A DNA stretch of 64,000 nucleotides from Apostichopus japonicus. Taxonomy: Eukaryota > Echinodermata > Holothuroidea > Aspidochirotida > Stichopodidae. Shown one piece after another: positions 1 to 64,000 of this stretch; the first letter of the stretch is position 1; each line of letters begins with the position of its first letter. Below the pieces are notes generated by a model that saw only the letters and a list, made by a program, of their open reading frames with translations, had not been told where the DNA came from and did no database searches. Location: positions 28,689,989-28,753,988 of the forward strand of contig NC_092572.1 in the NCBI RefSeq assembly GCF_037975245.1, written 5' to 3'. Position numbers and translations under genes: made by a program.

Positions 1-600
1 TCATAATAAAGCAAAGGGTTCGTAATCCATAATAGACAAAAAAGGTTCGCTATTCTTAATAGGAGGAAAGGTTCGATCTTCATAATGGAACAAAGGGTCC
101 GTTATTCATAATAGGCCTAGCCAAAAAGGTTCCGTATCATTCACAATGAGGAAAAGGACCCCTTTAGGAAGCGTACAAGTTTATGTCGTGAATATGTCGA
201 AAATGTAGGTTTTGCTGCAGGGGTAGGGTGAAGCATGGTCTTGATAGTTTGTGGCTCATATTATCTGCAAAATTATGCATCCCCCCACCATCTGGTGGTG
301 CCCCCATAGGACTGTTGTGCCCCCCCCCTTTGCCCTACCCCCTAATAAAAAGTACGTTGAGGCCACTGGTTGAACACTATAGGCGTCCGCGAAAATGGAG
401 GACGTCGTTTGTACTTGTATGACGCACAACGAATCTTTTTTACATTATGGATTACGGACCCTTCGCTCCATTATGAATATCGGACCTTTCTTCCTATTAT
501 GAATAACGAACCTTTTTGTTTATTATGGATTACGAACCCTTTGTTCTATTATGAATATCAAACCCTTTGTCCCATTATGAAAAACGAACCTGACCCTGCA
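1..600. repeat. Foldback element / long inverted repeat
   Basis: Positions 1 to about 115 and the reverse complement of about 450-575 align closely, so the segment can fold on itself around a loop of about 330 bases. Each arm is itself built of about 27-bp direct repeats with the core 'cataat' followed by an A-rich run and 'ggttcg' or 'ggtccg'. The left end runs off the window, so the true boundary and any target duplication cannot be seen. No protein is encoded. It resembles a foldback-type mobile element or an inverted satellite block. Confidence 0.75.
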
Positions 601-3600
601 GACCCCCACCCTGCAAACCTCTGCAAACCTCTGCAAACCCCCACCGCTAGTTCCCCAATACCCATTCCAAATTAACACAGTACATTAAAGAAAACATTAA
701 CGTCAAAGTAAGATTTGAAAACTGTCGTGTGTTAACCTTTTCGAGTAAACAAAGGCCTTAATATATATAAATATATATATAAATATAAATAGATTACTTT
801 TAAAACAAATAAGTAATACCCAGAATCATGAAATGAATATAAAGGCATGGTTAATCAAGGTGTTAACGGACGGATAGCCTACTGAAAGATCAACTGTCTA
901 ATACAATGGGAAAAATTACAAAAGCAAGACAATACAATCTCCTAGATGACGTGATCTTGTCTACGGATAATGCTAAGCCTTCCTCCAGGAATTTATTCAT
1001 TATTCATTCTTCAAAATTTCTACTTTTAAGAAGAAACTGGTGATGGTCTTGATTGGTAAAGACTTGCAATGTATGTCAACTGAATATTCATTGTATGCAA
1101 TAACACACTTGTATATGTCCACTGAATAAACCTTTGTCTGCATTAACACATATGTGTATGTCCACTGAATGTTCATCTCTTTACAACAATGTACATATTC
1201 ATGTCTTACTGTGTTCTGCCTATGCATATACCCAATGGGGACAAAGACTGAGGAAAAGTTGCAGCAAATTCACCAAACCCAGAACACAAAAATGCACTTG
1301 ATAAAATAATAAATACATGTTGAAAATAAAACAATTTGTCAGCCTCTGTTAGTACAGGTATTAAGTTATCATGATATAATGGTTATTACAAATGTATGAA
1401 ACAAAATACGTTAACATATTAAAACCCAAAAACCTTCAGCCTTGCTTGGGTTAAATAGCTTTGTCAAACATACTAAAATTTTGGCGAATCATGTATGACT
1501 AAAATTACAAGGCTTTTTTCCCTTCTTTCTCAAAAACAATGATCCCCAACATCAAATGGAATAGTACCCTGTATCTATCTATGTACGCGGGGTGCATAAA
1601 CTTCATTCACACTGAACTCATGCATTTTCTACACCCTTATGTCATTTCAAACATTATAACAATAGAACATATAAATAATTACTTTTTAATTCTTGATTTC
1701 TAACTATAACAACCAACTTTAAATCATAATAAAAAATATTTTAAGAAAACATCCTTTAATGTTTCACAGTTCTTTGGAGTAATAGTTGAACAAAGCTCCA
1801 TTTTTATGACTGCTTTAAAGAACCTTTTTGAGTTTTGTAGAAATTTTTTACCAAACTTACAGAGTATTTTAATTTTGAAGAAAGGATTGCAACTGAGCAT
1901 TCTAAAACACCACCAAAGCGCATTCTTTTTTGACTGAAGGAAGTTCAAGGAAGGAGGACTTTATCAATTCCCTACATATCTTAACATTACGTCACTCAAA
2001 CCACATGTAAAAGGAAATAAAAACAAAAAAAAACGGAAATCGAAACTTTAAATTCCAATCTAATGAACTGTATATACTGTTACAGGACTTTAAATGTGGA
2101 ATCGCATCGAAGAGTGGCTCAAATATCAGCTCAAACTGCGACTTTGAACATTTCAAGGCATCCGTAAGTTTAACACTTTCTAATGAACTGAAAGTTGAAT
2201 ACAAAGTATGGTTTCCTGCCTGAGAGAAAGTATTTCCACTGAGACTTATTAACAGTTAGGTCAACCTTGGCTTGTCATAAAGAAATACAGTACCCAGGAC
2301 AGGGTTCACTGTCTGGTCAAGGAATTGATTAGCTCGTAACTCAGCTATTGTCATAAACTACTTCATTGTTTTATGACTAAAAGACAACAAAGAGGACACA
2401 ATTACATGACAATCCGTGGATAGTGGTGGGTCTCTAGCAACAATTTAGCAGTATGGTTGGAGGCATACGTATTTTATTTATTCATAAGAAAACTTATTTA
2501 TTTCATAAGAATGAAATGAAGAATTCAAAACACCTGTTTCTTCTGTGACTTGTTTTGTGTATACAATGTTAGCATCAAATGTGTCTACAGATGCATTGGA
2601 ATGAGAGTGGAGATTTAGTGAGTTTAGCAACGTCCACATAAAAATATAAACAAAGGCATGGGTCACATATTATATCTTTGGGTTCAAGCTGAGGTCGACT
2701 GAAGTTAGGATATGGGATATAAACTGATTCTTACCCCTGACAGACTTCTAAAGATGAGAACACGTCTCCCCCCATCCCCTTCCCCAACCTGATCTACTGT
2801 TATAGACAGTATACAATGTCACCCAGCTATTCCAACCGGCCCCTGTCTCCTTTTGAAGAAATTTCTTCCCCACATAATCATATTTGTATGATTTTTAATA
2901 CAGCACTGACCAATGCAGGCAGCACCTACTCCATTGATACAGTTTAGCATACACATTCTACTAATGTATTATCATGTTATATACAAGGGTACTAAATAAG
3001 CAGGGGCAGAGTGGCCTGGAGAGTATGTGCTAAACAGCCCTCTTAGAGTTCTGAGGAAATATACCAGGAGTTGTTTTCTGTGTTTTGAAGCACCCAGTAA
3101 AATTAACACCTCTTAAAGTGAAATGTTTGTTCGTACAGATGTAAACAGAAACCAACAACATATAATGTACAGATCAAAAGAACTTCAAATCCACTGTCAG
3201 CAAGCTATAAGGTGCGACCCCCAAGAGCAGGGGTTGCGAACATTTTCAGTGGGTGGCATGTTGTTTTCCCCAAAATATGCCTACAGTTTTTGGAGCTTTC
3301 CAACAAAAATCAATGAGGTTAGTTTTTTTACTATTTCAAGTCTGAGCAAAATGTCCTGAGGGGGTGTGGTGGGGTGGGGGTCTGACAAGTCATGGCATGG
3401 TCATCCTGGAAGATTCTGCAAACTTCTGGGTTTAGATGATAGCAAATGGCCCTTGTTTACACTCAAGTGATCCTTGGCTGTTCCACTAAAACGCTTATGA
3501 ACCAAGGGACACTTTTCACAGATATTGGCCCCTGGTCCAAAAGATGGGTCCTGTTATGAATGCTTCCATGTTAAACCAGTTATTACAGTACAAATGTATG

Positions 3601-6460
3601 TTTAAGGTTATTATACACATATTACAGCGATTGAGAGTGTGCTGAATGGAAAAGAAAAAGGCAATATGTTTCTAATTACCTTGTCATACTTTATAAGACA
3701 AAAACCTTCAAAGCAGTTTGAGAAAGTTTACATAATGCTGTTTGACCACATATCCAAGCAAATGATTTCCTGGGTGAGTAAACTGGACCGGAAAACCATT
3801 TTTAGTATCTATTGCCCTTCTAATGATGACCATGCTTCACGACTTTTCTTTTTCTTCCTTTTCCCAAAAAAAATAACATAAAAAAATAAATAGAGACTTG
3901 AGAACATTCTACTGTGAAGAGAGAAATAATTGATTCCCTCGTTGCAGTGTCATCATTAATTTCACCATGATGCGATAATCAGCAGATCTGGATTAGAGTT
4001 TTGCAAAATTTGGCAAGAAATGTTTAACCTTCAAGCATCTTCATTTTAGCCTAGATATATAATTGGCCATCAGGTGCAAGCTTCAAATTCCAAAGATTGA
4101 ATATAGCTTATTTTAAAACATTTTGTGGGTGTTCTGTTGTTTGTGCACATGTATGTAATACAATGTGTCTGTGCCTTGTAGTCTGCTACTGTGTACAATT
4201 TTATACACAGTCTATAATACATACAATATATAATATATTGTATGATACAATGTCAAATACCCCAGTAAGCCCCTTTCTTCAGCCACCCTCACCCCTATCT
4301 CCACCTCCCTCTCTTATCACAACTGACCCAACTTAAAAACCGACTCACTAGGGAAGTCTTTCGCTAATCTTTCTGGCGATCACAAAAAGTGCAAAAATAT
4401 CTGAGAACATATAAAAGCAACATGAAAGATCTTTCACCTGGATTTCTCACCAGTTTACCAAATTATCGTTCTAGCGTTACGATTATCTGTCAACGTGCAG
4501 GGACAAGTTTCCTTAACACACGGAAAAAGAAGAATAATGCAGCAGACGATATAGACCCTAATTGCGTCGACAAATAACCCAGATCAAACAGTCTAAGATA
4601 ATGAGAGTTGACTGTGACCCGACCGGGGTCATATCTGTTTCCTGTTAGGAAATTGTTAGTGCCTCAATTTCATCGCTAAATTACTCCATGACGGACGGAT
4701 TTGTTGACATTCCATGTTTTAACAACCCACTCCTCACTTTCAATTACACGTTGCCATCATATCTGTGACTTCCTCATAGAGCAGGTTATCATTTTTCTTG
4801 CAGAAACCCCTGGATTTCGCCAGCAGAAACCTTAACCTGACGCTGATATTCTAGAAGTAACGAATGAAAGCTTGTGGATGACACACTCCTTAAACACTGC
4901 ATTTTATGATTAACACAGACAGCTTTTACAGGCCATGAAGATCAAATTCTAACAGCTTACAAGAAAAAAACTTGTACGTAGAATTTGGACATCCCTCCAC
5001 CCCACCCCAACCCCACCCACCCACCCTCATGCTTACAGGTGTCATGATCCTACAAGCCCTTAAGTAGTCATGGCACAATTTAAAACCTCTCACTATGGTG
5101 TTTTTTGCAATAAAAGTTAATTTGGCAGCATATTTTGAGTGAATTTTAAATAGATAAACATTTTAACTGCAGAGAAACTTTGTGTCGCACAGACAATATA
5201 AAATTTTATCGATTTGATCAGAAACCTTTTAACTTTGATGGGTAATACTTTAGGCACGATCGTCCAGGTATGCACCATGCTTTCTCGAGTCAGGCTCCTA
5301 TCTGTGGTAATAAACTGACACAACTAAGCCTAGGATTTATTGCTGTTCATAGATACCCTATACATATACAGATTACAAGACAGTCTTCAGATGAAGGAAC
5401 TTGACAAGATTAATACCGGATATCGGTTTTTCAGATACCTAAATTGATAAGCTTTATAAATTTTTAGTTGTTTCAGTTTTATCGGTTTTTTGTCTCTCAT
5501 GTTATCTTGCAAGTTCATCTATTTTGTAATCAATTACAAACTCGTCACGTTGGATGGGATATTCATTTTTGTGAGATCATGTTACAGTGACAGACATGCG
5601 GAAGCCGATACCGGAAAACATCTAATAAACGTTGACAACTCCACTTCCCCTACCACCCCTCCTCCTTAAATGTTATCCACAAGTGATATTACCAAAAGGC
5701 TGTATAAATATTGCATTACCATCTCCAAGCTGGATCTTTAGGATCGAATTCAAACAGCTGTTTGTGTCTAGTCTTCAAGTTTTATTCCATAACTAAATGA
5801 CGGCATATTGACTCAAAGTTAGATTATGACCGAGCAAATTGAAACACCTGCTTAGATTTCTTAACCGCGTCCAAGCTACCGATCAAAGTCAAAGTTAAAT
5901 CAAAGCTAAACGAGGAAGTCTTTATTAATTCCATTTTTTTCACCATGTTTTATTTTGTATCCACATATCAAAGCCAAAATTGGAATTTTTGTTCACATTT
6001 TTAGTTTATTCTTGCAAATTTGAAATGAAACTGGACTTTTCCAGTTAGTGAAGGTCATTTTGCTATTAGATATTTTATCACTGAGCTTGGCCAAAATTTA
6101 TCAATACCAATCAGCTGATTGTACTTTTAAGTGTATTTTCCATTTTTCACCTCATTCTCATATTACTATGGCAACGTGCTTGTAGTATTCTGACAAGTAG
6201 GTTTCCCCTCTCATCCACTAAGTACAATAAGCTGGTAAATACTTACTTGTATGTGGTACTAAGTGACACTGAATCTAATAGGAAGCAAATTCCTTGTGAA
6301 ATTCTATTCCCCAAACTAGCAATACGGCTTCTGTTGAGTTATCAAGTATGTTTGTTGGGGAGAGGAGTTACCCTCCAAACAATTCCAATAGTTTCGGTAG
6401 AAGTCCAATGGCAATGAAAATGCAAATACTGAAAGTGCTACAGTGTAGTCAAACAGATTG
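601..6460. other. Intergenic DNA downstream of ANKS3, no gene recognised
   Basis: I see no exon with convincing coding character and matching splice sites here; the open frames are short and AT-rich. Low-complexity tracts occur, for example C-rich tracts near 4990-5030 and 5640-5670. The sequence at about 3215-3245 ('caggggttgcgaacatttt') looks like an hAT-type terminus, but no partner end was found. Confidence 0.5.
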
Positions 6461-6472
6461 ATTTTTTTTATC

Positions 6473-6646
6473 TAGAATTTGGAGAAAAATTTTGAGTTTG
6501 ACCTTCGAACAATTGATCCATGTTATTCGTGGCTTTGATATTGATGATCTATGTCTGGTATCATGGCAGTGAATTACCGCTAGAATTTGGAGAAAAATTC
6601 TGCGTTTGGCCTTCTAATAATTGATCCATGTTATTTGTGGCTTTGG
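6473..6646 (-). repeat. Duplication of the ANKS3 terminal coding sequence into the 3' UTR
   Basis: About 66 bases at 6473-6538 repeat 6580-6645, which encode the last residues of ANKS3, with a period of about 107 bp. The UTR copy lies just after the stop codon in the same orientation. Confidence 0.8.
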
Positions 6647-7044
6647 CCACTACTCTAGCCATCTGGTGAGACATTTGACCAAGATGGCTCATCAAATCTT
6701 CCATACTAATATTCTGAATATTCATAGCTCTTGTACTTGCTTTCATATCCATCTGCAGCTGCTCTGTGGTTGGACTGTCCTGAGGACCTTTTCTATCGCT
6801 GTTTGTGATTGGCTGTGATGAGGTGTATGCCATGCCTCCATGCTGTGACAACATGTTCGCTAATGAGGTAGGAGGTCCGGTGAGTCCAGATACGGGTGGG
6901 AAAGAGGTCCCCTCCAGGGGAGGAAACTGAGCGTCCAAGATGAGGCCAATCTGGAGATTCTCTGCCAAGTTTTCAGGGGATAAAAGAATATCACTTTGGG
7001 GTTCTTTCTCCTTCAGCCTCTTTAGCAGTTCACTTTGGTAAAAT
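6561..7044 (-). CDS. ANKS3: ANKS3 last coding exon
   Basis: Follows exon 9 in phase 2 through the acceptor atgtttatcttgtag. It begins [14 protein letters not shown], continuing the coiled coil, then a proline/glycine-rich stretch and a methionine-rich helical end ([20 protein letters not shown]) before the stop at 6561. This extension is absent from human ANKS3 as I know it, so the assignment rests on phase and coiled-coil continuity. Confidence 0.75.
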
Positions 7045-10000
7045 CTACAAGATAAACATTTTTTTAGAGAACATTGAAACAATACACTAGGGCTTTGGCA
7101 TCATCGCATCTCCCATCAAATCCAACATGGCAAGTTTAAAGTTCTGAGATATAACTGTGACCACATATATATCAACATCAATTTCATCTCGCAAGTCTTT
7201 GACATTTTAAAATTTTTGCAGCAAACCTTAAAACCTGACTTGATAGTTGCAGATTAGAGTTCAAGCTCTTTAAAATGTAAACTAGTTTTTTGAATTTTTA
7301 CTTTTGTTATATTGATATGATTCAATGATACAACACATCCTTCCCTTTAAACAGGCAGGAATCAGTTCAATGATATAAAGGTCTGTCCAGGTATTTACCG
7401 GTTCATCAACGATTTTACTCAACTGAGAAATATATTGATCATACAGAATTTGTTCATTTTGTAAAGCTTGGACTTGTAGGTGACCACGAATCCCAGACAA
7501 GTCTACATGTGAGGTTCTTCGTAATGTTATATTATCTTCCGATGGTAACCAAGAAGGATTTTTGAAATTTGCTAGTTTAGGTCAGCTTCCAAAATCCATG
7601 TTATGTTGTCTGAGTTGCAATGAGGCTCTCCGGTCATGCCCAAGATCCACAGAGGGCGCTGTCACTTCGGTCCTATCTAGTTACACGAAACTTGACAGGT
7701 TGCAATCTCTAACTGCAGATCGTAACAGTACCAGCATCCATATATTTTGTTTAAATTTTCCAGATGCTGGAAGCAAAAGCAGTTCCTACTCTGAATGAGC
7801 TTTTATTGAACTCTATGTTTTTGTTTAACCAGCTAATTAACATGGTGAGACCGTTTTCAGTGCAAGCATATAGCTACAGGCATATGAATTCTGTGACAGA
7901 GGGCCTTGCGTCTGTGACCCATCGCAGCATCTGTTAATATGTCTTTGAGTCCAATTCCCTGACTTACCTAACATGGTCTTACATTTTTCTGATTCTGTGA
8001 CAGAGGGACCTTGTGTCTGTGACCAATCACAGCATCTGTTAATATGTCTTTGAGTCCAATTCCCTGACTTACCTAACATGATCATACATTTCTCTCATTC
8101 TGTGACAGAGGGACCTTGTGTCTGTGATCAATCACAGCATCTGTTTATATGTCTTTCTGTCCAATTCCTTGACTTACCTAACATGATCATACATTTCTCT
8201 CATTCTGTGACAGAGGGACCTTGTGTCTGTGATCAATCACAGCATCTGTTTATATGTCTTTCTGTCCAATTCCCTGACTTACCTAACATGATCAGACACT
8301 TCTCTCATTCTGTGACAGAGGGACCTTGTGTCTGTGATCAATCACAGCATCTGTTTATATGTCTTTTAGTCCAATTCCCTGACTTACCTTACATGATCAG
8401 ACACTTCTCTCATTTTGTGACAGAGAGATCTTGTGTCTGTGACCAATCACAATATCTATTAATATGTCTTTCTGTCCAATTCCCTGACTTATCTAACATG
8501 ATAATACATTCCTCTCATTCCGTGACAGAGGGACCTTGTGTCTGTGACCAATAGCAGCAGCTGTTAATATGTCTTTCTGTCCAATTCCCTGACTTACCTA
8601 ACATGATCATACATTTCTCTCATTCTGTGACAGAGGGACCTTGTGTCTGTGACCAATCGCAGCATCTGTTGGTATGTCTTTCTGTCCTCTACTAGACACC
8701 CCTCTACAACACCTCTTAGTTCTTTCTCTTGCAGCAACTGGCCCGCCAACTCATCCTTCTTCAAGGACATCTAAGTAAAAACAAAATGGAGGATGAAGGT
8801 ATTGTTAACAGCAGCTGTTCCCACTCTATTACCAACATTATCTAGCAAAAACTCCATTACCTACAGAGATTACAAGAAATTTCCTAATTACCCCCAACAC
8901 TGTACCTAGCTGGTAATTAGTTTGACCAAGAGAAAATGACAACTGCACCCCTTACATAGACTAGTCCTAAGTGAATGTGACGTCAAAGGGTAAAATGCTT
9001 TGAACTAAGTCATTGAAATGTGTGATGTGGAAATTGTTAGTAAGTGTTTCAAGTATTTTTAACCATTTGTTACAACAATAATGCAACAACTAAAATACCC
9101 TGCTCATGTACCTGTGAGGCTAAACAAGAATTCAAACGACCTGCTGTAACCTTTAAGGTCAAATGAGAGGTTTGCCTCCATGACGACCAGAATAGCTATT
9201 CCACGGCAATGTACTGTTCAATATACAGTGAGGTTTACCAATGTGGGGAATAGCTCCACACATTCCCCTAGGCCACAGTAAGGTTGACTGTACATTATGA
9301 AATTGTTGAGTCTGCGGCTGACACAACTGGAATATTTCATTGACGGTGCCAATAATTATCTTCAAGTGGATTGCCCATGAACAAGAACCAATGTGAATAC
9401 GGATGGTCTTGGGGACTTCTACACATAACTGGTTGAACTGTTTGTGTATCACAGAAGACCGAACGACCATGTTATGTTTGTTATTGGTAAAAAAAGATAC
9501 AAATGTATGAGTATGTACCAGGCAATGTACACGTTTGAGCTTGGGGTATACCCTTGAGACTTTCCCTAAATCATAGGCAAATGTTTATTTAAATAGCATA
9601 GGTGGAGGGGTGCTGTAGCATTTAGAGTGTCTGCCCCTCAATCATTCAGGTTGCAGATTTGAATCCTCAACAGGCACTAGATTCTCTCGACCTATTGACC
9701 TATTGAAAATTGGGCACTGTGCAGTGTTGTTCAGTGGAATCTTCCGTGGATCTGGTATTTCTGGTTTTTGTCACAACTGGGGATTGATTCTGTTCTTTCA
9801 ATGGTTCCAAAACCACTAAGCAACTTTGTTAACCATAGCCACACTGCAGGGACGATGAATGGGGAAGAGGGAGGGGAGGGCCTTCACATTCCTCAGTCTT
9901 TGAGGTGTTCCATCCACTATCATCACATGGTTAGGCTTTCAAGTGAGCTTCTGTTGGCTTTCTAATCCAAATGGGAAATCCTAGACTAAACTCAAACACA

Positions 10001-13000
10001 GGGAGATTTTCAAAGAGAATTATTCCCAGGTTATCCAAAAAGATGAGCAATGGTCATTAAATCTGTTACCTCCTGATATTGCACAGCCATCTCTTGCAGA
10101 GCTGTCTCCATTTTATCGGCATAGATCTGCTCCAAGTCTGTGGAGAACATGCGGGCCTCGCTGTGCCATCTGGCGATGGCATTGGTCATCTTTCTCCTGG
10201 GGCCCATCAATCTGACAACAAATGATAGAACGTTTACGGTTTGTATTTCTGTTACAAGTTTATTTCATGACATCATCAAGGATTTCCTGACAAAAGGAAT
10301 ATGTTGTTTATAACTTTGATTTAGCCAAAACGGTGCACTTCGATATCACCATAGCAACACAATAGCCTAATCTCTAGTAGTATATCAGGACAGGACATGC
10401 AACATGTTTCCTTTTATGATGCGGTTTGTATTTGACCCAAATGTTACAAATTGTCCCGGTTTTCCCCCTACGATCTTATCTTTAAGGAAACTGTAATGCT
10501 GTTGAAGGATCAAATTTCTCTTACAATTGAAGTTAAGTCACTCTATGTGAGGTGTTGTATGTTAACTCACTGTTATACTGTTTATATACACATTGTCAGC
10601 ATATATACATGGAATGTCCATTTAACGTTTGGACTCTGGTTTTATCCTGGAGGTTGTCAAATTCCAGAACAAGTTCAAACAGTAAAGTGCTTCTTCCATA
10701 GCTTTTTTTTTCTTTCAAATTTTTTCTTTTCTCTTTCAAATCAGATTTGACCAGTTCTGACATCAATTTTGATGGTTTCCATTCAAGGTTTCCATTGAAG
10801 GCTTTGAAGCAAACGTTCAATGTAAACAGGTTAAATGTGCCCTTTTCCATATAACCATGCTGCTATCTTAACTATTTTACAAAAAAATGAATCGTCAAAT
10901 GAGAAATGTACACAGCACTTTAACAGAATACCAGACATAAACAACAAACCACATGGAATCAAACTTGATGCAAAACTTTTCCCCAAAAATTTGAACTGAA
11001 GGAAGCAAACACTCACTTGATGCCGACTTCCTTGAGGTCACTGTCAGTCAGCGTGAGGAAGACACGGAGGTCCACGTCCTGTTCCTCAAAGACAGAAATA
11101 TACTTGGAGAGGTTTAAACTCTTGAGAAGGCCTTGTAAATCATTAAAGGGATACACAGGACTATGACCTACAGTGTCACCCTCGGACGGGGGATGTACAA
11201 CAACCCTACTCGATAATGGAAGAATCGAAGGGGTGTATCCTATACTAGAAGCAGGAGGTACGGTTTGGTTTCCCTGTGGCTGAACGATGTCCGCATCTTT
11301 CGATGTACGTCCAGTCTGGTACGGTAGATGGTCAGCTGGTAGCATCCGCATGGGTTCAAGGTCAAAGGTCACATTCTTTGATTTTGAGTCGCCCAAAGTT
11401 CTCTGACCGGCAGGGTCACAAGGGGTTCCTCTGGGGTTCTCTTTGTGGACGGTAACGTGTCTAGAGTCTTGATCGGGTAGCCTCCCACCGCTCAGGTGGG
11501 TGACAAAATCTGACAGGGCTGTAGAATACGACGAGTTTGGACTGGCAAAGTGTTGACTGAGGTTAGGTAGGAGGTGCTCTGCCTCCCCATCATTACTTGA
11601 TATACTGCCCTCTCTGCTCAATCCCAGGGCTGCGGCTAACCCTCCCCCTCCCCCACTGCTGCTACAGCTGGATCCCCCGCTGCTTCTGACCGTGACCGCA
11701 TCACTGATGCAGAAAGGGTTAGTCTCTTCCCTCTCTGCTTCTCTCCCTCTGGATGAAGATGACCTCTCATCTGGTACATCTGGGAAACAAAAACAGAGTT
11801 TCATTTTGTGAGTAGCAGTAAATATTTAACAGCATTTGTGAACATAAACATACTTATTGTCTCAATACTTCAAGTTGCTTTCTTTTTCTTTGTCTGTAAA
11901 CTACTTTTTTAATTTTTAACTAATTTTACAAACCAGCCTGTTATTGTAATATCCTGATATAAGAGAATTGCTTGATCTGATGTCACTCTGTAAATCAATC
12001 CATCATAAAACTCAAACAACAATCTATAGTGGTTTCTTTTCTTCTTTTTTTTCCCTGCCAGATGAGATTAATCTTCTTAGAATTTTTATGATATATGCAT
12101 GGAGAGTATTTTGCTTTCAACATATTGTTTTCAACATATTGGTTTCAATATGTTTGACCACATTGATACAGTAAGTCCTGATACCCATGACCCTCTGCAT
12201 GATATGATCCAAGGCGCCAGATTCTGGTACAAGGATTAAATTAGCATTCAAATGTTGCATAGCAGTTTCCATAGCTCTGAACTTTGTCTCTAATTAAGTA
12301 TTATGGTTACTGTGTACAAAGACTCCAGTCCTATACATCTTTTGCACTTGTTTGTACAGCAATTAGCCCAGTTTGCATAGCAGTTTGCATGGGATGTGAC
12401 ATGAGATAAACTATTCTCTGCGGTGGTTACCATACTGAACCATTAGAGGAAAGATAAAATACCTGAAACCATCAACTACCATTTATAGTCCTCCGAAAAT
12501 TGCACCTGCCACAAATTATGAAATTAGGCGTCAACTTCAAATGCTTATAATGAAAATATAGAATGTCTCATTAAATTTGTAGGACACAAATTTTCTGTAT
12601 TGAACGAAGCCATTTGAGACCCTAATAATTTTATTGTGGCTTTTTCATAATATCATCTGACAAGCAAGGTTAAAAGTAAAGTTGGAAATTATATAAATGT
12701 GCATATTTATAACTACTATGACAGCATTGTCCAGGGAGACCAAATTGTTGAACAAAATCCAGGTGGGAGCAGATGGGGGGGTTTCTAAAGTTGAGTTCTT
12801 ACTTTGAATAATCACTCTATAAGTTTGGAAAACAAATTGATGACATATAAACACAATTATTAACAAACCTCTGCTTTGACTTCCTATTCATGTAATTTGC
12901 TCCTTGACTTACCTGAGCGTTTCTTCTGAAGGGTCTGCATCCGAGCAAACATTGCCGGTCCATCCTGTATACTTGGTCCCTTCCCTCTCGCAGTCCCACC

Positions 13001-16000
13001 CTTCCTGTGATGAGGACGATTCGGTGGATGAAAGCTCTCATCTGATGAGCTCAAGTCAAGGTCTGAGAAAGCAAGTTTATGAACCAAAATTTGTTTAAAT
13101 CATTTAATAATTAAAAGAGAAAAAAGAAAAGAGACGTAGTAACTTTTTCATTTCAGTTGTGGATGTGTTTAATGTCAGGGGTTCCCTGGTATTCATTTTG
13201 TGAGGTGACGGATTCTTTGATTTTTTCCGAAAAAATATTACCAACATCGCCACCTCACTGTTTTCAGAGGAATAAAAAAAATGCAATGATTTGCAATCCA
13301 ACTTGTTAAAACCATCCCATCACTGAAAAATTGGCTGTGAGTAGTAAATAATAGCAACAAATGAAAGTTCTTCTGCCTATTTAACATAGCAATTTTATCT
13401 AATTTATTGAGATGATCATGATTGACATTAGGATGTTTCAGAAACTTTTCTGGGCAACCATGCCTACACCAGGCTTGGAGAGTAGAGGTACAGCAAGAGT
13501 TTGAGTACGAGCTCCCCTTGGTGTGTGTACCAGCACTAGTACAATGGTTTAAGTACAATAATTTTGTGTTAGCTCATATTTAATTACTGGAAATGAGTTC
13601 AAATCAACAAGTCCAAGTACAGAGCAACAATACTAAGAATAGGGGTAGGAGTTTGCAAGGCTTTACCTCTGAAAGTTGTCATGATCTATCAATGTAGTGC
13701 TTCGTTTGGGTTTGTCATGGTCGGCAAGTTCCTTTTGATCGTTGATTAGCATTTATCTCTTTTAGTGTAACAAACCTGTAATATATCGCACTGTGTGTGC
13801 TTGCAATTAAAACTTATACAGTTGTAGGTATTTTAATGCTGAGTAATGACTGGAAACATTTCTCCAAAGTTCCCAAATCTCTCAAATCCAAAGCCCATGG
13901 TAGAGGTTACTGTACCTGAAGGTTCATACCTTCCCTATCGATTCATCATTATTAGACTTTCGTTTTGCCTCTGATCCTACAGTTTAAGTTGTGATAGGTA
14001 TTATTGAGTTATGAATATTCATGAAGATGTAAATACAAACAGCCATTCAAAAAGTTTAATCCCTTCCATGATTGCATATCACTCACTTAAGTCTAAAAAC
14101 CCCACGCGACTCTTAATCCCTGATCACTCTACATGAAGACCTGTCATATACTGGGGGTTTTCCCTTGATTTTGAGATTGTTAGTTTGATATTTACCTGGT
14201 TCAGATCTATGAGTAGAGGGTGTTACATTAATGTTATCGATCAGGGCTACCACATTCATGTTTCCATTCAACTCCCCCTCCCCCACACTGGTTTGATATT
14301 TACCTGGTTCAGATCCAAGAGTACAGGGTGTTACATTAATGTTATCGATTGGGGCTACCACATTCATGTTTCCATTCAACCCCCCCCTCCCCCACACTGG
14401 TTTGATATTTACCTGGTTCAGATCCAAGAATAGAGAGTGTTACATTAATGTTATCGATCAGGGCTACCACATTCATGTTTCCATTCAACCCCCCCACTTC
14501 CACCCACTATTTACCTGGTTTGATATTTATCTGGTTCAGATCTAAGAGTAGAGGGTGTTACATTAATGTTATCTATCAGGGCTACCACATTCATGTTTCC
14601 ATTCAACCCCCCCCCACACTATTTACCTGGTTTGATATTTACCTGGTTCAGATCTAAGAGTAGAGGGTGTTACAGTTATGTTATCGATCAGGGCTACCAC
14701 ATTCATGTTTCCATTCAACCCCCCCTCCCCCACACTTTTTACTTGGTTTGATATTTACCTGGTTCAGATCTAAGTGTAGAGGGTGTTATCGATCAGGGCT
14801 GCCACATTCATGTTTCCATTCAGCCCCCCTCCCCAACACTATTTACCTGGTTTGATATTTACCTGGTTCAGATCTAAGAGTAGAGGGTGTTACATTAATG
14901 TTGTCTATCAGGGCTACCACATTCATGTTTCTATTCAACCCCCCCCTTCCCCACACTATTTACCTGGTTTGATATTAACCTGGTTCAGATCTAAGAGTAG
15001 AGGGTGTTACAGTAATGTTATTGATCAGGGCTACCACATTCATGTTTCCATTCAACCCCCCCCTTCCCCCACTTCCCCACACGATTTACCTGGATAGATA
15101 TTTACCTGGTTCAGATCCAAGAATAGAGAGTGTTACATTAATGTTATTGATCAGGGCTACCACATTCATGTTTCCATGCAACCCCTCTCCCCTCCCCCAC
15201 ACTATTTACCTGGTTTGATATTTACCTGGTTCAGATCTTAGAGTAGAGGCTGTTACATTAATGTTATCTATCAGGGCTACCACATTCATTTTTCCATTCA
15301 ACCCCCCCCCCCCTTCCCCACACTATTTACCTGGTTTGATATTTACCTGGTTCAGATCTTAGAGTAGAGGCTGTTACATTAATGTTATCTATCAGGGCTA
15401 CCACATTCGTGTTTCCATTCAACCCCTCCCCACTCCCCCACACTATTTACCTGGTTTGATATTTACCTGGTTCAGATCTAAGAGTAGAGGCTGTTACATT
15501 AATGTTATCTATCAGGGCTACCACATTCATGTTTCCATTCAACATAGCCAACGATCTTGCTGTGTCACCTCTTTTGTTCTTGACCTTCACATCCACACCC
15601 TTTAAAAAAGAGGGGAAAATATGAAACAGAATTAAACAATGAAAAACAACATGTGAAAGGAAGATGACAATTGATTAAAACAAAGGAAAAAGTGGAAGGT
15701 TTATGAAAAGTTCAAGCAGCATGAAAAGTGTTTAGAGAGAAGAGCAAAGATTGCAGTCAATTTACATTTAGTTTTGTAGCTTAAAATTCCATTTCCAGGT
15801 TGAAGTTTATATGATTTCCTAGTATAAATGGACACCCATTTTGTCTGTCTAAAATTTATGTCTTTATGTACTGAAAGAATAATCTCGAGTTCAACAATCA
15901 ATTACATTAGTCCGCCCCAGATCTGTTAAACACACAGTAAGAGACTCTTAATAAAAATTTTAAAAATCCATTAATTTTTGTTATTCTTTATTTTTTTAAT

Positions 16001-19000
16001 CTGAATTATTTTTTTTTCTCCGAAAATAATGATTTGACCAACAATATGGCATTCAATAAATTAAGACCAATTTTTTTTCCAGCACAGTTTATGCCACTAA
16101 ATTTGACACATTTTGGTCATAACTAATATAATTCGGTTCAAGGCATATTAACTTACAATTCCCTGTAACTATTGGTTAGCTTCACTTGTGTTGTGGTGAA
16201 TTTTTCGATGATAGATTTATAATAGAGTGCAATTGTCAATGGCTATGACAACAATTTATTTCCAGCAATTGTGTACAGTACATGAATGTTTAACAAGGTA
16301 TAAACGAATATTTTGATAATCAATACAATCTAGAGAGACAAGTACAAAGAAGAAAAAAACATTCATCATGTTAATTGATATGCAATATTAAAGCTATACA
16401 AATGCATGGAAAAGGAGCAAAATAGAAGCGCAATGGTTAAAAAATATTTTCCCCATTTGAATATTATAAATATATATATATATTTACTGGAGAGAAATTG
16501 GTAAAAGGAAACAAAACTCCAAAACAAGAATTAAATAATATAAAAAAAAAATATATATAAAAAAAATGAATTTGTCACAATTCAATACAGTAAAAATTGT
16601 AAGAAATTAGTTTTGGCATTGATAAGTTGACAATAGACTTTTTCATATCTATTTTTAAAAGAGTTCAAGGTTGAGGCTGACTTAATTATAATATCTAATG
16701 AGTTCCAGAGTTTAACCCCAGATATGGAAAACTGTTTATTCCTTGTCCTCGCATAATTTACATAGAGTGCAATTTTGTCTTATCATGCAAAAACAATATA
16801 TTGTAAAATCGTCAGTAGTACCCCAGTATAGTTTATGTCTAGTGCCACCAAATTCTGTTCATGCCTTTAATTTGCATGTTATGCTAATATACATCTAGCA
16901 TTAAGTTTTTATTCTTTGTAAAAACCGAAAGTAATCATTTAGAACTATCAGAGCTGTCACGATGAAAAGACTTTCCTTTTTGTTGTCATTCATTATTTCA
17001 CATTCTTCTTTACGATCCAGGGACCGATGCTACAAGCCAATTCTAATGTGTTTGTACCATGTTTGTGCTGCAAACATCAAACGTGTGAGATTATTTTTGC
17101 TTCGTGCATGAGCGATGTTATGAAGAAAAAACGAACAGTTGAATACTGAATCTGGATGGTAACAGTAACATATATGGTAACAGCATCACAGATGGTAACA
17201 CCATCATTGATAACCTTGGTTTTGGTTGATATGACTTATGTAATGTTAGAAATAACAAATAAAATAAATAAATATTTGCTTTTTATATAGCGCTTTATAC
17301 CAGCGATAGGTCTGAAAGCGCTATACAGACATTATATTACCCCTGGTCAATGATAACCTGTCCCAGAGACAATCCCTCCAGTCGGCAGCAGTTATATACT
17401 GTGCCCAATGACAAGTTACCTCACAGGTACCCATTTAACCCCTGGGTGGAATGAGGCAAGTGACAGGCTTGGATCACAAGTCCGACGCCTTAGCGAATTG
17501 GCCACCACGCTCTCACGCTCAATAACAGCCAGCTAGCTCATGAAAACCCAACTTAACACTTTCATTTATTTATACATTTTTTCCTCTACAACATCAATAC
17601 AGAAAGTGAAAGAACATACAGTATAAGCAATGATAAACATCGAAGAGGAAAGATGTTAAAAAAAGAAAGGAAACATGTTTAAAATTTAAAAAAAAAAATC
17701 TTTGTGCATGAGCTTGACATGTGTACACTCCTGAAGCAAAATAGTAAGCCAAGAAAAGATATAAAACATAAGCAAAAATAAGAAAGAAAGTGAGGAATAC
17801 AACTAATACAGTTAACCCCCCCACCACCCCTATCCACCCCCTTCCCCATACCCTCCCCTGAAGAAGCAACCTGGATGGTCTTTTGCATTAGCTTAAAGAG
17901 GTTTCTTCGTAAAGGTTTTCTTCTACAAACTAGGAACTATAAATATATCTGACTCAACATTCTTGTAAATGACTTTCACAGAGAAACTTGTACGGGTGAG
18001 TTAACATCATTGCTATGCCTTCAAACTAACAGCGGAAATGGACGGAAAAAAAGAAAAGTTGAATAATTTTCACTTTAGTATTAAAGGAATGCTTAAAGCA
18101 TTATCAATATGCGGGAAAGATGATGTGACCCGCTAATGTCTTTTTTTGGGGGGTTTTCCTCTTTTCATGCGCAATGGAAAAAAAAAGAGTGCTCAATTGA
18201 TAACATTGTGGATAGAAAGAGGGATGAAAATAGACACATCAAACTAATACCTTTTCTAGTAAATAATTGACAATGGTTTCATGACCTTCTGCTGCTGCTA
18301 GCATCAATGGCGTGACTCTCAGATTAAATTCCCTGTCGGAAAAATAGAAAGAAAAGAAAGATATAACGGATTAAGCCTTCATTACAAACAGATACCAAAG
18401 ATGAATCTTCCATCTGCTCCACCAAAATGTGTTCTCTTTACCTACAACAAACAACACAAAATCTTCCAAATTAAGTAGCAGTAGCAACATACAAACAGAT
18501 ATTAAATAGCTAGCTAGTCCTTTAGCTAGTTTTTTTCTTCTTTTGTTCATTATGTGCTATTACTTTTAACACTATACTACACAAAAGATTTCAAGGATTA
18601 ACTATTGCTCATTTAAATTTTCAAATCTTCTGTCATCATGTTTACACAAGAGTTTCACTATTGACCTCTGTTGACCTCATGTGACCATAACATGCACACA
18701 AACCATTACATGCACAAGCCATTGCCATCGCATGGATTCATGTGGCTTTTTTCTTGCAATTCTCTTGAACGGTTCATAAATAGGAGCACTCATGATGTAC
18801 AGGGAATTTAATACTGGTCAAAGCTTAACTGATCTTGTTTGTCTCAGGAAAAGACAGGGTAACATAAAAACAATGTGTTCATTGCACACGGAGTGTTCAA
18901 GAATCTATTGATACCACTGTTCCAGTTCACAGTTTCCTCAAAATACCTACGTTCTGTGGATATATGTTCTGTTAAAGGAATCTATTACTGCCGTCTAATT

Positions 19001-21641
19001 TCACAGTTTCCTCAAATACCTACGTTCTGTGGAAATATGTTCTGTTAAAGGAATCTATTACTGCTGTCCAATTTCACAGTTTCCTCAAATACCTACGTTC
19101 TGTGGAAATATCTTCTGTAAAAAGAATCTATTACTACCGTCCAATTTCAAAGTTTCCTCAAATACCTACGTTCTGTGGATATATGTTCTGTTAAAGGAAT
19201 CTATTACTGCCGTCTAATTTCACAGTTTCCTCAAAAACCTACATTCTGTGGATATATGTTCTGTTAAAGGAATCTATTACTGCCGTCTAATTTCACAGTC
19301 TCCTCTAATACCTACGTTCTGTGGAAATATGTTCTGTTAAAGGAATCTATTACTGCTGTCCAATTTCACAGTTTCCTCAAATACCTACATTCTGTGGAAA
19401 TATGTTCTGTTAAAGGAATCTATTACTACTGTATAATGTCACAGTTTCCTCAAATACCTACGTTCTGTGGATATCTGCACCCAGGTCTGCCATGAGCTGT
19501 ACAACTTTCAGGTGTCCGGAGTAGGTAGCGTGGAAAAGAGCCGTCCAACCTCGTTCATTTGGAATGTCTAATTTTGCCCCATTCTGGACAGATAAAACAG
19601 GAAAAACAATCAGCTTGTAACCCCTTTAAAGCATGTCTTTCACATGTTTTGACCACAAGACCTCCAACAACCAAGACCTCCATCGCCACCATCATTTCTC
19701 ATCAATAATAGTTGCCAGACCAAATTCAGCACAAGAATAGGCCTAGCATAGACCTTTGACAAACCCCCGAATAGTTACTGGTTTGGGGATTTACGAGCAA
19801 CGATATTTACCTGTCTGCCTCTGCGAATCATCCGCTTTGAAAACACTTCTGTGATAGAATTTTGGATTCCACACATCCACAACACATGGATGCTTTTAAT
19901 TTATCATATTCTTCAAGTGAAAATGAAACATTGTGTTGCCTCTGTTCAACGCATCTCCTAACGATTGAAATTGATACTTTTGTTAAAACTAATATATATA
20001 TATCTATTATACTCTGGTTCACTTAAAAGAAGCGAAAGTAACACTGCTACTTATTTAAGTCCTTCTATCAATTAGGTGTCTATGGTTGTTCTAACACTTA
20101 ACTTTTACTTCATGTGGCACACTGATATCCATACTAAAGTTTTAATAACAAGTTGTTCCGTGTCTCTTATAGAAGTAAAAATAATCATCTTCAGTAAGAA
20201 ACTACAGTATACTGTATATGACAAAGGAGATACTTTAATGACGGTGTTCCCCCTTGATGGACCCCTCTGGCACATGCCTAACAAACTCTCCCTAAGTGTG
20301 TAAATCATGCATGTTTTACAGGTACTTTCACCCTTTGTTGATTCTTGGATGTTTAGATTCCTTCTGCATACAGAGAGAATAAGCACTGTGTATATTAATG
20401 TCTGTGTAAAAGTAAAAGTTGGCCTGACGTTTCGATCCTAGCAGGATCTTCTTCAGAGGCTAAATGACAAGTAACGGTAACAGAAGGGACAAAAACATGC
20501 ACAGAATACAGACAGGTTAATTAGCATGGTGAACACAAAGAGATAGATGTAAGGGGATTAGTAGACAAGGGATGGAGAGGAGAAAGATTATATATATTAA
20601 TTCCTATTAGGATTCATCTCTCCTTATGTTAGTGTGGGCTGCATATTCCAAAAGCTAAATCACATCTGGATATTTACAAGCTATAAGCTTACCTGTCTCC
20701 TCACAACCTACATAGCACACAGATCCGATGGAAAAACAACGTCCACACAAAAAACACGTTGAGGCACTTCTGGTGGTACAGTAGAATGTAGTGGTATCGT
20801 AGAACCAGAGTGCTAATGTTGTGGGTATACAGGTAAGCGAGACGAAGTACATGATGCTTTCCTATACCTATTATTGCTATGTCTTCTAATCTTTGTTTCA
20901 CATGAACTTTGACATCAGTGCCAACAAACCCTCTACATTCATGAATACCCTAGTGTTCTTTTCCCTTTACTTGCCTGGTGTAGGAAGTAAGCCACACTCT
21001 CATTGCCGCAGCTTGCCGCAAGCATCAGTGGTGTTGTGCCAGACTCCGTTCCTATGTTAACGTCCACCTTAGTGTCCAGGAGTAGGTTTACTATGTTGTC
21101 GTGTCCAATGTAGCTGGCATACATCAAAGGTGTCCACTCCCCTCTGTTCTTTCTGTTTGGGTCAGTGTCTGGCCTGAAAGGAAACGGACAAACCTCAGAG
21201 ATGTAACCCAATTGGAGGTGGGACCTTGGTGTGAAGAGGTGGCTCCTGAGAGGAAGGGAGTGGAGGTTGGGTGGGGGAGAGACCTGTATGTAGCTTGGGT
21301 GGGAAAAGTGAAGAACATTCACAGCTCAGGAAATGTAAGCTTACATGCACAAGCACAGATCAAGAAATGTAAGACTACAGGAGATTTCTGCCAGCTTCCG
21401 CTACCATGAGTAAAACTGATAGAAGACAAAGAATGGATTTGGTTTATTACCTTGCAAGCAGCTCTTTCACAAAGTCATAATCACCCAGAGAAGCTGCTGT
21501 GTGCAAGTCTAATGGAATGGGGTCAAAGGTCACATCATCATGGAGTGATTCATTCCAGCCAATCCACATTGAGAGGCTCTTATCCAGGAAGTCTGACTCA
21601 CTGCTGGCTTCATCACTGACGGTATCCAGAGGTTGCTCCAT
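6561..21641 (-). CDS. ANKS3: ANKS3, ankyrin repeat and SAM domain protein 3 (10 coding exons, 812 aa)
   Basis: Joined on the minus strand: 21641-21451, 21173-20975, 19583-19462, 18332-18251, 15599-15467, 13062-12913, 11779-11017, 10211-10070, 8770-8598 and 7044-6561. All phases agree and the sum is 2439 nt including the stop. The product starts with an acidic serine-rich leader and six ankyrin repeats (about residues 40-240). A serine-rich linker follows, then a SAM domain (about 505-565) with the ANKS3 signature FEEQDVDLR, a coiled coil (about 570-680), and a polar tail longer than the human protein (656 aa). ANKS3 is a cytoplasmic/ciliary scaffold; in vertebrates its SAM domain binds ANKS6 and it works with NEK8 and BICC1. 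The start is the ATG at 21641, just before the [16 protein letters not shown] segment, which matches the family N-terminus. All introns are GT-AG except intron 2, which is GC-AG. The 5' UTR was not resolved. Confidence 0.92.
7880..8690 (-). repeat. 105-bp tandem array derived from the exon 9/intron junction
   Basis: About seven units of 104-106 bp. Each contains the reverse complement of the exon 9 end, the splice donor and about 35 bases of intron. Donor-bearing motifs (plus-strand 'gacttacct') fall near 7960, 8064, 8170, 8276, 8382, 8488 and 8592; the one near 8488 has the GT changed to AT. Because the unit is a multiple of three, long spurious open frames run through it on the other strand. 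Confidence 0.9.
8598..8770 (-). CDS. ANKS3: ANKS3 coding exon 9 (coiled coil)
   Basis: Encodes the coiled coil [19 protein letters not shown], matching the QELRAVVES segment of vertebrate ANKS3. The acceptor is ttgtttttacttag and the donor TTAG|GTAAGT. The last roughly 70 nt and the donor are the founder unit of the 105-bp array at about 7880-8690. Confidence 0.88.
9603..9690 (+). repeat. tRNA-like SINE head fragment
   Basis: 'gctgtagcatttagagtgtc' followed by 'ggttgcagatttgaatcc' resembles the A and B boxes of a tRNA-derived SINE promoter, but both are degenerate and no tail was recognised. Confidence 0.4.
10070..10211 (-). CDS. ANKS3: ANKS3 coding exon 8 (end of SAM domain)
   Basis: Completes the SAM domain with [18 protein letters not shown] and starts the coiled coil ([15 protein letters not shown]). 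The acceptor is atttgttgtcag and the donor GAG|GTAACA. Confidence 0.93.
11017..11779 (-). CDS. ANKS3: ANKS3 coding exon 7 (linker and start of SAM domain)
   Basis: The largest exon. It encodes a low-complexity serine/glycine linker, then the first half of the SAM domain with [18 protein letters not shown] and SDLKEVGI, very like vertebrate ANKS3. The donor CAA|GTGAGT splits a lysine codon. Confidence 0.93.
12913..13062 (-). CDS. ANKS3: ANKS3 coding exon 6
   Basis: Encodes the conserved linker DLSSSDES followed by a basic stretch and the SIQDGP segment, which resembles SIHEGP in the vertebrate protein. The acceptor is ttgctttctcag and the donor TCAG|GTAAGT. Phase 1 on both sides. Confidence 0.88.
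14160..15540 (-). repeat. 107-120 bp tandem array derived from the exon 5/intron junction
   Basis: About twelve units including the exon copy. Each carries the end of the last ankyrin repeat (plus-strand 'gggctaccacattcat'), the donor (plus-strand 'atttacctggttcagatc') and a C-rich plus-strand linker of variable length ending in 'ccccacac'. The unit near 14516 has the donor GT changed to AT. The variable C-run explains the length differences. Confidence 0.92.
15467..15599 (-). CDS. ANKS3: ANKS3 coding exon 5 (last ankyrin repeat)
   Basis: Encodes the last ankyrin repeat ([20 protein letters not shown]). The exon 3' half and its donor CCAG|GTAAAT are repeated about eleven more times downstream in the intron. 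A second donor-like CCAG|GTAAAT lies 16 nt further on; its use would shift the frame. Confidence 0.9.
17255..17525 (-). repeat. SINE-like element with tRNA-related head
   Basis: Read on the minus strand it starts with 'agagcgtggtggccaattcg' and 'gcgtcggacttgtgatcc', then a central block with 'cacccaggggttaaatgggt' and 'gtgaggtaacttgtcatt'. It ends with 'gcgctatataaaaagc' and an A/T-rich tail. The central block closely matches the SINE at 61.7-62.05 kb, so both belong to one superfamily. Confidence 0.65.
18251..18332 (-). CDS. ANKS3: ANKS3 coding exon 4 (ankyrin repeat)
   Basis: Short exon encoding [17 protein letters not shown] and the following helix. The split ACG codon at the exon 3/4 junction is restored in frame; the donor is AAAAG|GTATTA. 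Confidence 0.92.
18925..19475 (-). repeat. 73-bp tandem array derived from the exon 3/intron junction
   Basis: Eight units at an exact 73-bp spacing. 'cctacgttc' or 'cctacattc' occurs near 18946, 19019, 19092, 19165, 19238, 19311, 19384 and 19457. The last is the real donor of exon 3; each other unit carries the same donor with about 12 exon bases and about 60 intron bases. Confidence 0.92.
19462..19583 (-). CDS. ANKS3: ANKS3 coding exon 3 (ankyrin repeat)
   Basis: Encodes the ankyrin repeat [20 protein letters not shown]. The donor AC|GTAGGT is itself the first unit of the 73-bp tandem array that continues into the intron at lower coordinates. Confidence 0.92.
20400..20620 (-). mobile_element. 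Penelope-like element fragment with hammerhead ribozyme core
   Basis: On the minus strand the core CTGAAGA (20456-20450), a perfect GATCC/GGATC stem with a short loop, and GAAAC (20433-20429) form the conserved hammerhead arrangement of CUGANGA, helix II and GAAA. Such motifs are known in the terminal repeats of Penelope-like retroelements. No reverse transcriptase frame is present nearby, so this is a terminal fragment; the outer limits are approximate. Confidence 0.6.
20975..21173 (-). CDS. ANKS3: ANKS3 coding exon 2 (ankyrin repeats, GC donor)
   Basis: Encodes two ankyrin repeats with the family segments [13 protein letters not shown] and [13 protein letters not shown]. The acceptor is tttcctttcag. 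The only donor that keeps frame with exon 3 is CAG|GCAAGT, a GC-AG intron. The nearby GT four bases further on would break the frame. Confidence 0.92.
21451..21641 (-). CDS. ANKS3: ANKS3 coding exon 1
   Basis: Encodes the start methionine, the acidic leader and the first ankyrin helix pair ([20 protein letters not shown]). The donor is AAG|GTAATA; the exon ends in phase 2. The 5' boundary is only the chosen ATG, because the upstream UTR exon structure is not resolved. Confidence 0.88.
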
Positions 21642-21814
21642 CCCCCAGACCACTCTTTGGTAACCTACTTGACAGATTTTCCCATGAGAACATCAGCCTG
21701 CAAATGGGAAATGTACAAGAACATTGGTGAAATATGAAACTTTCACAATTGTAGAGACTGTGTAATTAATCTCCCACCTATGATGCACACTGATATGCAT
21801 GTATATAAATTTAA

Positions 21815-22250
21815 ATCGTAATGAGTTGGAAAATCCAGAACTGTTAAAAGCCTTCCAGCCTCCACCAGGATTCGAATCCGGGCCTCCAGCTTTATATGCA
21901 GACACCCTAACCACCAGGCTATGGATGCTGATTGAGTGTCCAGAGGTTCAAAACTGGTAAGGAAGGTCTAAAATCCACTGTAGGCGTTTGTCACCTGTAT
22001 CGAACATTACTAGTTCTGCTTTGGTGACATATACCTTACTCTAGAGATCAAACATGATGCTAACCAACTCGAAATCATTTGTGATTCCTAAAGCCGGATC
22101 TCGAAAGAGATACTTTGAACAGACTTTGTTAAATGAAATGGAGTAAATGACAAAGGCAAATGAATAAAATTACAATCGTAGTGAGTTGGAAAATCCAGAA
22201 CAGTGAAGAAACTTCTTATATAACTAATTGAAATTGTAGTGAGTTGAAAA
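21815..22250 (-). repeat. tRNA-derived SINE head plus repeated tail pieces
   Basis: On the minus strand 'gcctggtggttagggtgtct' and 'ggcccggattcgaatcctgg' are good A- and B-box matches (about 21860-21930). The following body segment ('ttctggattttccaactcac') recurs near 22175-22200 and weakly near 22235, so a second truncated copy lies beside it. It could alternatively be a tRNA pseudogene, but the non-tRNA body favours a SINE. Confidence 0.55.
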
Positions 22251-22254
22251 TATA

Positions 22255-25200
22255 TATTGCATAGTACAGTCTCTTCAAAAGAGCCTACTACCAGCTTCTA
22301 TATTCCTTCTCTCCTTTTCCAGTTGACACTCTAAAGGATGCATTTCCTTTTCCTTATTCTTAGCAAGAGTTCACCAAACTAAACGTCATCATAGGCACCT
22401 CTTCTTTATAAACTTTGAAATAATCACTGATGTGTATTACTACAAATGAAAGCATCAGTTTGAGGTTTGATGGGGTAGGGAAAGATGCATAAAGCTGGAA
22501 TTACTTACAGTAGCAACATGGTCTACTCATTAGGAAGAGAATACATTTTATTGCCCATTTAACTCGAGGTGCATTGTGTAATGACAATGACAAAGGGGCT
22601 CAATGGGTGGGGGGGGGCATCATGTCAGGACAAGCACAATGGAAGTCAATGGGGGCATTTTGGAAGGACAATGCCAATGGGAGACAATAGGTGGGGAGAT
22701 GAAGGACATGGTAGGGGATAGCTGAGAAGGTAACAGACATGCTGTGGTCTGTTGTAAAAAATGCCTGAACTGGCCACCATTAGGACAATTCCATTTGCGA
22801 GCTAGTCTTGGGTTTTGTGTAATGGTCCAAAACTGTCTGCCATAAATGGTTAGTTACAGCTGCAAAGTTCTACAGAACCCATATACTGAGATGGACTCTT
22901 ACTCCATTCAGACGGAGGCAAATCACCAAACAACAAAACAATTTAGTTTCTTGAATCACAATTTATTAACAGCAGGCACTTTAATAAAAGATTAAATGGA
23001 CAAAGTATTATCTACAGTACAAAGAATAAGACAAGAGGTGAGTTTCCCATAAGAAAGAGATTTGATAAAGTGAAAGAGAAAATGAAAACGGAGAAAATTT
23101 GATTTGAAAAACAAACGGTACATTTCTGTTTCTGTTCTTTTCTTTGAGAATGGAAAGGTAAAAAGAGACATCTTTACAGGAGTAGATGTAAACACTTCAC
23201 TTCTACAATATGGTTTACTTTGTTACTTTTGAATAACTTGAATGCCTCCAATTGGAGAACACTCTGGGTTTACAAACATGGCTTTTAAAAAAAAAAACAG
23301 CTGGAAATGTGACAGATCAAAATGTGAGAACACAATAGACAGACAAAATTAACCCACTCGAACGTTAGTTCAAACATTCCAAAATATTTTTACTACGTGA
23401 TAAGAGTTTTATGGGATTAAATCGACTGCAATTGTGCTTTGTTCATTTTACCTGTCTTCAACTCTTTTTGTCAGCGTCTGAGACGAACAAAGGATAGATT
23501 GACAGATGGTTTACATCGAAAATAGAATGATTTCTTTTCATAAAGTTGTGACAAATATTCCTGGATTGAATTTGAAGAATTTTTTTCAAAAGAAGATGCG
23601 GATATTGATCCATTTCAGGATAATGAATGGTCCTTGTTTAGTTTTAAATCAAATATTTAAATGAGCTAGGCTAGATATCATTTTGTACAAAATCATATTA
23701 ATAGAGATGATATATAATTGATAATTTTTTACAGCAGAAATTATGCGGCATTGAAATAAAATAGTTTTGTGAAATACTTTTTGAAATTCAATACTCACTG
23801 ACAATCATTAAACTTTTTCATATTTTGCCTTCTTCTACATAGATGTTGTTTTCATGATTCATGTGAACCCAAAAGATCCATCTATTTACTTCCTCTTTGA
23901 CCATATTTTGTCAAGAAACTACAGTTATTTTGATCTACTGTCATCTTGATTTGAATAGTAATCTGTCCATTCGGTAAATCTGTCGACACGCAACAACGTG
24001 AGAACTGCTTGATTAGGTGGCAGTAGAAGACATTAACAAACTAGATCCCTGGTGACCATTTTTTGGATGTCTAGCATATTTAGGGGTAATACTGACCAAT
24101 GACCATTGCATTGTTATGCTGAACCTTTAAAGATTATTGGCATTCAATAATCTCGAATGGGCTAATAAATTAACTCAATGATGGTTAAAAAATTAATACC
24201 CATTTGAAATCCTGAGATAGGCATGTGCGTTGAGATTGCCTAACATTTTGGGTTATTTGGACACAAAAGTTTGGGCAGAAATGTTTGTGTGTGCAGGGTG
24301 AGGATTAAATAATTTGTCAGATCGACTGTCTTTAAAATCCACTATGAAATGATTACATCTGTTATTCTGAAATTTTCTTGTTAATTACTGTAATTCTAGG
24401 CAATGATTTTGAGAATGAGAACTAGCAATAACTAGAAATAAAAAATAAAAATATTCAAAAAATGACTTAATATACTGGTTGGTGATAAAGCAGAAATAAA
24501 TAATAAAAAATTAAAAAAAACAGTCACCAAACTCTAGATGCCATGGTAACAAGCTCCAAGATGCCAAATGAAAAATAGGAATAAATACTATTTATCAGGA
24601 AGAAGGAAAACAATACTGCATGATTAGTGAAAAACTTCTATACAAAAACAATATTAATACTGTGTCTGAACATAACTTATGATCAAAGGAAAAGTTGAGT
24701 TTAATCTTACCTTTTTTTCTCTTTTTTTTTTTATTGTGCTAACTTTCTCTCTTAAATATTTACATCTTGTAATAGGAAAATGAATATTCATTCAAGGTTA
24801 TTCTGATGAATGTGACTTGACCCAAACACGATATATCCTGAACGATATGAACTTTGTAATAATATTTTTTTAAGAATCTGCGATCACTGCCGGTGAAAAT
24901 TTTGTCATGCTGTGCTTCCATAGATATACACTGTAGGGAATAATTCAGTGTTTAAATCTTGAGTAGCAAAATGATAAATCAACCACATAATGCAACATTT
25001 TTGAAACAAAATGGTTAATTAACAAATTATAATGTCAACATTTCAACAGTTTGCAGCAAAATAATGATTTACACAAAATTGCAGAAAAAGATCCTAACAA
25101 TTGGACAGCAACTTAATAAAAAAATAAAAAAACATAAAAGTTCCTTCCTTAAATTTAACTGTACTTTTTTGAGCTTGTTTGAAATTTTGTTATTTATGTA

Positions 25201-26889
25201 CTTCCTTTCAAAAGAATAAGATATTAAATTGCTTCTTTTTTTTAAAGAGGTAGAGATGCCGAAACTCTGTAAACTCTAGTAAATTTTGACATGAAAGCGA
25301 CCATCAATTTAACTGAAATGGCGGGGGTAATCAAAGTAGTGAAATTTGAATCAAGTATGTAATGTCACTTGGAATCCTTCCGTTAGAATATGTTACAAGC
25401 AGTAATGGAAATTAAAACTTACTTTAATATAAAATATCCACACAGTATGAATGATTGCGTGATTTGTACACATAACTGTCGAAAAAATATGTGCAGTGCA
25501 ATGTCATCCTAAAAGACATTTTAAAATAGTCAATACTATGCAGTGAATTGTCATAAATGAAATATTTATTAGATTAAATGCTTAATAACATTAAAAAAAT
25601 AAAAAAGCAAAAAGGAAAAAAGTAAGAGGGTAAAAAATAAAAAAGTTTAAATGTTTAGTACTACCCAAAGTTATACAAAGTACTCGCTGCAGCATAAAAG
25701 TACATGGAAGTGTATGAAATCAGCGTATGCGGGCCACATTGGTAGGCTATATGGTTAGGACTTAAAAAATTGTACTAGATAACAAAATGCCCCCCTCACC
25801 CTCTTCATCCACTACTTACTAAAAGAAATTCTCTAAAATAATACTGAAACACTGGCTGATGAAAATACTTTTTCACTTGTGCCCTCTCCCCTACCCATCC
25901 TCAACCCATGCCCACTCCCCCAACCCCAAAGTAAAGCATTTGGTCACTAACAGTTTAACGGTTAAGTTTTGGATATCGTGCCAAATGTAATGATCACTGA
26001 TACAAACCTTCCGAAGCCAAAGTGTTAAACTTATTATTGAAAAATCACAACAAAAAAAATTCCCTGTTGTGGGGGGCAGGGTGGGGGAGGGGGGAGTATG
26101 TACTGTAAGAATGAGTAATATTCAAAACAGTTTCCATCAACGATTTTCACATCTGAAATAAAAGGTCCTTATGAATGTCCTTCTGAGTATTTTTGTTTTG
26201 TTGGGTGGGTTGGGGATGGGGGGATGGGGGGAGGGGTTTGAATGGGCAGAATTGACATCTTTTATTGAATGATTTGTGTTTGTTTTCACCTTACCCATCA
26301 CATACTCCTCCACCTCCCCCCCCAGGTCCGCCCTGCCACCCCTCCCACCCCTCCTTTTCTGCTAGTTGTATTATCAATTGATACTGAGTCATATTAGTGA
26401 TCAATACTCTTTAAGAATTCGAACACAAAGAGAATGCATAAAATTTATCTTTTGATTCATTTACATATTATGATGGAACAAGACAAATGGTGAATACTCA
26501 CTTTAATACATTGCTTTGGCACTTTGCACTTAAAACCTATACAATTACTGTACACAACATCATAACAAAATGTAGTGCAGTATACAGTGTCCAGAACAAC
26601 AGATATTGTCATGCTTTTTCAAAGTGTATGTACAAGAAAATCCTGTGTTTTTTCTTCTTGTTGTTTTCATTCTGTTCCATCTGCTTTGTTTTGGCTTTTT
26701 TTTGGGGGGGGGGGTGGTGGGGTGGGGTGTGGGAAGGTTGGTTCGATTTTTCACAACACCAACAATTTAGAGCTGTAGCAGGCTCAGAAACAAACAACAA
26801 TCATAAATTTGAAGTTTTCCTACTCAAAGCCTGACGGAAGTTAGCCATATCAATTTACAGTAACTTCACACACTTAAATCTACAGTATC
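22255..26889. other. Non-coding segment between ANKS3 and the pogo-type gene
   Basis: AT-rich with long A and T runs and several G- or C-rich tracts (about 22604, 25790-25930, 26070-26095, 26205-26240, 26305-26350, 26700-26730). No conserved coding frame was recognised. The part next to 26890 is presumably the 3' UTR of the pogo-type gene; its poly(A) site cannot be fixed. Confidence 0.45.
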
Positions 26890-29814
26890 TTACAGACAAT
26901 GATGACAGAACCATTCGACAGAATGAATTTCTCTTTCGCTCATATCATGTATGTCTGCAATATCAGTGCATCCCTTATGGAACCAGCGAGGGCACCATTC
27001 GCAACCCACCCAGTCGTCATCATCGTCACGGTAACACTGCTCGCAGATGTCGCAGATATTTTCGTCTACCAGGGTCCAGTCGTCTTCCTGGCCCTTCCCT
27101 TTTGTCTGTCCTGTAGGATCTTCTTCATAATAACTTTTTTTCTTCCCACTCTTTTTCATAAACTTCAATTTGATCTTCTTTTCCATTGGCCTGGTGTCTG
27201 TTTCCTCTGTTCTCTCAGCTTCCACCTGGTTGCTGGTCCCTTCTCCATCCTCATTACTGGCAATTAGTACCCCTTCTAGTGCACCTGAAGCTTCTGCTGC
27301 ACTTGGTGGTTGCTCTCGAACTTCAACTTCTATTGGCAAGTCTCCATCTTTTGAGAGACGTGTCACTTCTCCATCCGTGGCAGGTCTTTCCCCTTCACTG
27401 ACATCTACGTCATCACCCAACTCCATCACTACATCTCCTGTGTGCTGTTCCTCCCAGGTCTCATTCACCATTGCCAATGCCTCTTTCATGTTGCTTAACA
27501 ACTCAGCCTCTTCCCCATCAGGTAATAATTCATCTGTTGCCAAGGAGGTTGGTAGCACTTCCATTTGCTCTAGACTAGGCATTTCTAAACTTTCTGGAGT
27601 TTCTGATGTACTGGGTGGACTTGGAAATTTCAAACTATCATCCAATCCCAACTGTACCAGAGTGTTCGCTATCACCGGACTTCCATCTGGTGGTTTGCTG
27701 AGTGCTGGCCCATCTTCTGATCTATCTGGAGGTTTGCTGAGAGCTGGCCCCTCTTCTGATCTATCTGGAAGTTTGCTGAGAGCTGGCCCCTTTTCTAATG
27801 CTGCCTCAATACCCTGTTCCTCTTCATCCATCACCTCAGTAGCAACACTTTGCTGTTGATCTCTCCCTACACTGGTAACTGTTGCATGGACAACTCTCGC
27901 ATCATTCTTTCCTGATGCTGTCTTTTCTGCTCTTTCTGGTAAATCAGCCATCAATTTTCTACAGACTGGTCGTTTCACTCGACTTTTCTGCTTTGCGTCC
28001 TCCAATCTCTTTGCCCTTTCTTTCTGCAGCCTTACTTTCTCCACTTTCCTGGCCTCTCTGATAACCTTTTTCTCCCGTCTGGTCCTTTCGAGTTCTGCCT
28101 TCGCAGATAGCTTGTCTTCCAAATACTGCCGGTACTTCTTTCCTGAGATGGCTTTTGGTAGCTGTTTGGTGGCTTTGGCAGGACGGCGTGATTCTGGAGC
28201 CTTTGGGTACCGTAAATATTTGTCTAAAGACGGACTCACATAAGCAGAGGTTAGTACTGGTCGTCTAGTCGGAGAAGATGGAATGGCGGGAACTGCTGCT
28301 GGTGGAACCGTTTCAGAATCTTTGTTGGCTTCTTGGAGTTTCAATTTTTTCCAAGTATTGAACAACTCGTCCGTCTCGATATCAAATCCCTCACGCAACC
28401 GTCGCTCAAACACCCATATTTTCTCTGGGGTGAAGGTGCCTTCGAGTGCTTTCCGGGCCATAGTAGCTGCCACATTATTTACTACCTGGACTGGAACACG
28501 TACCCTATTGTCAGGCTGTTGGTGGGGAGAGGTAGCTTCTTCAGAAAATTCACCTATTGGAGACAAGATTGGCATATCATAATCAGAGATGCGAGCTATC
28601 TCTTGTGAGCGGAAAATTTCGGACGGTGCCACTTTGGCTTTGTCAAATTCTTTAGTGAAAGGATACAACCCTGCAGCTCGGAACCCATTGGCAGCAATCT
28701 TGGGCACTGCACTTTGCCTCCAAGCTTTGTAGAATATGCAAGCAAATGTTTGTTTCGTCACATTTTGTCCAGGGTTATCAATTTGCCATTGCTGGACTTC
28801 CTTCTTCCAGTATGTCTTGACACTCTTGAAGAGACTGAGGTCGCACGGCTGCAGGATGTGGGATGCATGAGCCGGAAAGCAGAATAGAATCACTTTGTTC
28901 TCTGAACAGAAATTTGCAGTCTCCAGGTTGATGTGGCTCCTGTGTCCATCCATGAAGAGAATCACAGGAAATTTGATATTAGCTTGCTTTAACACCGGCA
29001 CAAAGTGGTTTGCAATCCATTCATAGAAAACTTCTTGGTCAATCCATCCCGATTCACTTCTTCCGAGAAACCAGTTGTCAGGAGCTCCTCTCAGGGGATT
29101 GTACTTGAAACGTTGGCCAGGGAAAATTAGCATTGGAGGCACATACATTCCTGCTGCGTTCATGCAAGCCAGGACCGTTATCTGACTCTTATCAGAGTTT
29201 GTCAGCTGGTACACTGTTTTACATCCTGTAGGTGCCAAGACTTTCATTGTTTTGCCATTCAGAGGGAAGCCACTTTCGTCGCAGTTGAACATACGGGATG
29301 GATCATCCATTATATCAAGGCCACCTTCTTCCTCCGTGAGATAATTCTCCAACTCTACATACCAAGCCTCCAGTTTTTGTACTGTCAGCATAGCCCTCTC
29401 TTTTCCCAATGATTCTCCGAGGCGCTCACTAAGCCCAGGGTGTCTTCTTTTAAATCTGCGAAACCAGTCATTTCCTGGGGTGTTATTTGTGAATGGATTT
29501 TGCCTGCCGTCTTCATCCAGTATTTTCTTTACCATCATTCTTAGCTGTTGCCTTGTCTGGCCATATCCAATCCTGGACATATTCTTCAACCACTCTGCAA
29601 GTTTTTTCTCTTCCGCTGTTGTGAGGACGGGACTGGGACCTTGGGTAGTAAACAGAGGAGACCTACCACTGAGTTTGTCTATGAGGGTAGTTCGTGGTAT
29701 ACCATAGTCTAACGATGCTCTACGCATGCTACATTCTTTGTTCCTCACTTTCAGTACGGCGGCCTCTAAACTCTCCCAGCTGTAAGCTCTGTATTTCCCT
29801 CTGCTTCTTGGCAT
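26890..29814 (-). CDS. Pogo/Tigger-type DDE transposase with C-terminal PHD finger (974 aa)
   Basis: One uninterrupted frame in the coding part. Residues about 8-50 form a Psq-type helix-turn-helix (YSWESLEAAVLKV, YGIPRTTLIDKL). Residues about 60-130 form a CENP-B-type helix-turn-helix (WFRRFKRRHPGLSERL). Residues about 170-380 are the DDE core, with D179 (FNCDESGF), D289 (ILFMDGHRSH) and D325 (LQPCDLSLF): DD35D spacing, all catalytic residues present. A basic coiled coil follows (about 550-620), then three 13-residue repeats around GPALSKPPDRSED (about 676-712), an acidic tail, and a C4HC3 PHD finger (C921, C924, C938, C941, H946, C949, C970, C973). The protein should bind DNA in the nucleus. 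Whether it still transposes or is a host gene is open: the frame is intact, but I found no terminal inverted repeats. A splice acceptor (tcccttctcag) lies directly before the ATG, implying an upstream non-coding exon. Confidence 0.9.
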   Translation of the reverse strand: MPRSRGKYRAYSWESLEAAVLKVRNKECSMRRASLDYGIPRTTLIDKLSGRSPLFTTQGPSPVLTTAEEKKLAEWLKNMSRIGYGQTRQQLRMMVKKILDEDGRQNPFTNNTPGNDWFRRFKRRHPGLSERLGESLGKERAMLTVQKLEAWYVELENYLTEEEGGLDIMDDPSRMFNCDESGFPLNGKTMKVLAPTGCKTVYQLTNSDKSQITVLACMNAAGMYVPPMLIFPGQRFKYNPLRGAPDNWFLGRSESGWIDQEVFYEWIANHFVPVLKQANIKFPVILFMDGHRSHINLETANFCSENKVILFCFPAHASHILQPCDLSLFKSVKTYWKKEVQQWQIDNPGQNVTKQTFACIFYKAWRQSAVPKIAANGFRAAGLYPFTKEFDKAKVAPSEIFRSQEIARISDYDMPILSPIGEFSEEATSPHQQPDNRVRVPVQVVNNVAATMARKALEGTFTPEKIWVFERRLREGFDIETDELFNTWKKLKLQEANKDSETVPPAAVPAIPSSPTRRPVLTSAYVSPSLDKYLRYPKAPESRRPAKATKQLPKAISGKKYRQYLEDKLSAKAELERTRREKKVIREARKVEKVRLQKERAKRLEDAKQKSRVKRPVCRKLMADLPERAEKTASGKNDARVVHATVTSVGRDQQQSVATEVMDEEEQGIEAALEKGPALSKLPDRSEEGPALSKPPDRSEDGPALSKPPDGSPVIANTLVQLGLDDSLKFPSPPSTSETPESLEMPSLEQMEVLPTSLATDELLPDGEEAELLSNMKEALAMVNETWEEQHTGDVVMELGDDVDVSEGERPATDGEVTRLSKDGDLPIEVEVREQPPSAAEASGALEGVLIASNEDGEGTSNQVEAERTEETDTRPMEKKIKLKFMKKSGKKKSYYEEDPTGQTKGKGQEDDWTLVDENICDICEQCYRDDDDDWVGCEWCPRWFHKGCTDIADIHDMSEREIHSVEWFCHHCL

Positions 29815-29829
29815 CTGAGAAGGGAATGA

Positions 29830-30760
29830 AGAACAAGATGCTTAGGTGTTACAAATTAACCAGAAAGAGGAGCGTTTAGTGAAAGGTACCAAGAATCACT
29901 TATCATGTTGACAAAGTTTAACTCTGTTTAGTGTCATAGTTTAACCAAACAGCCAGTTGGGTTTGTGATTCCTTGGGATACAATGTACTAAAAATTCAAA
30001 ATAACTATCTGACTTAGGTAGAGCAAGTGAGTTAAATTTGTACAAGAATTAAGTGAGAGTAAGAAAAGATTAGCAATATACAGTTTTTTTTGTTGTTGCA
30101 CTCCCTTGTGGGCATCAACCAATTCAATCCCTGGTACGGATTTTACAGTAAAGAGTTTTATTTCAAAATGTTTCAATAGCCAGTAAGAACAATCTTCCTA
30201 TGTGAAATATAGATAAAGTAAAAGTCATGTAGTACTAATCACAGAGAAAATGGCCAATGTTGAACCACTTTGAGATAACTTGTTGACCCCTTGAGGCAAA
30301 TTTATGCCCATTTGAGATATCCTGTTGACCCCCTAAATAGCTCAGAAGGTGAAAAGTGATAGTTTGACTGCAGGTTTAAAGCAACACTCTCAAAGCAGAT
30401 TTCATTTCCTGGAAGATTGTATGTTTTGTGCAACTCCTCCAGAGACCCTTAATTCACAAAACTAAAATGAATTTGACCATTTTTTAGCCCAATTTATGGT
30501 TTTTGAGCTAAAATTTTAACCCCTACCAAAAAAAATGGTCCCAAAAACATTTAGTGCACACAAACTGGCTCAAAAATATATTTGCCCCCAAAAAATTGAG
30601 TCCCAAGAAATGGTGGCAGAAAAAAATATTGGGCTTCACAATTCCAGGCCTAAAGAATGTGTCCCAACATGCATTTGAGGTGGAAATGAAATTTGTGCCC
30701 ACCCTGTCCAAAAATGAACGGATTTCTGTTTGGCCCACATTGTACCAATCAATGTAGGCC
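29830..30760. other. Non-coding segment upstream of the pogo-type gene
   Basis: AT-rich; only short open frames without recognisable domains. It would be intron or promoter of the pogo-type gene if the acceptor next to the ATG is used. Confidence 0.4.
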
Positions 30761-30769
30761 TGCCTAATT

Positions 30770-31500
30770 GTTGTACATACTATATGTACATGTAGTTACA
30801 CCACCATACCAAGTATAAACTCAATCAGACTATACAGCTGCAGAGATATTGACCTTTAACAATTTTCTGTTAAGCCCAGCCCACTCACTAAATATTCATG
30901 AGATGGAAACCAAAGCTAATAGGGCACATCTACTTATCATGGGGTACCAAGTACAGTAGGATGTGATTCAACTTGTGTTTCTTGAGATATCATGTTTACA
31001 AGAAGTTCTCGACAATTTCCCATTAAGCCCCACCGCTCATGAATATTAACGAGGTAGAAACTACAGTACTGTTGCAAAGAACATACATACTTACTATGTA
31101 GTTACATCACCATACAGTACCAAGAATGAACTAAATCGGACATATGATTGCAGAGATATTGACATTTTACAAATTTTCTGTTAAGTCCCCTCATTAATAT
31201 TCAAGATATGGAAACGAAAACAGAAGGGCCCATCTACACATAATGGTGCATGTACCTACCATGTGTGAGATTGACTCAACTTGTGGTTGTTGGCATATCA
31301 TGTTTACAAGCTGTTTTCCACAATTTTCAAGCCCCATCCACTCATGAATATTAATGAGGTAGTTGTTGTTGCAATGAACTTGTACTATACTTGTACTTAC
31401 ATCACTATACCAAGTACGAACTTATTCGAACACAAGGTTTAGCTGGATATTACCATGATAACAATTTTACATTAAGGTACGCCCATTAATATGCATGATG
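30770..31500. repeat. Degenerate tandem repeat of about 300 bp, roughly 2.4 copies
   Basis: The motifs 'gcagagatattgac', 'aattttctgttaag', 'gatatcatgtttacaag' and 'ctcatgaatatta' recur in the same order near 30838-31045, 31140-31350 and, partly, 31440-31495. The copies have drifted and differ by small deletions. Confidence 0.65.
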
Positions 31501-33290
31501 ATCTCATAACTAGTAAGTAATTTTGGGCTCTTCTTTTTGATGTGCCACATAAGATCAACGTGTTTGCATACAGATAAGGTTTAGAGACCACCTTACTTTT
31601 GTAATTTAACCTGTAGGTCAATGACAGTTATGTTTAGAATACCACCAGACCATACAAACATACTCTTGTGTGACTTTATTTAACCGTGATTTTATTGGTT
31701 AATGAACTCTTCACTTCAACAACAATGGAAACCATAGTAGTACGGTAAATTCTCCCCCTCAACTTGCAATAAGTGCACAGATACTATATTATGTACAGTG
31801 AATCAACATGCATCATCAATTTTACAAGAGAGCTACTTGAAATTCTCAAGTTCTACACTAGAAAGATATTATATCACAGTGTTTTCACAATCAGTTTTCT
31901 AAAACTGTGGGCTCTACGATATTCCGAAATCTTGTGGAAAGACGATATTTTTCCTTGAAATTAAATGTGCCATTTTCTAACGTTTCACTCATGATCCTGA
32001 AACATGAGGGTAAGTTATAGTACACTGGAAGGACACACAGTAACAAGTAAAACTGATGAAAATAATTACTACTTAAACCATTAAAAGACCTTAATAATTA
32101 AGGCTATTAACTGGATAAATGCAAGTACAGTTCACCATTGGCTAGTATACTTCATAGAAGAAAGAAGGAAACAACCCTTTTAGTTGTACGGTGAGTGGAA
32201 AGGGAAACTTGATTTTAGCAAGTACTCGATCAGATGTTTAAGCACGAGTTAACACTGAATTATTGTGGAAGTTTAGGCCTGGTTCTTTTCATCACAAATG
32301 ATACTGTAAATATATCATACTGTTGTATGAGCATTTCCAGAGTACAGTGAAGTCCAACTGTCAGTATGGTACATACAGTACAGTATACAGTGTGGTATCG
32401 TAATCATCAAAACGGTTTCAAATTCAATGAATTTAAAATGAAAATAAACTTTACCAAGTTAATACAGATTGGTTTACAATAATGGATCTGAACCAAATTT
32501 TGACTTTTGCAACAGTCTATCTAATACTGTAGTATAGATCTACTGTATATTCTTGAACTTCTAATTGCACCACAAAAATGCACCAAATATTTAACTGATT
32601 GCAGTTAATCGCTGTGCGATGTGCTCAGTCAGCCTAAATTATCCAATTAATAAACACCCATTAATATGCAAATTTATGGTAAGTGTACCTTATGCAGTAC
32701 AATCCTTTCCTATGAAATACTTTTAATTTACTGACATTAATTTCAGAAAATAATAAAAGCAAAAACAAACGAAACAGCTGTTGTACGAAAGTTTGCAACC
32801 TAGGTTAAGAATTTTAAAATCCATTTATCACTGAGTAGAGTGATCAGGCTCAGAGAATGCACACTCTGACATAGTGATCAATTAACTAATTAAAAGTGTG
32901 TAAGTTTCGAATGGATATATTATCAGTTTCCTTATAACGATTCAACTTTAACACAGGTCTGACAGTAATTTAAAGTATCATGCCACAGTAAAATTGTGAA
33001 ATATTTTCAAAAGTGACTTCCCTTGGGGTTCTAACCCCCCCCCCCCCATGATTGTGAAACTGAATATAATTGGATAAATGTCATTTTTGAGGCTGGAAGT
33101 TAGCCCTGGAAGTCAGTTTGAGTTAGCTATGCTCAGCTGTAGCCACATACACATGGATGCATGTGGGAGAATTCAAATATATATCTGATAACTTGGGTCA
33201 GTCCAAGTGTTAGCAGAGTCTATGTAATTTGTATCATTGCATGTTTTACCATTTCAAAGACCAGTTTCCAAATGAGAAAGCAATACATTA
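31500..33290. other. Non-coding, AT-rich, no feature recognised
   Basis: No coding frame or structured RNA recognised; a poly-C run lies at about 33037-33050. Confidence 0.4.
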
Positions 33291-33299
33291 CTCATAGGT

Positions 33300-33715
33300 T
33301 CTTCTGTGTTAACATTAAGGTACTAACTACTGTAGGCTTATAACATAACACTATACTTCTGTGTTAATATTAAGGTACTGTACCTACAGTACTACATGAA
33401 GGCTTATAACATAATACTGTACTTATGTTTTAATATTAAGGAACCTATTACATGAAGGCTTATAACATAATACTGTGCCTATGTGTTAATATTAAGCAAC
33501 CTTCTACAGGAAGGCTTATAACGTAATACTGTGCCTATGTGTTAATATTAAGGAACCTGCTACATGAAAGCGTATAACATAATACTGTGCCTATGTGTTA
33601 ATATTAAGGAACCTGCTACATGAAAGCGTATAACATAATACTGTGCCTATGTGTTAATATTAAGGAACCTACTACATGAAGGCTTATATCATAATACTAT
33701 AATTCTGTGTTAACA
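33300..33715. repeat. Tandem array of about 60-bp units
   Basis: About seven units containing 'ggcttataacataatactgt' and 'gtgttaatattaaggaacct'. The central units (about 33530-33660) are nearly identical and the edges diverge, as in a young minisatellite. Confidence 0.85.
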
Positions 33716-34106
33716 TCTCACCAAACTCTCACCAAGATAAATGAAATAAGCACTTGCATTTACTTCAGAGGTTTCCCAATGAAGCTATAAGGTTAGTGCA
33801 TGTAACTACAAAACTTGGCCCACCTATGTAATTATCAAATGTTTCAAAAGCAAAAACCTTTTAGGAAAACATATCGTACACTAGTCTTACAATGAAAGAC
33901 ATCAAAGGTTGCACTATTTACCCACAGTGCTACTTAAATAAAGAATAAAAAACTGTTAGTGAACTGCCCTTTCTCGAAGTCTGCATAAAAAGCCTATGTA
34001 GAGTAGGTAACGATATAAAGTGATTTGAATCATAAGACCCTCTAACTTTGACATATAAACCTACAGTACAGTACAGTATTACTGTACTTGAACTATTCAA
34101 CTCACC

Positions 34107-34260
34107 TTGCTGGAAATTTTCTGGGAATTGAAGAAACGTCTTGTCAGGTCGGCAAAGGAATAGTGCTGCAGTTGTACTTCCTTGATGGCCCCCCTGTGAT
34201 TGCCATGTGCAGGTACTGTACAGGTTCTGCAACTGCTCCACTTAAGTAACAGGCAGTGTG
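34107..34260 (-). other. Candidate 5' non-coding exon for the pogo-type gene
   Basis: The minus strand shows CAGCAAG|GTGAGT at about 34107, a strong donor with no coding gene attached, about 4.3 kb upstream of the acceptor in front of the transposase ATG. Linking the two is inference; the exon's upstream limit is unknown. Confidence 0.25.
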
Positions 34261-35316
34261 CACACAGCTGGATGTTTAAACCAGTAAACACTCACCAAAA
34301 TTGTATGGTTTGCTCAACCAAAATTCAAGAAAACAATGTCGTGTGTTCGATCCAAAAGGGCTTGTCAGCTTTCGCTTTGTTTCAACGTAGTGTTGAAAGT
34401 AAAAGTACAGGTTGAATATCAGTCATGTTTTTATGATTATCCAAAACAAGTTGAAAGCTGAGTTAGTTGTAAAACCTGAAACATTATAATTGAAAGTCCA
34501 CTTAACGGATCCATAACAATTTAGCTCTGTCCAAGCTGATTTAAAAAATTCCCACGAGATGAACGAAAAAAAAAAGAAGAGCATCAGAGCGACTTAAAAG
34601 TTCTCATTGTTTATGTAAATTACATTTCATAGGATGCCAGCTACTGTACATGAAGAAGTACAAAGCAGACCTTTTAGCCTACCTATCTTTGTTTGCCAGA
34701 TTTAACAACTTTAGTTCTTACTGAACATTAACAAATCATCAAAAGTGAAGTACTGTACTTTACTGAACTTTGCATACTGCTGTAATACTGTAGATGGATT
34801 TATAGTGTCAAGTGCATTTTTTCAAAAGGATCTGTCTATGGCTCAACAACCTGAAAATAAAAATTCAACTAGTCTCACACTACAATTAAAGTTGAACTGC
34901 AGTGAATAATTATCCACAGCTGCTGTCAATAGTAACCAAACTCACTGTTTTACAAAGTGCAAGCACCACCCATCATTATGCTTAAATTTACCTGCAATTC
35001 AAAATCTCTGAGTAAAACTAGTTAAACAAAGTATAGATCTCCATAAGAACCTCAACAGATGACATGAGAACAGTGTACCCATCTTGCATGCACAGTATGG
35101 CACCAACAATACACATGTATACAGAGTTTAACAATGAATAAATACAAATTTGAATCCGTGTACGGCACATTGGTGAACATTAGATAATCATTATCCATGG
35201 CTGCTATAGTGATTTGCATGATGTCAAAATAACATCTTTGGGCAAGTTATTATTAAAAGGAACCTGACAAATTAAATGGATTAAAATGTAAGATGAAAAT
35301 GAGTACTAGCGAAATA

Positions 35317-36151
35317 TAGCGTTGTGCGGTAGTCGGATTTCACACAACCGGTAGTGTTGCAACATGAATACCGGTATCCTAACTACAACCGGTATTTTCC
35401 TTAACTTTCATCTATGGTTGAAAGCACTTAGTTACGAGACTGTCAATATCATAAATTCAATATGCATAGCCTAAGATAACTAGAAATGACATCGTGGAAC
35501 CCCCCGCATTAATAAACGAATCCAATTCATTACAGCATCAAATCTCAAGTACCGTACTGCACTGTGTACCAGTACCGTACCCTAGGCTATAATAATATAT
35601 TGTCCCGTGCGAAGATGGATTTAAACTGGGTATACTCCCTTCAGTTTTGGCTCAAAATTTATTAAATCGTTATATTTATTATAACAAAATGTGGTGAAAT
35701 GCATAAGGGTAAGATTTTGTACATGGGAACCTTCACAATCATCGTTTGAAGGAAGAATAAATCATGAAAATTTCAGAATAACTTTGAGGTCCCGTAACAT
35801 GCTGAGCGCAAGTAACGTTCGATATTTGGTGTAGCCTAGGTCCAAATTACTACGTGAAAAGTTGATTCGTTAATATATAGGTCTAGGCCAGTGCTTAAAT
35901 TGATCAGATATTATTCAAACTAAGAACACAGAAACCAGAAATAAACGTGTTTTCATTTCTTTATTTCAAATAGTAACACGTAGATATTTTTATTATGTCC
36001 GGGATTCCCGGGAATGATACCGAAACAAATGTAATAACCGGTTGTTTCCCAATACCGGTAGTAGTTACACATTGCACTGTGATCGGGATAAGTGAATACC
36101 GGGATCGGGATTCCGGGATTCACTTGACTACCGGGATCCCGCACAACGCTA
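35317..36151. mobile_element. Non-autonomous hAT transposon, 835 bp
   Basis: The ends are perfect 13-bp inverted repeats, TAGCGTTGTGCGG at 35317-35329 against its complement ending at 36151. They are flanked by an 8-bp direct duplication 'gcgaaata' (35309-35316 and 36152-36159). An 8-bp target duplication and this kind of TAG..GTTG terminus are typical of hAT elements. The interior is rich in 'accggta' motifs and encodes no transposase, so it would need a helper in trans. Confidence 0.9.
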
Positions 36152-36164
36152 GCGAAATATCATT

Positions 36165-38040
36165 CATTTAGCCAGAAAAGCGCATAATAAACGCCAAGTA
36201 TATATATTTTGTGATATAAAGTGAATATTTATTTTGATTGGAATACAGTATCTGCAAAATAAATTATTAGGAAAGAAATGTCTTCGTTTTTCCTTTCATG
36301 CTTAGCATATTTAGATATCAACATAAAACTTTGGCCACTGGTCATCCTTTAAAGAATGATTCTTAAACATCAAATTAATTTTGACCAAAAAAAACACACT
36401 GATATCAGCCCTGGTTAGAAAATACATGCATTTTAAGTTATAAGAAATTACCTTTTAAAGAACTAGGATTCATCAACTAAAATGACTGCATTATACAATA
36501 CATTGTCTTCTACACAGATCATTAGTTCTCAGAGATCAGAACTGACAAAACTGAAAGGAAAAACACTTAAGAGACACTTATAGGCCTTAAATAACATGAT
36601 TACAATACAAGTGCTACTAATAAGTCAAGCACAAATGGCATTGAATGTTAACCTATGTGCTCAGATGTTGTTTACAAGATGATCTTGCTAATTATGAACC
36701 TGTTTGGGTTGAGTTTATCATAGAATTTATTAAAAAAAGGATTAGCATTGAAACTAAGGTCTGCAATGAGTAGACCAAGTAATCATCTAATTAGCCTTAA
36801 AGGACTGTTCCAGAGCTGAAACATATTCAAAGGTGGATATCTGAAAAACCCATAATAGCCATGTCAACACTCACATTGTTCTCTCTTTTTTCTCTTGGAA
36901 AATGACATAATTATAACTACTACTACTCTCCATGTCATCCTTGAAGTGTGCCTACAGTATGAAGAACTTCCTATATATGAAAAACATTACCAGATGAAAA
37001 CTTTGCAACTTGCGTTACTGTTCCAAATGGTCACATCCTAAACTTCTGTACCACAACCCTCTACGATTGATTTAAGCAGAACAATTGGCTGTCAAAGCAG
37101 CACAAATGAACTTGACTGAAAGGAGAGTCAGAACTAACTATTGTTTCATCGCTAATCAGCAATTCATATGTGACAAAGATTCGATAGTGAAAATATCACT
37201 GCTCAGGTGACTTAAAATAGCTTTGAGCAAGTCTGACACGTGTAACAGTGATAAACACCATGTGTTTTCACAATTAAACAAAGTTTAACTTTCCTTTAAG
37301 GCTAATTTGATGATTACTGTACTTGGTCTATTCAGTGCAGGCCTAATAGTTTCAATGTTATTGTTTGATGTTTGCATTCTTTCCTTTTCTTGAATAAGAG
37401 ATAATTATTTAAAACATTTAAATAAAAGCAGATTTTGGACTGAACTGTAATAGAAGACTCAAATCTTAATTGCTGCCTTATTGCTAGTGGATTTCAGACC
37501 TACAGTACATAATCTCACCTATGTAGAGTAAGTAGATGAAATTGCCATCATCAAACCAAAGTCACTCTTTTTTGCAGACAGGATACATCTTTTAACAGTT
37601 GTCTGGTTTTAAGAGACAACTAGATTTCTGATTGGACTACCACAATCAGCTTTGACAGTGTTCAGCCAGTGACTAGTTGTTTACATCAATTGATCAGACT
37701 CAGATTGCATTTTAATAAATATCCATTCAATGATAAATTGGTAGCAGCCTCTAACACTGTGAAGATACTGCAATAAAGCAAAAATAGTATTACTAGATAT
37801 GCTATTCCCACAACTCAAAGGGTAGACCTAGTTGCCCATTGGACAACCATAAATAATTTCTTAACAAGTTGCACTGTCAGACATTTCACATGCAGTAGGA
37901 CAATGAAGGTAAAGTTTTTATGGTTTTGAAATCTATCAGGAAAAGCATACCCTGCCTTAAAACTTATAATCTAGTTTGTTCAACTGTGGAATATCAAACC
38001 TTAAAACTGTACTCAATCTTCTCTTCATCTTCTGGATTGT
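36165..38040. other. Non-coding, AT-rich, no feature recognised
   Basis: No coding frame or clear repeat structure recognised between the two hAT elements. Confidence 0.4.
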
Positions 38041-38056
38041 AATACATACTGTAGCA

Positions 38057-38917
38057 CAGCGGCGTAACGATGAGTCTGGGGGCCCCAGGGTCCAGGGAAG
38101 GAAGGGCCCCCCTGGCTGCTGCGGAGAATCAACCGATGTGCGCGCAGCGCACACCACGAGCGCGGAGCGCGAAATCCCAAAGGCGTGGGTCCAGGGCCCG
38201 CCTTAGGGCCCTGGAAGCTCTGGGGTTCTACAAGCTCTCTGGTGCAATCTATAAGTCGTATATATATGGAACATTTCGTGGTGATTTTATCGACTGAGAT
38301 TTTGGGGAAAATCTGCGTTCATAGACACATTTTTGGTCCCCCTTGTCTGTCATACTGAGAACATGAAAAAATTTGTTGCAACTTGCTAGAATTAAAAGGA
38401 CAAAGAGATTGAAAGGACAATAAGACCAAATGACCAATGTCCAATTAACATAAACATGTATATTTCCACCCGTGGCGTAACTCCTGTGGACAAATGGTAT
38501 CCGAAAGGCAAGTGCTTGAATTTACTGAGGCATCGGCGATTTGGCCGATAGCTGAGGTCAAAATATGCCAAATTTGTGTCACTTGGCCAGTTATCGGCGC
38601 TATTTTGCTATAAAATGTACCAGCGTAGCCTATCAAGTTCCAGTGTGTACCTCAGGCTCTTGAGTCAGTCGTGTGGAAAGAATGATACGAAATTTGCAGT
38701 TGCAGGGGCATATGATTTATGACGAACGTATTCACACACAGACAAATATGTCCATTGTCTCGTTTAAAGTTTCTTTTCCAACGAAAACGTGCCGTTTCAA
38801 AAAAAAGAAAAAAAAGGGTACCCCTCTTCTAAGTTCTGTACATCAGTGCAGCGGGGCCCCCTTTGATCGGGGGCCCCGGGGTTTGCCCCGTCCCAGCCCA
38901 TAGGCGTTACGCCGTTG
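38057..38917. mobile_element. Non-autonomous hAT transposon, 861 bp
   Basis: The ends are 13-bp inverted repeats with one mismatch, CAGCGGCGTAACG against CAACGGCGTAACG, flanked by the 8-bp direct duplication 'ctgtagca' (38049-38056 and 38918-38925). The subterminal 100 bp on both sides are unusually GC-rich, with complementary 'gggccccaggg'-type runs, and differ in base composition from the surroundings. No transposase is encoded. Confidence 0.92.
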
Positions 38918-38929
38918 CTGTAGCAACTA

Positions 38930-40315
38930 CTCAAACTTGTCTATTGCAGACTTACCAAAGTGAAATTGTTGAACCAATCTGCAGGCAGCAACACTGCAAG
39001 AGTGTGCCTACTCTCGAGACAAAAATTTGAAGTCTATGGAGAAAAAAAAAGATCACAAACTTCAACATGCGCACCTTGTTAAAATATCCTATCAAAATTT
39101 GGCCATATGTTATATCAACACTCAAAAGTGAACTTATTCCATGCTTTTGTAGCGAACAAATTTCAGCAAGCCACATGCAGGAAGTCCAAAGAAGTGTTAA
39201 CTGAAGTCATAAACAACAGAGAATAATTTAGTGTTCAATGTATTACATGGCTCTGAATATTGTCTCTTATACTATATGATGGTTCCTTTTTGCAAAACCT
39301 GCTGTACATCTTTACACTGTAGGAATTTATCCACTTTGCATCGCATTTGGCGAAGCGATACTGGATAAAATATGTATACCAATGGTATTTAAAGATCTGC
39401 TTTATTGGCTCCAATTATAACACGCTATAGCTAGGAAAGTTTTGTGATTACGTAATGGACCTGCCACTGTCGTAAATCGGCCCCAGGCTTCTCGACAATT
39501 GGCCTGCATAGCATCTTAACACCATTAGGCTATTTGTGTCAACACTGTTTGGAAAGATGTTAATGTATACAGTGTAGTTAATCATACAGCGTTCACACAA
39601 AGACCCTCATACCAGAAACAATATGTGGCAGGCTTTGCAGACTAATTGGTAAAAAGAGGTCATTTTATGACCAAGGCAGGTCGATTAAGTAATTTTCAAG
39701 AAACTTTTCCATGATATGATGCTATAGTTGGGGTCTATACAGCAGACCTTTAAGTATAGTGTCCATGCCTTAAAATGATCTGTACACGGCAAGACAGTCA
39801 TTTGTAAACATTTATAAAAATGGAACTTATATAATTATTATGCATCCTGATGAAATTTACATTCAACTGAGTGTTAGCCGTCTGTTTGTCATGTTCTCTA
39901 CAACACTTACTATATAGATCCATTTTGGCATCCTCAACAATGCACAAAGATTAAAATTTTCTCGTCTTGTTTGTTAGAATCACAACTCAGGAATTCTCTT
40001 TCTCTCTTTCTACTGGTAAGCTATTTGTTTCTTCATATTAGTCACATAACTGGTACTAATGTCTGCATATCAGTTTCAACTTCAAGCCTACAGTAGCTCA
40101 TTATTCAATCAATCTATTTTTGGCAACAATTTTGTAGTAAATAATCATGAAAAGTACTTTTTTGACAAAAGTTTGGCCCATTCGCAGAGTTTGATGAAAT
40201 GAAAAATTTGGACGATAACATCACCTTTGTTTGAACCAAACTCATTAATTGGCCTCATGAACAAGCAGGTGCTTGAACAGCTTTTGGCTCATAACTAAAC
40301 ATTAGGCTGTCTCTT
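38930..40315. other. Non-coding, no feature recognised
   Basis: Short AT-rich open frames only; no domain, tRNA or tandem repeat recognised. Confidence 0.4.
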
Positions 40316-40324
40316 GCCTACATT

Positions 40325-40690
40325 AATAATAATAATAAATGGTACTTATAAGGCGCCAAATCTTCCGAAGAAATATCTATGAATCGAGGAAAAGCTTGAC
40401 GGAAAAGATGTGTCTTCAAATTGCTTTTAAAATGAGAAAACGTAGGAATGCTACGAAGGCTATTTGGAAGTGAATTCTAAAAAGCCGGGCAGCAAATTTA
40501 AAAGAACCTACACCGGCAGGCTTAAGGTTAGCCCGGTGAATTTTGAGCGTGATGGTTGGTAAGTACGAACACAAAACGGACGAGAGATAAGGTGGAAGAA
40601 TTCCCTCAAAATAACGGTTTACATACGAAAACAGCCAGTTTATATAGTGGATACGGAATTTGATAGGCAGCCAGTGAGAATGGGTGTAAT
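40325..40690 (+). repeat. Dispersed repeat, SINE/LINE-tail type
   Basis: Starts with an (AAT)n run followed by 'ggtacttataaggcgccaaa' and contains 'aaagatgtgtcttcaaattg'. It shares its layout with the repeats at 50.93-51.33 kb and 62.85-63.08 kb, including the ATT-rich edge, a 'ctctaagtgctctacaaa'-like block and a 'gatgagtctttaagttac'-like block. Confidence 0.55.
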
Positions 40691-40699
40691 ATGCCTAAT

Positions 40700-42950
40700 G
40701 CAATTACTTATGACATTAAGTAATATCTGGCTCCCTCCCTCAAAATTATGTTTCTGTAGCAGCAGTGAAATCTGTTCCAAGGAAACATTCCAAGGCACAC
40801 TCGTGTCATTAGATCTAAGTCCACCAGTATAAATATTCACTGTGTACACTAGTCTACATTGCTTAATTTGCTTGCCAATTCACTGAAAGATCAATCAATA
40901 ATTTGCACAGGGTCCTTGTGTAATTGGTACTAGCTTCTGTAAACTGTACGTTAACATTTCTGTCCTCCATTACCTCCACGTTAACCCAATAATATGTGGA
41001 GTTTTGACCTAGACTACTTAGTACTTAACAATATCGGCTATTATGTAGTCTAGACTGATTACTTTACAGGCCTAAGCTTAACTGTTGTAAGAAAACGCAA
41101 CATACAATATATCCCAAGCTTCGAAGAAAGTAATTACTTAATAATGAGTGGTTACAAATATAGAATCAGGACCTGCATTTTGCATAAGTTACGGTTCAGT
41201 ACAAGTTTGTGTTACATGTTGTGTGTGTAACCCTTGTAATAGTTACACAGTATACTGTTATGTAGGGCTAGGGTCTAATGTTGTTAGTTGCTCCTACATG
41301 GAAAGACTACTCAATAACCTAATGTTGTTTAGGCCAAAGAACCGTTCCCGCTTTGCTTCTGAAAGGCAGATGACATTGTTCAAACGATGATAATCCTAGT
41401 ACTTTACAACAATATCTTTCTGGAAAAACTCACCAAGTCCAGAACGTGCGTACTACAGACTTAGCTTTGTGGTATAAACTTTGAATTACATCACATATTC
41501 ATAATTCATCTCACTTTCTTCGTAACTTCTACAGTGTTGTTAGACCGTAGCAGACGTACATTTATTGGTCCGGTGACCAAATGGTAGAGTTCAAAGATTG
41601 TTAGGAAGGAAACTCCAAATAAGCTAAGGCTGTTGCCATTATCAAACACATCATTATATTATTACACTTCAATGGCTTTCTCAATTTCTGCTAGAGCTGG
41701 GCCAATTATATTCGCGGAGGGCGGGGGGGGGGGGGGGGAGAGGGGATTCGTATTGAAATCTTTCGCACGCTTGATGTGACTGGCCGGTACGGCTATCCAG
41801 AAGTCATGACAAATAGACGGTATAACGGATAAATCGACAACCTGACTTCGCTTGCAAGTGACGTTTTGTTCGTGTCGCTACAAGATGTAGACAGTAATGA
41901 AACGTGATACCTTGTTATGTTTAGCTGGACCTGAGATGTCCATCGCTGTACCTTGTGTGCGTACACTATGCTGTGGGTATTGACCGCAGCTTTATGTACT
42001 GACTGTACACTAGCGTCTAATTTACCGACGGTAGCGAGCTGTGTGTGTAATTTCTGGGATAGATGGTGGTGTCTAGCACTTCTGTTACACCTCATTCGAA
42101 ACTAGGTCAGATTACCGGCATGAGACGTTTCTTTTTGAGCGAGTCTTCACACCCTCCGTGACAGAATTAACTCTATTCTCTATAAAAAATATATATATAT
42201 GCTTTACGTTGTTTTACCGGTTTACGATTTTTGCACATATGAAATTTGGAAGTACCCGACCTTGCATGCCTGAAAAGGATAGAAGGGCATTGCAATGTGA
42301 TATTTTGAAGTAAAAAATATTTTATATACGTGCAATATTTCCATATCAAAATAGAATTTATCATACAAGATGTCTACAATCTCTTTCTTCAAGTTTGTCT
42401 TTTCGAACATAGCCTATTCTCAAACTAGGCTAAAACTTACACCTTTCTATACCGATATTTCCTCGACATTTCGATTTTATATGTTCAAATGTTAACAAGT
42501 GACTACCAAAATATATCAGTGTTGCATCGAAATGTTCACTTTACAAATAAAAATTCTTATATGTCGGAATTTCTGGGGAAGAAAATAATGAATAGAAAAT
42601 TGATCATTTAGACGGGGGCCCATATTGAAGATGATTCTTTTTTAATGTTCTACTATGACTAGAGATTTTCAGTTAGTTCCATCTTGTCTCTTTTCGGATT
42701 AATAGAACATGTTTGGGACCATGGGGACCTTTGAGGCTGCTGTATGGGCTCTGTACAGGAGATATGTTGCGCACATATTTTTGTTTATCATCCTCATGCG
42801 CCTGTGTAATGGTTCCAATGCAATAAATATCAATCCGTGTTTTCCTGAATAATAACATAAAGAAATGTCAAGGAGGGGGAAATGAAAGTAGCTTCCCACC
42901 GCCCGAGGGAAGTCACTGCTTCTGTCGGGAAAATGGTGTCATTTTCTGAC
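40700..42950. other. Non-coding segment upstream of DNAAF8
   Basis: No coding frame recognised. Contains a poly-G run at about 41720-41740. Confidence 0.4.
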
Positions 42951-42959
42951 TGGGTCCGG

Positions 42960-43060
42960 CTGTGTCCTCTTATCGGTATAAAGGAACTCTGGGTAGGGAA
43001 CAGCTGTATTTCATTCGCCTTCACCGGTACGTCTAAATATATCCCATAATGCAGTAGCAG
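42960..43060 (+). promoter_or_regulatory. Possible promoter of DNAAF8
   Basis: A TATAAAGG motif at 42977-42984 lies in a locally less AT-rich stretch about 1.7 kb upstream of the first recognised DNAAF8 exon. Nothing else supports it, and the first non-coding exon was not identified. Confidence 0.2.
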
Positions 43061-44074
43061 CTCAACGCACTTTTACGCGCAAGGCTGAAGTTAGAAAATT
43101 TGGGAATCGGATTGGAACAATTATATGTGTGTTTTCAATAGCAATACATGACATGTAAATTACTAGAGTGGAAGTAGGAAGGCAGTCCTTGGCAAGGATT
43201 CTCCTTTACGTATAATCTCCCGTCGCTTCCCGGTTTCAATGAAGCATGCACAACTTTCTCGTAAGAATCTAATTAATTGTTGAATATATCAGAGAGATTT
43301 ATAAATAAATTTAGCCTTGCTCATGTGTGGTACGGTAGTCAAGGACGCTTCAGACTGATTGAGAGGCCTAACCGTTAGGCTAACATTGACGCTATGTATA
43401 ACATCCTAGGCCTATGTTAGGTTTAGGCTAGCTTAAGTTACTGTAGGCTTTGCTTAGCAATCGAGGCCTGACATTTTGTTAGGATAGGTTCTAGCTTAGT
43501 AATAGTAGTGTACTGTAAGATATATAAATTACTTTTGGACGTAAGCAAGTCGGTTCTCTTTATAGCCATCAGGTTGCAGTAGGGGACAAAACATGCCTAT
43601 AGGCCAAGGCTGGCCAACAGTCCGTAGCACTAGCACTTTAGCAGCATAGGTAGCCTAGGCTAACACGAGAACACAAGGATATTACTGGTATTTGGTAAGT
43701 TCATTGCAGCAATTAGTTTAGACATATATTATCTTGAGAAAGAAATTACCTAGGAGTATCAAATTCATTTTTTTCCCAGCCATATGCCGAAAAAGTAAAA
43801 GTATTTCATATCCTGGAACTGAAATTTTTCTGGTTAATTTTTGACAAATCACAGAGATATATGTTATTTCTCTAGTTGTGTAGCCAGTAGCTTGAAATGC
43901 ATATAAATATTTGTTCACAAATCATGGCAGTTTAATAGTAATAAAGAAGTTGTGTTGTTGGATACATTTCTGTCTGACTGAATCACATTAATATAATCTA
44001 CAGTCATTTTGTAAAATATTGATGAGGCCTACTCTACTGGTTGATGAATTTGAAGTTCCATTCATCATTTCAGT

Positions 44075-44395
44075 AAAAATAATCATAATAATCAGCAGTT
44101 ATTTTTACGATGCTTAAGCCACCACCACTGTGGAAGAAACCTGCAAGGGCTTATAGATTGCGACTTGCACCAGGTGACTTCCAACTCAACATTTTAACTC
44201 TAATTTGGAATCTATCCAATTTAAAAAGTCATTTCAGATGGGAAAACCGTAGATTGCTCTTGGATGAACGACTCACTTTACTATGACCCAGCCTGGTATC
44301 GTACCCGGAACCTCCCAATTACTAAGTTTCATTGCTTCAAATGCCACCGCCTTTATCCACTCGGCCACAGCACCGGTATCAATCGCAAGCAATAT
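44075..44395 (-). repeat. tRNA-derived SINE (Leu/Ser-like head)
   Basis: On the minus strand the head reads 'gctgtggccgagtggataaa' then 'aggttccgggtacgatacc', close to a tRNA A box and B box. It is followed by an unrelated body of about 230 bp and an ATT-rich tail (plus-strand 'aataatcataataatc' near 44080). Confidence 0.75.
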
Positions 44396-44704
44396 TACAA
44401 CTTAGCATGTCAATGTCTGTGTTAACATGACCTGCTTGATGAGTGTAAATTTATGAGTATTAATTAGTCATTTGGGAATACAGACCTCTTCAATATAAGG
44501 AGAAATAATAGTTTGCTGAAAACTAAGGTTCTAGGTTCACCCGACCAACTAGAAATGGAAATAGTTACCTTACTACATATTCAGTCTGTAATCATCGTCA
44601 AAATTACCCACCACCTTGCTACACCAATGAAAACATCGCCCAGTTTACGTTAAATGTTACTGTCTTTCCTCTCTTACAAGTTTTTCTTTTTATTCTTGCT
44701 CTAG

Positions 44705-44945
44705 ACTCTTCATTGTTAAGTGCATGACTTATGTCAGAGAGATGTCAGGCCCAGGAAGTTTGAGTCCGCCATCAAGGACAAGAAGTTCTACAGAGGAGGA
44801 AGTGCTACCGCTTAGCCCTCATGAACTTGATTCTCCTTTTGAGGTTCCAGCACTACCGGATGGGGTCGGGTTGAAGCCACGCTTAGATTCCATATTTGCA
44901 GACGTGCAAGCCAATCTCCCATCAATAGATTTTGATGTCTCAGAT
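44705..44945 (+). CDS. DNAAF8: DNAAF8 first coding exon
   Basis: The acceptor ttattcttgctctag is followed by 19 UTR bases and the ATG at 44724. It encodes a Ser/Pro-rich start and the conserved SIFADVQANLPSIDFDVSD. The donor is GAT|GTGAGT, phase 0. Confidence 0.82.
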
Positions 44946-47900
44946 GTGAGTCGCAAATAAAAAAATAGACCATATTTGTGGAACTAGTTCATATCGTAAA
45001 AGGGACTCTATGTGAATCCAAATTTGCTAGATATGCTAAAATGGCCATGAAGGCCTCCACTCTTGGGGTAACATGGTATGAAACTGGAGTGTCGGACGTT
45101 AATACAAGGCACTGTAGCCTCTGACTGGCACCCCACCCCCTCCCCACCCCTTCCTTCTCAATCCATGCTATAAATGATTATGTAGTATGCTTACTAGATA
45201 GCCTGGATGGCAGAGCAGAGGTATGTGTAATCTGGAGGTTACTTATTAAATTCTGTTGTAGCTATTAATTTCCCTGCTCTTTCAAATGTGTTTTATATAA
45301 AGCTTGCTAGTCCTTTTGCAAAACTTCCAAGTGGTGATACAAAGGCACAAAAATAAAACAAGGCAGTCTTTCAATAAATGTACCATCAAGAGGGGGGGCT
45401 TTCTTTTCTTCCATTATAATCTCTTTAACTTTGCTACAACCTATGCTCTAATTGTATTCCTGTATGGAAGCACACTGGAATGAGGACATTTATAGCTGCA
45501 TGTTTGATATCCATTCTGATCTTCATAGCCTTCATGGCCTTCATATTTTATTTATTTTTTATTTGTTTATTTATTTATTAATATTTTTTTACAGTCTTGC
45601 ACGACTTTACAACTTCATAGTCCAAAAAGAAAGAAAAAAAAGTAGGAAGAAACAGGGACATTGATAATTTTTATGATAAACTTTTTACGGTAATATTCTT
45701 GTTTGAACAGCAAAATTTTCCACATTTTCTCTCTCAGGCTAGCTCGGATGAAGATGTTCAGATTCTCACACGAACTGTTCCAAAGGCTAGAGTTGGTAAA
45801 AGGCAGAGAGCGCTCACGGCACAGTCTTGGAAAGCGGCCGTTAGCAGAGCCGACTATGACGACTGTGTCACAGAAGAGAACAGATATGAATACCAAGACT
45901 TACTCTCCTCGTCGGATAAGATCACCGATGGGAAAGATTCCGGACTTTCGTCTTCCAGCAATAACGAGAAAAAGTTTGATTTCACTCATCTTGCGCCATC
46001 ACAGTCCGAGGACGATGATTTTCATCTCAGCACGAAAGAAGAGAGAGATTCTGGTAGGGTCACATCGAGTGCCGATTCGGTCAGCTCTCACTCGGACGAC
46101 GATACCCTGGAAGTCATAGAAGAAATCATTGGTTTCAAAAACATTCCTCTGAACCTCGAAACTGGTGACGACTCCCAAAGAGCTCCACCGGAAAGAGGCT
46201 CAGCTAGCCACCGGTTTGGTGCAGCTAGTAAATCATCTAGGCGAGAATTGCAGTTTGTGGAGAAACAAGAGAAGTCACCTGTCGGGGCCGTAGGAGGATC
46301 CGGATTTGAATCTTTCATCCCATCGGGGGTACCACATCTGGAGACTGGACCGATAGACCACATTGATCTGGACCTTCTCCTTGATGCCTTTCCACAGAGA
46401 AGGCATCCACCTTTACTAGGAGCTACTAATGTGGTGCAGGTTATACCTACGCACGGTGCCGGCGATGTTATCAGGAATAAAGGTGAGATGGAGTTTGATA
46501 GTAATAATTACATCCACAAATTGGATCTTTCACTGTTCTGGGTGGGTCTGTCCACCCTAGGTCAAATGGTCAATGGTCCTCCGGTGGTCGGAGAGATGAC
46601 CAAATTTCTCTTCGGACAACCAGAATCAGCTGTGGAGGTCATCTGAAGGACAACTAATTGTTCACATCAAATTCAAAGTTTGGATATTTGAAGAATTTGT
46701 TTACAATTGAAAGGACAAGTAACAGTTGTTGAAGTAAATTTTGAAACTCAATTGAAATCAAAACCTGTAAGATGTATGGACCAATAACCCAGGGCAAAGA
46801 CAATGATTAGAAGCTAAATGTATCTCCAATACAGCTTGCCTATAAAGTCTCATTGGAATTGTCCAACATTAATTTAGTTTAGTTCTATAGGAAGGCTTTG
46901 ACAATGTTGTATTGATATTTTACTTATGTACCTTTAAACAAAAAAGGAAAACCATAAAAAAATTGCAAGCATATATAAAACCTGCTGATGTCATATTTTG
47001 ACTTGCTCAAGTCGTCCATCTTGTGTTCTATTACAAAATATGTACCCATATATGGTCATATATGGAGTTTGCATGTCTTATAAAAAAAAGCATCTATCTC
47101 TCTATCTGTCTATCTATCTGTCTGTCTGTCTTTCTGTCCATCTATATCCGTCTATATATCTATCTACTTATCTATCTAGATCACATTCAGTTTCTTAAAA
47201 TCAATGCAATTTTGTTTACTTTCTATCATTTCTCTTTGATTTTCATTCTTATCTGACATAGATGAGGACTCCTTGAGTTTAATGACCCAACTGGCACATC
47301 TCTGTGTGGAGCAGTCTGGAGGGACGATCAAAACCGAGGACCTCTCCCAGTCTTTTCATACAGTGCAGAGACAGGTCTCCGATAGACCAGCCATCAAAGT
47401 AGCCTGGCAGGAGGGTTCAGCAAGGTATCACACACACACACACTGTTTATTGTGCAGCAAGGAATGAATGGGATGGTAGAGACAGAGAAAGTTAGGGGAG
47501 GGAAGGAAGGAGCTGGATAGGACATTCCTCCCAGATTTTCCTTTTTAGATGACTGCCACATAGGGTTGATTGACAGACAATCACAAAAAATGGCTGGTGT
47601 TAAAGGCTATGCCAACCCAAGCAGTATTAATTATTGATCTGTGGGATAGAGAGAACTGTCATGAACTGATTTAATGTTTCTTCACATGTAAGGCTGAAGA
47701 CTTGATCAAGTCTAAATACTGTACTTATTTGTTTATTTTTGTTGCTATACTCAATATTCATGGCGCCCAAAAAAAATTAGGACTAAGAAAAAAAATGGCA
47801 AAAAATAAAGAACCAAAATGACACAAGCAAGTAGGCTAAATGTGACTACTCTGGCATGGCAGGGGTCTTGTTTTCAAGATCGGGAAGTGCCATTTCCTGC

Positions 47901-50900
47901 AATCTGGGAGGCATTTTTTCAAAATTTTCTCCATTACGCTACGCGCCAACCATGGTGGCGCGTAGCGTAGTTTGACCTACCAAACGTCCCCCCGGTAATT
48001 ATTATAGATGGCCACACTCTGATCTGCCGTACCAATCCCAAATAGCTTCCGACGCCTCAGTATACTCTATGTAAATACTCAATGTATATATGCTATGTAT
48101 ATATGTGTGTATACTCTATAACAGAAGTTTTGAAATCAAATCTAAAACATTGACCCCGGCTACAATAACCTAATGATTACATTGATTTCAGGGTCAACAC
48201 TGTTAACATTCATTAACATTGAAAATATGAAAACAAAAACAAAGAGAAATTAAAAAGTTTCATAACTAGGGGCATTATGACATCACAGATTTACAAACGA
48301 TGGCATCCGGACACGACTTTTCAAACTATGATACCTCTCAAGCAGAACAAGATGTTGCTGGGCTGTGTGGGGTAGAAGTTCCTCCCAAAAGTTTCTATCA
48401 TATAAGTTCAAGATGATGGTAGGGTTTGTCATCCCTTTAAGGAAATTTTCAAAATGTCCATGAGAAGACCACTTATATTAGAAGATGGATCTTGAGTCAC
48501 TAGTTGTACCCATTGGTGTAACCCCCTCCCACCACACAAACGTATGTAGTCACAAACAAGGTTCGTCACATATGTGTCACTCAGAAGGTTAATACGTTGA
48601 GGTAGACTGCTAAGTTTTCCCAAAAGAGTTTACACTTTAATCACTACACGGGTACCCTCTACAACTTCATGCACTGTCAGGAGAAATACTTTGCAAACTT
48701 TGTATGAAAGATTGTACAGTCATTAGACTTTAATTCTTTTGGGATTTACATTCTTGTCAATGTATGACAGGGTCTCTCCTTTAGCTCAGTTTACTCTCGT
48801 GATGTTCATCTTTCTCTCATAAAAGCTTTGAAAGGATCACCGTTTGTCAAGCTCCTTTCTATTCTGTGTCTGTTCGCATCTTGCTCACAAAGTGTTCGTC
48901 TTTTCTTGCAATGACAGCTCGGATTCCGCCAAGATGAGCTCTGAGCTTTCGCTGAATTTGTCTTCCCTGAGCGACAAAGACACCCTCATTCCGTCAGACA
49001 GGATCAGCCAACAGGAGAAAGATCCCGCAAAAGAGAGAGAAACAATATTTCTTGACTTGAGGAAAGAAGAAGCAAGCAAGGAAAAATTCATAGAGGTAAC
49101 TGTATTTGTCTGGCAGAAAAATAACATTGAAAGATATTTGAGGTTAAGAGATGGCTATCGGCCCAAAACTTCCTTTTAAGTATGTGGCATATCAGCACAG
49201 CCAGGATACATTGCAAAGATCATATGTATATTGTTTAGAAATTCCTTTGATGGACTTTGTACATGCATGAGCTTTTTCCACGAATTCGCAGAATATCCGT
49301 GATTTCTTTTCTACCTACAAGATTTACACCTCACATTTTCCCTGAATTTCTAACAACGGCGTTGTATCATTTCATCCGTCGTTTGCATGTTTTTAATTTT
49401 TTATGGAAATCCAACCTGTAGGGGGACAAAAACTATTATCCTAACAAACTGTAGAATACGCAAAGTGGAGCCTATACCGCAATTTTTGCAAAGTTCCGTG
49501 ATTTTATTTTTTACCCCAGGCACATCCCTGTTCATAGTTTTGTTAACAAAACCATTTGAGTCAGTACCACAGATAAATATTAAAACACAATTTTATAGGA
49601 AATTTAAATCTTTCTATTATAGTTTCAAACAAGTTTCAAACATGTTCAAATTTTGAACATGTTCTTTTAAGGTGAGACAGATTTGATGGATTTTAAACTT
49701 GCCTGCCCTGTTGTTAATATTAAAGCAAAGCCTTTTTTTGTTTTTTGACAACACTTTTGACAACACTTTTAGTTTTGATGAAATTGTTGTAGCTCTTGCA
49801 ATCACACTGGCATGTATATGTATGTGTTTGTGTGTACCTGTGATCCCTTTCTTATGAAATTTACAGTGTATCTTTAGAAGAGAAAGTTGGATGGAACTCT
49901 ACAAGTGTGTAACTGTGTGGAAGCAGGATACTTAATTTAAAACTTGTTTTTTGTGTAGCGAAGGTCAAAGGTAATTTTAAGTCAGAAAACATAGTTGAAA
50001 ATGTGGAAAACTTGTAAACATGATAACTCAAGAGGGAAACTTTTGGTTTATATCATAATTTGTATATATGTGCATGCCCATAGTGAGCAGATGAAGCCTG
50101 TGGTTGTTTGCTATACTCACTTTGTGGTCAAGCATAGTTAGAAATATTAAAATATTGTTAACACAATATCTCAAAAAAGCAGAGTCCATGCCCATGCCCA
50201 ACATTGAGTAGATAGAATCTGTTCGTAATGCACATGTCATAGGTCATTGGAGGTCAGCAATTTGTCAAACTTTGTCTTCATGAATATCAAATTTGAAGAA
50301 AAGTCAACAAATTCTGTCATCAAAACCGTAAATGCAATCTTCCTTTACTGCTTACAAAATCATTTACATGTCAATGGATAAGTAACTGAAACTGAGCTGA
50401 GGAGCTTTTGCTGTTTTCAAATTTGCTTGTTACATGAAAGAGTGCTTCGAGTATATAACATTTTGTAAGGGCTAGAGTGTGTGTGTGTGTGGGGGGGGGG
50501 GGGTATTCTTGCAAGCCAAGGTAGTTGCAAAGCAAGTGCTAGCTATCTTTGTTCTGTGGACTCTTACCGACTTATGCAGTATTCCAACAGGGTCAGTCTT
50601 ATTGAATAGGTGAAGACAAGCTGTCATTTTTCACATGGAATTATCTTCCCTATTATGTATAACGGGTAGGAATTTCCCTAAAAGTCATAAATTAAGCAGT
50701 GAAAATGAAAGTTAGGTTGTCGTTTGGATGGCGAGTCCAATAGTCCTACTATTATTTGTTTCGCTTGGGGTATACTATTGTCTGGATTTTATGTGAATAG
50801 TTGTCTTTGTATGTTTTGAATTCTTATGTTTCAGCAGGAAATGTTTTAAGTTTATTTAGCAGAACCTTGCGTGCAAAGAAGCCATGCAGCATCGTGAAGC

Positions 50901-53900
50901 TGGACTCTTGAACCGATACTGAACTGTTATCATTATCATTAATATTATTATTAACATTCATAAATTACATTTACAAAGCTCACTTATTCTTAAAGTAAGC
51001 TCTAAGTGCTCTACAAATGAAACAAACTTTCAAAATTTCATAAAAGAAAATAACAATGAGATCTTAAATAGATAAGACAATGAAAAACTGTAAATGTAAA
51101 TTGAAAACAATAGGAGCACACTAGAGAGTTACTGTAAAATCCAAACTAACAAGAGCAATGTCAAAGTTAAAGGCTCACAGAGAAACACAACAAGGGGGTG
51201 GAACAAAGGTAGTGGACATTATTGAAAAAAATGCGTGAAGAGATGAGTCTTTAAGTTACATTTAAGGGAACAAAGGGAAGTATTAAATCTGATTTGTACA
51301 TACTACGCAGCTTTGATGCTACGTCATAAGCCTGGATACTTCACAAGTCCAGGGATCTAAGAAACATTCACCACTCTCTCCTTGTCTCTTTTGTAGTTGG
51401 AGCATCCAGAAGCAGTTCGTAGGATTCTTTGCCTTCAATCACCCAGGTAAACCAAGCTATGCAGTACCATTGAGGGTTGTAGGCCATCTAGTCATTACAC
51501 ACTTTACTTTTGTATGGTAGCTTAGGCTATAGGCTACTTACTGTACATGGAATTCAATGTTATTGTACAGTCTGATATGTAATAAGTAAGTACCCTTATA
51601 GCATGGTGCAAAGTTTGCTGCATGTTGCCTGATGGTCTGGTTTTGTATCCACGATTTAGTATGTTAGCTGTAAAGGTGCGTGTGTGTGTGTGTGTGTGTG
51701 GTAAAATGGCTGGTTTAGTATTCTGCATGGTATAATTGGAATGATCTGATTTAGCACATGGTGTGGCAATGTGGTATACCTTGCTAGGGTTTGATACAGG
51801 CAATAAGTCCTGATGCATGAATATATGGTAGCATGGTGTTGTGTGTGGTACATTTCAGTATGGTGCAAGATTTAGTATGATATGGTGTGCTATGCAGCAG
51901 GGCATGGTGTGATAGGGAATGTCACATGGTTTGCTATGGTGTAGGAGTTATGATTTATAGTATGTACATATGGCATTCAGAATTGTTTGGTATGGTGCAA
52001 TGTGTGGTGTGGTTGGGTGCCTGGATAGATAGGTGTGTTTGATAATGTGCATTGCATGGTGTTATACATGGTGCTGTGATGGTGAAGTATTAGTATGGTA
52101 TTATTCAGTATGACTCAGTGTGTGTTATGATTGGGACTGCTGACTGGTTTGATTTCATTAAGCTTGTATGTTGGTATGTCTGGTATGGTAGTTGGTATTG
52201 TACATGGTGCTGTGATGGTGAAGTATGAGTATGGTATTATTCAGTATTGCTTAGTGTGTGTTATGATTGGGACTGTTAGCTGGTTTGATTTCATTAAGCT
52301 TGTATGTTGGTGTGTCTTGTATGGTATTTGGTATTACACATGGTGCTGTGATGGTGAAGTTTGAGTATGGTATTATTCAGTATGACTAAAGTGTGTGTTA
52401 TGATTGGGACTGCTGACTGGTTTGATTTTATTAAGCTTGTATGTTGGTGTGTCTGGTACTCTGGTATGGTATTTCGTATTGTACATGGTGCTGTGATGGT
52501 GAAGTATGAGTATGGTATTATTCAGTATTGCTTAGTGTGTGTTATGATTGGGATGGTTAACTGGTTTGATTTCATTAAGCTTGTATGTTGGTGTGTCTGG
52601 TATGGTATTTGGTGCTGTACATGGTGCTGTGATGGTGAAGTATTAGTATGTTATTATTCAGTATGACTTAGTGTGAGTTATGATTGGGACTGTTAACTAG
52701 TTTGATTTCATTAGACTTGTATGTTGGTGTGTCTGGTATGGTATTTGGTATTGTACATGGTGCTGTGATGGTGAAGTATGAGTATGGTATTATTCAGTAT
52801 TGCTTAGTGTGTGTTACGATTGGGACTGTTAACTGGTTTGATTTTATTAGACTTGTATGTTGGTGTGTCTGGTATGGTATTTGGTATTACACATGGTGCT
52901 GTGATGGTAAGGTTTTAGTATGGTATTATTCAGTATGACTAAGTGTGAGTTATGATTGGGACTGTTAACTGGTTTGATTTCATTAGACTTGTTTGTTGGT
53001 GTGTCTGGTATGGTAGTTGGTATTGTACATGGTGCTGTGATGGTGAAGTATGAGTATGGTATTATTCAGTATTGCTTAGTGTGTGTTATGATTGGGATGG
53101 TTAACTGGTTTGATTTCATTAACTTGTATGTTGGTGTGTCTGGTATGGTATTTGGTGTTGTACATGGTGCTGTGATGGTGAACCATTAGTATGTTATTAT
53201 TCAGTATGACTTAGTGTGAGTTAAGATTGGGACTGTTAACTAGTTTGATTTCATTCGACTTGTTTGTTGGTGTGTCTGGTATGTTATTTGGTATTGTACA
53301 TGGTGCTGTGATGGTGAAGTATTAGTTTGGTATTATTCAGTATGACTTAATGTGAGGTATGATTGTGACGGTTAACTGGTTTGTTTTCATTATGCTTGTA
53401 TGTTGGTGTGTCTGGTATGGTATTTGGTAGTACACGTGGTGCTGTGATGGTGAAGTATTAGTTTGGTATTATTCAGTATGACTTAATGTGAGGTATGATT
53501 GTGACGGTTAACTGGTTTGTTTTCATTATGCTTGTATGTTGGTGTGTCTGGTATGTTATTTGGTATTACACATGGTGCTGTGATGGTGAATTTTTAGTAT
53601 GGTATTATTCAGTATGACTTAGTGTGAGGTATGATTGTGACGGTTAACTGGTTTGATTTCATTAAGCTTGTATGTTGGTGTGTCTGGTATGGTATTTGGT
53701 ATTGTTCATGGTGCTGTGATCGTGAAGTTTTAGTATGGTATTATTCAGTATGACTTAGTGTGAGTTATGATTGGGACTGCTGACTGGTTTGACTTCACTA
53801 GACTTGTATGTTGGTGTGTCTGGTATGGTATTTGGTGTTGTTCATGGTGCTGTGATGGTGAAGTATTAGTATGGTATTATTCAATATAACTTAGTGTGAG

Positions 53901-56900
53901 GTATGATTGTGACGGTTAACTGGTTTGATTTCATTAAGCTTGTATGTTGGTGTGTCTGGTATGGTATTTGCTGTTGTACATGGTGCTGTGATGGTGAAGT
54001 ATTAGTATGGTATTATTCAGTATGACTTAGTGTGAGTTATGATTGGGACTGCTGACTGGTTTGACTTCACTAGACTTGTATGTTGGTGTGTCTGGTATGG
54101 TATTTGGTATTACATGGTGCTGTAATGGTGAAGTTTTAGTATGGTATTATTCAGTATGACTGAGTGTGAGGTATGATTAGGACGGTTAACTGGTTTGATT
54201 TCATTAAGCTTGTATGTTGGTGTGTCAGGTATGGTTATTGGTATTACACGTGGTGCTGTGATGGTGAAGTATTAGTATGGTATCATTCAGTATGACTTAG
54301 TGTGAGGTATGATTAGGACGGTTAACTAGTTTGATTTCATTAAGCTTGTATGTTGGTGTGTCTGGTATGGTATTTGGTATTACACGTGGTGCTGTAATGG
54401 TGAAGTTTTAGTTTGGTATTATTCAGTATGACTTAATGTGAGGTATGATTGGGACTGTTAACTTGTTTGATTTCATTAGACTTGTATGTTGGTGTGTCTG
54501 GTATGTTATTTGGTATTACACATGGTGCTGTGATGGTGAAGTATTAGTTTGGTATTATTCAGTATGACTTAATGTGAGGTATGATTGTGACGGTTAACTC
54601 GTTTGATTTCATTATGCTTGTATGTTGGTGTGTCTGGTATGGTATTTGGTATTACATGTGGTGCTGTGATGGTGAAGTTTTAGTATGGTATTTTTCAGTA
54701 TGACTTAGTGTGAGTTATGATTGGGACTGCTGACTGGTTTGACTTCACTAGACTTGTATGATGGTGTGTCTGGTATGGTGTTGTTCATGGTGCTGTGATG
54801 GTGAAGTATTAGTATGGTATTATTCAATATAACTTAGTGTGTGTTATGATTGGGACTGTTAACTGGTTTGGTTTCATTAAGCTTGTATGTTGGTGTGTCT
54901 GGTATGGTATTTGGTATTACATGTGGTGCTGTGATGGTGAAGTTTTAGTATGGTATTATTCAGTATGACTGAGTGTGAGGTTTGATTAGGACGGTTAACT
55001 GGTTTGATTTCATTAAGCTTGTATGTTGGTGTGTCAGGTATGGTTATTGGTATTACACGTGGTGCTGTGATGGTGAAGTATTAGTATGGTATTATTCAGT
55101 ATGACTTAGTGTGAGGTATGATTAGGACGGTTAACTGGTTTGATTTCATTAAGCTTGTATGTTGGTGTGTCTGGTATGGTATTTGGTATTGTTCATGGTG
55201 CTGTGATGGTGAAGTATTAGTATGGTATTATTCAGTATGACTCAGTGTGTGTTATGATTGGGACTGCTGACTGGTTTGATTTCATTAGACTTGTTTGTTG
55301 GTGTGTCTGGTATGGTAGTTGGTATTGTACATGGTGCTGTGATGATGAAGTTTTATGTGTGTTATGATGGGAGAAGTGTGTGTTATGATTGGGACTGTTA
55401 ACTGGTTTGATTTCATTAGACTTGTATGTTGGTGTGTCTGGTATGGTATTTGGTGTTGTACACGGTGCTGTGATAGTGAAGTATGAGTTTGTTATTATTC
55501 AATAAGACTTAGTGTGTTATGATTGGGACTGCTGACTGGTTTGATTTCATTAAGCTTGTATGTTAGTGTGTCTGGTATGGTATTTGGTATTGTTCATGGT
55601 GCTGTGATGGTGAAGTTTTAGTATGGTATTATTCAGTATGACTTAGTGTGAGTTATGATTGGGACTGCTGACTGGTTTGACTTCACTAGACTTGTATGTT
55701 GGTGTGTCTGGTATGGTATTTGGTGTTGTTCATGGTGCTGTGATGGTGAAGTATTAGTATGGTATTATTCAATATAACTTAGTGTGTGTTATGATTGGGA
55801 CTGTTAACTGGTTTGGTTTCATTAAGCTTGTATGTTGGTGTGTCAGGTATGGTATTTGGTATTACATGTGGTGCTGTGATGGTGAAGTTTTAGTATGGTA
55901 TTATTCAGTATGACTTAGTGTGAGGTATGATTAGGACGGTTAACTGGTTTGATTTCATTAAGCTTGTATGTTGGTGTGTCTGGTATGGTATTTGGTGTTG
56001 TACACGGTGCTGTGATAGTGAAGTATGAGTTTGTTATTATTCAATAAGACTTAGTGTGTTATGATTGGGACTGCTGACTGGTTTGATTTCATTAAGCTTG
56101 TTTGTTGGTGTGTCTGGTATGTTATTTGGTACTACACATGGTGCTGTGATGGTGAAGTTTTAGTATGGTATTATTCAGTATGACTGAGTGTGAGTTATGA
56201 TTGGGACTGTTAACTGGTTTGATTTCATTAGACTTGTATGTTGGTGTGTCTGGTATGGTATTTGGTGTTGTACACGGTGCTGTGATAGTGAAGTATGAGT
56301 TTGTTATTATTCAATAAGACTTAGTGTGTTATGATTGGGACTGCTGACTGGTTTGATTTCATTAAGCTTGTATGTTAGTGTGTCTGGTATGGTATTTGGT
56401 ATTGTTCATGGTGCTGTGATGGTGAAGTTTTAGTATGGTATTATTCAGTATGACTTAGTGTGAGGTATGATTAGGACGGTTAACTGGTTTGATTTCATTA
56501 AGCTTGTATGTTGGTGTGTCAGGTATGGTTATTGGTATTACACGTGGTGCTGTGACTGTGAAGTATTAGAATGGTATTATTCAGTATGACTTAGTGTGAG
56601 GTATGATTAGGACGGTTATCTGGTTTGATTTCATTAAGCTTGTATGTTGGTGTGTCTGGTATGGTTTTTGGTAATACACGTGGTGCTGTGATGGTGAAGT
56701 ATTAGTATGGTATTATTCAGTATGACTCATTGTGTGTTATGATTGGGACTGCTGACTGGTTTGATTTCATTAAGCTTGTATGTTGGTGTGTCTGGTATGG
56801 TATTTGGTATTGTACATGGTGCTGTGATGGTGAAGTATGAGTATGGTATTATTCAATATTGCTTAGTGTGTGTTATGGTTGGGATGGTTAACTGGTTTGA

Positions 56901-59900
56901 TTTCATTAAGCTTGTATGTTGGTGTGTCTGGTATGTTATTTGGTATTGTACATGGTGCTGTGATGGTGAAGTATTAGTATGTTATTATTCAGTAAGTAAG
57001 TAAGTAAGTAAAACTTTATTGCTCCAAAAAAGGAAATTAGTGTCTCGCACATAAAAGTTCAAAACAGTACAAAAATAAATGAGCATAGGAAAATACAACA
57101 GAATATATATATATATACAGATGGAGATTAAAGAATAAGAATGAAAAACAGTAAGACAAGGACAGGATAAAAGATTATTGCAACAGCCTAGCGACGTAAG
57201 TTGACATTGAAAAGTTTGATTGCACGGGGAGTGAACAAGTTACGATAGCGATTAGTTCTCGTGTACGGCTGTCTCAGTCTGCCACTGCCTCTGTTAATTA
57301 CATTGTCATTAAGATAACAGTGAAGGGGGTGGCAACAGTCATTCCAAACTGAATCTAGCTTTGTTTGAAGCAGTGACTGGTACACCGAGTCGACTGTATG
57401 CTGTTGACCTCCAATGACTCCCCCAGCTTTTCTAATTATGTGATCGATACGGTCCTTCTCGACTTTAGTGACATTCCCACCCCAACATATAAGACAGTAT
57501 CTCCAAACTCCGCAAATAATAGAATTATAAAACATTTGCATTATATCGGTACGTACAGTATGACTTAGTGTGTGTTATGATTGGGACTGTTATCTGGTTT
57601 GATTTCATTAGACTTGTTTGTTGGTGTGTCTGGTATGGTAGTTGGTATTGTACATGGTGCTGTGATGGTGAAGTTTTAATATGGTATTATTCAGTAAACT
57701 TAGTGTGTGTTATGATTGGGACTGTTAACTGGTTTGATTTCATTAAGCTTGTCTGTTGGTGTGTCTGGTATGTTATTTGGTATTGCACATGGTGCTGTGA
57801 TAGTGAAGTATGAGTTTGTTATTATTCAATATGACTTAGTGTGTGTTATGATTGGGACTGTTAACTGGTTTGATTTCAGCTTGTTTGTTGGTGTGTCTGG
57901 TATGGTATTTGGTAGTGTACATGGTGCTGTGATGGTGAAGGTTTAGTATGGTATTATTCAGTAAACTTAGTGTGTGTTATGATTGGGACTGTTAACTGGT
58001 TTGATTTCATTAAGCTTGTCTGTTGGTGTGTCTGGTATGTTATTTGGTATTGCACATGGTGCTGTGATAGTGAAGTATGAGTTTGTTATTATTCAATATG
58101 ACTTAGTGTGTGTTATGATTGGGACTGTTAACTGGTTTGATTTCAGCTTGTTTGTTGGTGTGTCTGGTATGGTATTTGGTAGTGTACATGGTGCTGTGAT
58201 GGTGAAGGTTTAGTATGGTATTATTCAGTAAACTTAGTGTGTGTTATGATTGGGACTGTTAACTGGTTTGATTTCATTAAGCTTGTCTGTTGGTGTGTCT
58301 GGTATGGTATTTGGTATTGTACATGGTGCTGTGATGGTGAAGTATTAGTATATGGTATTATTCAGTATGACTTAGTGTGAGTTATGATTCGGACTGTTAC
58401 CTGGTTTGATTTCATTAAGCTTGTCTGTTGGTGTGTCTGGTATAGTATTTGGTATTGTACATGGTTCTGTGATGGTGAAGTTTTAGTATGTTATTATTCA
58501 GTATTGCTTAGTGTGAGGTATGATTGGGACTGTTAACTGGTTTGGTTTCATTAAGCTTGTATGTTGGTGTGTCTGGCATGGTATTTGGTATTGTACATGG
58601 TGTTGTGTCTGTGAATGGTTGACTTGGCATTGTATCATTAGTAGTATGATACGATTATGATATATGCACTACCAATTCATGCATTGAAACATCTCTGTGT
58701 GTGTATCACTGCAGGATTAACTTGACTTACCTGTTTCCCTAATTGACTGTACTGGGTGCTGTGTTAAAAGTTCTTTGCATGTATTTTTTAACTCTATGTT
58801 GGAACGGATCCACTTTGATTAATTTCTGTAATATTTTATTTATGACACCTTTCTAATTAGTTTAGTTAATTAGTTACTTCATGAAAGCTTTAACATCAAC
58901 TCCAGAGCTCCCCTCCCGAGATTTGGTTAAATACATTATGAATATGCATTGTAGACATTCAAGGTTAGATGAATGCAACAGTTTTCATCCATCTTTTTGT
59001 CACAGTGAATTGAGCAGCTCGGACGATGACAGTGAAGATGAGGATTCACTGGTTGCATGGCATCTCCACAGAAGGAGAGCCATGGAGAAAGCCAAAGAGG
59101 TCAAAGGTCAGGTAGACTCTCACGCAGTCGCTGAGAAGAAACGGTTGGAAGAGAACAAGTGAGATTAAGGGCAGCATTTTGTATTTTGCTCATGTTGGCT
59201 ATCTGCATATCAAACTTCCCTAAGATTGTTCAAACTAAAAGCGGTTTAAAATTGAGACAAGCTTCCAGATTTTTCTATCATTTTAGATTTTTAGCTCATA
59301 CCAGCATGCTGGTGTGAGCTATTGTTACAGTGCGGCGTCTATCACTCTATCACTCTATCCGTCAACAATTGGTAAAACCGCTCCCACTCGCACAGTGTTT
59401 GATGGAATTTCATGAAACTTGGACACAAGGACCATTGGGTATAGGGCCATCAGAGATGGTCCAAAATTTGGGGTCAAAGGTCACCTGTGGGCCGTAATGG
59501 GCCATTTTGTGGAAATACGCAAAATGCTTCTTCTCCTACAGATTCCATGGTACAATGTTGAGGGTTTGTCACGATAGTGCTATGGTAGTTTTACCTTCAG
59601 GGTGTTCATGAATTTGAGATCAAAGATCAACTAGGGGTCTTTTGTGGCCCGGGCCGCGGCCCTATATTTTCAAATTGCTCCTGTTCTTACAGTGTATGGC
59701 CAATTATAATGAAACTTGGTCACAATGTTCCTAGGGATGAGAGTTACGAGGGGTGTTCGGAAAATTGAGGTCAAAGGTAATTTAGGGGGTCATCGGGGGT
59801 CATTCTTTGTAATATTTTCAAATATCTCAATCTCCTCAAGATTTTGATGGATCATATTCAAAGTTGAACTGATGATTGTTGGATTGTGTATGAATAAGGT

Positions 59901-62900
59901 GATGCCTAAAAATTTTTGGTCAAAAGTTAATTAATTACAATTAATCCCCATTGTTTAAAAAAATCTGAGCCTTCACTTTTTGCCAAAGCTCCTTTAATTT
60001 GTCTCCCAATCCCTGCAGTGTTTGTTTACATTTGTGGTTAAGCTCTGCAGAGGCTGTTAGTGGAATTAAAGCAGGACTGTGAGTTGTTATTAACTGTTGA
60101 ACTGTAAGCATGAGAGCCCTATAGCCAATCAGCACTTGCCGATTCTTAGAAGTCTTTGAGCCTGAGGTATGTAGGCAGCTTGTGAAGTTATGTCTTGTAG
60201 GGAGTGCTTGTTATGTCTGCTAAGGTAGAGGGGAGAAAGTTGAATAGGGTAGGCCAGTGGTATTGTTTGAGAGAGTGGGTAAAATAGGATTTAAAGGGGA
60301 AAATAGGAATTATAGCCAGTGGTGTGGCCAGGATTCTGCTAACGGAGGGGGGGGGGGTTATCCCTCACGGGCCCAAAATTGGTTTTGTGGGCCCTACATT
60401 TTTCAGCTCGAAAAGGTATGAGCTTCTGCACCATTGGTGCTCTAGTTTAGCTCATACTAGCATGCTGGTGTGAGCTATTGTTACAGTGCGGCGTCTATCA
60501 CTCTATCACTCTATCCGTCAACAATTGGTAAAACCGCTCCCACTCGCACAGTGTTTGATGGGATTTCATGAAACTTGAACACAAGGACCATTGGGTATAG
60601 GGCCATCAGAGATGGTCCGAAATTTGGCGCCAAAGGTCACCTGTGGGCCGTAATGGGCCATTTTGTGGAAATACGCAAAATGCTTCTTCTCCTACAGATT
60701 CCATGGTACAATGTTGAGGGTTTGTCACGATAGTGCTATGGAAGTTTTACCTTCAGGGTGTTCATGAATTTGAGATCAAAGATCAACTAGGGGTCTTTTG
60801 TGGCCCGGGCCGCGGCCCTATATTTTCAAATTGCTCCTGTTCGTACAGTATATGGCCAGTTATAATGAAACTTGGTCACAACGTTCCTCGGGATGAGAGT
60901 TACGAGGGGTGTTCGGAAAATTGAGGTCAAATGTCATTTAGGGGGTCATCGGGGTCATTCTTTGTAATATTTTCAAATATCTAAATCTCCTCAAGATTTT
61001 GATGGATCATATTCAAAGTTGAACTGATGATTGTTGGATTGTGTATGAATAAGGTGATGCCTAATAATTGTTGGTCAAAAGTTAATTAATTACAATTAAT
61101 CCCCATTGTTTAAAAAAATCTGAGCCTTCACCTTTTGCCAAAGCTCCTTTAATTTGTCTCCCAGTCTCTGCAGTGTTTGTTTACATTTGTGGTTAAGCTC
61201 TGCAGAGGCTGTTAGTGGAATTAAAGCAGGACTGTGAGTTGTTATTAACTGTTGAACTGTAAGCATGAGAGCCCTATAGCCAATCAGCACTTGCCGATTC
61301 TTAGAAGTCTTTGAGCCTGAGGTATGTAGGCAGCCAGCCAAAATTTAGGCAAGGAGTGCTTCAGGTCTGCTCAGGTAGATGGGAGAAAGTTTAATAGGGT
61401 AGGTCAGTGGTATTGTTTGAGAGAGTGGGTAAAATGGGATTTAAAGGGGGAAAATAGGAATTATAGCCAGTGGTGTGGCCAGGATTCTGCTAACGGAGGG
61501 GGGGGGGGGTTATCCCTCATGGGCCCAAAATTGGTGGAATCTGAAAAATGGCCTGAAATTTGGTGGGCCATAAAGTTTTGTGGGCCCTACCTTTTTAAGC
61601 TCGAAAAGGTATGAGCTTCTGCACCATTGGTGCTCTAGTTTTTTTTTTTTTTTCAGTCAGATTTTTTTGTGAGGGTGTTGTGGTCATGAGGGCGTTGTGG
61701 TAAAGTGGTTAAGGAAGTGGACTTGTGATCTAAGGATTACAAGTTCAAGCCCTGGTCAGATCATTGCGTTGTATTTTTGGGCAAGGCACTTCATTGCCTC
61801 TCTTCACCCAGGTGTATAAATGGGGACTTGCGAGGTGACTTGTAAATATAGTTGTGTGCGCCGGTTTGTGGCTGCACCCTATGGGAAGTCCTCGAGGGGA
61901 CACGTGGCTGTGGTGCCCCAGGAATTGAATTGTGCGCACTTTGGTGTGTAGGTGTGACAAGTTACCAATGACCAGGGTTAAGTACAAGCGCATAGAACTT
62001 TCGGATAATGCGCTATATAAATAACGGGGTAATAATAATAATATTAATATCAAGTGATGAAGGTTCATGAGCAAGTGTCTCTTTAGAATTTGAATCAATT
62101 CCCAACATTTCATAGCCTTAGGCACCTATCGACACCATCGTCAATTTACAGGCTGCCGAAAGCACCTTTGAACGTTTTCGACTCTCACTTCCTTGGTTGC
62201 GGAGGGGCACTTGACTCTTCTCCCCCAAAAGAAACAATGTCTAAGGGTGGGAATTAGTTTGTTACAGATTCTTGTACCTCATTTAGTATATAATTGTTTG
62301 ACAAATTCTAATCACATTTTCAGTTTGTCTGTGCTTTAGTACGTGATAGTGTTTAAAATATTTCCGTCACATATATTATGCATCGCACGTTAACATAGTA
62401 ACATGCTTAAAGCATTTCTGTTTTAAAAATTATTCCTGTTTCAGAGATCGGTTTCATCGACCTGCCAAAGCCATCACAGTTTCCTATGAAACCAAAAGTC
62501 AATTCTCTCCACAGTTGTCAATACAGGTAGGGGTAAGTTCAGTCACCAGTGTCATTCATGTGCTGTCAATTTTTTTCCTTTAGTTTCAACAAAGTGACAT
62601 ACTTATAAATGTACAGTCTTTTCGACTGTACTTTTGAAAATGAAAGTAACTTCCCTAGGGAATTCAGAATGACTACAGTGTTTTTAAATTCTTAATCAAA
62701 AGCACAAGAATTTGTGATCTTGATTTAGTTCATGTTAACCATCCACGACCATTTTTTTGTTGGCATCTGTCATTCTTTAGAGAAGTCACTGATGTTGATA
62801 TACTATGATTTTCTGAGTGTGAATCAGTTTAATTGATCTTTGATATTATTCTTATTACTATTATCATTCAATTACATTTATATGGCATATATTCTATAAG

Positions 62901-63371
62901 TAAGCACTTAAGTGCTTTAAAAATGAAATAAACTTCAAAACCTAATAAAAGAAAATAACAATGAAATTTAATAGGTAAGACAATAAAAACTATAGATGAA
63001 GACAATATATAAACAAATAAGTGATAAGTACTGTGAAATCGAAACTAACAAGAGCAACATAAAAATTCAAATGCACTTGCTTCTTTCTCCCTGTGGGGTA
63101 TCTGGTGTCCCCATAGCAACCGGCCAGTGATGTCCCTGTAACGCCTCCCCAGTCTCCCGCCTCTGGGACACCTAAGAGAAGGGACAGTGATGCCTCCAGA
63201 AACCTGCAAAAACAACTTCAGAGGGAAATGACGAAGAGACTAAGAGAAGAGAGAGAAGCGGAGAGGCAGTCCAGAATGAGGCTACAAGGTCAGCTGAATG
63301 CAATGAAACCCACAATGGACTCTACAGGGAAGAACGCAGCGGCTGAGTCCACGCAAGTAATCTTTGATATG
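44724..63371 (+). CDS. DNAAF8: DNAAF8 (C16orf71), axonemal dynein assembly factor, 5' part
   Basis: Joined exons: 44724-44945 (acceptor at 44704), 45738-46482, 47262-47424, 48918-49095, 51397-51446, 59006-59158, 62445-62526 and 63117-63371. All junction phases agree: 1848 nt, 616 codons, continuing past the window. Recognition rests on short ordered matches to human DNAAF8. These are an N-terminal DSIFADVQANLPSIDFDVSD (like 'ILKAVKDQLPSLDSD'), LMTQLAHLCVEQS (like 'LMEQLALLCTTQS'), TIFLDLRKEE (like 'TIFIDLRQME') and the acidic-serine run SSSDDDSEDED. No enzymatic domain is expected. The family acts in cytoplasmic foci where axonemal dynein arms are assembled. Most of the protein looks disordered; the last exon here adds a charged coiled coil (REMTKRLREEREAERQSR). 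A second ATG at 44742 is an alternative start. Confidence 0.8.
45738..46482 (+). CDS. DNAAF8: DNAAF8 coding exon 2 (large, disordered)
   Basis: Encodes about 248 residues beginning ASSDEDVQILTRTVPKAR, rich in Ser, Asp and Glu, with a hydrophobic segment HIDLDLLLDAFPQRRHPPL near the end. The acceptor is tttctctctcag; the donor AAAG|GTGAGA keeps phase with the next exon, whereas reading through reaches a stop at 46646. Confidence 0.82.
47085..47180 (+). repeat. (TCTA/TCTG)n microsatellite
   Basis: An imperfect run of tcta and tctg units in the intron just before DNAAF8 coding exon 3. Confidence 0.9.
47262..47424 (+). CDS. DNAAF8: DNAAF8 coding exon 3
   Basis: Encodes DEDSLSLMTQLAHLCVEQSG and a hydrophilic tail ending AWQEGSA. 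This contains the most family-specific block in the gene. The donor GCAAG|GTATCA is followed by a (CA)n run. Confidence 0.87.
47935..47969. repeat. Perfect 14-bp-arm palindrome
   Basis: The arm 'tacgctacgcgcca' and its exact complement are separated by seven bases (47949-47955). It is GC-rich within an AT-rich intron, with further 'ggaagtgcc' and 'gggaggcatttttt' sequence nearby, so it may be part of an old transposon. Confidence 0.8.
48918..49095 (+). CDS. DNAAF8: DNAAF8 coding exon 4
   Basis: Encodes a Ser-rich stretch then ETIFLDLRKEEASKEKFIE, the TIFxDLR motif seen in vertebrate DNAAF8. The acceptor is tgcaatgacag and the donor GAG|GTAACT. Confidence 0.85.
50470..50510 (+). repeat. (GT)n / poly-G simple repeat
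   Basis: A run of alternating g and t followed by a long g run. Confidence 0.9.
50930..51330 (+). repeat. Dispersed interspersed repeat, copy A
   Basis: An ATT-rich start, then 'taaattacatttacaaagct', 'gctctaagtgctctacaaat' and 'aaaagaaaataacaatgaga'. The first 230 bp align with 62.85-63.08 kb, and the later 'gatgagtctttaagttac' block with 40.4 kb. It is non-coding. Confidence 0.7.
51397..51446 (+). CDS. DNAAF8: DNAAF8 coding exon 5 (50 nt)
   Basis: A small exon encoding LEHPEAVRRILCLQSP, supported by the acceptor tctcttttgtag, the donor CCCAG|GTAAAC and the exact phase fit on both sides. Confidence 0.75.
51590..52095 (+). repeat. Diverged edge of the satellite, with a (GT)n run
   Basis: GT-rich sequence with drifting 'ggtatggtgc' motifs leads into the regular array; a (GT)n run lies at 51676-51700. 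Confidence 0.55.
56994..57557 (-). mobile_element. 5'-truncated non-LTR retrotransposon (LINE) inserted in the satellite
   Basis: The frame at 57541-57188 (minus) encodes the C-terminal end of a reverse transcriptase-type ORF. It has WGGNV, a DHIIRKAGGVIG segment, CHPLHCYL and the typical TNRYRNLFTPRAIKLFN ending. A short 3' UTR and a tail of 'ttac' repeats follow. Satellite sequence resumes on both sides, with 'cagta' present at each junction as a possible target duplication. The CR1/Rex1-like group is my best guess. Confidence 0.8.
57690..58225 (+). repeat. Recently duplicated dimer within the satellite
   Basis: Two consecutive blocks of about 267 bp (starting near 57690 and 57957) look identical over almost their whole length, including a shared private deletion ('gatttcagcttgtttg'). 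This points to a recent two-unit amplification. Confidence 0.85.
59006..59158 (+). CDS. DNAAF8: DNAAF8 coding exon 6
   Basis: Encodes ELSSSDDDSEDEDSLVAWH followed by a basic helix (HRRRAMEKAKEVKGQ). The acceptor is ctttttgtcacag and the donor ACAA|GTGAGA. It is separated from exon 5 by a 7.5-kb satellite-filled intron. Confidence 0.82.
59292..60447 (+). repeat. 1.16-kb repeat, copy 1 of a tandem pair
   Basis: It starts with a near-perfect palindrome ('agctcataccagcatgctgg' and its complement) and ends with 'gcaccattggtgctctag', another palindrome. It contains a minus-strand frame (60135-59941) ending AQIFLNNGD and a poly-G run near 60345. The superfamily was not recognised. Confidence 0.8.
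60448..61638 (+). repeat. 1.19-kb repeat, copy 2 of a tandem pair
   Basis: Directly abuts copy 1, with the same start and end and a few per cent divergence. It has about 45 extra bases near 61535-61580. The minus-strand frame here (61341-61096) is 81 codons and preserves the same C-terminal sequence as copy 1. A poly-T run follows at 61639. Confidence 0.8.
61676..62050 (+). repeat. tRNA-derived SINE in a DNAAF8 intron
   Basis: The head has 'gtggtaaagtggttaaggaa' and the B-box-like 'acaagttcaagccctggtc'. The body contains 'cacccaggtgtataaatggg' and 'gcgaggtgacttg', and ends 'gcgctatataaataacgggg' with an (AAT)n tail. The body matches the element at 17.26-17.52 kb in the opposite orientation. 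Confidence 0.8.
62445..62526 (+). CDS. DNAAF8: DNAAF8 coding exon 7
   Basis: Encodes DRFHRPAKAITVSYETKSQ and the following residues. The acceptor is tattcctgtttcag and the donor ACAG|GTAGGG. Phase fits both neighbours. Confidence 0.78.
62850..63080 (+). repeat. Dispersed interspersed repeat, copy B
   Basis: Aligns with the start of the repeat at 50.93 kb ('aaaagaaaataacaatgaaa', 'aaactaacaagagcaaca') just upstream of DNAAF8 coding exon 8. Both copies lie in introns of the same gene and in the same orientation. Confidence 0.7.
63117..63371 (+). CDS. DNAAF8: DNAAF8 coding exon 8
   Basis: Encodes a Pro/Ser-rich segment (TPPQSPASGTPKRRDSDAS) then a charged coiled coil. The donor is ATG|GTAAGC; an alternative CAA|GTAATC 15 nt earlier also keeps frame. 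The gene continues beyond the window. Confidence 0.78.
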
Positions 63372-64000
63372 GTAAGCAGGGAGTCATTTATCCGGTATGG
63401 AATCATAAAATGATGTACAAAAACGCTCAACTTGCTGTACAAAGTCCAAAGTTGTATCACAATTTTCTTTACTCAGGAACACAGTATTTTATAAGATATA
63501 ATATCCAGAGCCTTAAGAACTGCTATACAAAGTGTTGTTGTACACTAAGGGAAGCCGCACAAGTATAACCGCCATGTCCAGGCCGGCGGAAGTCTCGCAC
63601 CACTCGCTCATAATGCATGTGCATATTGGGGCCCATGGCTGAATGCACACCAGCTGATAGCCATCCTGAGTAATATGCACAGTGTCATTACAACACAAAG
63701 CTGCTTATTGTTCACAAACAATGATCAAACCTGGCCAAGTAAGCGGATAAACTTTGGCGGTTTTAACAGACGGTAGAGCTATAGTTTATGTTGCAAATTG
63801 CCTTATACACTAAAATCCGCCTCTACCAAATGTCTGAGATTCAATGCTTTATTTAATTCTTGCAAATCTTCCATGTTATCAATTTCTTGGTCGTTTACCA
63901 ATGATCGATATAAGAACCACATTTTACTCCATAAGGCAGGACTTTTGGGGAGCATAGCGTAGGCCTTTAGGTAATCTTTTCACCCCAATGAAGGTTTAAC

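Follow-up and report, generated by a model that had tools for sequence, protein, structure and literature searches.

The window analysed here, a stretch of 64,000 nucleotides of the genome of the sea cucumber Apostichopus japonicus (contig NC_092572.1), contains on its minus strand the coding region of a gene of ten exons (6561..21641) for a protein of 812 amino acids with ankyrin repeats and a SAM domain (matches to Ank_2, 4.5e-53, and SAM_1, 4.1e-14). We take the gene to be ANKS3, a name given in the first-pass annotation of the window, with which the ankyrin repeats and the SAM domain are consistent. In the ten-exon assembly the 812-residue frame is intact when the first of the donor copies described below are used; intron 2 has a GC donor.

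Exons 3, 5 and 9 have each founded one tandem array, on the minus strand, whose unit is composed of the end of the exon, the 5' splice site (donor) and the start of the intron, the first copy being the exon end itself. Exon 3 (19462..19583) ends at the donor AAC/GTAGGT after 19462, where the slash marks the exon end; its array (18926..19471) has a unit of 73 bp, present as founder and seven matches, and one weak copy directly adjoining the array extends to 18894. Exon 5 (15467..15599, donor CAG/GTAAAT after 15467) carries an array (14183..15543) with a unit of about 117-120 bp, present as founder and 11 matches, and two AGGTAAAT-like words are found in most units. Exon 9 (8598..8770, donor TAG/GTAAGT after 8598) carries an array (7888..8687) of a 105-bp unit, present as founder and seven matches. 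The exon contributes to the first copy 16 bases before the donor in exon 3, 77 in exon 5 and 90 in exon 9. The arrays at these three exon ends had been reported in the first-pass annotation and were confirmed. All arrays inside ANKS3 with units of at least 50 bp, namely these three, span donors; three of the nine donors of the gene lie in the first copy of a repeat and none of the nine acceptors lies in a last copy. The acceptors of the three array-bearing introns are outside the arrays, which end well before the next exons.

The claim that every unit holds the donor went too far: the GT is retained in 20 of the 22 downstream copies that were scored (6/6 for exon 3, 9/10 for exon 5 and 5/6 for exon 9), which shows that splice signals are present in the copies. 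Reading on past the donor leads in exon 3 (ACG TAG) and in exon 9 (AGG TAA) to an in-frame stop in the next codon, and in exon 5 to a stop in the seventh codon, after six sense codons.

The last exon had been counted as a fourth event at the same kind of position, which is correct for the three donor cases only. Here a two-copy duplication of 66 bp lies around the stop codon: the source segment (6580..6645, minus strand) is in the coding part of the exon and the single copy (6472..6537, minus strand), identical to it at 60 of 66 positions, follows the stop codon in the 3'UTR, with neither a donor nor any other splice site.

That the arrays are unrelated to one another was borne out. The three units have nothing in common beyond 8-bp words, and in a DNA search of the whole genome (671,581,487 bases on 35 contigs) the founder units of exons 3, 5 and 9 had, at the sensitivity of that search, no matches other than those inside their own arrays or directly next to them. 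A common source of the three was therefore rejected. Assembly errors often arise in tandem arrays, but an artefact is extremely unlikely here: single changes distinguish the copies within the ANKS3 arrays, the same structure is found on many contigs, and the A. japonicus assembly described in the sections available of PMC10344927 (671.60 Mb, 23 chromosomes), presumably the one to which this genome corresponds, was made from HiFi reads.

For comparison we turned to a further 26 presumed genes from this genome, picked by protein family regardless of arrays. The myosin heads gave 13 contigs with 12 presumed genes (233,000 bases, 102 exons), g11a and g11b presumably being one gene; 70 matches were listed, and at least four further loci are outside the sample. 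The dynein heavy chains gave 14 stretches (53,014 bases, 71 donors, 70 acceptors), within which 72 of the 81 matches lie and were used, the other nine being left out. The dynein sample had been planned beforehand as five or six 10-kb pieces for the same pipeline; 14 shorter stretches were used, with exons placed from Pfam matches and not by tblastn. Pooled, the two families provide 27 contigs, 286 kb, 59 first-copy blocks, 173 donors and 172 acceptors. The selection favoured closely spaced exon matches, genes with widely spaced exons being under-represented. Exon edges were set automatically by a rule that includes a donor weight table, and 14 of the 116 raw myosin matches, which were second copies or weak, were removed manually ahead of the count. 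A site was scored when it was spanned, by 6 bases on each side, by a local direct repeat of at least 30 bp and 75% identity within 4 kb, and expected numbers were obtained by shifting the repeats circularly relative to the exons. A pattern search for three evenly spaced donor-like words, made with the permuted control word only, gave counts dominated by a few short-unit arrays among the about 100 matches listed.

Among the sampled genes, repeats that span exon boundaries are common. A first copy held the donor in 11 of 173 cases (about 6%) against 4.06 expected (P 0.0006 or 0.0012, depending on the seed of the shifts) and a last copy held the acceptor in 5 of 172 cases (about 3%) against 3.98 expected (P 0.36), both ends of introns on the 27 contigs thus being affected. 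Every donor match was in the first copy (11/11) and every acceptor match in the last (5/5). All 16 cases were inspected by eye, one donor (L033 1389) having a weak motif; seven donors and four acceptors belong to repeats of three or more copies, and 4 of the 11 donor cases and 1 of the 5 acceptor cases are two-copy or spaced duplications. Under alternative thresholds the donor count was 10 to 11 (P 0.0002 to 0.0026) and the acceptor count was 5. The first-pass annotation had argued that random minisatellite birth should not centre on donors, which holds weakly, with 11 donors in a first copy where about 4 were expected; of the comparison that it proposed, with shifted positions and with 3' splice sites, the former gave an excess in the 26 genes and the latter no significant difference between the pooled donor and acceptor rates (Fisher P 0.10). 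At the sampled rate of 11/173 at least three of nine donors are affected with a probability of 0.016, equivalent to about 320 genes on the assumption of nine donors in each of the 19,828; with a rate of 2.5% the probability is 0.0012, equivalent to about 23 genes.

The donor excess raises the question whether R-loops, U1-bound nascent RNA or polymerase pausing make 5' splice sites prone to duplication, in which case these sites would be hot spots in this lineage, with about 2.7 times the local rate, and transcription or splicing would seed intronic minisatellites. The 2.7-fold excess itself (P about 0.001) argues for such a donor-linked birth, as do the three ANKS3 arrays, all of which span donors, and the first-copy occupancy, which peaks at the donor with 6.4%, drops to about 2% between +200 and +300 and is 4.4% again at +500; upstream of acceptors the last-copy occupancy is between 1.7 and 4.7%. 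Yet in the dynein set acceptors equal donors (4/70, P 0.047, and 4/71, P 0.055), and in the myosin set, with 7 of 102 donors (P 0.013) and 1 of 102 acceptors, the excess rests on a single gene, g7, without which 4 of 94 donors remain against 2.31 expected (P 0.20). Of the non-coding positions in the myosin set 10.6% are in any copy of a local direct repeat, 2.45% in a first and 2.59% in a last copy; for first and last copies the dynein values are 2.7% and 2.5%. Against the any-copy background the myosin donors are not enriched (7 against 10.8 expected). For donors, first copies make the fairer background, because only the copy adjoining the exon can serve it. The pooled donor excess thus leans on one gene, and the second sample did not single out donors; the data give a hint, not a demonstration, of a donor bias, and we consider it improbable that 5' splice sites are hot spots of this kind. 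If they were, the evolution of introns and isoforms could draw on a permanent reserve of additional donors.

Pooling the exon edges of both kinds yields 16 cases against 8.04 expected (P 0.0048), and this number, together with the symmetry of the dynein sample, would fit a general gathering of tandem duplications at exon edges, be it through base composition, through chromatin or because the exon copy, being under constraint, decays more slowly. Against this, acceptors overall are at background, and those of the myosin set are depleted relative to the any-copy background (1 against 10.8 expected, P 1.4e-4). When only repeats more than 85% identical are counted the donor excess is undiminished (10 against 2.82 expected), which speaks against slow decay. 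We regard a general attraction of exon edges as very unlikely.

The place of the donor within the unit bears directly on the way in which the arrays arose. Across 14 cases, the three ANKS3 arrays included, no fixed place of the donor in the first copy was detected, its spread being uniform (KS P 0.90). This fits random breakpoints rather than a duplication cut at the splice site, and the missing phase is a further point against donor-linked birth. The copies could also be kept by selection for redundant or decoy donors that serve alternative splicing, human IFI6 being an example, or hold U1 snRNP in the intron; the retention of GT in most scored ANKS3 copies and the use of repeat units as donors in IFI6 (in the part available of PMC4526556) agree with this. 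The raw per-site change, too, is lower in donor cores than in the rest of the units (0.031 against 0.051, Fisher P 0.0096), a count in which copies are not independent and which comes mostly from one array, g7a. In the 8 of the 14 arrays that were aligned unit by unit, a rank test revealed no special conservation of the donor core (P 0.38), and the number of distinct variants per column was 0.222 in donor cores against 0.235 in the rest; an ungapped count that had pointed to fewer changes in donor cores was thus not supported. Moreover, in all three ANKS3 introns an exon prolonged to a later donor would run into a stop immediately or by the seventh codon. Selection for spare donors is, like the attraction of exon edges, very improbable. 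Of the earlier proposal that a process tied to splicing or selection for redundant donors drives the arrays, the modest donor excess survives, and neither the process nor the selection has been established.

The arrays are probably minisatellites of the type called mirages, that is, products of local tandem duplication of the ordinary sort, with breakpoints that by chance flanked an exon-intron boundary. A local duplication with one breakpoint on either side of the boundary would have been followed by expansion of the array through slippage or unequal exchange. In the donor arrays the first copy, joined to the exon, would be the one used in splicing and the remaining copies would be intronic, with which the 812-residue frame agrees. 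Such arrays may survive because the copy on the side of the exon stays intact, a tolerance for which the intact frame of ANKS3 speaks and which predicts what was found in all 16 cases, donors in first copies and acceptors in last copies. Since the sampled genes are full of local duplications, several per cent of their exon edges would be hit, and in certain genes, including ANKS3, this would have happened three times. The even spread of the donor place and the donor cores without special conservation make random duplication, expansion and tolerance the best supported account. Against chance stand the donor excess over the first-copy background (11/173 against 4.06) and the pooled excess at exon edges (16 against 8.04), which chance alone explains poorly. 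A machinery specific for donors is not needed; a mild donor bias is possible.

Thus minisatellites that span exon boundaries, reported in a few amphioxus genes, appear to be common in another deuterostome genome. This genome offers a system in which the lengthening of introns, the origin of spare splice sites and the attraction of duplications to 5' splice sites can be tested. Among the matches listed in a literature search conducted mostly outside subscription journals there was no report of boundary-spanning minisatellites in echinoderms. The word 'splice' is absent from the portion of text examined of a survey of Daphnia repeats (PMC3152781). Minisatellites connected with splicing in C. elegans (in the text available of PMC4039745) were set aside as intronic motifs that are not at boundaries, and internal tandem repeats in human segmental duplications, for which the accessible part of PMC2812944 considers the formation of introns at boundaries possible, as related and not the same.

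Intron gain by tandem duplication is known from the Rogers model, from ATP2A1 and from the potato RdRp gene, in which the duplication crosses the intron-exon boundary (sections available of PMC4974935). The ANKS3 arrays resemble these cases in that a tandem duplication lies across or beside splice signals. They differ in that no new intron is evident in ANKS3, the acceptors of the array-bearing introns being outside the arrays; a gain through AGGT tandem duplication, in which the duplicated segment would supply the donor as well as the acceptor of the intron, was rejected, with 0 of 9 ANKS3 acceptors located in a last repeat copy. The splice-donor minisatellite of human IFI6 is reportedly located at the end of an exon. 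In this gene, also named 6-16, the repeat units act as donors (Turri et al., 1995; cited from part of PMC4526556). Units bearing donors are what ANKS3 shares with it; unlike the downstream alternative donors of IFI6, the later donors of ANKS3 would, judging from the sequence, lead into stops.

The closest parallel is in amphioxus, where the genes Adh3, BflGb6 and BflGb9 carry the minisatellites at exon boundaries that were named mirages (Canestro et al., 2002, cited in PMC3087553). According to the parts of PMC3087553 available, both boundaries of an intron can be duplicated, the data on Adh3 and RT-PCR of the globin genes suggest that regular splicing is not disturbed, the Adh3 locus shows somatic instability, and new introns might arise via mirages. 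As in amphioxus, the ANKS3 units span the exon-intron boundary, their copies hold splice signals and the units differ from locus to locus, and in the sampled sea cucumber genes both the donor and the acceptor side are affected. What differs is the phylum, the presence of three arrays in one gene and the share of exon edges involved, which is several per cent in the sample. The ANKS3 arrays belong to the kind already described as mirages.

The gene g7, a presumed myosin V-like gene whose pieces L015-L017 were joined into one contig, is, after ANKS3, a second gene with three donor-spanning arrays. They lie at positions 12547 (unit 53 bp), 23907 (unit of about 62 bp) and 27285 (unit of about 160 bp) of the joined contig; at 27285 four copies that can still be read come after the end of the exon, ...NDEHIKILR(A/G)SQ. 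Acceptor-side arrays, the mirror image of those in ANKS3, were found with at least three copies each at four sites in genes sampled from the same genome, namely L029 (about 1668-2010), L031 (about 884-1172, gene orientation), L037 (about 2250-2728, gene orientation) and the presumed gene g2 (L003-L005 joined, 14637-15008).

Exon 2 of ANKS3 ends in a GC donor (CAG/GCAAGT, window 20975). Elsewhere in the window, a very long tandem array with a 136-bp unit spans 52057-58607, about 36 copies covering most of its length. Two near-identical translated segments on the minus strand (59944-60210 and 61099-61344), spaced about 1.1 kb apart, are another local duplication.

Domain matches identified on the minus strand at window 26893-29841 an intact reading frame of 983 residues with HTH (Tc5, Psq) and DDE_1 endonuclease domains and a PHD finger at the C-terminus. 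A genome-wide search with the protein, in which 47 of 154 candidates were scored, gave at least 51 matches. Relatives with an open frame lie on contig C17 (699 codons) and contig C19 (678 codons), at 50-54% identity, and both, together with a stop-bearing relative on C11, also match the PHD end. The predicted protein is a transposase joined to a PHD finger, the transposase being presumably pogo/Tigger-like.
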